Assembly: GCA_963971425.1 (NCBI GenBank)
Contig: OZ020525.1
Coordinates: 1,488,001 to 1,552,000, forward strand
DNA: 64,000 nt
Source: Bryoerythrophyllum caledonicum
Taxonomy: Eukaryota > Streptophyta > Bryopsida > Pottiales > Pottiaceae
Reading direction: 5' to 3'
Part shown: piece by piece, positions 1 through 64,000 of the stretch
Layout: the number at the start of each line of letters is the position of its first letter
Numbering within the stretch: the first letter of the stretch is position 1
Made by a program: the position numbers and the translations under genes
The notes under the pieces: model-generated
Databases searched by the model: none
Told to the model about the DNA's origin: nothing
Seen by the model: only the letters and a program-made list of their open reading frames with translations

Positions 1-2047
1 CCTTGAGATCTTGTCCCAAAACGGCCTCTGATAAACCTGTAATCACCATCCTGCATGCTGAAATAGTGAGAAAAATTGCCATCAATAATCAGATACAAGT
101 CATAGTAAACATCTTACATAGACACATAATTATGAAGTAATCCCTATCACAATCTATCACATTGGAAGTACATATCATTTCCTTGGAATTAAATAAAATT
201 AGTGACTGCCAAACTCTCTAAACGATAGGAAGAGTATGCAAACCACTAAAAAACTGAAAATAAGTGTATGAAAATGACAATACCTGTCGCAGACACCAAG
301 AATATATAAATACCTAACTAGAAAGCTCTATACAAGTATTGATATGGAGCAATACCTGTAGGAGACACCCAAAATCATGAAAAAATGTCACTTTCAACCT
401 CAGTACACTTATGAATCAATAGCAATCCCTGTCATACTCCCTCAAAATGCAAAAACACGTCATTGTCCTTCATTGTGGAAAAACATAACACCTCAAAAGT
501 AAAAAGTTGCCACACATTGCAACAGACTTTCAGATTCTCACTAAATGCTCACTTCCTTGGATCAAAAATCGCCTACAACACAATGTCCTTTTCTACCGGT
601 ATCTCACAATCTGATGTGCTTACTTTGAATCCTAACAATACAACGTCTCTCACCTCCTCACGACATATAAAAACAAGCTCCCTCTCTCACATTGTAATAT
701 CCTCACTAAAACTTAATAAAAGAACCTAATTACATTGCAAAATTATAATGACTACAATTTTATCACTAACTTCGAATTAGCTTAGTAATCAGGTATGTAA
801 GCCTAGGTTTTTGGATTTACCTGTGTGGTGATGATTGTAGCAGCAGAGCAGTCTAGAGCAGCAACAACATTTTGTGGTTTGGGGTGCGATGGAAGGCTGC
901 GGGGAGGAGTTCATGGCGAAGGGGGCAATGGAGGTGCTCTCGTCAAGGGGGGGGGGTAGCGGACTAGCTTTGGATATTTTTATACTTTTATTTATAGATG
1001 TTATTATTTTTATATTTTTACTTTAATACTTTGGTTTTATAAGAATATTGTTCAATAATACTTTTACACTACTTAGATGATGAGTTGAAAGAAGAACAAG
1101 GGGGTGGCTTGTAAAACTCTCACGAGCTTCTCTCGGAGGGGGTGGGGCAAAACTTGGCCTCTACTTCATTTTTGGATTGTGGGACGTATTTTTAGCTATG
1201 AGGGGCCTATAGGGATGAATTGGGGCTCTTGGTGCCAGAATTGTCAAGAAAAAACTTCCTACAAAAGCATCTAGACTCCCCTAAATGAGAGGCCCAAAAA
1301 ATTGACCTCATGCCATTAACTCTTATATGTCAACTGGAAACCGTAAAAACAAGCACGCTTTATTTACGTAGAATACAAAAATGTATCAAAGTTTAGCAAG
1401 ATTTACACCTTTAGATTGAAGATTCATCAACTAATATTTTTCATTTGAAGGTCTTTCATTCTCTAAACATATCATGTTCAAATATGGCATTATACATGTA
1501 GAATATTGTCGCTATCAGTGGCACCTTTTAATGTTTAAGGATTAAGATGAGGGACCACCTTCTGGGATAAACTCATGCATCGTAAAGTGACTTCAACCAG
1601 AAGCACCTCAAAATCTCAACCAAACTTCCTCCTTTAATCCTAAAATTTCCAAGAGTACCCTGAGGGGACTGTTATATATAGTCCTTCAAGGAAACCCTTG
1701 GAAATTTAGGGGTTAATATATTATAGTAAACTTATCTGAACAAATATTAACACTATTGCAATCCAACATGCTATGTCCATATTCCTACACAAAAGAAAAC
1801 TCAAAAACAACCAATCCATCCTAGACACACCCCATGAATACCTACTAAACACTTCATTGGATTAGCCTCCTTGGGTTATTGGTTCTTTGTCCTTGGTTTC
1901 TTGTTATGTGGTATATTGTGTCTATCCTTGAGAGGGAGAAGTAGTTCGATACTACTAACACATTGTTAACCGTAGATTTAGGCATATTATAAGGTCCCGG
2001 TAGTAATTTTTTGAAGTTACTAAGTAGCTATGGTTAAAAAGTAAACC

Positions 2048-2250
2048 AGTGGATGAATTCGGACTGTGGATGAAACTGTCCTGAATGACAGTGGATGAAA
2101 TTGTCCTAAATGACAGTGGATGAAACTATCCTAAATGACAGTGGATGAAACTGTCCTAAATGACAGTGGATGAATTGTCTGTACTTTGGATGAAACTGTC
2201 CTAAATGACAGTGGATGAACTGTCTGTACTTTGGATGAAACTGTCCGGAC
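2048..2250 (+). repeat. 25-bp tandem array
   Basis: Four near-identical 25-bp units with the core ACAGTGGATGAAACTGTCC are followed by two longer units containing CTGTACTTTGGATGAA. The spacing is directly visible. No coding capacity; origin unknown, possibly part of an old LTR or TRIM-like element whose hairpin cassette lies about 700 bp downstream. Confidence 0.8.
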
Positions 2251-2970
2251 CTAGATGTCATCCATCCGGACATCTTTCATCCATTAGGGCAGATTAGGGT
2301 TTGGAAGGGATAGAGAGTTGCCCTCTTGGGTTGGGAGGCTCATTCTCTCTTTCGTCTCTCTTTGTGTGTGTGTGTGTGTGGAGCTCTCGTGTGTGTTAGA
2401 GTTAGAGTGTAGAAGTGTGGTTAGAGAGTTAGGATCTGAATCTAATGTGCGGATCTGTAGTTGTAGTGAGGATGGAAGAGGTTTGTGAAGGTTTGAAGAA
2501 GTAAAGCATGAATTGGATACTACTTCTAGTGTGTTTGTGTTAGTGTTGTGAATGTGTGCGTAGATCTTGTTGTTAGATGAGTATTTGGGTGCAATTGGGT
2601 TGTGGGTATTGAAGATCTGGCCTAAATACACTGGATCTGGTATAGATCTGACTGGATCTACTACACCCTGATCAAATCTAGTGTGTTAGAGTTAGAAACG
2701 AGTCCGGATCTGTTGTGGGTATGTTCTGATTTGCTGTAATTGAGTGCGGAAACTTCAGATCTGTGTGTTAAACGTGAGAAAAACCACATAAACGAAGTCC
2801 CAACAAACCCTGAATTCAGATCTAGATTCAGATCTAGGTCGAATCTAAGGTCTTAGACTCAGTAAAAGTCCCATTCCGGACTTTTGTCTGCCGTCGTAAA
2901 ACGTCAGTTTGATGGAGCGTAGAAAGGATTGTCTTTCACCTAACTTGAGGTGAAATCCCCATTTAACACA

Positions 2971-3060
2971 CATGTCCGATAGACATGGATTTAGTAGTGG
3001 AACGAGCAGACACTTTATTCACGCCGGTCCCCCTCAAAGGACCGGAGTTCTTCTTCTTCA
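2971..3060 (+). repeat. Conserved hairpin cassette, copy 1
   Basis: This contains TAGTAGTGGAACGA, then CACTTTATTCACGCCGG and a CCGGTCC/GGACCGG stem followed by a TTC-rich tract. An inverted, diverged copy lies at 54001-54088. The stem is preserved although the arm bases differ, which suggests a structured end of a dispersed element. Confidence 0.6.
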
Positions 3061-3432
3061 CAAAAGAATTATACTATTCCAAGTCAATTTCCCTTGGTGC
3101 TCTTTCTTGTCGGTTTTAAGCAACAACAAAAAAAATTAACTAATTTTTTTTATTGATAAGTAGTCGTTCACCAATACATAATTTGTGTGTTGATTCTCAT
3201 TGTGCACTATAGGGTTACGGCCGTAAGTGCTAACCAAACAAGAAAATCTAGTCCATTATAATAACATGGAAAAGAAAAGCAATACAAGACATTGTAGGTA
3301 GCACAAACAATTAGGCTGGAAAAGCCCTATTTACTTTTTGCATGTTGTAAAGGCACAATTTTAGGCTAACAAATACATACGTTAACTTACACAAGACAAA
3401 TTAAATCATGCAATGTTATGGAAACACTTGTG

Positions 3433-3555
3433 CTACTTGGGGGAAGTAGTTCCATACTACTATATTAATACAGTTGTAAACTCGAGAGGGGGAAGTAGTT
3501 CATATTATATAATTGCACTTGTTTATATTAATATGGAACTACTTCCCCCAAGTAG
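3433..3555. repeat. Foldback with 24-bp perfect arms
   Basis: The arm starting CTACTTGGGGGAAGTAG at 3433-3456 has its exact reverse complement at 3532-3555, with an AT-rich loop that holds a third partial copy (about 3490). A related GAAGTAGTTCGATACTAC motif lies near 1940. It looks like a small MITE or foldback element. Confidence 0.65.
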
Positions 3556-4067
3556 TTTACAATTATATTGCACTTGTTTTCACTATATTTTATGGATAAT
3601 GTATTTAAATATATATATATAATTATGTATTATAGAAAATATGTATTATATAATTATGTATTATATAATTATATATTATAGAAAATATAGATTAATTAAA
3701 TTTTTTCAATCTTAAAAAAATATAAATTAGTGAATCCTTGTTTTAAATGTTTTGACTACTCCAAAATTTGATGTACTACGTGTACTTGCATGTTAAAATC
3801 TGAATACATCAGTTTTATAAAAAGTCAAGAACTTAAGAATAATTTGCTCAATCAAAAACCATACGATTCCAACTCATCTTGTCATCCTACTCCCCAATTA
3901 GAGATAAGTTAGGACGTAAGGAATTCTTCTGCAACTTAAAACATTTCATCACAAATGTTCCTTTGCCTTATTTGAATGCAAAGTAGCCCTATCATACTAA
4001 GATTCCCGATTGACATGGAAGATAAAAGATAGGTGGTGGCGGCTTGTAAATGATTGATCAATTGACC

Positions 4068-4790
4068 CCCAGAGGACCATTTTTCCCTATGGGTATGTTT
4101 TCTATTTAGGGTAGGTTCTTATGGTCACAATTTTGATCATGAATTTATGAGATTTTTAATGAAGGTGCGGCATAGTAGTAGCTTGTGGAAATATAATTTG
4201 ATTTATGAAGTGGACATTTAGTAAAAATTATTGTCATTCTAAAATCAAAATTAATGTCATTCTAGATTCAAAATTGGAGACTCCAACTCCCAAAAATTTG
4301 CTAGAAGTTTCTTTGACATTATGATTTTTCATACATATAAAGAAAAAAATAACTTTCTTTGATGATGTCAAAAAAAATCTTGCCTTTGGTGTACAATAGC
4401 ATTTTAACCCACATAAAATATTTTCACACATTGTGTTCACACATTGTTGGGCAAGGTACCAGAAGAACTTTTCTTTTCAACTTAAAACTTGAAGATCTTC
4501 ATTTTTCTTTGTATTTTTTCCACAAAAATATGTGGTGTAGACCTTCTTATTGGGCGTTGGGATTTTCATTGTAAAACATATTAACTTCACAAGGTAATAA
4601 AACGTGACTTGGCAAGTTTTGAACCTCCACTTCTTACACAATTGTTTAAAATATGCTACACTCCTTTCCAAAAAATCTCTGTACAAGAAACTACTATCAT
4701 GCTTAACATGTTGGTAATAAGTTTAGACCGTGTATAGTAAAAAACTATGACACCAAGTGAAGCCAACGTCTGTAAATCCATGCAGAATGG
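4068..4790 (-). repeat. 0.9-kb inverted-repeat family, copy R1 (diverged)
   Basis: It shares the blocks GGACCAT...GGTTC(C/T)TATGGT and GACACCAAGTGAAG with the intact copy at 52665-53606, in the same orientation. It is truncated and diverged. Non-coding. Confidence 0.65.
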
Positions 4791-5420
4791 CAATGTAAAC
4801 CCCTACTGCATCAGATAGGGGTGGAATGACCCCTTCGTTGCCCTCTAAGATGGATGAGGTCCTCCCCCTCCATGTTTCGTGGCCTGTTTCCATAGCCCCA
4901 TCTAAACCCTAAACCCTCCCATCCACCAATAAATCCTAAATCCCAAACCCTCGACCCTTAACCCTAAACTTTGATTCATAAACCTGAACGTCAGGAGGAC
5001 GTGGAGCGGATGACTCCCCATCCATCTCCGTCCATCCCCTGGATGGGAAAGTAAAAGTGAGAGTGGGGGTAATAAAGGGGTCACGCGCACAGGTGGCGGG
5101 TTGCATACGTGGGAGGAAGACGTGAGAGAGGGCAAAGGAGAAGCAGACAATCCACGCTGCGTGCAGGACTGACGACTCTAACGCGGTGGGCCCGGCGGAG
5201 GGGGCACTGCACTCACAAGTTGACCGGGACACGCACGGCCATTCCACCCAGAACGAGTAAACCCTAATTTTAGCTCGCCTACAAAGCCACCGAGCTCCTC
5301 CCCGCGTCGCCATTGTTCCTCTTTCCATTTCTCGACATCTCTCGCTCCGCCAGGCTGCCTCCGCTCCAGGATCCCGGGCAGGACCCACCTGTTTCTCTTC
5401 ACTTCTTCTGGACTGTCCAG

Positions 5421-5748
5421 GTAAGCCTAGTCCCTCCATCTTCAAGTTTCTTTTTTGCTCCGGTGCCGGGGTCGTTCAAGGCCGTTGTCACTTGCTTCAG
5501 CTGCCTAGTGCACTTCTTAGATTGGGAGCGTTGTGATCCTGTGAGGGCGTATGGTTTCGAGCATCTGCCGTTTCCAGGGTTCTGTTTTATCGTGTATATC
5601 AGCGTAGATCTCCGGGCGCAAGGGTTAGCTTGTTTAGGGACGACTTTTGCTTTTGCTGGGGGTTTCTGTTTTCTTGTTCATCGGCGATCTCTTAGGACGT
5701 GGTTTTTTTTGGCGCCAGGCACGATTTTTTAACGTTCGTGTGCTTCAG
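5421..5748 (+). other. Predicted 5'-UTR intron of the SRP receptor gene
   Basis: CCAG|GTAAGCC at 5420/5421 and GCTTCAG| at 5748 are strong donor and acceptor sites lying just upstream of the start codon at 5758. The intron is inferred from sequence only. Confidence 0.6.
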
Positions 5749-5757
5749 GGTGCAATC

Positions 5758-7701
5758 ATGTTGGAGCAGTTTTTGATCTTCACCCGAGGCGGCCTGGTGT
5801 TATGGTCGTGCTTGGAGGTCGGGAAAGCGCTCAAGGGTTCGCCAGTTGATGCCCTCATCAGGACATGTCTCTTGGAGGAGAGAGCCGGCGACTCTTCATT
5901 TCAGTATGACGCGGCGGGAGCGGGGTACACTTTGAAGTGGAGGTTTCATAATGAGCTTGGATTGGTCTTTGTGGCGGTTTATCAGAGGATGTTACATCTT
6001 CTCTACGTGGATGAGCTTCTGGAGAAGGTGATGCGGGAGTTTTCTATGTTGTTTGTTCCGACGCGGACGGTTTACCGTGAGTTCGATGACACGTATCGGC
6101 AGCTCTTGAAAGAGGCCGAAGCAAATTCTCAGCTCAAGCGTTCGGGACAGAATCGGCCTTTAGAGAATTCACGGAAGGGCTCTGAGTCTCAGGCCCGGAA
6201 TGGACAAATGCAGAAGAAAGGTGGAAAGTCAGGCGGGAAGAGTGTAGGGGCAAAGGACGATGGGGCAGAGGACGATGGCGAAGCAAACGGTAGCAAGTCG
6301 AGTGCCATGAGGTACAGCAATGGTACAGGTAATGGGCATGTTAATGCTATCAAAGCCAACGGGCCTGCTGGTGCGAATGGTATCAGCAGCAGTGCGAGTG
6401 GGAGCAGCAGCGATGAGGATAGTGTTGCAAGCAAGATCTCTCGCGAGAATGCGTTTGATGTAAATAAGTTAGCCAAGCTTCGGAGCAGCAAGCTGAAGAA
6501 AGCCCCAACCGGCCTAGAGGGCCCGAAGGCTGCTTCCAAGGAGGATAATAAGAAAACGAAGAAGAACAGGGTTTGGGGTGACGCCCCTCCCTCGAAACTA
6601 GATTATACAGACCCTACCCCTTCCGATGAGGTCGAGGCTGGAGTTGATGTTACTGCTGTGGAGAAGGGGTTGAGTTTAATGGACCAAGAGGATGATGATG
6701 AGAATTTCCGAGTGGAGGACTTGGAGGAGGAGATTGAGAAAGGCGCCGGCGGCAAGAAAGCTGCTCCTAAGAAGGGTTGGTTGACGTCTCTCGTTCAAAG
6801 TGTCGCAGGGAAACCAGCCCTTGAGCATGCCGATCTAGAGCCGGCTCTCAAGATTTTCAAGGAGCGTTTGATGACAAAGAATGTCGCTACCGATATTGCA
6901 GAGAAGCTGTGTGAGTCAGTGGCTGCAAGTCTTGTGGGGAAGAAGCAGGGTTCTTTCACGCGGATTTCTACCACTGTCCAGGCGGCCATGGAGGAAGCAT
7001 TGGTTAGAATTTTGACTCCAAAACGTTCAGTTGATATTCTGCGTGACGTCCACCAGGCTAAGGAGGCTGGTAGACCCTACACGATTGTCTTCGTGGGCGT
7101 CAATGGAGTGGGAAAATCCACAAACCTGGCCAAGGTGGCTTACTGGCTGCAGCAGCATGACATCAAGGTGATGATGGCTGCATGTGATACATTCCGCTCG
7201 GGTGCTGTTGAGCAGCTTCGCACCCATGCTCGCAGGCTTCAGATTCCTATTTTTGAGAGGGGTTATGAAAAAGATCCTGCGGCAGTTGCCAGGGATGCCA
7301 TTTACGAAGCGAAGCGCACGAAGCAGGATGTTGTCCTCGTGGACACTGCCGGACGAATGCAGGATAATGAGCCTCTGATGAGGGCGTTATCAAAGCTCAT
7401 CAATATGAACAATCCGGACTTGGTCTTGTTCGTTGGAGAAGCCCTGGTTGGCAATGACGGTGTTCACCAGCTCACCCAATTCAACCAGAAACTGGCTGAT
7501 CTTTCCACGACTTCTGCTCAAACACAGAGTATCGATGGAATTGTACTCACCAAGTTTGACACTATTGATGACAAGGTCGGAGCAGCACTGTCGATGGTTT
7601 ATACCTCCGGTGCACCTGTTATGTTTGTGGGCTGTGGTCAGAATTACACCGACTTGAAGAAGCTCAACGTGAAGTCCGTGATGAAATCTCTTCTGACTTA
7701 G
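5758..7701 (+). CDS. SRPRA: Signal recognition particle receptor subunit alpha
   Basis: This is the SRP-GTPase that docks SRP-ribosome complexes at the ER membrane, pairing with SRP54 and anchored through SR-beta. The 647-residue product starts at MLEQFLIFTRGG, the typical start of the SRX/longin domain (about 1-120) that binds SR-beta. A charged, low-complexity linker (about 125-340) follows, then the NG GTPase domain: P-loop GVNGVGKST at 447-455, insertion-box ACDTFRSGAVEQL, DTAGR at 529-533, and TKFD at 598-601. Length matches eukaryotic SR-alpha (about 620-650). The upstream ATG-free extension of the frame lies in the predicted leader intron, so I place the start at 5758. The whole coding region is in one exon, unlike most neighbours. 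Key GTPase residues are all present, so it should be functional. Confidence 0.96.
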   Translation: MLEQFLIFTRGGLVLWSCLEVGKALKGSPVDALIRTCLLEERAGDSSFQYDAAGAGYTLKWRFHNELGLVFVAVYQRMLHLLYVDELLEKVMREFSMLFVPTRTVYREFDDTYRQLLKEAEANSQLKRSGQNRPLENSRKGSESQARNGQMQKKGGKSGGKSVGAKDDGAEDDGEANGSKSSAMRYSNGTGNGHVNAIKANGPAGANGISSSASGSSSDEDSVASKISRENAFDVNKLAKLRSSKLKKAPTGLEGPKAASKEDNKKTKKNRVWGDAPPSKLDYTDPTPSDEVEAGVDVTAVEKGLSLMDQEDDDENFRVEDLEEEIEKGAGGKKAAPKKGWLTSLVQSVAGKPALEHADLEPALKIFKERLMTKNVATDIAEKLCESVAASLVGKKQGSFTRISTTVQAAMEEALVRILTPKRSVDILRDVHQAKEAGRPYTIVFVGVNGVGKSTNLAKVAYWLQQHDIKVMMAACDTFRSGAVEQLRTHARRLQIPIFERGYEKDPAAVARDAIYEAKRTKQDVVLVDTAGRMQDNEPLMRALSKLINMNNPDLVLFVGEALVGNDGVHQLTQFNQKLADLSTTSAQTQSIDGIVLTKFDTIDDKVGAALSMVYTSGAPVMFVGCGQNYTDLKKLNVKSVMKSLLT

Positions 7702-9689
7702 TTGTGGTTTCAAGCACTGCTGGCGCTCGTGTTTAAACAAGTGGTATTCATTGTCTTTCTGCGCTTAACTTGAATTATGTCATCTCCCCTCGTTTCTTTG
7801 CCTAGCTTCTGTGAAGCCCGTGTGGCAGTGCTCACCGTAGTACTTTCTGTAGTTACTTTCTCAAATACTTTGAGATTAGTTCTGTGACGTCACGACAGCC
7901 ACTGTCCGCCACAATGTAGTACTGCAATAAGGCTTTTCATCAGCATTTCCAAGTGTACTTTGAACTACATATGTATGTAAAATGAGTTTGTCTAGAATAT
8001 GCTCTTCTTGCCCTTTAGCTTACAGGGCCCTAGATTTTATTGACCTTAGAGTCAGATCCTTGAGCAGCAGATGTTTAGAGATGATTCTGCGTTTGTTTCG
8101 TTGTGTCCATTTTGATGTGGTCAGGATTGGTAGAGTTATATCTCTTTGTTTTCTTGCACTTCTAAAGTTTATCGTAGATGTGGGTTGCCCGTTCACCAAG
8201 GATTGTCGGGTCTTAGCTTTGGAATGGTCAACCTAGGTGTGGTGGTTGAGGTCACGGCGCTCCATAGGATTTTCATCAGGTCTACCGTGTCTGTTCTCAA
8301 GCTCCAGGATTCTCACGTATCATACTCTCGAACGGGATCTTCCACCACCATTACTTACTAACTCACCAAGTGTAAACTGCTAGAAATTTTGAATAAAAAT
8401 TTGCGTAAGTGCACAAACATGATCTCCTTGCAGCTGGAATTCACATGGAGAGGAGAGCACAAAGACGCAAAGTGCATGATGCTGTGAATGGACGCTTGCA
8501 CGGCACCACCGTGGGTTGAAAGAATCTTGGCATGAAGTAATTTACAGTTGCATAACTCAGGAAGGGCGGCACCAGCAGAGTGGTCCAGACGGTGGTTGGG
8601 GACACGCAGGGCGGCTGCTTCAACGGGTTCCTGGCCTTCAATCCCAGGGTCCGCTCAAGCACACCCACCAACCCCGAAACTGGGCCGGGTGCCGCAATGC
8701 GAAGCCCGCGGAGGGTGGGGCCCAACATTTGAACTGGGAGGAGGTCCCGCTACGTTGGAGCTCCGATTGGCGTCTCTCACGGCCAAGTGCGTTTGGTTTC
8801 TCTGCTTGGTTTTGCCTTTCAATTGCTGCGCCTCCATCGATCCAGCAACCGGTGCATCGCCGAGCTGCCGTGCTGCTGCCGTCCTTAACACCAGCATTGC
8901 GTGCAGATCCCCCTTCGTAACATCCTTGGCTCCCCTAATGCGCCAATCGCGGACTCACACCGCTTTTGTAGCCGTTTCTTTGAATTCCTCTCGCTGTGTC
9001 TGGGTTTCGTTTGGATTTCCAACATTTCTTGTCCACGCCATTGCTGCGGAGGCCAGGGCGTTTTAGGGTTCCTCCAACAACAGCTCGCCCTCCAGGGATC
9101 TCCGCTTCACGCAGTCGCCATTACTGACAATTACGTCGCCGTTGGCTTCTCGGCGCATCTTTGCTTCTTCTTTGTCGGATCTTAAAGCGTTTGACCTTGT
9201 AGCTTCTGCCCAGGCGGTCCGGAGTTGGATACGCTGCGAAGTTGGACGCTGCTGTGCCTCAAAGCCAGGGCTAGAGACTTGATTTTTCTTTTGGTATGTG
9301 TGATGGAGTGAGGCGGCGCCAGCGGGAAGAAAATGTGTCCGACGGGACTGCACAAGGGCGTCACCTTGTACTTTGAAGGTGTGGTGGGCATCTTTGCGCT
9401 TACAGGTCTCCCGGTGTATGAGAGTAGCTTATAGATCGAGTGCGTTTTTTGGTGTGTGGTTGGTGAGGAGTTCGTGTTTGGAAAGCTGATGACTGAGGCG
9501 TCGTCAAGGGTCGCATGGTGGCCGGACCGTGTGGTGCTCTAGCATCGGAGAGGTGGTATGCATTGGGAAAGTGGCATGAGCGTCGGCCAGCGCGGAAGTG
9601 GTGGGTGAACATGAGGTCGAGCGCGTAGCGACGACTGAAGAGAGAGCGGGAGACGCAGAGAGACAGGGTTTGGAGGAGGAGGAGGCACC
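7702..9689. other. Intergenic region: SRPRA 3' end and ANP promoter/leader
   Basis: There is no convincing gene. The first several hundred bases are T-rich and probably include the SRPRA 3' UTR; an AATAAA-like signal lies near 8391. The stretch from about 8450 to 9689 is GC-richer and likely holds the promoter and 5' leader of the downstream kinase. Open frames here have no recognisable protein features. Confidence 0.55.
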
Positions 9690-12105
9690 ATGCAGGCTGG
9701 CGGCCGCCTCGGGAGCCCGCGCGCAATTCGATGGCGGAAGGGCGAGCTGATCGGGGCAGGTACATTCTGGTTGCCTTGTGATCCTTTGTCATCCTCTGGG
9801 CCGCCTCTCTCGGCACTGTGATTGCTCAGAGTGCCGCGGGTTCGTGCTGCCTCCCTCTTGGTCAATTTCGTGTGTCGGGATAGCAGAGAGCATGTTAGGG
9901 TTGCGTCTCATTCGGGTGCAGCTGCACTGGAATTCCATCGAGGCGGTCGACGTTGCACGCAGTCCCTGCTGGGAGAGAGTATTTTTGTTGTGAGGAGGTC
10001 GTGCTGCATTGTCGAAGTGAGTCTGGGTCGTTCCAGAGGCGAAGCCATCGCTCTCTCTTTCTCTGTGAGTGTGCATTCCTCCCTCCGCAATCAATGGCGT
10101 GACATGGGTGTTCGTGACGGGTGTGGTGTTGTGTGCAGGCGCGTACGGGCGGGTGTACATGGGCCTGAACCTGGACTCGGGGGAGCTGATCGCGGTGAAG
10201 CAGGTGTGCATCGCGCAGAACAACGTGACGAAGGACCGCGCGCAGGCGCACATCCGTGAGTTGGAGGAGGAGGTGAAGCTGCTGCAGAACCTGTCGCACC
10301 CGAACATCGTGCGATACCTGGGCACGGCGCGCGAGGAGGAGGCGCTGAACATCTTTCTGGAGTTCGTGCCGGGCGGGTCGATTTCGTCGCTGCTGGGCAA
10401 GTTCGGGTCGTTCACGGAGACGGTGATCCGGATGTACACCCGGCAGCTGCTGCTGGGGCTGGGGTACCTGCACAGCAACCACATCATGCACCGCGACATT
10501 AAGGGCGCCAACATCCTGGTGGACAACAAGGGGTGCATCAAGCTGGCGGACTTCGGGGCGTCGAAGAAGGTGGTGGAGCTGGCGACGATCTCGGAGGCGA
10601 AGTCGATGAAGGGGACGCCGTACTGGATGGCTCCGGAGGTGATCCGGCAGACGGGCCACAACTGGCAGGCGGACATGTGGAGCGTGGGGTGCACAGTGAT
10701 CGAGATGGCGACGGGCAAGCCGCCGTGGAGCCAGCAGTTCCAGGAGGTGGCGGCGCTGTTCCACATTGGGACGACGAAGTCGCACCCTCCGATCCCCGAG
10801 CACCTGTCGGCAGACGGGAAGGACTTTTTGCTGAAGCTGCTGCAGCGCGAGCCGCGGCTGCGGCCGAGCGCGGCGGAGATGCTGAAGCACCCGTTCGTGC
10901 AGAACTACGACCAGGCGTTCGAGGGGCAGGAGAGCGGCGAGGGGCGGCAGATGCTGGAGGAGCATCTGCAGCCGGCGAGGACGCCGGCGGCGTCGCACAG
11001 CGAGGGTCCCGGACGCACTTCGATGTCGCGGCGGAGCTCGCTGCGGGGGTCGCTGATGGGGTCGTTGCGGCCGGGCGGCATGTCGTTCTCGTTCAAGGAC
11101 CCGCGGGCGTCGATCAAGCGGTACCTGAGCATGAGCAGGGGTGGGCCCACTTACGGCGAGGATCCGAGCTGCTTGGTGCGGCTGGACTCGGTGGGAAACT
11201 CGATGCGGGACTCGGTGAGGCTGGACTCGGTGCGGGACTCGGTGAACCTTCGGGAGTCGGTGAACCTTCGGGAGTCAGTGAACCTTCGGGACTCGGTGAA
11301 CCTGGGGGACTCGGTGTGCCTGGATTCCGTGAGGATGGACGCGGTGGGGCGGGGGTACACCTGGAGCGAGAGCTTCAACCCGGTGTCGGAGCCGTCATTT
11401 TTGGAGGGCAGCAGGTGGCGGTCGAATCTGACTCGGAACGGCGGATTCTCATTCCGGCGTTCAACGGCACAAGGTGTGGCAGGGGGCGGCGGGATGGTTC
11501 GGGAGAGTCGGGGGTGGTCGCTGCGGCCAGAGGACGAGGAGGAGGTGACGGAGAGCAAGATCCGGGCCTTTCTGGACGAGAAGGCGCTGGAGCTGAAGAA
11601 GCTGCAGACGCCCCTGTACGAGGAGTTTGTGAGGGCGTCAGTGTCCGGGGACGCTGGACTGAGTGCAGCGGGAGGTGCGGAGGCGCCGGTGAGCCCCGGC
11701 ATTGGCGTGCATGCCAGTCGGAGCAGGAGCAGGTCTCCCAGCAAGGCGTTGGCGGGGACGAGCGGGAGGTCCGCGGGCGTGTGCAGCAGCGAGGAGAGCT
11801 TGAGCAGCGTGAGCTCGGACAGCCCTGGCGGCGGAAACGGCGCCCCCTCGACGAGCGGGCACACGAGCGTCCTGCTGGAGATTTCGTCCCCGCGGCTGAA
11901 CTCGATGAAAGCGCCGGCTGGCGACGTGCAGGCGGCGGAGCGGCAAAGGTTGTGGAAGGAGGAGTTGCAGCGGGAACTGCAGCTGAAGCGAGAAGAGAAG
12001 CGGAAGCACGTGCAGAGGGTGCCCCCGCTGTCGCCGTCTCCCACCTCAAGAGCGCACCAGCGGGCAGGCAGCAGTAGGCTGGCGGCGGTATCATCCCAAG
12101 TGTAG
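9690..12105 (+). CDS. ANP: ANP/NPK1-type MAP kinase kinase kinase
   Basis: This Ser/Thr kinase would act at the top of a MAPK cascade; plant ANP/NPK1 proteins drive phragmoplast expansion in cytokinesis with a NACK kinesin, and also stress signalling. Gene model: join(9690..9759, 10139..12105), 678 residues. The small first exon encodes IRWRKGELIGAG, completing the Gly-rich loop across a phase-1 intron (G|GTACATT ... GTGCAG). An in-frame TGA at 9636 and the ATG at 9690 fix the start. The kinase domain covers about 14-280: Lys44 in AVKQV, HRDIKGAN with Asp143, DFG with Asp161, then GTPYWMAPEV. The C-terminal half is Ser/Arg-rich with a hexapeptide repeat (about 375-425) and a basic coiled segment near the end. 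The N-terminus is much shorter than that of Arabidopsis ANPs, which have some 60 residues before the kinase. An intact catalytic core suggests an active kinase. Confidence 0.9.
11191..11340 (+). repeat. Coding minisatellite (18-bp unit) inside the MAPKKK
   Basis: Units encoding (D/E)SVNLR and (D/E)SVRLD recur every 6 codons, several with the near-identical DNA unit GTGAACCTTCGGGA. The reading frame is kept throughout. It probably varies in copy number between individuals. Confidence 0.75.
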
Positions 12106-13461
12106 ATGAACAACGGCTATGATAGACGTTAGGGTGGTCTGGTGGAGTTGATTGGCCGGGCTGTTGTTAGGTGGGCTGTTTAGCAGATTTCTTATCTCTA
12201 ATGAGTTGGGGTTTTTCGGTGATCAACAGCGTCGGCGTAGCCCTTGCAGCGCGGCCCCTAGAAATTGTCGGCACCGGGTTATACCTCGAGAGAATGTGTT
12301 CACCTTTGTGAAGTTGTACGTTTGACGTTCGTAATAATTGGAGGCATTCGTTCATGACGTAGGCTCGATTGGAGGAGTTTCGATCCAGGATTCATTCCGA
12401 TATGAGTTTGGGCAGTTGGTGTGTCCTTTTGGTGCAGTTGTGCACGTTGTGTTTCTGTCACTGCATGGGGCGCTCAGTTGATGGGTTTTTGTGTCGATAT
12501 ATTTCTTTCGATTCGCAGTGGCCTTTGTCGTAGTGAACTTTTGACTATCTACTTTGGTTGTTTAGCATGAAGTTTGCTGTGCTCATTCTCTGTCGTACGG
12601 CTGTATCTGAGGCTTCGTATTGACTGCATTTTTGGATTTGTCGTTGCGTTTGTGTCATAGAAGTCACCGATCTCTCTGCACGAGTTTGGAAGGCGGGTGT
12701 TGTGGATGACATGAGCTTAATTGTGGGCTGGATGAATCTTTAGGGGGTAGTAAGAGCACGTCATTGGTGGCCTTGCTCGAAAGTTCTCAAGTTGGTCAAT
12801 GTGGTTTTGGGTCACCCATGTCTTGGCCAATTCTTTGCAATGGATTAGGGGAGGGGGCCACCAAAATGTGACCCAATCCATGACAAGTACCACATATTGT
12901 ACTGTATAGTTTAGGGCTGGAGTGGTTTCTTAGCTTTGAAATTCTGTATTAATTTGACACCTTTGAGATCGAGATTGAGCTGAAATTTTGACGGTCTGCC
13001 TCTCAACTTGGTCATAGTGTGAAGCGGCCCTTAGCTTGCATTGGGTATTAAGTTCCGCTAGTACCCTTGCATTTCAGTGGTGTAGAAAAAGAGAGCATGG
13101 AATTACTCATGCTCAATGAATTTCTGACGTTGGACTTTGCCCTCTAATCTCACCCTCCTATCCTCGACTTATGGTAGGAAGTTCCGGAGTACTCTTGTAT
13201 CTCCCCCTGAACTCCCCTTGTCATGGCTCTTCCTGTAAGACTCTCAGGATAACTGCAGTAATACAGAACCATGTGAAAGAATCCACACACGTTTTGCATA
13301 GATGGTAGGTGCCAAGCAGATTATGCCACATGGTAGACATGAGCAGACGCTTCAACCGAAGCCGCATGGATTCGCTGAAGGAATGTGTAATAAAATGACA
13401 CTCCAAAACTACCACTATCAACAAGTAGCTAGAAAATCTAATTTTGAAGTACAATTTTGAG

Positions 13462-14278
13462 CTTTTAACCATAAGATCTTAAAATATATTTCTATATGAA
13501 CTTCCCATAGTTTTCTGGCTGCAATCCACCGCACGGATATGAAGATTATAGCGTTTGAAGTCAAGAAAATGGTTCATTTTCTTCCCTGCGTTGACTGGAT
13601 CGACAGACTTTGACTTCACTTGGTGTCAAATTTTTGCACTACACAAGGTCTAAATCCCTTACCATTGTGTTAAGCATGGTGTTAATTCCTTGTACACCAA
13701 TTTTAAGAGGTAGAGAAGGGGTGTAGCACATTCGAAACAAGTGTGCAAAGTTTGGAGGTTCCAAAATTGCCAATTCACGTGTTTTTTCTTGGTGAATTTA
13801 ATATGTTTGGGAATGATAATCCAAACGGACTATAAGAAGTTTTCCACCACATATTTTTGTCCAAAGAAAAAAAGTGAAAATTATGAAGATCTCTAGATTT
13901 TATGTAGAAAAGAAGAAGTTTTTTTTTTACCTTGCTCTACACTGTGTGAAAATGTTTGACTTGGGTTAAAATGTTTTTTAACTCTAAAGGCAAGAATTTA
14001 TTTTTTGCATCCCCACAAGGTAATATTCTCTATATGTATGAAAAATCTCAATGCCAATAGAAACTTCTAGCAAAAGCTTTGGAGCTGCCCGGAGTCCCCT
14101 ATTTTAACTTTGAAGGCTAATAACTTTCATATAATGAATCCAAAAATATTTCTACAACGCTCTTATCAAGGACAATCAAGTGTAAAACTTTGAATTTTTT
14201 TTCATTTTATTGAAGTTTAGGAACCTCCCAAAATGCAAATTGTCCCCCAGGAGTTAAGTGGGCTCTTAGGGATTAAGA
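13462..14278 (+). repeat. 0.9-kb inverted-repeat family, copy R2
   Basis: It contains GACTTTGACTTCACTTGGTG, GCACTACACAAGGTCTAAA and the other family blocks, in the orientation opposite to R1 and R3. Ends are degraded. Non-coding. Confidence 0.7.
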
Positions 14279-15702
14279 GGCTCTTCACTCCTCTTTTGAA
14301 TGGTGATTTCTTTCATCACATTCAAACCTTTTGTTTTGATTTGTATAAGTTTGGAACATGTTTGTATGCAGTGAAATAGTCAAAAGACAAAGTTCATTAG
14401 AAATCATGCATAATGTCAACTTCACATAGTGTATGTCAATGTGAAGTTGTCAACATAGTGCATGTCTTTTTGGTTCGCTCATCGTGTTTCTCTCAAAACA
14501 CATGAATATTCCAGGTGGTATGACCGTTCAAACTTCAACTACAAATGAAACTCTTATTTGTGGCTTAATAGATAAATCCTAGTCAGGTTTGAACAAACAT
14601 CATGAAATCGACATGTAATTCTCTATAGGTTTATGGAATTTCCTCTAACACAACCTAGAGGTGATCCATGTAATTACATATGAACATGAATACACCAATT
14701 TTATTATCATAGCCATCTTTGTAGAGGTCTGTATAAATCAAAGCTATATGTATACATCCATTATTATCACTTTTAAGCAACTTTTGTCTAAAGAATTCAA
14801 AATAAGTGAGAAAGGCAATTTATAAATTTCTTGGATTACAAGTTTACATTTGTGACATATTTGACAATAATCAGCATGAGAAGTAACTAAGATGTTCAAA
14901 AAGTGTGCAAACTGCTTAAAATGAGCTTTGAAGGTATGAACACAACACACTTTTATTTCACTTCTCATTGCACACACTAGAGTTTTCCCTGAAAGTCACC
15001 AAAATACACTGGATAGGTACCCCAAATCTTAAGGTCTTATGTTAGTAACCGGGACCACATGCACATGGTGTCTTGGCTTAGGAAAGGTTTGGGGGAACTA
15101 TTGGTCAACCCTTTGAGAACTCAGGGTACTATGGGGGAACTTTAGCTTGCATGAGATAGGGCCCAAGAACATTAGTTGCAAAGCATTTCATTGGTGCAGA
15201 AAAAGGTGATATGAAATTTCTTCATGCTCTCTTTTTTGCTGTTTATACATCTCATACTGTGTGGCACCATATTCCTCCTGACTTGCCCCTTCTGGAAGCA
15301 CTTTCTTTTAAACTCTACTATGTACTCCGTTTTCTTTATTGTGAAGCTTCTCCTCACATGCTAAAATAAGAGCATGCATCGCGCCTAAAATGTTGTTTAT
15401 GCAATGTTTGTTTGCTTGGAAACTAAGGCCCCTTTTTACACTACGGTGGAGAACTCTACGAGCCGGTCAAGAAGTCTCGGCCAAGACATGGTTATCTGAA
15501 GCGAGCAACAGATGTTGGACAAGACAAAAAAATAATAAAGTAATGCATGAAGAGGTCTTGACCGGTTAGTAGTGTAAACATCCAACGGTGAAGCCCACCG
15601 GCCAACTTCATAAGGTGAAGACCACCGGTGAACTTCACCACGAAGAAAGTTTATGCTAGCCAATGGAAACCACAATTTCTAATGGTCCCCATGGTCGTAT
15701 TA

Positions 15703-15711
15703 TATACATTA
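15703..15711 (+). repeat. Left 9-bp target-site duplication of the MULE
   Basis: TATACATTA lies immediately outside the left terminal inverted repeat and is repeated exactly at 28666-28674. Nine bp is the characteristic target duplication of Mutator-like elements. Confidence 0.85.
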
Positions 15712-15762
15712 CAACGACGCTATCTTGTGAGCGGTGAGCGGTGAGCGGTGAGCGGTGAGCAG
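15712..15762 (+). repeat. MULE left terminal inverted repeat
   Basis: It starts CAACGACGCTATCTTGTGAG and continues as five GTGAGCG-like units. It pairs with 28615-28665 in inverse orientation, with differences at positions 3-5, 7 and a few C/T changes in the 7-mers. Confidence 0.85.
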
Positions 15763-16490
15763 AAAATAGTCTGAAAATGGGAAAAAAAAGTTGTTTTTTT
15801 ATAGCAAAACTTTTTTTTTTGGAAAATAATGATAAGTCTCTCAAACTTTGCGTGGAAAATTCGAAGAATTTTCTAAACTTAGAATGTACCCTATAGCCGT
15901 GGAATCTCTAACCATGGACATTTTTACCAAATTCCTTTCGTCGCTCATGTCCAGGACTATCAACTCGCGGTTATATTTCCATTTATTAAAACCTTAAAAT
16001 TACAGAGTCCACAATCAAATAAAAAATTTGAATGAAATTTTATAAAACTTACAATGAATGTGAAGTCCAACAGTAGGGGATGTGGAGTCATATAATTTCA
16101 TCGTGATAGCTATATTACACAGTGTTTGGAACAAATAATATTTTAATGTTCTAACATTAGATTCTAAACTATCGTCCAATGGTTAAAGATACCGCATCTC
16201 TCCAATTGGAGTTAGGCATGGTTCAAATTTGATGATATTATATGCTGCCAATACATGACATAACTTCTGCATGTTGCTAACATAGCTCCTCTCAAGTCGG
16301 TTAAAATAATGTATCAGAAAGAATGATACATTGTAACATAAATTAGTATATTGAAGAGAAGTACGAGTGAGAAATTCACTCATGCATTGACTATTAGCCA
16401 TCCTCGTGACAAGCAAGACCAATTTCACATGTTCAAATACGAGCTACTGCAAAATACAAATACTATTCAGAAGATACTTCACTACGATTT

Positions 16491-19400
16491 TCATGCTTGC
16501 TCGGCAATATTTGCAAGCTCTAGAATGCGCATGACCTCGTTAAAGCTGTAGCTTGGGGCATGCATGAATAAGTCCTCCTTGTAGTCCATCTTACATAAAT
16601 AGCGTAAGATGTAATACACATGCTTGCAATACTTCCATTGCCCTTTCTTCCCCAACGCCTCCACTGACATCTTCAGGAAATCTGGACATGTACACGCCGG
16701 ATAGTCTGTGAAGGTTATGCAATACGACTTCTCCTTCTCCGTTAGAAGAGTGATGACGCATCCAAATCCCGGATACGGCATGGCGGTGACATTCGTAACG
16801 TAGCAATTCTTCATCAACGCTGCGCTTGACCACTTGTTTCGGTGCTCCACGGAAGGCACATCTGAACTTCGGCGAATCTGGTAGCCGTTGCGGAAAGTAT
16901 GGTACGAGTCCGGATTCTCTGGAAGAGGGAAGTTCGATCGCGGTAGAGGCATGCTCATAGTTACCTGAAACTGTCTACGAGGCGACAAAGTACCACGTTG
17001 CTCTAACTGAAAACCTGCTTCTTCTAACGATAAAACTTCTTGCATCGTTAGATTCGTGCCAAGCTTTACTGGCCATGTCATTGGGACTGATGGCCAGTCT
17101 ACTACAAACGGTTTCTTCGAACCCATCACGCATCGGCTAATATCATCAGCACAAAACCAGAACTCGACAGCAGTATTTCGGGGCGACCTGAATTCCTTCT
17201 TCTTGCCAATATATGTCGGGGCAGGTGTTCCCTGACTCCCACGCCCAACTCTAGCGTCACACCTTTCACCGGTGTGTGCCTGCAATGCTTGGCACTTTCG
17301 GTGGGAGGTCTTCGGAAGTCGACCAATGTGCCACTTTGACGGATCACACTCCGATTCCAATACTGCAGTTGTGTGACGGACCCCGGAACCTTGTTCATTT
17401 AGGGCCTCTTCGATTCGCGCCCGCGTCACCCTTCTGCCATCACGTGGAATCGAATAGTTCACCGTATCGGATCGGTGGGAGTCGTGGCTGGACCCGGGTG
17501 GCATGTCAAGTTTGCGTTTTGTAGACCCAAAATGCTCCGCTCCTTCGAGCCCGCCCGTCTTTGTCAAGAGATCCTCCGCCCCCGGGAAACTCCGCACAGC
17601 TTCTGCAATGAGTCTTGGATCACCAGAACGTTGGGCAGATCTTAATCGAAGCGTACCTTTGTCTGGACCTTTCCCGGAGGTGCCTCCATTGATCCATGCC
17701 CGATACGATGTGATTTGCATGAAAGCCCGAATTAGGTCATCCACGGTAGCCGCATATAAACATGTCATGGTATTTCCGGACTGTTGAAGCCAGCGGTTGT
17801 GGACTGTTTCCGCAAGATTACATGATGGCATGTCAGCTCGCTCGTCGAGTGTGAGGTCCTGATATCATACAGCAATGGTCAGTACATCATTCACATATAA
17901 CTTTTCAACAATTTGAATATTTATAAACAACATTGCGAGAACTTACTAGTTGCATTGCTCCACCCCATTGTCTATATCGGAAATGCCAAAAAGCCATCCA
18001 ATCTTCCAGCGCACGACGCCCGCTCTCGGTAGTGGCTCCAGATGAAATCCACCATCCACGAATGACGTTGTATTGTGCTTCAGCCTCTTCTTGTGATCTC
18101 GCGTTCTTCCAAATCCTACAAAGTGCAATGTGTTGATCTTGGAATGCTGGTAGAATGCTCTTCGTGGTGGCTCGTTGAAGGCACTTGGTCCAATGGAATA
18201 AACAAGTCCGTTCTTTGTTTTCGATCGGGACGTCCTTGTCGCCATTGCCATACACTCGCCGAACAGCGTGCCAATTCGCTCCGGCACTATCAGCCATGAA
18301 CCCTTTGAAATTTGTGTTCTCCACTCCGTGATTCAACATCGTATCATTCAGGTTCTCCCAAAACAACTGTTGTGCTTGAGCATCCTCCGATTGCATATCA
18401 CACATAGCTATCGTCATAACTTTACAATACTTACTGTCGTATACATGGCATGCCATGGTAGTCCAGTCTTTAACCCGCTTTACGTGATCAAACATCAACC
18501 AACAATCTTGGAGATCTCCACCAGGTTGCATCCGCCGAACAAGATCAACACCGCTACCAGGACGATCCACAGACATTTTAAATACAAACACCTTACCTTT
18601 AGATTGGCCTGGGAACTTGTTCTCGTGGATGAAGACAAACTTGGATGACTCCTTTAGCTCCATGATGTTGTCCATGACACCCTTCCCACCACTGTAGAAG
18701 CGCTTGCATGTCGACACCAAATTCCTTATGTTAGGGGATGATAGAGTCTGGAACTGATCCAAGACAGCATCCATAGATGCTCCTTCAAGGTTTGATGATC
18801 CCGATCCGGGACGGATCAAGTAATCGGAAAGGTAATTCTTACTGGCAGCCATAATGATTGCAGAATTAGTGGCGTTGGGTGTGCGCTCGACTTCCTTCGC
18901 AACGCACTCATGCATCACGTCCATTGCGGCTTGGTCAACTCCATTTGAGATGGGATGCTGGTGAATACCTAGATGAATGGCAAGTCGGGTGCGCTCCGAA
19001 TCGGTACACGTCACATAATAAATACGTGCATCACATAGAGCTAGACAAATAGGCGGGGTTTGACAAACCTTACAAGCCAAGGTTGATTTACGGTGCGGAG
19101 CGCCATTGAGAGGCCAGGGGGAAATGGCGAGACCACTCCATTCCGTTTGATTAGTGCGACCTTCATTCCTGCACTTATAATCACAATGAAGATTAGGACA
19201 TTGAAGATGGCCAATACATGATGACTTTCGGTATGTCAAGCCAAAATCGTTCATGATATTTGTAGTCATTGTCTTGCACCATGTGTGACCATCGTGTTGC
19301 TTGCTCATACCATCCAGTCCTCCTCCGAACTGAGTTGGTATGCCTTCTGGAAGTGGAGGCAACTCAAACATCATGTCCCCGTTGTAAGACGGAGGCAAAT

Positions 19401-20043
19401 ACTTCACACGTGAAACCTCTATGGTGTCGAAATCCACGTGTGTCAACTCAGAACGGGATCCTTTTCTAGAACAGGTCCTACGAACATATGGAATGATACT
19501 GCGGATACTTTTAGATTTTGGATGGACAGGTGGTTTTCTAAAGGAAAGAGACGGAGACATGTGCGATCTACTTGGGGTATGGATAGACGCATCGGGAACA
19601 GTAGAGTTTTGCGACTTAAAAGTGTGCGATGATTCCCCCAAATTCACATCAGAGAGGTCCTCGTCTGTGTCACTTAGAAGTTGCACGCTTGGATTAGACC
19701 GTGTGCCCAAACCAGGCACAAGTATCGTATCACCGGAATCGGAAGGAGGGATCATCACTGCACAGGACGCATTAGCAGACATTTGAGTATCCCTAACACC
19801 ATATACTTTAAAAGAACCACGACACAGATTCCACAGAAAGCCTAAATCGTCTCGATCTTTCACTTGGTATATAGAATGTTCTAGTCGTCCTGAGCTATCA
19901 AACACCTCTTGTTCAAGATGAACGGTTCCAAGTCTAAACCCAAATCGACTACTGAGGACTGCCTCCGGGACATTAACAGTGCCATTTTCACCAACGGACA
20001 TGACAAGCGGAACACCACCATTCTGAGATGTGAGTGACGCCAT
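16491..20043 (-). CDS. MULE transposase (zinc cluster, DDE/MULE domain, SWIM finger)
   Basis: This gene would catalyse excision and insertion of the surrounding element. Model: complement(join(16491..17858, 17947..20043)), 1154 residues, with one 88-bp phase-0 intron (CTA|GTAAGT ... ATATCAG|GAC). Residues 276-363 form a Cys/His cluster (CIGHLQC...H-L-G-I-H) of the WRKY-GCM1/FLYWCH type used by MULE transposases for TIR binding. The catalytic core shows Asp519 in LMFDHVKRV, Asp585 in FMADSAGANW, and the C..H motif at 614-617 (CLFHWTK). The SWIM finger near the C-terminus reads CTCPDF...CKHVYYIL. Residues 1-250 are a poorly conserved, Ser-rich region that I do not recognise. No internal stop is present, so the enzyme may be functional. 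It is transcribed divergently from the other two genes in the element. Confidence 0.85.
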
Positions 20044-20922
20044 AGTTAAGAGCTCTCCACAACATAGGATATGAAATGCATGCGGATTATGATTGCGGTT
20101 GTATATTGAACAAAATCAACTGCTTGATTAAACATCTGAGTGAAGACGTCCAAGTACGGAAACGCATCGTGCTCATAAATGGCTGAGTTTATTTAATGCC
20201 TTCTGTCAAATGCCCATGCACGCTCCTTGACGGCGCCTCTATAAAAATGGAAACATTTTAAAATTTATGATAAAATTAAAAACGTTGATCCAACTAAGGC
20301 GGAGTATACCATACAGTTGGTATTCGACGTGTACAGTGGTTATCCACTAAACTATCAGTAAATATCCAAAGATAAGAGGCTTGTGACGGCGGTGGGAGAT
20401 TATAGTAATGGAACAACCTAGAACTAATTTCAAGTTTAGTTAAGGCTGACAACATTAGTTTAAATAGATGTTTGGAAAGGGCCGTGCCAAATGTGGGTGC
20501 TTAGAGTAGGTCAATAGTCCAGGGTTTGCAACGATGAGGTGCTTTCAAAACTCAGGTGCGAAATAGAATATTGATATATGTGCCACCTCAAGCTGTAGGA
20601 TCACCCAATCTAATTATGCTATGTGTGTTGTCGTTATTCAAGAATCCAAACCTATATACAAAAAATACAGTGTTTAGAATGGTGGGAGGAAAGAATATTA
20701 TGGGCATATCATAAATAGATAGCAGTTCCGATTCAAATTAAAGGCTGACAACAGCCAATAATATAGCCTAAACAATCGCCACCATGTACTAAAGATAACA
20801 GGAAAGGGCATTCTTAGTCAACATTGCTTTGTAGTAGAAGCGTCAATATGTTTGTGGTCTTCTCTGTGAGAGAGTGATGTTTAGGCATAGAGAAGGAGTC
20901 GGTTTAGCTTTGAATATTGAGG

Positions 20923-21556
20923 ATGACTAAGAATGCTAGACACAGTAGAAGATCTACCAAGTTTTCAAATCCTAAGCAAGTGCGCGCACAGAAGAAACGT
21001 CGAGAGCAGAGGGCACTACTAGCTTCCCAAAACACGGAAGTAGATGAACCAGAATGGGCAGAGCGATTTAGGGATTTGACTAGTATCCACGAAGGAGCTA
21101 ACCCAATCCAGTCAAGGGTTCATGTATGTCTTGAATGGTCTGCCCAAATGATTTTGAATATCACGATTTAGTTCAATTCAATGGTGTTATTGCATGACTT
21201 TGCTATCTCTTTATGTTGTGTAGGTGACTACACCATTTGAGCATTCTCATGGGGATAGTGAGGAGGAAGAGTCTTTACAAGCCAATATGGTGAGTGAATG
21301 TCAGACATCCAGTGCCTCCGATTGCTCGTTGCAAAGGGGTAAGGTTGCAGTTGAAAAGGTTAAGGAATTCCAGTGTGAAAGTATGGAGACCACAGAAGTT
21401 TCCGGGAGCCAGGGACATCCACCAAACTCCTCAAGGATCATGAATGGTTCACCCTCTCGGACATCAGATACTCAAATAGAGAGCCATTATGAAAGCGCGG
21501 ACGAGCGTCCAGAAGCACTGATGAATCCAGGATGGTCCCCATCGACTCAGGTTTGA
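20923..21556 (+). CDS. Small MULE-internal gene of unknown function
   Basis: Model: join(20923..21123, 21224..21556), 177 residues. The ATG at 20923 (MTKNARHSRRSTKF) opens a strongly basic region, then after a 100-bp phase-0 intron (CAT|GTATGTC ... TTGTGTAG|GTG) comes an acidic, Ser-rich tail (HGDSEEEESLQ). I recognise no family. The basic/acidic make-up suggests a nuclear protein, but this is inference. The final codons (ACTCAG|GTTTGA) could instead be a splice donor in phase 0, joining to the ATG at 23871; in that case this would be the N-terminus of the downstream gene rather than a separate one. The required 2.3-kb intron would be far longer than others here. Confidence 0.45.
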
Positions 21557-22640
21557 TTCATGGCATCCATTCGCAAGTTGTTTGAGGTTATGTATCGGCC
21601 TATAAATTACAATGCACGACACTTAATTACCAATCCATAGTTCGTCAGGATTTATCTAGAGAGTAAAATCTGTGGACATGAATATAGATGTAGTGTATGT
21701 CTGAAACATCTAACTTTTGCATTGAATCAAAGTTCTAATCATTCAGCTAATACTTATTGAACTTGAAACCATCTTAACAAACGCTACATATAATCGCATT
21801 CTTACATATATTAGATTTAATTACATTGTTTAAGACTACTTCCGATATATGCATTTTATGCATTTTATTGATGCATTCATCTATGACGTGTCAATCGGGT
21901 TCACCACTGGTTTTGGTAGGAAAATTCCTAAATGTCTCGACGTCTCCCCGGGGGGATTGTAGGGGCGGAGAAAAAATTACTAAATATAGTAAATTTTAGT
22001 GAAATTTCTGAATGGAAATTACTGCATTTTTTGTCGAATAGGACGGATGGGCATGTGGATTTCTATGTGTATCCGACAATTTGGGAATGTCATGATGACT
22101 TTAGAATTGGAGGAAATATTTACTTGACGCTTTCGGCACATGTTAAAGCTAAAAAATTGCAAAAGCATGACTTGTGCTTTCATATCTGGAGAAACTCCAA
22201 TTCGGTATATGTGTGTGAGCTTCGTGTGTTTCGCGGCTGTTTCATTTTGTTGCACATTTTTGACTTTGTGGTTTCCGGTGGTTCTTGTTCAGGGCGCAGT
22301 GCGTGCGGGTAGTCGGAGAGTTACGGAGGGAGCTGCGTTGGACGAGGAAGGAGCTGCACACGGCCGAAGCTTGCAATCCGTTCAGGTTCGAAACTCTGAT
22401 CTCCATCCTCTGTTTGCGCGTCGGTTTAGATTGTTGTTTAAACAGGAGCTTCCAGTCGTGGGTAACGTTTACATGGTTGAGAGCGCACAAGGATGTGCGG
22501 CAATCACTTACATCTCGCTGAAAACATTATGCTGCACTAGGGTTAGACAATGTGGATATATCGCATCATTAGGGTAAGTTATTTTGTACACAACGGCGCA
22601 TTAGAATTAGTCGATACGCACCCACTTAATACTCGTGTGC
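21557..22640. other. MULE internal non-coding stretch
   Basis: There is no clear exon. A GC-richer island near 22294-22500, preceded by TTGTTCAG, could hold an untranslated leader exon of the downstream gene, but no open frame there shows recognisable features. Confidence 0.4.
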
Positions 22641-22649
22641 ATGCTGCTT

Positions 22650-23860
22650 TTAAATTTCAGAATTTCTGTGAGTGAAAATATGACCCTCGGATCCGAGGGT
22701 AGGTTCAGTCCTCCAAATTTCTGTTTTCCTCTTTGCCCAAGTCCTGTTTTCATGTTAGTTTTTTTTCTTCTCGTGTGCATACTTCAAACTGAATTTCAGA
22801 ATTTCTGTGAGCGAAAATTAGACCCTCGGATCCGAGGGTAGGATCAGTCCTCCGAATTTATGATTTCCTCCTTGCCCAAGTCCTGTTTTCATGTTAGTTT
22901 TTTTTCTTCTCGTGTGCATACTTCAAACTGAATTTCAGAATTTTTGTGACTGTGAATGCGACCCTCGGATCCGAGGGTAGGTTCAATGATCTGATTTTTT
23001 TCCTTTTCCTTGTTAATTTCTGTTTCATCTTCGGTTTCTTTTTTTCATCTCTTGTTGCTTGGTCATGCTCAAATTGTTTGTGTCTTGATTTAAACTGGTG
23101 TAAGAGTGAGGAGCCTAAGCTTGCCATGCTCGTGTGCATATTGCTTGTGAATTTTAGAATTTTTGTGACTGTGAATGCGACCCTCGGATCCGAGGGTAGC
23201 TTCAGTGATCTGATTTTTCTCTTCTTTTCCTTGCTAATTTGTGCTTCATTTTTGGTTTCTTTTTTTCATCTCTTGTTGCTTGGTCATGCTCAATATGTTT
23301 GTGTCTTGATTTAAACTGGTGTAAGAGAGAGGAACCTAAGCTTGCCATGCTCGTGTGCATATTGCTTGTGAATTTTAGAATTTTTGTGACTGTGAATGCG
23401 ACCCTCGGATCCGAGGGTAGCTTCAGTGATCTGATTTTTCTTTTCTTTTCCTTCCTAATTTGTGCTTCATTTTTGGTTTCTTATTTTCATCTCTTGTTGC
23501 TTGGTCATGCTCAATGTGTTTGTGTCTTGATTCAAGCCGGAGTTAGAGTGAGGAACCTAAGCTTGCCATGCTCATGTGCATACTGCTTTTGAATTTCATA
23601 ATTTGTAGGAGTGTAAATGGGACCGTGACATCCGAGGGTAGGTTTAGTCATATGTTTTTTTTTCTTTCTTTGCTAATTTTTGTTTCATTCTTGGTTTTTA
23701 ATTTCATCTCATGTTGCAAGGTCATGCTTTATATGTTTGTGCCTTGATTCGAGTTGGTCTTAGAGTGAGGAACCTAAGCTCATGATGCTTGTGTGCTTGT
23801 TGCTTGAAAATTTCAGAATATTTTAGAGTTAAAATGTGACCCTGTAAATTTGTGCGTTAC
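22650..23860 (+). repeat. Tandem array with 16-bp palindromes upstream of the ParB-like gene
   Basis: Five exact copies of the perfect palindrome CCCTCGGATCCGAGGG lie at 22684-22699, 22823-22838, 22962-22977, 23181-23196 and 23402-23417; degenerate sites follow at 23623 and about 23840. Spacing is 139, 139, 219, 221, 221 and about 217 bp. Each unit also contains TTTCAGAATTT before the palindrome. The last degenerate unit abuts the start codon at 23871, so the array forms the promoter or leader. Confidence 0.85.
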
Positions 23861-23870
23861 CTTGTTTTAG

Positions 23871-26405
23871 ATGGCAGATGTTGAGCACGGCTCTATGTCC
23901 ATGGGTGATGGCATGGACATTGAAATTCAAGTGGTGGAACATCCGGTGATTGATTTGGAGGCCGAGTCAAGAATGGAATCGACCGAGCAAGCGTTGCGAA
24001 AGTCCATCAGGGGGACAGCTTCCGAGGTTCTTCGGACCTCGATTTATCCTTCAAGTGAGGAGCTCCTCATTCCCCTTTGCCGCATGATCCCCATGACAGA
24101 GGTGCGACTTCCTTTGAGGACCGACGTGGAGAAGTTGAAGGCGGAGTTTGTGAAGGGATATCGACCTGGCTCTGCCTGCTTCTACGTGGCGGTCAAGAAT
24201 TTCTCATTAGTGGAACAGGTGGTGCTTCCCTCGGAGCGTGCGAAGTGGTCTGCACTATGGTTGGAGGAGGATAAGAAATTCGAGGCGATGTTGCAGAGTC
24301 GGCCAGAGTTGCAGGCGTTTTCCGACAAGTATTTCTTTGTCTGGGATGGAAACCACCGCCATATTGCATGGATGGAGTTGATCTCCCAGATGCACTCTAC
24401 CGACTTCATCTATCATTCGCCAGTGAGGGCAGTTGTTTTGGAGCCATCGTTGGCAAACCGTCATATTCTACTGAATGCTATGACAGATCTGAACAAGTAA
24501 GTAGTATCTACTAAACCACTATATCATGTTTTAATCTCAATTGCGCATTGTCATTGATGTCATGTTCATATTGAATATTTTGGTGGGATTATGCTAATTA
24601 GTGGTTATATATTTTCTAGGCAAAAGGAGGCAGATCATGTAACCCAACACATATCACACGAGTTGAAGAGGATCCAACATTTTGGATTGTTGGACTTTGA
24701 CCAACTCAAGGGCTTGATTAGCGATGACGATTACGAGGCAAGCGTTCACGAGTGGGGGAGGAGGGCAATGAAGAAGTGGTATCACATGACCTATGATGCA
24801 TTCTTGAAACTCATGTTTGAGGTACATATTCGATACAAGCCTATAATTCGATTGCCTTTCAATCATATTTCAGAATATGTTTTTCTCTTATCCATTAATA
24901 TGTTTTTCTCTTATCTATTAATTGTTGTCATTGGTTTTTTCAGCGTGAGATTATTGCCACCCAGGAGGAGTGTATGAGAAATTACAAGGATGGCCTCGTA
25001 ACTGGCGTTGGAGTTGATCGTGTTGGTAGTCCAGCTGAGTTGGTAAAACTTTGCACTGAGGCCGTGCAGAAGAAGAAAACGGCGTGTCAGACTACCTTCA
25101 CCAGGATGTTGGCGATCGCAAATCCAACAAACGGCGAAGAGTTTTTCACAGAGGTGTGTTAATTCCAAGTCTGATTCTGTATTTGATTGTATTTTCCTTC
25201 TTCATTTACTTTCATTTATTGTCTATTAGTATTTGACAAATTTATTGTCTATAAGTGCTTCAGGTTATGCGTCATTTTGATATTTACCAAACTAAGCCAG
25301 AGATGACACTTGAGAAGCTCCAACTCTTTTGCACCGCTAAAGTGGCTGGGAGGTTCAAGGGGCGCTGGTGTAAATGGTGGAATATGAGCAAGCACAGTAG
25401 GGCGGAGTACAACTTTCCAAAATCGCCGGCTTCAGACACGAGCCTTCGGGGATGGATTGATACAGCTGCATTTTGGGCTGGAGTGAGTTCTTCTAATGCC
25501 TATTTTGTATTGAATTTCAATCATTTAGTTCAATATATCTTGCACACTTATATTTTTATTGTATGTGGTAGTTGGAGGAGGAAACTGGAACGAAATTTTC
25601 TGAGATCCTCGAAGAAGACAAGGTTGTTCTGAAGAAAGAGGGGCTTCCCAATCCCATTGAAGATATTGGTTCTTGGATGGAGGCTTGGAGCATTATGTTG
25701 TGGACTAAGGCTTTCAAGGACCATGTTGGGAGGAAGGGCGTGTTCTCTAAGTCAGAGGAGTTTCTGAAGCAGGAGGGTTGTGAGAAGACCATGAAGCGGG
25801 CGGTGCTTCGATACTTCTGGAGGGAACTCGTTGCAAAAGGAGCGTTGCAGCCGGGTCAATTGCCAATCCGCTTCAAGGTATGGACGGACCCTACTTCTAC
25901 AGATTGCATTTTCACCGAGCAGCAGAGGCGACGCTTCTCTCGTCACCACTTGGTACAGTGTCCTTGGTTCTTGGAGTTGACGGATGCCGATCCTACCCCG
26001 GGAGAGGAAATTCAGCTTCGTAGGGACTGCGATTCTATAGCTGCCACTTCAGGAGATGGCGACATGCTTCCTTTGTCCGTCACTATAGTGACTCCCACGG
26101 TCGACGCAACACTCTCAGAGCAAGAGAAGGCAAAGGTTGCGGAGAGGGCGGCCAGGGCGGCGGTCAAGGCGGCAGAAAAGGAGGCGATGAGGGTGGAGAG
26201 AGAGACCGCGAAGGCACTGAAGAAAGAGACCAAAGAGAGAAACAAGGAGTTGGCGGCGTTGGTGGCGAGGGATGGGCCTGAGAAGCTAATTGCTGAGCTT
26301 GGGGGGGTTGTAGCGTTTACTCGCCCTGCTGCGATGGCGACAACGACCGGCATTTCCCCTTCAGCTAGCAGTCGGCCTTCCACTTTTGTCGCGAAGCCTT
26401 CGTAG
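23871..26405 (+). CDS. ParB/Srx-like domain protein, N-terminal part up to an in-frame TAG
   Basis: Exons: join(23871..24496, 24620..24821, 24944..25153, 25264..25482, 25572..26405), 696 residues, all junctions GT-AG and in phase. Residues 73-165 resemble a ParB/sulfiredoxin-like fold: VRLPLRTDVEKLKAEFVKG, then a Y-x-V strand and KYFFVWDGNHRHIAW, matching the conserved G-x-H-R box (Gly160, His162, Arg163). ParB-like domains bind nucleotides and act in DNA segregation or as nucleases; no activity is shown here. The middle (about 210-600) is unrecognised. Residues near 620-680 form an Ala/Lys/Glu-rich helix. The start ATG follows TTGTTTTAG, possibly an intron end. The TAG at 26403-26405 is followed in the same frame by the methyltransferase-like region, so this is likely the front of a longer original gene. 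Confidence 0.7.
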
Positions 26406-27902
26406 ACTATCTACTCCATTCCGGTGGTGGAGGATGTCGAGTCTGTAGTTGGAGTGGAGGTATTCTGTCAGAGTGCTCTTAGCATTATGACCCTCTTTGA
26501 TAGTATCGCTGAAGAGGATGACCTCCCTCCAATTTGGTGTGAGATTCGCCAATTCATGAAGACGCATTCTGGATCGCGCATGCGGCGCCATCATGGGAGT
26601 GATTGCTCTGATGGTTTGGTGGACATGGTTCTATTCGACGTCCCAGAGAATTTGCCAGTCCCTGGAATTGAGGGCGGCTTTGACGTGCCGATTTGGAACA
26701 AACTTCCAACCCAACTGTCTAGCAGTGGTAGGAACGAATCTCCATGGATTCACAGGTGTTTTGAGATGGCTGAGGCATTGCTTCGCGATGGGGCGCCACT
26801 CATCGTGTTCTACCCAGACTCAAAGTTCATATCGAATGAACTTCATGCTTGGGCAGAGTGGGCAGACTTTCGTGAGGAGACAAAGTGGTTTGCCATTAAC
26901 GGTTTGTCTCTCTCGCGCGAAGGATACCCCGGGCGCACTCACAAATGCTTCATGGTGAAGTGCTATATAAGGAAGCTTGATCCAGCAATCCCTTTTTCTT
27001 TTAATGACAGGATGGAATTGTTGTTGGAGGGGATCCAATTGTCTTCAGATGGTCATTTGACCAATCTGATCACACAAGAGACGCTGACGATGAGAGGTTC
27101 CAGTAGCCAGCCATGGCGAGGAGCGCGGGAGAAGTCCTCCAATCTCATGGAGGCTCTTATTGACCTTTGCACTGAGGAGAATGACATCATCCTCGACCTG
27201 ACAGCATCAACCGGTTTGTTTTCTTACTACTTTCAATTCAAAGAAATTTGTCTTTTCTTTCTATGCAATTATCAATTTCAAACTTTGTGTCGTACAGGAG
27301 CATCTATCAAGGCTTGCATGGCCCTCAAGCGCCACATCCTGGCGTTAGAGGAGGACTCAGATTTGGTAGAAGAGGTCCTCCGGCCTTTGATTCCTTGCAC
27401 TTCAGAGGTGGAGTCCGAAGTAGCGCCGCCAGTGCAAGAAAACTCTCGCAAGCGTCCATTGGAGCTTGATGACGACGAGCCGGAGGTGAAGACCGCTCGG
27501 AAGAGAACTTGTAAGTAAGTTCAGTGCCTTTGATAAAAGATTATGTTTACTAGTATACAATGTTTAATTATATTTTGAGTTAATAATGAAATGACACATT
27601 TTTTATGCAGTCGGACGACATCGTTGATGGCTGTTCCATCAAACACTCGGTCGGGGGTGCTATTACGCTTATCGATGGAGGTGAAGAGTCCGCCGCGCTC
27701 ATTTCACATGAATCCTTGGGATAGAGGTATTGCAGATGCGATGGCTGCACTTCGATCTCCTTTACGTGTCTCAGAAGTAGCCCGTTGTAGGTCTGCCGCA
27801 GAGCAGTTCATAGATGGAGAGGCGGCCGCTAGTGGATCGGATAGTAGTTTGCCTCGTATCCAGGAGGATAGCTCGGATGACTGTTCCGTAGAGGAATCTT
27901 GA
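26406..27902 (+). CDS. Degenerate N4/N6 DNA-methyltransferase-like region, continuous in frame with the ParB-like gene
   Basis: Exons: rest of the exon to 27213, then 27298..27514 and 27611..27902, phases 1 and 2 preserved. The first internal ATG is at 26487. The order of motifs fits a beta-class DNA methyltransferase: a strand plus DVPENLP where DPPY is expected (26637 onward), a helix and ALLRDGAPLIVFYPD like the LKPGG-LVVF block, then NLMEALIDLC, EENDIILDLTASTG and ASIKACMALKRH, matching the K-P-x-L and D-P-F-x-G-S-G AdoMet motifs. DPPY and the Gly-rich loop are both altered, so catalysis is doubtful. The C-terminus has a basic cluster KTARKRTC and a Ser/Asp-rich tail. If the TAG is real and not read through, this part is either untranslated or made from the internal ATG. 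Confidence 0.6.
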
Positions 27903-28614
27903 TCTCTCTACTTTGGTAGTTGTTTTCTTTTTCATCATGGGTTTGGTTTCTTGACAGTTTCATTACAATTGTCAATCTACTGTGTCTTATTTGGGGTTTC
28001 CACAACCTTCCACAATCCAAAACTCCAACGTAATTACCAAGTCGTTACTCTTGTTTTGTTTATTATTCGATCCATACAATGTCCACAACATCTGTCTACA
28101 TGTATTTAACTACATGCATTTTCTTCATATTTTATTTTTCCAATTCAAAGTAGTTTGGATTCAATCGGTATCACCTAGGTATCACATGGATATCACCTTT
28201 GAATTATAAGGGTATAAGCTTCGCATCAGATGGGTATCATCTATCTTAAACCCTATTAACTTTTCAAAAAATTCTAGACAGTCCATCGTAGAATAATTAT
28301 GAACTAAACGGACTAACCGCTCTCATATTTCCATAGGTGTATATTTTATCTCTCTATCTATGTATTTAGTTTTGTAAAAACATGTTCATGTACCCCAAAC
28401 TAAACGCACGGCCATAGGCATTTTCCCTCATTTTTTAGAAGAATTGTTGCAATTTAAACTTCAACAAGTCAGATTTCCATCTCTCCAAAACTCTAATTAT
28501 TGTATGTTTTACATGTATTTTTTTCATGTCCAAAAAATGTATATATAACCTACGGTCTTAGGTGTCCCTTTCAAATTTTGAATTTTTTTGTTGCAAATGA
28601 AACACTAAAAATGA
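27903..28614. other. MULE right internal arm, non-coding
   Basis: The region probably holds the 3' UTR of the methyltransferase-like gene. About 28160-28440 carries a repeat with GTATCACCTAGGTATCACAT that recurs, diverged, at about 49319-49470 outside the element. Confidence 0.55.
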
Positions 28615-28665
28615 GTGCTCGCCGCTCGCTGCTCGCCGCTCACCGCTCACAAGATAGCATTCCTG
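28615..28665 (-). repeat. MULE right terminal inverted repeat
   Basis: Read outward-in on the minus strand it starts CAGGAATGCTATCTTGTGAG and continues with GTGAGCGG-like 7-mers, pairing with 15712-15762. Confidence 0.85.
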
Positions 28666-28674
28666 TATACATTA
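28666..28674 (+). repeat. Right 9-bp target-site duplication of the MULE
   Basis: Exact copy of TATACATTA at 15703-15711, immediately outside the right terminus. Confidence 0.85.
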
Positions 28675-30513
28675 TGGGCTCCGTTGAACTACAAAAATTT
28701 ATATCTTTTGCATCAAATATCCAAATGTAGTAATAATTGTTGGGAAAAAAGTCCCTACTTGTCTAGTTTGTATGGTAAAAATTTCACATGAATACAATAT
28801 ACATGCTGTTAGCACACACACCCATGTTATAATTGACTCGTTTCAAATCTTTTAATTATTTGCTTGCCTTTTCTTCAATTACCACATAAGGCTTGTTGAT
28901 GCTGACATTAGTTTAAGTAACAACACATCTATGTGATTACTGTGGGTTGTACTTTATAATTTTTATACTACAAATTTTTTTTGATTCGGTTGTTCAAAAT
29001 TTATTTACCAAAAGTACATCAAGAAAATAGAAGGCACTTTTGTTCACATGTAAAATATATTAGAGACATATGTTTCTTATGGTCATATAGATTCCATATG
29101 GGTCATATTCGCATTCCATATCAATATTGACATAAAATCAATATTGTTTCAATCCTTCTTGAGATCATATTGTAAAAAGACAATATGAAGTTGGTATACA
29201 ATATTTTCAATACAATAATTATAAATATGAAATATGAAAAATAACACATAATTTGAAAAAAAATATTAGTATGAAACTTTAGGACATTGTTTTTTTTTAT
29301 GTGGACAATAATTGACCCAACTAATAGAATTTAGCATTACGTTGATTGGCCGCAATCACCTTTCAAAATCTATACATTTTACATCAAGTGTAAAAATGTA
29401 GTAAAACTTGTTGGAAAAAATGGTCATACTTGTCTAGTTTGTGTGGTAAAAAGTTCACACGAATTCAACATATAATGTGATAATGAGAGCCATTTATCAC
29501 ACCAGGTTAACTCTACTTCTTGTATAGAAAACATAATCAAGCATAGAGTTTTTGGGCTACAATCAACTTTGAAAATCTATATCTTTTGCATAAAGAGTTC
29601 AAATGTACTAAAACTTGTTGCAAAACGTTGTCTACTTGTCTACTTTTTGTGGTAAAAATTTCACATATATTCAATATACAATGTAATTTGGAGGCCCATT
29701 TTAGTACACCGGATTTAATTTACTTCTTGTATAGAAAACATAGTCAAAGATGGAAAAGATATATCCCATAATCATTGTACGAAAAACTACTCTTCGTCAC
29801 TATATAGTACATGTTTACTTCTTGTTCCTCCTCTCCGGTTTCTCATTTCATTTACATCAATTTGACATTATGGATGGTGGCAGAGAAAAGATGTCACAAT
29901 TAAAGAACAATTGAAAATCAATAGCAACAAAAATTTCAAATATGCAGAACTCCCTTCCACTAAAATGCACGTAACTCACTCAATACTAATTGAATTAACT
30001 TTAAATTTGTATCACATAAACTAGACAAAAATTTGTATCTCTGAAAAAAATTAAGTAATGAAAACAAACCTTCCACCAAGAAGTTACAGCATGCCAAAGT
30101 TGCAGTGTTCCAAACTGACCCTAAATTTTTTGGCAAAACCCCGTGCCACTAAAATGCACATAACTCATTCAATACTAATCGAACTGACTTGAAATTTGTA
30201 CCACACAAACTAGACAAAAATGCACAACTTACCCAACATTTTTTACTTCAAAATAGACACTCATGGTAGAAGAAGCAAGAACTTGAGCTGCAACAAAATT
30301 AAAAAAAGTCTAGGTTTTTTTTAGAAACATCAAACTAACCATCTATGCAAAAAGATTAGAGAACTCACCAAGAGTGCTTTAGGACCTTAAGATTTCTGCA
30401 GAGTAATGCAAAGCCAAAAAGAAACACCACTCTGGTGATGCAAGTTGTATCAGAGGACTTGTAATGGAAGTGCGAATTTGCAGGGGAAAGCATATTTTAA
30501 GTAAGTTCTTCTC

Positions 30514-32098
30514 TACACTAAAGATGGCATTCAGTGTAGTGGACACTAAATGCGAACCCATACACTAATTGTCAACTTTACAATTAGTGTAGTGACAAAA
30601 CTATACACTAAATGTCAACTACTACACTAAATGTTGATTCTAGTAAATAGTGGAACTTAGGTTTTTCTTACATGTGGACAATTAGTGTATGAAACATAAA
30701 AAATGATTACGTGCACATTTCGAGCATCAAAGTAAAGAAGGCTACGAGTGCATTGAAAAAAAGAACAATTCGCAAAAGAAAGATTGGAAAAAATATAACG
30801 TGGATATGGAACAAAAAAGAAATCCCAAAAGTGGAAAAAAATAGAATGTGCATATGGAAGGAATTGAATTTGCAAATATAAGATTGGGAAAAATATGAAA
30901 TTGGAATTCAAAGGAAAGTGAGAGAAGAAAGATAAATTAAAAAATTAAAAAAACATAGATATGAAATAAATTAAAACTAAATAAACATTAAATAAACAAA
31001 CATACAATAAATGTTCATTAAGTAGAATATTGGATACTCAAATATTAAATATTATATAATGAAATTGGTAAAAAACAAACATGAAATAATCATAAATTAA
31101 TATATATCAAAATTAAATATTCACAAAACTTACAAATATACAAAAGTATTATATTAATTTTTTAAAGTATTTAAATTCATAAAAAATCATGATATACAGT
31201 CTATATTCATAAAATATTCACAAATATTCATTAAATATCAATTACGTATTAATTAAATTTTTACTAAATACTAAGTAAGTATTTATTAAATATATAATAA
31301 ATATGAACTGAATATTTATTAAATATATAATAAATACCAACTGAATATCATTTAAATATTAATTACATATGAAATGAATATGAATCAAATATTAATTAAA
31401 TATTCATCAAATATTCATTAAATATTCAGTACATATTCATGAAATATGAAGTAAATATTAATTTCATATTTATTAAATATTCAGAAATATTCATAAATAG
31501 TCATGAAACATTCATTAAGTATTTATTAAGTATTCATTGTGTACTCATTGAATATTCATAAATAATCATTTAACATATTTAAATATTATTTACATACTAA
31601 TGAAGAATGAAATAAGCATACATGACATATTGTTTAAATATCAAATATTCATTATTTACATATAATGAATGTTAATTTGGTATTATTATAATATTATTTT
31701 ATATTTGATTCTATATTATAATTATATTATAATTATAATATAATTATAATATAATTATAATATAATTATAATATAATTATAATATAATTATAATATAATT
31801 ATAATATAATTATAATATAATTATAATATAATTATAATATAATTATAATATAATTATAATATAATTATAATATAATTTTATGAACTTCTTAACAAATTTA
31901 TATGCTAAGGTAGGTGGATGATTGGGGACTAAAACTAATTGTTGATTGTTTTTTAAAAAGTGTACTAAGGTAGGTGGATGATTGGAGATTATTATAAATG
32001 ACAATGGCGGCTAACACTAATTGCCAACTTGTTCACAAATAGTGTACCAGGGTAATTATGCTAGTCATACCATTACACTAAATGCCATCTTTAGTGTA
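30514..32098. mobile_element. CACTA-like non-autonomous element
   Basis: Termini at 30514-30541 and 32071-32098 are inverted repeats of 28 bp with about two differences, starting TACACTAAAGATGGCATT. Internal sequence near the ends carries repeated CACTAAATGTCAA motifs in both orientations, like subterminal repeats of CACTA transposons. I find no clean 3-bp target duplication and no transposase, so the family assignment is tentative; it could be another foldback type. Confidence 0.45.
31713..31877 (+). repeat. 11-bp AT satellite
   Basis: ATAATTATAAT is repeated head to tail about 14 times, almost perfectly. Pure AT, self-complementary, inside the CACTA-like element. Confidence 0.9.
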
Positions 32099-33005
32099 CT
32101 GAACAAAGAAGTCCACATGTGTCAAAGCACTTACCTTTACGAGGCAATTCGACGCAAGCCAAATCTAAACTGATATAATAGTAGCAAGCACGAGTCCCAC
32201 TCGGACTGATCGGAGAACTGTGCAAGTCAACTACACTAATAATGTTCATTAGTGTTATGGCACCAATAGTGTAACTACCCCTATGACCTGACTTTCACTA
32301 AATGTCAATCTGTTTACATTTAGTGTTTAATGTCAAATCAATCAGCCTAACAAAATTGCTCATTACTTTTGCATCATGACGAATTAGAAAATGTACCATA
32401 TACCGATGGAATCTTCTTCAAAAAGAACATACGATGGTCCCCTTACTCAATAGAATTGGTGCAAAATTGATAAAGATATGCCTCCTCAAACTTTTGGCCA
32501 AAACTGAAGAAATCTGCCCGAAAATATTCATTATAACTTTTTATTTAAGACGAATTTGAAGATGGATAAGGTGCCATTGCAAGCGTCTTTTCAAATAAAA
32601 TTAGATAGGCACCGAAAACTCTCAAATTGGACAAAAATTGCCTCGAAAATCATCATTTGAAAAAACCAACCGTCAAAAAATCAGCCCAACATGGAAGGTT
32701 TGCTTTTGAGATGTGGCGTGGTATGGGTGACTTGCAATGAATTATTACATAACCAACACTAAATGTCAATATGTTAAAATGTAGTAAGGGCAAAAGTTAC
32801 AGAATTTGATAGTTAGTGTTTAAATTGACATTTAATGTTGTTACATTACTAGGGTAATTGACATTTGGCGTTGACGTTCGTAAATAGTGTTGCGAACACT
32901 AATGAACACTATTAGTGTTTGAGAGACCAGCATTCGCGAAATCTAGATTTCCATCAAGACACTCTGTCGACGAGCTGTGGCCCTGCCTGAAAGTGACACC
33001 CGCGA

Positions 33006-34152
33006 CTATGCTGCTGATTTCGCATGTGCTGCTGTGCCGGCGGCGACGGGCGCTTCGTCGGCAGTGGTGGTGCGGTGCAAGAGCCGAGGCAGGCCGGGCG
33101 GCAAGTCGTCCGCCTTGTGCAGGACGCGCCGGTTGTCCCACACGACGACGTCGCCCGGCACCCAGCGATGGCGGTACACGAATCGCGCCTGCGTGGCGTG
33201 CTCCAGCAGCATGTCCGGCGTCAACCCGGGCACCTCAGCGCCGTCCTCGTACTCCAGTCGCGCCAGGCACAGCTCGCTGATGAACAGCGCCAGCGTGTCG
33301 CGCGGGATCACATCGTCATGGCAACACGAGCGCACGAGAGGGTGGCGCACTGGCGGGTACCTCGACGCATACTCCTCGATATCCTTGTTGTGCACCTTGG
33401 CGCGCACCCAGGCCGTCCTGTCATACGTGTGCACGCCCATGGCACTCTGCATCGCGTGCTTCCAGGCCGCCGGCGCCTCAGCCCACCATGTCTGCGAAGA
33501 GCGTATCGCCCCTCCCGACCATGATGCCGTGGAGAGTGGTGTAGCGGGTTGGCGTGGGGAGGAACGAGCGGTCCGAGTGCCACGCGAAGTTCCCGATCCC
33601 CGGCGTCTGCCCCTCGTTGTTGACCACCAGGATCTCCAGGCTCTCATGGTGGTGGTTGCGCATGTCCGTCACCACTTCCGGCTCGCCCAGCAGCTTCGTC
33701 AGGACGATGTGCTCGCTGAGCGTGAGCTGCGCGTTCCGCAGCACCAGCACGCTGTGCGTGTCCAGCGCCGCTTGTACCGCCCCGATGTCGCGTTTCGCCA
33801 CCAGCGGGTTGCCATCCTCCCACACCAGATCGGCCACGAAGCTGCGATCATGAACTACTGTGGAAATCTTTGCCTTGGGTGCATTGAGCTCTCGATGTAA
33901 CACGCTTCTAGCTACCTGTCTTTCAGTGCGTTTCACGAAGATTGAAACGTCACGAAATGCCTCGCCTACCATAGAGTTTGATCTCTCCCTTGTTTTTGCC
34001 AGCTGTGGTTTTGAGACACATGATTTTGGAACTCCATTTCGGAATGCAGCGTGAAACGTCACTGGATTTCCTAACAGGCTCGCAGCTTCTGAAACAGCCA
34101 TGATCTCAGCTGGCCAATAAATTGCAATCGAGATCCAGCGATAGGTAAACAT
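33006..34152 (-). pseudogene. TauD/TfdA-type 2-oxoglutarate Fe(II) dioxygenase, frameshifted
   Basis: The family oxidises taurine, 2,4-D or related acids using 2-oxoglutarate and Fe(II). The upstream frame (34152 or 34101 down to 33478) contains the strand ALDTHSVLVLRNAQL and the metal motif FAWHSD (His and Asp, 33571-33588), and ends GDTLFADM followed by a stop. The downstream frame (to 33006) continues WAEAPAAWKHAMQ... and has the distal His in WDNRRVLHKA and the 2-oxoglutarate Arg in LLHRTTTADEAP. One extra base near 33481-33486 separates them; a 1-nt intron is impossible, so it is a frameshift or an assembly error. Start candidates are ATGs at 34152 and 34101. The 3' half is strongly GC-rich within AT-rich surroundings. 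All four active-site residues survive, so the break may be recent. Confidence 0.7.
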
Positions 34153-35633
34153 ATGATAGACACATATAGTCAGATTGTAACTTGCTGATCAACAAATATA
34201 TCAAGTCCAACAGGAATCTGAGGGGCGCTTTACACTACGGACCATGGAGATTGGTCACGGCCCTCTAAAATCTGTGATTGGTCAAGGAAGTTGTGCCGAT
34301 CCGCTTTACACTACCTTGAATAAAGGAGATTGACGACGGAGATCGAGGTTATTTGAGTATGCTATTTTTGCCGAGTGGATAATGTGTCTTGGTCCAACGG
34401 GTTTTCCGTTGGGTGGAGGCAAATACTAGGTCGGTCCAAATCCACTTTACACTATGAGAAGTGACCAAGACACTCAAAAAAAGATTTTTTTATTTTTCAT
34501 GGTCATGGCTCTAGACCTTGAAAACAAATGATTTCTGTTTGGTCAATCCTCATGATCCATAGTTTGAACCGCCCTTTAATTTTGTCATGTAGAAGTCGAT
34601 GGTGACAAGTCTCTTCTGAATGTTCTCCGCACGGTGCGAATGCACTGCATATGGTTGGAGGTAGTGAGCACGAGAATCTCATTCCACACGAAATGGGATG
34701 CCGCAGGGGCGCCCATGGTTGGACGTAGTCTGCTATGTACCAATCATTAGTAACCACATGGAGAGGGTGAACTTGGGGTTCAACGATGGAGGAGCATTAG
34801 GACTGCTTCACACCATGACCAAAGGTCGAGAACTTTGGGCTTGAAAAATTGCACATTGAGCATCCATACTAACTCTTCATCTTCCTGCATTGTCTCTTTT
34901 GACGTACAACATGATTCCAGACCCCATTCGAGTAAGATGAACTGTTTTAGGCCGCTCCACCATACTGCTTGAAATTCTAACGTTTGGGTGAATTCTTCAT
35001 CACACTTGAGATACTTAGAGAGACCACCCCGATGATATTCGTGAATGACGTCAATGAATGTGTTTTTCAAAGTGTTTACCGATACTAATTTGCTCCGGGG
35101 AAATGAAAATTGGGTATCCGTGAACATGTTAGAGTTACCCTGTAAAATCTTACACAAGACAATTGCAACTGTGGTTTTGAGGTTTGTAGTCATGAAGACC
35201 TTTATGCTGTACAGTACTGGGGCACCAGACACAGCTTATCGACGGCTATGCTCATCTTCCAAAGAGAGCATCAAACTGATGTAAGCCGCCTTAATTTCAC
35301 TAATCATAATTTCATTTTCTGATCATACAAGTTTACATCTCCTTACTGAAGTTTAACTTGTTTAGGATCTTGTAAGACTAATAATAGAATAAACTAGCGT
35401 TGGGAGCCGCTACACACATAGATTCTAAGATCCTAGTACAAGAAAAATGAAACAAAATTGGGAGCGGAGATGACAGTGTAGAGTTGATTGGCTCCCTCCA
35501 TTGCAAAATGGTTGCGAGACAAACACCCTCATCCTCTGTACAGTAGACTAGATTGCATCGAGTTCTTTTGCGAGCTCCTCGAGTGTGTGCTTGTAAGATG
35601 TTTAAAAGGGGGGTTGGGTGGATTGCCTTGAAC
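34153..35633. other. Intergenic region
   Basis: There is no supported gene. A TTTACACTACGG-containing block (about 34225-34500) resembles 15421-15655. An open minus-strand frame at 34780-35232 has no ATG at its start and no family features that I recognise. The last part probably includes the 3' UTR of the AAA ATPase gene. Confidence 0.5.
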
Positions 35634-38600
35634 TCATTTTTGAGCTTTGAAATCAGCATAGCTGGCGATCTGGAGGGGGGACAAGCTTGGGCGGGTCCCA
35701 GTTCTAGCAATATCAAAATGGCGTTTACATACCACATTGGACCCAGTATTGCTAGCCAAGCTCTCGCGCAGGGCAGCCATGACTGCCTCCCGACACAGTC
35801 CTGCAAGTTCGGCACCCGTGAAGCACTCCGTAGTATCAGCAACCACCTCCAAGTCCACGTCCTCCGCCAACTCATTCCGCCTCGTGTGGACGCGTAAAAC
35901 TTCCAGCCTGCTCTCCTTGTCCGGAGGTGGGACATACAGTACCTGCGATCAAGGTCCGGGATCAGATACACAATCCACAACCTCATCCTGACCAGGTGTC
36001 CCCATCACCTTTTGTTGCACTTACAGAGTCGAAGCGCCCTGGTCGCATCAAAGCTGCATCGATTGCCTGTGGCCGGTTGGTTGCTGCCAGAACAAGCACT
36101 CCCTGACATACCACAACCAACGATTGGTCAGTCCCATCATCTCTTTCAGGAGCGTCCATTCTGTCCATTGAGTGCTCATACCTGGGCAAGTTCAAGACCG
36201 TCCATCTCCGTGAGCAGGGTAGAGAGCAACTTTTCTCCTACTGATGTATCACTTCCGCCTCCAGAACTTCCGTTTTCTCCTACCCCCCTGGAACCATAAC
36301 CATGACGGTATTAAACAAATTGCCTAGTAATACTGTGCACTCTAGTTCAAGTTCACGAGCGTTGTGTTGCACCTTCTCGAAGCAACCGCATCAGCCTCGT
36401 CAAAGAATATGATGCTGGGAGCTGCTAGTCGAGCTTGTCGAAACGTATCGCGTAGCAGTGCTTCGCCTTCACCAACGTACATGGAGTATAAATCTGCACC
36501 ACTGCGGAAATTGAAGGAAGAATAAGCAGCCAAAACTAGGAGAGCCCTCTAATCACGAAAGATGCCCTCAAAGTCACCGGGAGAAACGGAACACCAGAAT
36601 GCGCAGTGGATGCACATGATTCAGGTGCAGGGTTTCGGGTTGTAACCTAAGAGAGAAGAGAGTGGCTTGAGAAGAATGGGCAGCAGCTTTTGCAAGGGTG
36701 GTTTTGGAACAACCGGGAGGGCCATGAAGCAGGACACCCCGTGCTGGCCTGATCCCAAGCCTTGCGAGCGCATCGGCATGCTTGATGGGCCATTCCACAG
36801 CCTGCTGCAAGCGTTTCTGCACATGTGAATGAAGAAAGGACTCAGGTTTAAGGTTTGAGGTGACGGAAACTTTATCCAGATATAGCACTCTCAAAATGGA
36901 AGGGATCGCATCTCAGGTTTAAGATGTTAAAAGACGATGCAGTCATGTGAGAGACAATGACAATGGCTCCAAGTAAATGGGAGTTACTGTGCACCTTGAC
37001 ATCATGGAGTCCGCCGATGTCATTCCAGGACACCTCCGGAACCTCGGCAGCGGAGCCCCGCACAATGCTGGCGCCCACTTTCTTGTGCGCTTCCTGAAAG
37101 TCCTGCATCTCCACGGGCCGCACCCCTTCCTCGTGGGCCAGCGCCGACATGGCTGCCTCCCGGCACAGCGCTTGCAGATCCGCGCCCACGTACCCGTTGC
37201 ACATTTTCGCCACCGCCGCCAAGTCCACGCTTTTGTCCAGAGGAAACCTCCGTGAATGGAGCTGTGCCACAAACTCACAAGTGCCTCGTCAAGCTCGGAA
37301 TAAATATTGAAGCAAAAAAAATAAGTTAGAGAATTCGAGAAGCGACTCACAAGAAGGATGTCATGCCGATCTTGAGCATTCGGAGGCGGAACTGCTATTT
37401 CCCGGTCAAATCGGCCAGGTCTCCTCAAGGCAGGATCGATGGAGTTCACCCTAGCCCCCAAAACACCAGAGTGTCACACAGCTGTTCATTCCATGATGAT
37501 CTTCACGTGATAAAAAGCATGGAATCTGTAAACCCTGAACCTGAAGCCTGCAATATGCTTACCGATTGGTTGCAGCGACGACGACAACTCGAGAAGTAGT
37601 TCCCAATTTTGAGTTCCCAATGCCATCCATCAAAGTCAAGAGCTGAGCCACCAATCTTGTCTCTTGTTGCCGCCTGCAAATAAATTTCCAAATCTTGTAA
37701 GATGTTATGCACGTCAAAACACACGTTCACCTTCAGAAGGAAGGAGCAGAATTGCTCCATGGGGATGAACATACCTGGAGTCCCGAGGAGGGCACATGGT
37801 GTCAATTTCGTCAATGAAAATGATGGCCGGTCTTCCCGTGCTGGCCTCCGAGGCCGCCTTGCTGAACGCTTCCCGCAACACCTTCTCACTCTCTCCAGCA
37901 TATGCTTTATGCACAGAAGCGCCGCTGAAAAAACCACAGAACCAAAATCACACACAAATGCCCAAATTCTTCAATGGACATGCCAACATAGGAACAGAGA
38001 CGAACCTCAGAGATGTGAAATGAGCATTGCATTCCCGAGCCACGGCATGCACCACGGTTGTCTGCGAAACGTGCCAAAACACAAAACTCAGATAAACCCA
38101 AACTCTTAACATGGAAAACTCAACTGACGGATGCTTTACCTTTCCAGTTCCCGGTGGTCCGTACAGAAGAAGTCCCTTGGGCCACTGCACCGACGCCACA
38201 CATTAGCAATATTCATAACGACGATTCCTCTTTCGAACAATCTCGTAGACCCTGAAACATTAGCAATATTCACAACCAATGGTCCTCGCTTCCATACACC
38301 CTCATAAACCCTAAACCTTAAACCCTGATCGTACCTGCAACCCAAGCGATGCAGCCTCCTTAGCATACATGAGAGGCCAGAGAAGAAGCTCCCGCAAGGC
38401 CTGCAGCGGCGCCACCATGCCCGCCACCACACTCTCCGCCTTCACCCCGCTCGAATCCATCTCCTCCTCCCCGCCCGCCAACTCTTGCTCCTTCTACAAA
38501 CCCACAGATTCAAGCTGAGAATCCTCATCTCTTTCAACCTAACCCTCAGAGGATACACAGGCGCACCTGAGGAGACGATGCCCGCTGCGCCTCTTTGATC

Positions 38601-38689
38601 CGACCCATGTTGATGACACCACGCGAATCCTTTCCAGAACTCGGCTCCCAATTCACAGATGATGCTGGAGCCCCAAACCCTAAGTTCAT
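35634..38689 (-). CDS. CIP111: AFG2/SPATA5/CIP111-type double AAA+ ATPase
   Basis: Thirteen exons: complement(join(35634..35942, 36025..36102, 36182..36287, 36373..36501, 36647..36816, 36995..37261, 37351..37450, 37563..37673, 37775..37924, 38006..38061, 38140..38184, 38335..38493, 38567..38689)), 600 residues, all phases consistent. Domain D1 has Walker A GPPGTGKT (103-110) and Walker B IIFIDEID (Asp166, Glu167), then [10 protein letters not shown]2 has the variant Walker [10 protein letters not shown] (369-377), diagnostic for the AFG2 group, and IIFFDEAD. The family strips shuttling factors from pre-60S ribosomes; Arabidopsis CIP111 binds calmodulin. The protein is much shorter than usual (750-1000) because the N-terminal substrate-binding N-domains are missing; D1 begins after only about 90 residues. 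The start at 38689 is the only ATG of the first exon, but upstream exons cannot be excluded. It shares a 147-bp intergenic region with the next gene. Confidence 0.9.
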
Positions 38690-38836
38690 CACATATCCAC
38701 TACTCCCATGATACACGGATATGATGCGGACTGACTCCGAAAGAGAGGATCCTCCTGTTGCTTGGTGTCGTTTTAAAACTTTGGAGTGGGAGATTGTGCA
38801 ATGGTGAAATCATTAGTTTGAGGCGGAGCAGTGGTG
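38690..38836. promoter_or_regulatory. Short bidirectional promoter with a possible uORF
   Basis: Only 147 bp separate the two divergent start codons, so both promoters or leaders must overlap here or extend into the partner gene. A 6-codon upstream frame, ATG GTG AAA TCA TTA GTT TGA (38801-38821), precedes the phosphatase start by 15 bp. A telo-box-like TTAGGGTTT lies just inside the ATPase start codon. Confidence 0.6.
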
Positions 38837-40125
38837 ATGGGTGCCATGAATTCTTCTTCGTCTGGAGTGGAGAGCGCGGACGACGAGCTGCACCAAGAGC
38901 CCGAGGCAGCGCCGTATTACCCGTCCTCTACTCCGCTGTCGCCTCTGCTGTCGCTCACCCGCGGCACCTCGTGCAACATCCTCAGCCCCGGAGCGCATCG
39001 CCTGCAAACCATGAACACTGCAGGGCCAGGTACTAGGGTGTCACAGAATACACGGTTGTTGTCGACCCCATTTCCAGTAGGGTTAATTGTTTTGTTTTGG
39101 CAGAGCCTGTGTGCACGGAGGTTTACTTGATCAGGCACGCGGAGAGCTCTATGAATGCGAGGCCGGAGCTGATCGGAGGCCGGAGCCCGTCTGCCACGCT
39201 CACCAGTCTGGGCAAGCGGCAGGCGCGCGCTCTGGGTCTGCATTTCAGGGCTGCAGGAATGGAGTTTGACGCGGTTTGGAGCTCCCCGCTTGAACGGGCT
39301 GTGCAAACAGCGTATGCCTTGTGCCAGGTATATCAATTGCAACATCCCTATCAATCGGTTTAGGGTTTAGGGCTTCCATATTTTGAGCCTTGACATGGCG
39401 ATGGTGATTGTTCAGGAGCTGGGCATCCCACGGGAAGCAGTGGAGGCGGCAGACGCGGTGCAGGAGCTGAGTCAGGGGCAATGGGAGGGCCGCAGCCGCA
39501 GCGAGATCTACACGCCCACCACGGTGAGCGTCGTCAACTCCACGCAGCCGGACTTCCGCGCCCCGGGAGGCGAGTCCCAGCGCCAGGTGGAGTTTCGCAT
39601 GGTGGAGTTCCTCAACAACATCGTGTTGCCTCGCGCCTCCTCTTCCAAACGAGGCAGCGGAGATCACCTCAATAAGTTGCCACAAGCTAATGCCGCGCTG
39701 GTAAGTCGACAATTCATCATTATTTAGAGTTGAGAGGTTGATTTCACGAGCTAGAAGAGGAATAAATGTTGGGGACATGGTTGTGAAATGAGTCTGCTAT
39801 GTGTTGGCTGCAGGACACGGACATCACCTCGCAAGAGGCAGACGCGGCATCAGGTAGCAGTAGTTTGAAGCAGAATAGTTGCAGCAGTAGCCAGCAGAGT
39901 GGGGAGTTTCATAGTAACCGTGACGTAGAAAAACCCTGTAGTGTGGCTGTGGTGAGCCACGGCATGGCCATTAAGTGCCTGCTGCGAGGTCTGACGGGGT
40001 CCGACCCGCACTTCACCACCCGGTGGTGCATCGACAACACCTCCGTCACTGTGGTCCGCCATTCCACCCGCAAAGGATGGGAAATCCAAAGAGTCAATGA
40101 CACGTCTCATCTCCGCCTCCTCTAA
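38837..40125 (+). CDS. Histidine phosphatase (phosphoglycerate mutase-like) family protein
   Basis: Four exons: join(38837..39029, 39104..39327, 39416..39700, 39814..40125), 337 residues, phases 1, 0 and 0. Family signatures: LIRHAES with the phospho-accepting His76, SSPLERAVQTA with the second Arg, an acidic ELSQGQWEGR segment, and VVSHGMAIKCLLRGL with the second catalytic His283. Plant members of this branch are described as cofactor-dependent mutase-like or 2-carboxy-D-arabinitol-1-phosphatase-like enzymes; the substrate cannot be read from sequence. Residues 1-64 are Ser-rich and unlike a mature enzyme; a weak organelle-targeting role is possible but unproven. A Ser/Gln-rich insertion (about 247-265) sits before the second His motif. 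The ATG at 38837 is used rather than the in-frame ATG at 38846; either is possible. Confidence 0.88.
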
Positions 40126-40764
40126 CTCCTTTTTTCACAGTACAAAATACGTCGTCGCTGCTTCCTTCACCTGCGGTCACTGTTTCCTTCACCTGCGGTC
40201 ACTGTTTCCGATGAATTCATGTAACAGGTTGTGCACTCTTGAGAATCAACTTGTGTGGCAAACAACTTGAGGAGCATCGTTGGCTTATCAACGATGAAGA
40301 GATGGATACAAAAATCTGGAAAGAGATGAAGTGTATTGTGAGGGGCATCTTTACACCTCTAAGGTGAATCATCCGCCCAGCCAACCAGCATGCGTCTCAT
40401 GCGGTATGAATAATACAGTCTGAGAGCCAAGCTCATATGTACAGTGTTGGAGCCAAGCTCATGTAAATGTCGCCGGTCCTCCTCAAGGAGAGAGGATCAT
40501 CAAATTCCCTCACCGGTCTCGTTACCCGAATGCGCCATCGTCGTTGCAGCAAGGCGTGCAAATCAAGCCACGAGGCTGTGGGACGATGGCGAGGTAAAGG
40601 TGCTCACCCTGACAAGGAGTCAGATGTGGAGAAGTTGCATGGTCCTGAGTCACGAGGTCTATAACGGTGTGGGTGAGGACTGGGGTCAACCTGGTTTATG
40701 CTACACGATATGGTACTTCTCAAATGGTTGAATCTCCTACTGGACATCATGTTTGAGATAATCA
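40126..40764. other. Convergent intergenic region
   Basis: This stretch lies between the 3' ends of the phosphatase and myosin genes. It contains a tandem duplication of TTCCTTCACCTGCGGTCACT (about 40160-40205). No gene is seen. Confidence 0.6.
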
Positions 40765-43700
40765 TCAAAGGGACGTTCTCTTGCCCCACCACTTCTTGCG
40801 CGTCTTGTCCTTGTCTTTCTCAGCGGACTCCATGATACATAACTTGTGCATAACCAGCTTGGTCTCTCGCATTCTGGCTTTGAAGTCTTTCTTCCAGGTG
40901 TCGAACCTCACGCGCAGCTTCCTCAGTTCTTCTTCTGGGCACAGATGTGCGTCTGTAATGCCTGCTTTGACCTCTATGAGAAAATCAGCGTCGTCGTTAA
41001 ATACCTGTGTGCGGTGGTCATATTCTCTGACCAGGTGATTGACCACAGACCGCGCTGCATCCCCGTCGCCACGCGGTGTGCCATATTCGGGACCTGTGAG
41101 CAAATACTTGTTGGTATACTGGTCGGGGCTCCTGGTGTCATTGCTAATGGCATCATCCCAGTCAAATTCTTCGTCACCCGGGGGTAGTAGTAGTTGCCGC
41201 TTCGTGCGCTGCTGCAGCTTGCCCACGCTGACGTAGCCATTGGCGGAGTCACGGTCCTTGACGGGAGTGAGCAGCACGGAATCATCTGTTGCTAAGCTTC
41301 TCTTGGCAGCGGCTACACTGAGCTGCAGGTGGGACATCTGGTTCTGCCACAGTTCCTCCATGGACGACATCTTGGCCTCATACTCTATCCAGCGCGCCTC
41401 ATAATGGAGGAGCCTCTGCCGCAGCATTACGTTCTCTTCCTCCTTCTCCCGCAGTGCTTTCTCCGCCATGACAGCCCGCCGCTGCAGCTCTAAAAGGTAC
41501 GAAGGTTGTATCTTGATGGTGGCCTCGTTGCATTCCTGCAACACCAAGCAACGCACTTCAATAATGAGCTGATTGGATAGACGAGCTTCGGACCCGGCAC
41601 AGGAACTGAATTGTACTAAGTGAGTTGTGTCTGTATTTGGAACTCACCTCACTTCCCAGGGAGTCAGCAGGTGCTGAGTTTGCCACTTCCTTTATGCATT
41701 CCACAACTCCATCACTCTCACCATCAGGATCCTGTTCTTTGTTTCTGAGCTCTTTCAGTTTCTCTTCTGCGATCCTGGACTCTTCGTTCGCTTTAGCTGC
41801 CAGCTTCTCTTCAACCTCCCTTTTGTGAGCAAGGAACTGTTTCCTAGCCAACCACATGCGAACAACTGCCGTATGCCACTTTTGAATTAGAGTTTATCAC
41901 ACACCATTGAGATACGACAGAGCAGTTGAAAACACTCAAAGTAAATGAAATGCTCACGTCAGAAAAGATAAGTACCTGCTTGACAATTTACAATTCTATC
42001 CTTCGTCAGTTGAAATTTTTGACAGGCAGCCTGCCTTCGTGCATACTTTTGTATCAAGATAGCTGCACGATGCTTCTCTCGCAAAACCTCAAATCGCCGT
42101 CTCGCTATTGCTCCTCGCACCACTGAAGATTTTCAACCAGAATACGTCCAGTAAGCTCAAGAGGGTTTTCAGACATCAAAAGGATAATAGCTTTCAATCA
42201 AATGAGATTGGAAAGGGAAAGCCTACAGGATTGCAAGAAAATCGTGGTCTTGCGGCGTTCTTTATAAATGCAGCGTGTCTTGTAACCCTTGTACAAGGCT
42301 TGAACTTGAGTAATACCCTGGAGGGTTCTCAACCTGACGTCCTCCAAGTGTCCTATCTGTGATACAGATGACGAAAGAAGTATTAGCTATGTCTACCTAG
42401 AACTCTTCCTAGGATGCTAGCCTGGATCTTAGAACGTACAAAACTGTGAAAATAACAGCTATGGAGTAACATGTGAAAAGAGCGAAGACCTGCCTGGAAA
42501 TATCTTATCAGGACAGAAAATGAAGAGTTGAAATTGAACGGAGGTCTTACCTGCCCAGCGCGGAAAAACAACTTGGTGATACCAACTTGATACATATCTG
42601 GAGATATGCCAAATCGATGCAGTATAGAGACGCATATGTCTAGCATGTCCTCTTGGTTAGACAGGTTTCTTGGAAGAAGGAAGCCATACCTGCATATTCA
42701 CGGCATGATATTGCACCACTTGGCATAAAAAGAAAGATGCGCCTCTAAAGCAGTACCGTTTGTCATACTTACAACCAATGTTGACAAAAAAATCAAGCAC
42801 TCTACCTTCACACAACTTACATTGTGCATCAACACGAAGAAGGTTTGAAAAGTATTTCTACTGTAACCAAATGCCCAAGCCTTCAGTGGTAATTCTGGTA
42901 GATATCTAGTCTTACAGCAGTAGTATACCTGCTTGCAAATTCATCATGTGAATGGCGAGTTGGGTAGCCAGAACGAGAGATACGAACGACCTCAAGAACT
43001 CCGCAGCACCGAAGCTGCTGCAGCACCAGCTCCTGCTCGAAAATATTTGGTAGCTGAGATGCATTGGGTTTTATGCACCTTATGAAGTGGGGTTCAGTGC
43101 TCTCCAGTCTTTGCATGAGCTTGTTTAATTGGCCCTGAAAAACCGCATGATTCCAGGATTGCAATTAGTTTTCAACCATCCCCAGATGTTTGTATCGCTT
43201 CAATCTTGTATAAACAGAGGACAATTCTCTGCAACGAAGGCTCATGGAAAAACTAACGGAAAAGAAGCATTCGGTTATGATATAGCTAATTTCTTAAAAC
43301 TAGCATTGCATCGGAAAAATTGGACTGAACATATATACTAGTTTACAGAAGCAGTATGCGAAAGGATCAACTGCATTAGTGAAAGGGTCAAAACCTTAAA
43401 TTTCGCAGCCACGCTCTGCTTTTGCGATTCTGTGCCGTTCATGGCTCTACGAGTAGGGCAGAGTAACTTCTGCACACCATCTCCAATGCAGACACTAAAT
43501 AGTTGTGGTAACGCACAATCGCAGGAAGCTAGCAGCTGCAATAAATCTGCATGAAGCAGGTCCCGGTTCTTTTCCAGAAATCCATTCGTCTCGTATACAA
43601 CCTGCAACCAGCACTTGATCTTAATCGTCTGTAGTTGATAAGAACAAATTGTATACTAAAACCTTCCGCTTGTTGCAACTTTTCTGGGTCTCTAAAGATT

Positions 43701-46700
43701 CTCTTATCGAGGAAACGCAGTCTCCAATCAAGGAAATGCAATCCAACAAAACAACGAAGGTTTGCTGATACAACCGAGCAGTACAACATTGACTAGTTGG
43801 ATGTATACTTAGAGGCACACAAATTATCACGATGTACACAAAATCTCAAGACCGACCTGGATTTGACCTGTTGCATTTGTGCGTGTGTCTATTACGGGAA
43901 ATTCAAAAGTAACGAAAATATTCTCATGAGCTCGAAAGGCAGAACTTGTAAAGTGAATACCTCTCCAGCATAGTGACAAACTCTGAATGCCTTATCTCTA
44001 TCACCTTTGAAGCAGTCGTTTCCTTTCAAATGTTCCTTCAGCTTGTCGGCAAGAGTTAAATCTGAAGCTCGTGGAAACATACATTCCTCATCTAGTAGAG
44101 AAATCAATCCAAGTGGTCTCTGCACGATTATAACACGTCCCGAGATACTATTAGCGATGTGATTGACTTTTATCGAAAGTAATTCTAGACCAAAAAAGTT
44201 CAGAACAGCCTAGTAGAATAGACATGTAGTAACGGATAGACAAGTTGAGTATAGCTGAAGGGCAGATGATTGCTCATATGCAACAAAATAGAGAATCTAG
44301 TATACATACACTAAGATATTTAAGATAATTCACTACATAGATTGGCATAATATTATGCACAGTGATGTACCTTCTCAATAAGGTCTAGACACTCCTGATT
44401 GTCTTCAAAGTCCACTCTCGTCCAATCGATACTTTCAGAGGTGTACTCCTGAAAATAATCACAGCAGAATACGTATTTTGTTAGTTGTTTGAATTAAGCC
44501 TTTATGATGCAGGTGTAAGAAATATACCGAGAGCACATGGAAATCTTTAGGGATGCTTAAAAGCTAACACAGAGGAGGAATTCTTTGGAAAAGAAATACA
44601 GCCCCTACTAACCTCTTGCTCAAGCTTGAACAGGTGGCGATTGAAGTGTTGTTGCAACCTTTCGTTTGCGTAGTTAATACATAATTGTTCAAAACTGTTC
44701 TTCTGCGTTCACGGAAAAAAAGACCTCAGACCGACAGATTTCGACAGATCATTCTTTTATAGAAGTTAGCACTTCACTAAGCACAGTTAGTACTTCGCTA
44801 AGCTCTGATAGGTTACTGACATGCTTATTAAATACTTACACTGGAGCCGCAAGCACGTAATTATAAACGTACAATCTCAAACCAGTACAATCGAAGATTT
44901 TACCTTGAAAGATTCAAAACCATAAATGTCCAGTATGCTGATGGACCGTCCTGTCCGTTTCTTGCCAGCCTCTAAGGACTTGTTGATTCGTTCCACCAAC
45001 CAGTCAAACAGGTTTGAGTAGATAGCTTTTGCAAGGGCATCTCTGGAATCAGTTGCCTGTGATCAAAAGGAATTAGAGGGGAGCATATCATTGTCGCAAA
45101 TTACTGTATTCCTCCATCAGCTGCCCTTCCAGTACCGGCTCGGGAATAAGAGAGGAAAAGTGAAATGCGCTTCAACAACTGACCTCCAGGTGGCCTTTCT
45201 CATTCGATCATTATAAACCACAAGCACTGATCAAACCACATCAGTTTCATATGAGGACCAGAGTCCTAGAACGAGTACCTGAGATAAGGTCAGTCTTTGT
45301 ACAATATCATCACCTCCAGCACGTATCCGTCGAGTGGAAAGAGCATCAATGAGGTCGCTGTACTTGCAGTGAAGCAACGCTGCTGTTACTTTTACAGCTG
45401 CACACATTAAGAATATGAATCTAAGAGAAAGAGCACAGTCCAACATCGAACACTTGAACTGGAGACTCTCAAAAACATAGAGTTAAAATCATCCGATGAA
45501 AAACCCTAGCTCACGAAGAGGCAAGCGTTTGCTTGAGAAAAATAAGAGTTGGAATTCTGAGAGTTACACACTTGCCACAGCTACAAAACAGTATATGTTT
45601 GTGCTAGACATAGGAAATTACCCTCATCTTCCGCAACAACAACATGATTATCGTGCTCGACCACGCAGAAGTTGATATTGCCTAGCCAAAGAACAGCCGA
45701 AAGCATTTCAAAAGATTGCTCCTGATCTTCCTTGCTGATTTGCACCACATTCATAGCACTCTGCACGGCAACGCCTCGTCAACGGTATTAGAGATCCAGT
45801 CACCAGAGACAAGACTATGCAAAACAATGAGAGAAAGAAATATTTAGGTAGCTTGGTCGTCTCGGGATGGAGAACTTCGAAGGGCATTCTAAACATTTCA
45901 AAATTCCGATGAGACATCCGATAGTCTTAAAAGAGTTGCAAAGCACGGGAGCAATTTAGACTCACCCTCAACTGTCGGAAGTCCTCTGCATCATTAACGT
46001 TGTCGATCGACAAGCAGTTGCTTTGATTCAGATACCGGTACTGCTCCGCAGATCTCAAATGTAACCGCTCTGATTCCAACATTAATAGCCGGTCAGACAT
46101 GTGAACGGAATATTCAGGAAGCTAGTGATCACGATTCCTCGCTCACAATCGAAGCGAAATGCAATTGAGTATCACGATCAAAGAAACACATTCAAATGGC
46201 TCAGCGTGGAATTTTTATTACCTCGCAAATCAGTATCAGCACCAGCACACAGCTGATAAAAAATATGATACGACCTTTCGCCCTCACCCTGCTGAACAAC
46301 TCGTGACTGTCATCACGACACATTAAAATACGTCAGGCAACACAACCACAGTAGTTGAACGACTGCATACTCCTGAATATGATACGGTGAAATTAGTCAT
46401 TAACAAAGATGAAAGGACAGACTCAACATAAGACGACTCACCTTTTCTAATAAATCTTTGCGCATAGAAGTTCAAGAGTTGCACAAGAACCACAACAGAG
46501 ATACCAAAGTTAGAAGCATATCATACTTAGATCAACACAATGAATGCAAATGCGCAATAGAGCTGCAACAATAATTTTGTTTCGAGGCAATCAAATGAAT
46601 CCCTGCTAAAGCAGCCAGCCCACGATTTTCAAATGAAATCTTATGAGGCTTACAAGTTTGAATCTTTGCCCCACATATTTTGCCCAGTTTATCGAAATGT

Positions 46701-48705
46701 ATGTCAATCAGCTTGCCCTGTAAACATGAGCAACGGCGTCACCAACAGTAAAAGACATCACATTAAGACGAACAACCCTACTAACTACTGTGAATCTACG
46801 AGGATCCAACAAAAAATAGTTGTTAAGAAACGACAAAAGCATTCACTGTAAACAAAAGTCGATGTAGCGACATGAAATCAAACGACCTTGATTGGTACAA
46901 GGTTAGATAGTCGGAATACTTACAAAGCGACTGGAATTGTCATTTCTTAGCGTTTTAGCATTGCCAAATGCTTCTAAAATGGGGTTTGTCTGTAAAATCT
47001 CATCTTCTAAACCACCACCGCCTCCAAGTGCAGCTAGATACTGCATGGCAATTTTTGCAGTTTCTGTCTTTCCTGCTCCGCTCTCTCCACTGCATAAATG
47101 CCGGACAAAGACGCTCAGTACACTTTTTTCCAAGAGTTATGCAGTTTTTGATCAAAACATGAATTCACTTCTAAGAAAATTGTACTTTTAAAAAGAAAAT
47201 GAACGCATACCTGATGATCACAGACTGATTAGTTCCGTCTGCACACATGCCAATGCAAGGTTCCAACAACTCAAACAAAATCTTCAATGTCTCATTACAT
47301 TCTGTAGCCAAACCAGTCCTCCATAGAATTTCAGGATACAAAGCGACGAGCGCGGCATTAACTATGATTATAAGGATTGGGACCCCAATTAGTGGCTCAA
47401 CAACATGAAACAAAGGGCGAAATTCACGTACCCCGAACCATGGCTTTGAAAGCACTATCCGCTGTCATATACACATGAGGATGAGAGCTCTCCGGAGTTC
47501 TCTGCTGGTACGCTTGCACATTTCGTGGACCATAGATGGGGACTTTCTTGAATGGATTGACAGCAATCAACACAGGACCAGCCCTCGTCTGTAGAGAAAC
47601 ATTCATTTCAGGTCCACCACCTTGAATTTGCTCGCTAAAACAAAGGTGAGGGAGGGCAATGGCGAGGCGGCCATTAAAAACAAATTGAAATCTGGAAAAG
47701 CAGGATAATTCTTACATATATCTTATCCCTCGCATATCGAAACTCTAAATTGTACAGAACAGAAGGCTCGTTGAGGTAGCTGAGTTTGATCAGGTCATGA
47801 ACCCCTTCTAATATATCAGGGTTCGCTGGCTGTAGCCTGGCAACATCCACTCTGATCACCTGTATCAACATCACGATAGGTTTGATGAAGGGAGCACTTG
47901 GATGGTTTGAAACTTTGAATTTATGTAAAGCATTGATCAGTTAAAGACTGAGGACAACGTGTAAACTCTCACCTCTTGATCAACAGTGCGGACTATGGCC
48001 TCTGTGTCCTCGGCAGAAACGATCGTTCCAGGAATCCAATTGCGCTCCGAGGACAAACACCAAACTCGCAAATTCTGGCATCACGGAGGCAAAATCACGT
48101 GAGAAAACGTAGGAAAAACAAAAAAAGCACGACAATGTTGCTACCGGCTCGTGAGGCGCACAATGTACCTTCTTCAGGCGCAATAAACCGTCGTCCTTCC
48201 ATTTCTTCCCCGACGACGGAGTCGCGGCAGGGAGGGCGGAGTATTGCAGCGTGTGCGGCGCAGGTGTGAGAGGAGGCTCAGGAGGCTCTTGTGCAGTTAG
48301 GAAACTGAAACTCGTTTGCTCCCCGTTGGAAGCGCAGATTCTTTGCAACCGGTCGCGTTCCGCGTCTCTGCTCTTCGCCGGCGTGGACACTGCATTATGA
48401 TTTCCAACGATCCCTCTCTCCGCGAGAGGCGAAACGGTCTCCGACGCCGCGTCACTGGCTCTCGCGCCGAAGCACTTGGGCGCGGGCAGGTCCGCCATCA
48501 ACATCAAGTTCGCAATGGGAGACTCCAAGGCAATATTCTCCTTGAACAGCAGCGCCCCCCTCCCAGGCGTCGGCAGCGCGAGATTCTCCAAGGACGCGCC
48601 CAGCGACTTCTTCGCTCGCACGCGCGCCCGAGACGCAGGCCGCAAAGGCATCATCACCCCGGGCGCCTCCTCCACACCTCCCCTGTCCTCCAATGACGCA
48701 AACAT
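40765..48705 (-). CDS. Class VIII myosin heavy chain
   Basis: Actin motor of plants linked to the plasma membrane, plasmodesmata, endocytosis and the phragmoplast. Twenty-three exons give 1317 residues; exons on the minus strand: 48169-48705, 47973-48074, 47716-47859, 47432-47588, 47211-47238, 46924-47089, 46654-46717, 46442-46455, 46222-46306, 45966-46069, 45622-45760, 45279-45397, 44904-45056, 44613-44702, 44371-44448, 43961-44119, 43395-43601, 42929-43134, 42551-42689, 42227-42356, 41992-42122, 41648-41878, 40765-41535. Motor: P-loop GESGAGKT (324-331), switch I NDNSSRF, switch [10 protein letters not shown] (596-603). About four IQ-like motifs (about 905-990) follow, then a Glu/Lys-rich coiled coil and a short tail with [24 protein letters not shown], a hallmark of class VIII. 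The first exon supplies a 179-residue Ser/Pro/Ala-rich extension. All phases agree; exon 8 is only 14 nt and uses an AAG acceptor. Confidence 0.92.
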
Positions 48706-50451
48706 CGCGACGGGTCCCAAAACGTGGCAAAAATCAACAACAACACCACAGAGCTTCCCGAGCAAAAAGAAGCACAAGAATCAAGTCCCGCATGCCGACA
48801 TTGGCAGGCAGGGAGTGTTGTGGTGCGAGCTCGATGGAGTTATGTGTGTGTGTGTGTGTTGGTTGGTGCGATGGCCTGTCCTGCGTCTACGACGCAGCTG
48901 CTCTGGGTGTCTCTTTTCCCTCAACTTACACGCCCAAGTTACTTGACTTGACGTTGAGCGGCAGCGGGAGTTTGGGGCTGGTTTTATGGCGGAATCCGTT
49001 CCAACGGAACTATTCATCCATGGCGGACCTGGATGCACGGACTCACGCGGATGAAGAGTTCCGTTGGACCACCCTCATTAGGCCCACGCACATGAGGCAA
49101 ACGAGGACTGTGCCAAGTACTACGGTATGTGAGGTCGTAAAAACACGGGTTGGCTCTCGCCAGCCCTCACAGCCCACAGCTAATATTTCGTGCGACCTGA
49201 GCCTTCACAAATTGTTTACCTCATATTTTGCCCCTAGCCCAAAATTAGACCTACTGTACCCCAAGGTCTAGTTCAACAACCTTGTGTCGAATTAATTATT
49301 TTTTCTTCGCACAGTTGTTCGGACTTAATGGGTATCACCTAGATATTACAAAAGTATCACATAGATATTACATGAGTATGACCTTGGCATCACATGGGTA
49401 TCACCTTTGACAAAATGTATATATTTTCCAAGAAATTCAGACACCATCCATTTTGAATTAATTATGTACGAAGAAGGTCTCCACACACGGTATCAGGAAC
49501 TCACTACACAAGTCTACTTGTCTCTCTCCTTTTCTCTCTCTAGAGCATCGTCTCTCTCCTTGAGATAAAAAGAAAATTCTACCTTGGTGGACCCAAAAAG
49601 CGAGGTTGAGAAGTCAACATGGGTGTAAAAATTGGGTGGCTTGTTGGATGAGGGTGGGGCCCACCCTGAGAAATAAGACGTCCAACCCAGCCCTCACAGC
49701 CATCATGTGCACTGGCCATCACTGCTATTGTCTCAGGCTCGATTAACTACAGTGAGAGTGACTGTCATTCATGAGGGACGTGATTACCGTCATGGTCACG
49801 GGCTCTAGTACTGGCATGGTCACGGGCATGGTCATGGATGTGATTAAGATGTAGTGATTAGTGTGAGCCTCGACCTTTTGGTGTGGTTCATTCCTGAGTC
49901 TGATTAGGGGCTATGTGAAGTTAGGCTACTTTGGAGTCGTTGTTGAGAGGGTGAATGCAATTGGAGCCTGGGTCATGATGCGGGTGCAATGATCGTGTCT
50001 GAAGCCTGGCTTCATTTATGGGACTGGGGCCGCATTTGATGCATACACATCATCCTCACATTGTGGTGTTCCATGTCACAAGCACAAGCTGACTTGAGCT
50101 GTTGTTTCATTGTCAAGGTAGGGTTAGGTGCAGCTTTTTTTTTGGGCAAAAAATAGCCAGATGGCGAAAAAAATTATCTAAAAATAGGATACTCCCGAAA
50201 AAGTGGGAAATTTGTGATTTCACATCGCCAAAATTCCATCAATGGTCGTTGCTATGTCGCCATATTGCCACTAATGAACAACAGGGACTCCATCTTGTCG
50301 CCAAAAAGGATGTACAAATCTATGTTTATAGAGATGAAATCTTCAAAATGAATATTTATGGAGAAAATTTAGTTTCGTTTGATTAAGGAGAAAGCTAGCA
50401 GTGCTACAGCTTCCTAGCCTCTGCAGCCACTGTGACGATCCCACTAAAACG

Positions 50452-50482
<31 letters not shown>

Positions 50483-50522
50483 TGGTTAGGTGGTACTTTG
50501 GTATCGCCTCCTAGATGGCATA
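48706..50522. other. Intergenic: myosin promoter and repeats
   Basis: No gene is supported. A GT microsatellite lies near 48845. The segment 49319-49470 contains GTATCACCTAGATATTAC and related repeats shared with 28160-28440. A run of about 29 A lies at 50452-50480. Confidence 0.55.
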
Positions 50523-50524
50523 TA

Positions 50525-52144
50525 CAGTGAGGAGCAAAACTGAGTCAACTTGTCATAAATGAAACTTTGAACTTGAATTGCACATAACACAAAGCATGAT
50601 TTTTTTAATCTTTATTGTCAGAAGATATTGCTTCAAGTGTGGTATGTGGCAATCAATCCACAAAACCAAATGTCAAAGTTTAGATGAAAAATTGATGATG
50701 CAACTCAAACATGTGGCATGACTCAGTTTTGCATGCCTCTTCCACATTAAACACAATGAACTTTATGATCATTAAAATCAATGCAAAGTAGGAGGTTCAA
50801 GATTTAGATAGTTATACTCATTGCATAGTCCTTCAGTGGAAGCTCTTTACCTCTTTTTGTTGATCTTGTTTTATCATCATGGTACATTTAAAGGAGCTTT
50901 CTGCTACTGCTAGAAGAGACCTCAACAACTCTATTGTTGTCAAGTTGGAAGCTGGTAGTTCTACGAGAGATGTAGCAAATGAGTTGCAGGTGTCTCAGAG
51001 TTATGTTGCACGGATTAGAAAGAAGAGATTGCCTGATCTTGAAGCTAGTTGTGGAGGTAGACCACAGGTACTCACAGATGCACAGAAGAGAGTATCGTCA
51101 AAGCTGCCACATTAGGAGGCATTGATGCTGCAACACAGATTGCTCAACATGTGCGTGGAGAATGCCATGTTACTGTAAGTGTTGATTCAGTGAAAAGGGT
51201 GTTACGTGTTGCAGGGCTCAGATCAAAAGTGAAGCAGAAGAAGCCAAAATTGAACCAGAAACACATCAAGGAGCGACTTGAATTTGCTAGGCGCCATGAA
51301 CATTGGACCATTTGTGATTGGGAGCGCATGATCTTCTCTGATGAGACAAAGGTAAACCGTTTTTTCTCAGATGGTCGCAGTTGGTGTTGGATTCGTGATG
51401 GACAATCTTCTAATTCAAGACAATTTCAACAAACAGTAAAGTTTGGTGGTGGTTCGGTGATGGTGTGGGGTTGCATGAGGTTCCAGGGTCCTGGTATTTG
51501 TTGTAGAGTTGAAGGAATAATGGATCAGCATCAATACAAGGAAATCTTGCAGAAAGATTTATTGTACAGTATTATAGCTTATGATCTTGATCCTTCCCAG
51601 CTAATTTTTCAGCATGATAATGATCCCAAACATACAACAAAAAGTGTCCGCCAATGGTTGAAATCACATGGGCTTAATGTTCTTCAATGGCCTGCACAAT
51701 CCTCCGATTTAAATCCTATTGAGCACCTTTGGGCAAGGCTAAAACACCGTCTCAATCGATATGAAAGTGCTCCAATGGGAATTTTAGAATTGTGGGAGCG
51801 TATTGAAGAATGTTGGGCTTCCATTACACCAGAGGAGTGTAGAAGGTTATATGAGAGCATGCCAAAGCGAATCCAAGCTGTTTTAGCTAGCAAAGGCAAG
51901 TGGACAAATTACTAAATTGTTTTGTGATAGAGGATGCAAAAGTGAGTCACGGAACATAGTTTCCGTAAAAAGTAATTTTTTTGTACATATTAATGTGAAA
52001 GATACTTTTTTTCTCATGAAAATGTAGCCTACTTAAAGTATTATCTTACACAATTTATAGCTTGTGATGACCTATTACCAAATTCTTTACATTGTTGATT
52101 GAATCAAAAATTTCAAAAGTTTGACTCAGTTTTGCTTGATACTG
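50525..52144 (+). mobile_element. Tc1-type DNA transposon, 1,620 bp
   Basis: The element begins CAGTGAGGAGCAAAACTGAG and ends with the inverse of CAGTATCAAGCAAAACTGAG, flanked on both sides by TA (50523-50524 and 52145-52146). CAGT termini and a TA duplication are typical of the Tc1/mariner superfamily. It encloses a Tc1-family transposase frame. Confidence 0.9.
50879..51915 (+). pseudogene. Tc1 (DD34E) transposase, one frameshift
   Basis: The first part (50879-51115) encodes an N-terminal helix-turn-helix (ELSATARRDLNN...SSTRDVANELQVSQ) and the GGRPQVLT linker typical of Tc1 proteins. The second part (frame from about 51094 to 51915) holds the second DNA-binding helix region and the catalytic core: Asp in FSDETKVN, Asp in QHDNDPKHT, and Glu in DLNPIEHLW, with 34 residues between the last two. 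The reading frame shifts by one missing base near 51092; otherwise the two frames join smoothly and there are no other stops. This makes the copy non-functional unless the shift is an assembly error. DD34E with CAGT ends is the Tc1 branch, not the DD39D mariner type common in flowering plants. Confidence 0.88.
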
Positions 52145-52664
52145 TATCTCTTGTTCATTTTGGACACTTGGTCCAAAAGACCCTTTTCACTTCACCAACA
52201 GCTTCTTCAATCGTTGCCATCTTCTTCAACTTTGAGATTCCATTCATTTATCTGCAAGGATTCAAGATGAGGTCCATAAACGAAATGTTAAATGTTAAAT
52301 TTTAAATGTTCCCACAATACTTGCACAGCTGAAATTTCAAAGAATGAAAATTATTTCTCACTCATACAGAACTTGTTGACTTGTCAAATATCCTCTACTG
52401 GCCAACTGCCCTCTAGCGTTTGAAAGAGTATTACAATAATGATTTGTAAGGTCACTCAAAGTTTTAATAACATAACTCCTATTTTCATGATTCAAACTAT
52501 CCTACATATTGACAATGATATTCAGATTGACTTAAAAGATTTTTAAAATACAAATAATGTTTGAGCGCAAACTCTTATTTTACTCCTACCAATGGTAAGA
52601 ATTATTTTGTTTTGAGTGGAGATATCACCACACTCTACTATACTACTGAATAGATAGTTGTAGT

Positions 52665-53606
52665 TTAACCCCTAAAGGACCATTGTCCTGAAATGGGCTT
52701 TTTGAAAGTTCGGTCAGGTTCCTATGGTGTCAATTTTCAACATTCTTCTTTGAAATTTTCACTATAGAAAGACATTTCCAAGACCTTAGTGGGAAAACAA
52801 TTTCTTCCTAAATTGGACATTTGATGAAAAAGTTATAGGGTTTTGAATTTTAAATGGGGTCGGCGGGCACCTCGGGCACCTCCAAAAACTTTTGATAGGA
52901 CACTCTATTGAAAGTGAGATTTTCAGTACTCGCAAGTAATACTATTTCCCTTCATGTTGTCAAAAAAAAGTTCTTGTCTTTAGTGAAAAATAGCATACCA
53001 ACCCAAGTCAAACATTTTCACACATTGTCACTCATTGTCGGGCAAGGTACCAAAAAAACTTCTTCTTTTCCACATAAAACCTAGAGATCTTCATATTTTT
53101 CACTTTTTATTTTTTCCACAACAATATGTACTGTAAACCTTCTTATCAACCATTCGGATTATCAATTGAAAACATATTAAGTTCAAAAAAAATTAAAGTG
53201 TGAATTAACGAATTTCGAGCCTCCACTCCTTGCACACTTGTTTTGAATATGCTACACCTCTAAAAATCTGTGTGTTAGGAGCTAACATCATGCTTAACAA
53301 GATGGTAATAGATTTAGACCTTGTGTAGTGAAATTTTTTGACACCAAGTGAAGTCAAAGTCTGCTGATCCACTAAACGCAGGGAAGAAAATGAACCACTT
53401 GCTTGACTTCAAACACTATAATCTTTCAATCCGTGCGGTCAAAGTTTTTGAAATTTTGAACATGTATTACTTAATAATCCTTTATTGAGATCCTACGGTC
53501 AGAACTAAAAATAAAAGTTTTTGTTTCCTTCTTTATCCATTGCACTAGAATCCAACAATTTTGAAGTGTTTTTGGTGTAAAACTGCCTTGGTCCTTTAGG
53601 GGTTAA
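52665..53606 (-). mobile_element. 0.9-kb inverted-repeat element, intact copy R3
   Basis: The 942-bp element has perfect 18-bp terminal inverted repeats, TTAACCCCTAAAGGACCA. A 12-bp direct repeat, GTTGTAGTTTAA, occurs at its left edge (52657-52668) and again at 53653-53664 after a short CACAAAATTGAA array, which may be a target duplication or coincidence. It has no open reading frame of note and is likely a MITE-like non-autonomous element. Confidence 0.7.
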
Positions 53607-53655
53607 ACACAAAATTGAACACAAAATTGAACACAAAATTGAACACAAAATTGAA
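53607..53655 (+). repeat. 12-bp tandem repeat CACAAAATTGAA
   Basis: About four copies in direct tandem follow the right end of element R3. Confidence 0.8.
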
Positions 53656-54000
53656 CACAAAATTGTTGTAGTTTAAACACACAAAATTATGTTATACGCA
53701 GTAATTTAGATTGGACAGAAAATCCGGGATAAATACGAAGAAGGGGCATCTCATTGAAACTATGACAGGCTTGACATTCAACTCAATTGATTTCCTACTT
53801 TCTCCCCCAAAAATTTCACTCAAACTGACCTCATAAATCTGTAATTATTAAAATATTAGATGGATTATTATTCTTATGAGCTTTTTCCTTATTCCCTGGT
53901 AACCTTTTTTTCGAATGAAAAAAATGACAACTATGCGATTGTTCCGTATACACGTTAGGACGGTCCATCAGTTTCAATCATCTATCAGAAAATTCATAAG

Positions 54001-54088
54001 AAGAAGAACAACGCCGGTTTCCGAAGGAGGCCGGCGTGAATAAAGTGTCCGTTCGTTCCACTACTAAGACCAAGTCCACCGGACAGGG
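54001..54088 (-). repeat. Conserved hairpin cassette, copy 2
   Basis: Reverse complement of the 2971-3060 cassette: it shares TAGTAGTGGAACGA, CACTTTATTCACGCCGG and a TTC-rich end. The stem here is GCCGG/CCGGC with a different loop. Confidence 0.6.
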
Positions 54089-54275
54089 AATTAGCAAAAA
54101 ATTCATAATACATATTTGGAATGCCCTTTGGACACCGGGAAAGAGATAAGAAGATTAACCCCTAGATTACCAAGCCATTTTCAAACCAAAAACACTTCAA
54201 AACTGCTCGTTTTGGTGCAATGAGTAATGAAGAAAACCAAAACTTTTGTTTCTAGTTGTAACTGTAGGATCTCAA

Positions 54276-55220
54276 TTAACCCCTAAATTTCTTTGATAAT
54301 TTCACTCCAAAAACACTTTAAAATTGCCCGTATTATTGCAACGAGTAAGGACAAAACAAAAAAACTCATACTTCTAGTTTAAACCATAGGATCTCAATTA
54401 AGACTTATTGAGTAACATACACAAAACATTTCATAGAGTTAGACCAGAGGGATTGTAATATTATAGTGCTTGAAGTAGAGAAAAGGGTCCATTTTCAACC
54501 CTACGTTTTGTAGATCAACAGACTTTGACTTCACTTGGTGTCAAGTTTTTGCACTACACAAGGTCTAAACTTGTTACCACTATGTTAAGCATGTTATTAG
54601 CTCCTTCTTCTCCAATTTTTAGAGGTAGATAAAGGGTGTAGCATATTCAAAAAAATTGTGCAAGGAGTGGAGGTTCAAAAATTGTCAATTTGCGTCATAC
54701 TGTTTTGCAAACTTAGTATGTTTTAGAATGAGAATCCAAATGGCCAATAAGTTGGTTTACACCACATAGTGCTGCGGAAAAAATAAAAAATAAAAAATAT
54801 GATGATCTCGAAGTTTTGTGTGAAAAAGAAGAAGTTTTTATGGTACCTTACCCGACAATGTGCGACAATGTGTGAAAATGTTTGACTTGGATTTATATGC
54901 ACTTTTTCACTAAAGAAAAGAGATATTTTTGTCAATAGGGAAAAAAATAATATTATTAGGTGTTGTAGGAAATCTCACATTCAATAGAGTGTCATAGCAT
55001 TTGGAGTTGCCCGACGTGCCCGCTCCCCCCATTTGAATTTCAAAACCCTATGACTTTTTCAAGAAATGTCGGATTTAGGAAAAAAAATTGAACTCACACA
55101 AAGCCTTTAGTAATTTCCATCTACTGTCAAAATTTCGTAAAAAAATGTTATAAATTGACACACGAGGTACCTGCCCAAACCTTCGAGAGTCTACAGAGCC
55201 GACTCTTGCAAATTTAGGGT
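54276..55220 (+). repeat. 0.9-kb inverted-repeat family, copy R4
   Basis: It starts TTAACCCCTAAATTTC and contains GACTTTGACTTCACTTGGTG and GCACTACACAAGGTCTAAAC. A second, diverged end of the same family lies just before it (54155-54275), indicating overlapping or nested insertions. Confidence 0.65.
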
Positions 55221-55224
55221 TTAA

Positions 55225-56051
55225 GACTTATTAAGCAACATACTCACAAATTTTCATAAACTTTGACCGCACGGATTGAATGGTTATAGTGTCTGAAGTA
55301 CAGACAAGGGTTCGTTCTCTTCCCTGCGTTTAGTGTATCAGTAGACTTTGATTTCACTTGGTGTCCAATTTTTCCACTACACAAGGTCTAAACTCATTAC
55401 CACTATGTTAAGCATGATATTAGTTCCTTGTACACCAAATTTTAGAGGTAAACAAAGGGTGTAGCATATTCAAAAAAATTGTGCAGGGAATTGAGGTTCA
55501 AAAGTTGTCAATTCACTTTTTTGTTTTTTGTGAATTAAATATGTTGTAGAATGGGAATCCGAATGATCAATGAAAAGGTTTACACCACATAATGTTGTGA
55601 CAAAAATAAAAAGTAAAAATGTAAAGATCTCTAAGTATTATGTGGAAGGGAAGAAGTTTCTGTGATACCTTGCCCGACAAATGTGCAACAATGTGTGAAA
55701 ATGTTTGACTTGGATTTATATGCTTTTTTCCACTAAGGACAAGAGATATTTTTGACAATATGAAAGGAAATAGTATTATTTGCTAGTATTGAAAATCTCA
55801 CATTCAATAGAGTGTCCTAGCAAAAGTTTGTGGAGTTGCCCGACGTGCCTGCTCTCCCCATTTGAACTTCAAAAACCTACAATTTTTTCATGAAATATCG
55901 GATTTAGAAATAAATTAGATTCACAGAAAGCTTTTAGTAATGTCCATCAATAGTAAAAAATTTGAAAAAGAATGTTATATGTAAACAAAGTAGGAACATG
56001 CCCGAACCTTTAAGAGTCTCTTGAGGGGAGTCTTGGTAATTTCAGGGTTAA
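55225..56051 (+). repeat. 0.9-kb inverted-repeat family, copy R5
   Basis: Same blocks and orientation as R4, ending near TTTCAGGGTTAAGG. It faces R6 in inverted orientation across about 275 bp. Confidence 0.65.
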
Positions 56052-56326
56052 GGACAAGAGGCCCATAGGTGGTCACTTTTGGAGTAATTTGCGAATTTGG
56101 TGGAGCGATACTTCATCTTTGTTTGATCTGCGGCCTAAGTTGAGTTCCTTGGATCCATGTGCTTCGAACAAATCGGTGAGAATGTGCGCTGGTGTTTGTC
56201 AGGCAAACTATAGTGGTGTTTGTAGTGACCAATCGCGATGAAGTGTGCCCAATGTGTAATTGATGTTTAACATGATGTATTACACTCGTGAACTCTCCCG
56301 GGCCTGGCCACCCCCAAATTTGTCCA

Positions 56327-57252
56327 TAACCCCTAAGGTCCAAGAGCCCCCTCAGGGGAGTCTTGAAGGCTTGGGCAGGTTCATACGGTGTCAATTTATA
56401 TCATTCCTTTTTAAAACACCTAGCGTAGATGGAAATTGTTGAAAGCTTCATGTGCGTCCAATTTTTCCTGAAATTCGACATTTTATGAAAAAATTATAGG
56501 GTTTTGAATTTCAAATGGGGAGACCAGGCATGTCGGGCAACTCCAAAAACTTTTCCTAGGACAATCTATTGAATGTGATATTTTCATAACTAAAGAATAA
56601 TATTATTTTCTTTCATATTGTCAAAAGAAATCTCTTGTCTTAAGTGGAAAAAAACATAATAATTTACGTCAAACATTTTAGAACATTGTTAAACTTTGTT
56701 AGGCAAGGTATTAAAAAAACTTCACTTTTCCTATGAAACTTAGAGATCTTCATATTTCTTACATTTTATTTTTTCTACTACAAGATGTGGTGTAAAACTT
56801 CTTATCGACCATTCGGATTATCATTCTAAAACATATTTAGTTCACAAAAAAATAAAAGGTGAATTGGCAAATCTTGTTTTGAATACGCTACACCCCTTTT
56901 CTACCTCTAAAACTTGGTGTTCAAGGAAACAACATCATGCTTAACATGATGGTAATGTTTTTTGACCTTGTGTAGTGCAAAAATTTGACACCAAGTGTAG
57001 CCAAAGTCTGCTGATCTACTCAAAGCAGGGAAGAAAAAGAACGGATTTCTCTACTTCAAACACTGTAATCTTTCAATCCGTGCAATCAATGTTTATGAAA
57101 GTTTGTGAGGACGTTAACAAATAAGTCTTAATTTAGATCCTGTGGTTCGATGTACAAATAGAAGGTTTTGATTACCTCATAACTCATTGCACTAGATCAA
57201 GCAACTTTGAAGTGTTTTTGGTGTGAAAATGCCTTGGGCCTTTAGGGGTTAA
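56327..57252 (-). repeat. 0.9-kb inverted-repeat family, copy R6
   Basis: It starts TAACCCCTAAGGTCC and ends GGGCCTTTAGGGGTTAA. A further family end follows immediately (57253-57390, finishing GTCAAAGAAATTTAGGGG), the inverse of the R4 start. Confidence 0.65.
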
Positions 57253-59221
57253 AGGGTTAATGAGTCTTAATTGAGATACTATAGTCAAGAGTAGAAAATA
57301 AAGTTTTTGTTTCCTTCCGTATTCATTGCACTAGAATCAATAGTTTGGAAGCATTTTTTGGTGTGAAATTGTCAAAGAAATTTAGGGGTACACATGCCAT
57401 TTCTTAAATCCATATAATCAAGTACTTTGAAAGCTAGGAAGTGTTCCTACCGTAATTCCTTTCACAATTACTAGCATAACTCAAAAGGGTCTGCAAGAGA
57501 ATTACTCCGACTCTCAGCGCAACAATGTTTCCTCTCCTAAACTATTGAATGTCTAGGAATTTGTGAACATTGTACTGATGGATGAATTGTACTGGCATCC
57601 TGTGCTGCTGCTGCTGCTGCTCCATGTTCACAGGCACTTACACAACTGCATCTGCGGCTTCACCGTCATTGTCACCACTTTCTTCTGCCACAATTCTGCA
57701 GCAAAGTACCAAGGTAACTCTATTCCAATGAATCATGGAATGGGTCCCACCGCCATGTGAAACACTATTACATGAGTGGTCCAAAGGGGCATTCTGTCTA
57801 GGCTCCTGTTCTCATGTGGCAAGGGTACGGGTTGCTCATGCTTGAAACAAATAATAGGCAAGGGAGTAACATGGTGAATGGCTGGAGATGGTGGGTCCTC
57901 ATGCTTCAAACAAATAATACCCCAGGAAGTAACATGGTGCATCGCTAGAGATGATGTGCTGGGCATGAGCGGCAAATGTTTGGGTGGGGTAATATGCTTC
58001 AACTGGCAGACCTGAGCAAGCACAAGGAGTGCAGCGAGTGGCGGAACTTACTCATGTTCTGGCGTGGCTAATGGCTCCACAAACTTGCAAGGACTGCACA
58101 CCTGCGCACATGGCGTTGCCAAAAGCGTTAGCTCACATTCCATCCCGACCAAAACCAGACACAAGTACTATAGATCGATTAAAACTATTATTTTTCAAGA
58201 AAGCATTACACTTGTGTAATATTTTAAGAAAAGTTACAAGTGACAAGCGGACAGGTAAGAAAACATGGTGATTGTAGACACCCCCAATAAATTTGGCCGA
58301 TCATCAGTCTCGGACGCTTTTCAGCGCTACAGACACAGCACTTTGATTAGCAACAGAGAGAAGTTTGAAATGATTATTTGTATCAACGAACAAGGGGGAA
58401 AGGTAGTTTGGTTATCATGAAGCCTAGTTGGTTAAATTAGGGGCGTTGACTGGGCGAGGGGAGCACCATGTTTGGGGGCAGGCGCACCCGCATTTAGCGT
58501 GTCCCCAAGCTGAGGGGCATTTTTGCTGCCACGGATTTAGCCTGGAGACTAAATTAATGCGGATGTGGAGGTGAAATGGTTGCACCTGTAGCTTGCAGGG
58601 GCGGCACTTCCAACATCCACGGCGACGATCCTGCATTGGGAGGCAAACACGGCCATTGGTGCATTTCAAATCCAGGAGGCAGGAGAGTAGAAACGGTCAT
58701 CACTCAGTATATTCCTACAACTGGCCCAGACAGATGTTGTCACTAGATAATCGTCTCATCATTTCCTACAGTTCTTTCGTTAAGGACATGGAAGCAGACT
58801 TTTGAGGTGTAGAAGCTGAACCTGCCAATTATGTCGTGGCAGTTGGGCTCGTTTTGCATTAGGTCCGCCATCAGCATCATTGTCCTGCGCTGCATCTGGA
58901 AAGGTTGTCTTCTCCACCGAGAAGCAGACGTGGGTTAAAATATATCCCTCATCCAGAGACTTACGGGTAAGCTGGCTTTAGCAAAATCATCGGAGTGGTC
59001 TTGCACAAGCTTCGCTAGGTGTTGAATAGAAAATAGATATCGATAATTACTGGACTGAAACTGATCGTGATATTGGTACAGACTCCCTTCTTAGGCTGAA
59101 CGGGTGTTCTGTTACATCCCAATAATGAAAGCTCAATTGCAGATTGCGGTGGACTGCCTCATGAGAACGGTCACTGTCTACACATTAGAAAGGAGACTAA
59201 TTTCTCTGAAAATAATTGACA

Positions 59222-62200
59222 CTATCCTAAAGAACCTGGTGGTCGACGTATGCTCAGCTCCTGCTTGATACGGGGTAAATCCTTGAGGCCATGGTGAGTG
59301 CAGAGAATTTCCTGCATGCAGAAACAAGAAATGAATAATCAGTCAGCCATCTCTGTCTCATACATTGCGTGTAGAAGGTGATTCACTTCGAAAACTGTGA
59401 GAAGATGAATCTTTGAACTCCAAGCACATACCTCAGCAGCAGCACGCGCCTGTCCCAAAATCTCGCCATCTTGATCAAGCCTTGCAATGCCGAAGTCGGG
59501 AAGGAAACCAGACTGCCTTTTTCCTAGCATTTCACCAGGTCCTCTTAGTTTTAGATCTATTTCTGCCAAGTAGAATCCGTCATTGCAATTCTCAAGGAGT
59601 GTCAGCCGATCTAAAGACGCCGAAGTAGATCCCAGCAATATACATTTGGAGTCTCTGCTGCCTCGTCCGACGCGTCCCCTGAGCTGGTGAAGTTGTGCCA
59701 TTCCATATCGTTCGGCATGCTCGATAACTATCATGGATGCCTCGGGGATATCAATCCCAACTTCAATTACAGTTGTTGACACCAGAATTTGTGATTTTCC
59801 AGTTTTAAATAGTTCCATTGCCGCTTCTTTCTCCGGAGCCTGGACAGAGCAACAACATGCAATTCTTTTGCTCAGAACTGTGCGGGAGAACTTTCATTGT
59901 ACAGATGCTGAAAAAATTGCAGATATACTGTCTTCAGAACGAAAGAAAATAGTACTGATGGGAATGTTCAGAACCTTCAGGCGACCATGAACAAGTCCGC
60001 ATTGAAAGTCTCCGAACTCCTGTGTGAGTGTCTCAAACTCCGTTTCAGCAGCCCGAAGTTCGGGTAACTCCTCTGACAACCCAATGATTGGGTACACCAC
60101 AAATACTCGGCCTCCAGACTCCAGTTCTTCCCTCATCATCTGCAACAAATCAGGACCAGCAACTCAGCAACTTACTAATGGACCAAAGCTGTGCAATGAA
60201 ATATGACATCCAATTACTGCAAAATACGTATATGAAAAGCTTTCCTGGCACATGACAAAAAATTATCCTTTCAAAACATGACATCCATATATGTGAAATA
60301 CATTCCAAACGCAAATGCTCTGAAACAGGGGAGACACAACAAGACCTTGTACACTTCCTGGCGCCCTTTATGGCTGCTCTCGAATGCCAGGGTGGCTGTC
60401 TTCGGTCGTCCAGGTGGCAACTCTGTTATCTAAACACACAGGAGTTGAAAACTGTCACTTACTCAACACGTACATATTCCCATGGTTTAAATCAACCTCT
60501 TCTGTAACATAGTTAAGAACCCTAGCTACTAATATCCCCAAAGTAGCTGTGAATTGCAAGAGTGCATCGCCTCGGAAGTTGTGCTCATTCTTTCAGAATC
60601 GACATTATCTCTGAACGGAATCAAACAGTGTCACGATAATTGAAGAATAAGCGATGACGTTCACCGGTATTGGAAAACAAGGGGCCATGCAACAAACCTG
60701 AGTTATAGACATGTCTCCATGCATTGCCAACGCTAAAGTGCGAGGAATAGGAGTGGCTGACATTGCAAGCACATGTGGGGCACTCAAAAGGACATTCGAA
60801 GCTCCCTCTCTTTCGTTGTCCCCACCCTCAATTGCCTCGATATTCTCACCACGCATCAAACCACTATCTCGACCCTGAGCAATTACAGTACCACGATTAG
60901 ACGATGAGAATTTGAATGCTACATACAATATTTCAAAGTAATTCAGCCTACTACCTGAGGCGGTGAAGAAATGATATATAGAAATTGAATCAGTTAGAGC
61001 ATCAAAATCATTGTTTTGAATGAACAACTTGAGTACAAAGCACGCAGGAGCCAAGAAACCGAGAGGATGAGCCAGAAAACACAAATCTAACCTTGCTGTT
61101 TAGACGCCCCCGCTGTGCCACACCAAAGCGGTGTTGTTCATCCACAACAGCTAAACCCAAGTTTGCAAACCTAACGCTCTCCGAAATGAGGCTGTGGGTT
61201 CCAATTGCGAGAGAAATCTCCCCGCTCTCCAATTCCTGTGCATGTTTATCTTCTCAGGTATAGTGACGCAACAAAATGGCACTGAACTTCAACAGCATAA
61301 TTAGATCATGTAGAGGTTATATCAGATGGTATCAGAATTCACCAATACCAATAATCTAGGTGTATTTTGAAAATACCGAGTACTTCGATAGTGACCAAAA
61401 AGAAGAACAGTAGTTTGAAGCGTGTGGTAATCCGTTTTAAGATGCTAAGCCACCACTTTCGTCATGGAGTAAGCAGCAGCATTCACTTCCCATTAGCGGC
61501 ATTTCCACATTAGCATGCGTTTGTTTAGAAATTGAATCAGAAATGGCATACACGCAATTATTTGAAAGCATTTTTGACACACTAAGATGGCTTCGCTATG
61601 ATAATACTGGTAATGATAACAGGCATATGAATTGCGAGGTAAGGAACGAAGGCCGTACGCTTCGTATGATGCGAGCTTTGGCGGCTGGAATGGAACCAGT
61701 GAGCAGAGCCACCCGTGGTCGTTCGTGGTCTTCCAAAACATCCAACCACCCCACTATCCGTTGAAAATGTTGGACAGCTAAAAATTCAGTGGGTGCCATT
61801 AGAGCTCCCTACACAAGCATAAGATTCATTTAGCATCAAACATAACTTTCCTACAACCCTTACTATTCTCCCTCATGTGTCCCCCAAAACAAAACAAAGC
61901 ACTTGGAAAATCATCAGAATTAAGAAAGGATTCCTCTTGATCATGGATAAGGAAAACTGAGTGCGTACTTAACATAAAAATTGAAACTACATCACACGGC
62001 CCTTTCATCCCTTCTTCCAAAGACGGTAGAATAAGACCGTCACAGAAAAACACGATTAAGGGATGAGGCTGACCTGATACCCAGCGCAGATCACTTCAAT
62101 AAGGCCAAGAAAGGCAACCACCGTCTTTCCGCATCCCACGTCTCCCTGCAAGCATGACAAATATAAATGAGAAAAACTGAAAAGGAACACTTATTTCCCA

Positions 62201-64000
62201 ACAACAGCGAAACACTACTAGAAGAAGTATTTCAAGCAAGAAATTACTTCAATCAACAATCTCTCTCTATATAAAGCCATTATATGATTGGTTGAATTTG
62301 ATTACAATATATGAAACCTGTTTCAATTCCTCAAACATACAAGGTTTTATGCATTCACATGAAGTACTGAGGTGTGACCTACACAACGAGTAACAACAAG
62401 AACTTTGCTTTTCACATCTAATCTGTGTGTGGAGAGATACGCAAATTCAGCGCTCACGTTCAACAGCCATTTGGATCTAAGAATTAATATTATCTCAATG
62501 AACAAGCATGAGGATAATGAGGATCCTGTATGTACCTGCAAAAGACGGCTCATTGGGACTGGTCTTTGAAGATCCCACATTATTTCAGAAGCTGCCTTTT
62601 TTTGAGAATTCGTCAACGTGTAAGGGAGTGAGTTCACCAACTTCAGAGTCAACGGCGACCACTGTTCCATATCCAAGGTGCCACATTCTCCGACAACTGA
62701 TGGTCCTGCGTCTCCTAAGTACTTGTCTGCCAATTGCTGCCTATGTAGAAGCAACCCCAACTGCACGAACAGCGGAGTAATACGATATTAGCCACAAAGT
62801 TCCAGTTCTTAGTAAATAACTGTGCATCTGCGACAGAGCTGCTTCATCGATACAACCGCAGTCAAACATAAATGAACACTTTGGAGGGTTCCGTGCTAAT
62901 CTAAGAGAGAACCTGAAGATACAAGAACTCATCAAACACGAGTCTCTGGCGAGCTTGTTCAGCATCCTTTGCGTCCTGGGGGGTGTGTATCCCAAGGTAT
63001 GCCTGCACCCAGGTTTCAATTATAAGAGTAAGGAGGCGAATAAAATAGCTCTACAATACAAACTGTGCCTTCCCTGAGTTGCACTGCAATAAACAATGAT
63101 TCAATGAGATTGATGTTTAATAAAGAACAACCATTATATAGTAAAAACTGCGGAAAGAAGACATCGCATTTGGAAGAGTTCAATAAAGCAACGAGATCTA
63201 AGTCCGGCTACAACTTTGGGACATACTTCTAACTCGGAAAGTGGTCATGATAATAGGATCATCCTAAATACCTGTCTTAATTCTACAAGCTCGTATTTTT
63301 CGAGGATGTTCTTCGGTAATGGATCGAGATCCAATGGAAGTGCTGGCAATAATCTGTGAGAACAGAGACTAAACATAAATCGCACCTCGTGAACTTTAAC
63401 CATGTGCAATACCTACAGAACAATTGATCCTCACATGACAGCCTGACAGGTATCCTCAACTTTAGAGATAAGAATGAGAATATCTATGTAAAAATACAAG
63501 TCAATAAAAGGTGACAGGAAGAAGTAAAAGATTACCGTTGAATACAGAACTCCAGTGTTTTGGGTTGCAACCCGCCCTTGGAAGGGTAGACAGGATACGG
63601 TCTTCCACTCATCTCAAGCTCGGGTTTCAACTCCTCAACACCATCTACAGAGGAGTCAATGGCGTCCGGGTCCCAGAGTTCCAGGTTGTACTCCCTTATC
63701 TCAAAGTGGTCCTCTTTGAGATAAGGAGCCATGGATTTGACCTGTTGCAGTCTATCATTGTAAGGCTCTAATGCTAGCGAGTCAACAAGCACGTTACTAC
63801 ACATCTGAACTGAACGAATTACATACTACCGTACAGATCCAAAAAGAGAGGACATAATTCCAAGCCCAAAGCTCACCTTGCCACCCACGGCCACTTGTGC
63901 GTATAAAGGGTATTTTGCAGCCATCTTGTTCAAAAACCATGGATTCGTGAAGCGAACACCCCTAAAGAATTTCTTCAGATGAAGGAACACTGTTTTTCCT
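59222..64000 (-). CDS. RECG1: RecG-type ATP-dependent DNA helicase (5' end beyond the window)
   Basis: RecG remodels stalled forks and branched DNA; plant RECG1 acts in mitochondria and chloroplasts to suppress ectopic recombination. Thirteen exons are visible on the minus strand: 59222-59311, 59432-59839, 59975-60139, 60346-60429, 60698-60874, 61092-61235, 61659-61808, 62074-62145, 62536-62760, 62913-63002, 63272-63353, 63536-63804, 63877 to beyond 64000. Motifs in order: wedge/OB start [22 protein letters not shown] (motif Q/0), GDVGCGKT (Walker A), [12 protein letters not shown] (Ia), [16 protein letters not shown] (DEQH box), [11 protein letters not shown] (III), [15 protein letters not shown] and [10 protein letters not shown] (V/VI). 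A short acidic insertion with REGAS precedes motif III, as in plant copies. Stop TAG at 59222-59224. The missing 5' part would contain the transit peptide and N-terminal region. Confidence 0.93.

What the first reader, a model, noticed from the sequence alone, without database searches (positions are those of the whole stretch)
23871..27902. ParB/Srx-like domain joined to a degenerate DNA-methyltransferase fold in a plant transposon
One continuous frame across seven spliced exons shows a G-N-H-R ParB-type box, an Ala/Lys-rich helix and, in beta-class order, D-V-P-E then D-L-T-A-S-T-G motifs. ParB plus N4/N6 methylase pairings are known from phages and bacterial mobile elements, so a prokaryotic or phage origin followed by intron gain and capture by a MULE is possible. 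Function may be anti-silencing, by analogy to VANDAL proteins, but this is inference.
Basis: partly seen in the sequence, partly recalled or inferred. Interest (0 to 1): 0.9.

Follow-up and report, generated by a model that had tools for sequence, protein, structure and literature searches.

The report
Jumping gene with ParB-methylase and palindromes
A mobile element in a large eukaryotic genome carries a gene joining a ParB-like domain to a DNA-methylase fold that lacks its usual catalytic motif, and related copies carry arrays of a palindrome, differing between families around a shared centre, just in front of that gene, which suggests a jumping gene with its own protein-plus-DNA-address system.

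Summary
The two domains are real. The N-terminal part folds as a ParB/sulfiredoxin domain. The C-terminal part, modelled on a homologue, folds as a beta-class amino-methyltransferase. The gene has seven exons (1135 aa). The window copy has one in-frame stop; five of ten other copies are open. It lies in a 12,954-bp element with inverted ends and a 9-bp target duplication, opposite to a transposase that no Pfam model recognises. Catalytic motif IV is D-x-P-E/K in 28 of 30 rows and (D/N/S)PP(Y/F/W) in none. ParB-plus-methylase proteins are already reported in algal transposons (PMC12477816), so the architecture is not new.

A diverged family has GGCTTTCGGATCCGAAAGCC arrays in the same place (319, control 0). 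A homologue from another assembly has a third version. All share the centre TCGGATCCGA. Of 37 exons tested, 11 have the first type, 7 the second, none both, split by protein family; 19 have neither. Best reading: a site-specific regulator of its own element, perhaps anti-silencing. Binding is untested.

The parts
15712..28665 (.). whole element, 12,954 bp; 9-bp target-site duplication TATACATTA at 15703-15711 and 28666-28674
   Evidence: copies at up to 99.9% identity end at or within a few bases of the same points; ends and TSDs (of 11 copies with the window, 9 were scored: 10 bp in 6, 9 bp in the window, none found in 2)
15710..15761 (+). left terminal inverted repeat (as printed by the repeat search; element proper starts at 15712)
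   Evidence: 85% complementary to 28616-28667
28616..28667 (-). right terminal inverted repeat (element proper ends at 28665)
17905..20043 (-). transposase, main open frame (712 aa); 125 homologous proteins, none of the 120 listed shows a Pfam domain
   Evidence: D519, D549, D585, C614, H617 conserved at 95% or more in 60 aligned rows; no Pfam match
16491..17831 (-). probable second coding part of the transposase (446 aa), with a C-terminal Cys/His pattern that looks SWIM-like (recalled, no tool match)
   Evidence: open frame, sequence; the join is inferred
20923..21556 (+). possible small accessory gene, two exons (about 175 aa, basic N-terminus); tentative
   Evidence: open frames 20914-21168 and 21224-21553; no homology test
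22653..23824 (+). tandem repeat array (139-bp and 221-bp units) upstream of the ParB-methylase gene
22683..22700 (.). perfect 18-bp palindrome ACCCTCGGATCCGAGGGT, site 1
   Evidence: 5 sites with up to 3 mismatches allowed, all exact; 0.01 expected
22822..22839 (.). palindrome site 2
22961..22978 (.). palindrome site 3
23180..23197 (.). palindrome site 4
23401..23418 (.). palindrome site 5 (a sixth, with 4 mismatches, at 23622)
23871..24496 (+). exon 1: N-terminal tail and ParB/Srx-like domain (residues about 60-209; box W-D-G-N-H-R)
24620..24821 (+). exon 2, middle region
24944..25153 (+). exon 3, middle region
25264..25482 (+). exon 4, middle region
25572..27213 (+). exon 5: helical middle region, Ala/Lys-rich helix, methyltransferase fold with motif IV replaced by DVPE; in-frame TAG at 26403-26405 in this copy (a stop at that residue also in L025_L026 and L034)
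27298..27514 (+). exon 6: rest of the SAM-binding half (GASIKACMALKRHILALEED) and tail
27611..27902 (+). exon 7: C-terminal tail, open in the five intact copies and matched in L048

Best explanation
The gene encodes a transposon-borne, site-specific DNA-binding regulator. A ParB-like N-terminal domain and a middle region are joined to a methyltransferase fold that keeps a SAM-binding-like half but has lost the canonical catalytic motif. Shown: both folds (by predicted structure), constraint on the protein, recurrent placement of palindrome arrays just upstream of this gene, and palindrome flanks that differ with the protein family around a fixed centre TCGGATCCGA. Inferred: the protein, probably as a dimer, recognises the palindromes in front of its own gene, as ParB recognises parS or VANC its repeat motifs, and by loading there (perhaps spreading as an NTP-driven clamp) it controls its element, most likely keeping it expressed against host silencing.
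Against: No binding, expression or methylation data. 19 of 37 exons have neither palindrome type within 6 kb upstream, and of the 50 listed 12-bp-core sites on C1 only 16 lie upstream of a listed ParB exon (only 150 of 1842 candidate exons were scored). Two distant-class exons (61% and 68%) have the 12-bp core upstream without the 18-mer, so types are more than two. Copies of a family inherit protein and array together, so the family-wise match is not a set of independent events. The conservation figure is inflated because units were picked by their likeness to the palindrome. The middle region, where a ParB would have its DNA-binding HTH, has no recognised fold (no PDB sequence match; not modelled from this window). 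The ParB domain is below detection by Pfam. A host factor that binds the array would give the same placement. Very long perfect palindromes (134 bp in L052) could instead matter as hairpins.
Confidence: 0.5

Rival explanations
1. An active amino-methyltransferase with an unusual active site: the protein binds the palindrome and methylates it (the centre contains GATC and CpG), marking its own element. This is the role suggested for the Ectocarpus protein in PMC12477816.
For: SAM-binding motif I and the acidic residue after it are kept in the window copy (DLTASTG...ALEED) and motif I is close to this in most rows that reach it; the Asp and second Pro of motif IV are kept in 28 of 30 rows; purifying selection on the domain.
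Against: Motif IV is DVPE in 21, DIPE in 3, DVPK in 3 and DMPE in 1 of 32 rows (DVHE and NVLE in one each, 2 gaps); none of 30 has (D/N/S)PP(Y/F/W). Loss of the stacking aromatic is expected to abolish or change the chemistry (general knowledge).
Confidence: 0.2
2. The array is a promoter or insulator element read by a host factor or by the transposase, and the ParB-methylase protein acts elsewhere, for example as an NTP-regulated nickase in transposition.
For: A ParB domain fused to a methylase was reported to nick DNA in a bacterial case (PMC5512222, passages). No direct evidence links this protein to the array, and many core sites are not beside a listed ParB exon.
Against: In the window the 10-bp centre occurs only in the array (5 of 5), none near the inverted ends or the transposase. 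Palindrome type differs with the ParB family; a host factor would not by itself explain two site types in one genome.
Confidence: 0.2
3. A captured passenger gene without function for the element (Pack-MULE-like cargo).
For: Many copies carry stops.
Against: Kept with a like exon layout in another assembly, dN/dS far below 1 in diverged comparisons, and the same class reported in brown, green and red algal transposons (PMC12477816, passages).
Confidence: 0.04

Closest known systems
ParB plus N4/N6-methyltransferase accessory protein of Sola1-1_Ec32 (Ectocarpus) and the reported green and red algal relatives (PMC12477816, passages seen; its sources Iyer 2011 and Petroll 2025 not seen)
   Same: One protein of about 1.1 thousand residues (1104 against 1135) with the same two domain types, in a DNA transposon, on the strand opposite to the transposase.
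   Different: Filed there under Sola1; the superfamily here is unproven and was not compared with Sola. Here motif IV is degenerate and palindrome arrays precede the gene. Whether the Ectocarpus protein keeps motif IV or has such arrays was not testable here (sequence not held).
Phage and bacterial ParB-N6_N4 methylase fusions (PMC12704722, abstract, sections 6 and 7 and passages; PMC5512222, passages)
   Same: Same two folds in one chain, on mobile elements.
   Different: No sequence-level relative found in phage or viral collections; here eukaryotic, with introns, and without the catalytic motif.
VANDAL/VANC anti-silencing system (PMC5735166, PMC10398659, passages seen)
   Same: Element-encoded protein; short motifs in changing tandem repeats in the element's own non-coding DNA; motif differs between families; here the number of palindrome units varies from 4 to 8 per copy (up to 4 mismatches).
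   Different: The VANC motifs quoted there are not palindromes; relationship of the proteins not tested; no anti-silencing shown here.
Bacterial ParB-parS
   Same: ParB-type fold and palindromic sites in clusters beside the gene.
   Different: No ParA-like gene was noticed in the element (not searched as such); no HTH recognised; site unlike parS (recalled).
Cytosine methyltransferases in charophyte and dinoflagellate retrotransposons (PMC5890265, start of abstract in a search listing only)
   Same: A transposon carrying a DNA-methyltransferase.
   Different: C5-cytosine enzymes in retrotransposons, not a beta-class amino-methyltransferase fold in a DNA transposon.

Membership tests
ParB/sulfiredoxin superfamily | ParB/Srx fold | tested here: met
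ParB/sulfiredoxin superfamily | Pfam ParBc profile match | tested here: not met
   no ParBc match in window piece or 25 homologues; only PHROG 1033 'ParB-like partition protein' in 4 of 26 members, best E 0.044
ParB/sulfiredoxin superfamily | phosphate-binding box with conserved Arg (G-N-H-R here) | tested here: met
   D159, G160, N161, H162, R163 listed as nearly invariant (90% or more) in 26 rows; equivalence to ParB/SerK boxes is recalled
Canonical chromosome-partition ParB | HTH and C-terminal dimerisation domains, ParA partner | tested here: inconclusive
Beta-class amino-methyltransferase (N6_N4_Mtase) | fold with motif IV half before SAM-binding half | tested here: met
Beta-class amino-methyltransferase (N6_N4_Mtase) | catalytic (D/N/S)PP(Y/F/W) | tested here: not met
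   0 of 30 rows with letters there (32 rows, 2 gaps); D-x-P-E/K in 28
Beta-class amino-methyltransferase (N6_N4_Mtase) | Pfam PF01555 above curated cut-off | tested here: inconclusive
   window piece E 0.0055, 17.1 bits against cut-off 26.7; 13 of 32 members at E up to 0.5, best 1.6e-4
Mutator-like elements (MULE) | 9-11 bp TSD and terminal inverted repeats (definition recalled) | tested here: met
   of 9 copies scored 10-bp TSD in 6, 9 in the window, 0 in 2; two copies not scored; inverted repeats
Mutator-like elements (MULE) | MULE transposase domain (PF10551) | tested here: not met
   no match at E 10; not among the 138 PF10551 matches listed in this genome; profile comparison with those E 0.11, though its one short alignment falls on the D585/C614/H617 region
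Transposon-encoded ParB-methylase accessory proteins (algae) | both domains in one protein opposite to a DNA-transposon transposase | tested here: met
   description in PMC12477816
Transposon-encoded ParB-methylase accessory proteins (algae) | sequence relationship to the published proteins | not tested
   their sequences were not held
VANC-type anti-silencing factors | binds its repeat motif and lowers DNA methylation of its element | not testable with these tools
   only the repeat-motif anatomy is shown

The most novel reading that the evidence does not exclude
A eukaryotic ParB-parS-like system carried by transposons: a former phage-type ParB-methylase has become a catalytically silent, palindrome-addressed clamp that loads on TCGGATCCGA-centred arrays in front of its own gene and spreads over the element to keep silencing machinery off. 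Protein families and palindrome flanks co-diverge, so several mutually blind systems live side by side in one genome.
Probability: 0.22. Interest if true: 0.92.

Novelty: new variant of a known kind. Interest (0 to 1): 0.74.

Why it matters
ParB-methylase proteins in algal transposons have been proposed to bind and mark their own DNA, but in the passages I saw no address was named. Here a likely address can be read off the genome, comes in at least two versions within one genome and a third in another assembly, and has a fixed centre. That turns a vague proposal into a direct test: does each protein family bind its own palindrome and not its neighbour's? If it also opens chromatin, it would be a second origin of a VANC-like anti-silencing strategy and a eukaryotic use of a ParB-like clamp.

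Tried and rejected
Sequence-only searches were not enough for either domain: Pfam on single pieces and members gave N6_N4_Mtase only below its cut-off and no ParB; profile search of PDB sequences gave rows that I judge chance or low-complexity; NCBIfam nothing relevant for the 32 rows of A3. PHROGs gave weak methyltransferase families (phrog_3008 in 4 of 32 members, best E 0.0042; phrog_67 in 3, best 0.051).

MULE transposase by profile: unproven. Phage or viral relatives: none at E 1e-3 from pattern scans; tblastn against phages gave only hits at E 2 or more. Prokaryotic genomes: two hits, both on short contigs of one 'cyanobacterium' bin, with spliced exon layout, so I read them as eukaryotic contamination, not as a bacterial source. 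Exact 16-bp palindrome in viral contigs: two stretches (L050, L051) without a relative of the protein, taken as chance. The L048-type palindrome was not found in viral contigs.

Young-copy dN/dS (0.34-1.22, undefined where dS is 0) is uninformative because changes are few, so only diverged comparisons are used; those diverged copies carry stops, which inflates dN. (palindrome columns 0.97, flanks 0.74 and 0.72, 49 distinct units of 70) picked its units by likeness to the palindrome, so it favours it; the palindrome window ranked 3rd of 121, the best being shifted by 2 bases. Rows dropped: C3 beyond 13.5 Mb was left out so that both site lists are complete, so 37 of the 39 exons; those 39 are the C1, C2 and C3 (to 22.14 Mb) places among the 150 listed, which scored 150 of 1842 candidates; only the first 50 sites of each palindrome are listed. 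L027_L028 was left out; L031 and L032 were left out of the dN/dS tables; L023_L024 and L027_L028 were not scored for TSD.

Papers: the palindrome core string occurs in 4 papers (not opened, titles unrelated). That the palindrome system is unreported rests only; Iyer 2011 and Petroll 2025 were not available. PMC12695648 and PMC6446971 were seen as passages and mention no ParB.
Full report
WHAT IS THERE. The window is C14:1488001-1552000 of a 437-Mb genome. Near-identical copies elsewhere start and stop at or within a few bases of the same points, the ends are inverted repeats, and target duplications of 10 bp flank 6 of 9 copies scored, 9 bp in the window, none found in two. The transposase is on the minus strand (17905-20043, probably continued at 16491-17831); the ParB-methylase gene is on the plus strand, pointing away from it.

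GENE MODEL. Seven exons joined by GT-AG introns give 1135 residues. The window copy has a stop at residue 697; five of the 10 close copies fetched are open throughout. In three copies 73-79% identical in the exons, the introns differ by 42-49% (L029, L030, L034). Two contigs filed under a cyanobacterial bin carry homologues with the same kind of exon layout (L048 and, partly, L049), so the layout is old and those contigs are most likely eukaryotic.

THE ARRAY. Between 22653 and 23824, just upstream of the gene, are tandem units of 139 and 221 bp. Each of five carries the perfect palindrome ACCCTCGGATCCGAGGGT (0.01 expected). Over 49 distinct units from 11 copies the palindrome columns average 0.97 conservation, the flanks 0.74 and 0.72, but the units were picked by likeness to the palindrome, which favours it. 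The cleaner evidence is a diverged relative: its spacer gives only short matches to the window's, yet the palindrome recurs in four units with 2, 2, 0 and 1 mismatches, the exact one extended to 20 bp (L047). The exact 18-mer has 419 sites in the genome, its reversed control none.

PLACEMENT AND SPECIFICITY. The tool lists the first 50 sites. Set against the ParB exons, all 12 clusters of two or more sites lie 0.4-3.4 kb upstream of such an exon, none downstream; the nine remaining sites are single and not beside one. No exon at 60-73% identity had this 18-mer. I therefore read 601 bp upstream of one such copy and found a 134-bp perfect palindrome centred on GGCTTTCGGATCCGAAAGCC (L052). That 20-mer has 319 sites, control none, in arrays of about 520-bp period. 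Of 37 exons examined, 11 of 17 in the close class have type A and none type B; 7 of 20 in the distant class have type B and none type A; 19 have neither. Of the 10 type-B clusters with two or more sites, 7 are upstream of a listed exon and 3 are not. The 12-bp core CTCGGATCCGAG has 1281 sites against 8 in the control, but only 16 of its 50 listed sites are upstream of a listed exon; 5 of those 16 stand before two distant-class exons (61% and 68%) without the 18-mer. One search scored only 150 of 1842 candidates, so arrays without a listed gene cannot be judged. The homologue in L048 has, within 551 bp of its start codon, three sites centred the same way with GGGTC/GACCC-type flanks (one of them imperfect) plus a degenerate fourth. 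All types share TCGGATCCGA.

READING. A ParB-like protein, palindromes in clusters beside its gene, and flanks that differ with the protein family are what one expects if the protein reads the palindrome. Copies within a family share descent, so this is two families in one genome plus one from another assembly, not dozens of independent cases. Binding, NTP use and any effect on silencing are untested. VANC proteins give the precedent for motif arrays in a transposon's own non-coding DNA and for family-specific targets (PMC5735166, PMC10398659; passages). ParB domains fused to N6_N4 methylases are enriched in phages (PMC12704722, sections 6-7).

NOVELTY. ParB plus N4/N6-methylase accessory proteins were described in an Ectocarpus Sola1 transposon, with similar proteins reported from green and red algae and the suggestion that they bind and modify their own element (PMC12477816, passages). 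The architecture is therefore known. Not found in the papers searched: the palindrome arrays, their variation with the protein family, and the loss of motif IV.

Noticed in passing
17905-20043 (-): A transposase family with 125 homologous proteins at E up to 0.001 (120 listed), none of those listed with a Pfam domain; strongly conserved D519/D549/D585 and C614/H617. Possibly an unclassified Mutator-like branch.
   Followed up: partly
20923-21556 (+): A possible two-exon small gene between transposase and array, encoding a protein with a basic start; may be a further accessory gene of the element.
   Followed up: no
L052:18-151: A 134-bp perfect palindrome upstream of a diverged ParB-family copy, centred on the same TCGGATCCGA; such length suggests gene conversion or a hairpin role.
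   Followed up: partly
L048, L049 (CADCWO010000058.1, CADCWO010000134.1): Contigs of a 'Synechococcales cyanobacterium' bin that carry spliced transposon genes: likely eukaryotic contamination of that assembly.
   Followed up: partly
51151-51915 (+): Tc1/mariner-type transposase piece (DDE_3 and HTH_Tnp_Tc3_2).
   Followed up: no
5647-7701 (+), 10069-12105 (+), 59339-59818 (-): Ordinary genes around the element: signal recognition particle receptor alpha, a protein kinase, a RecG/Mfd-like helicase piece (gene names in part recalled).
   Followed up: no
genome C1:4101475-4102830, C1:7202671-7205608, C1:43123213-43127913: Further clusters of the 12-bp core CTCGGATCCGAG not beside any listed ParB exon: more palindrome types or unlisted families.
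   Followed up: no
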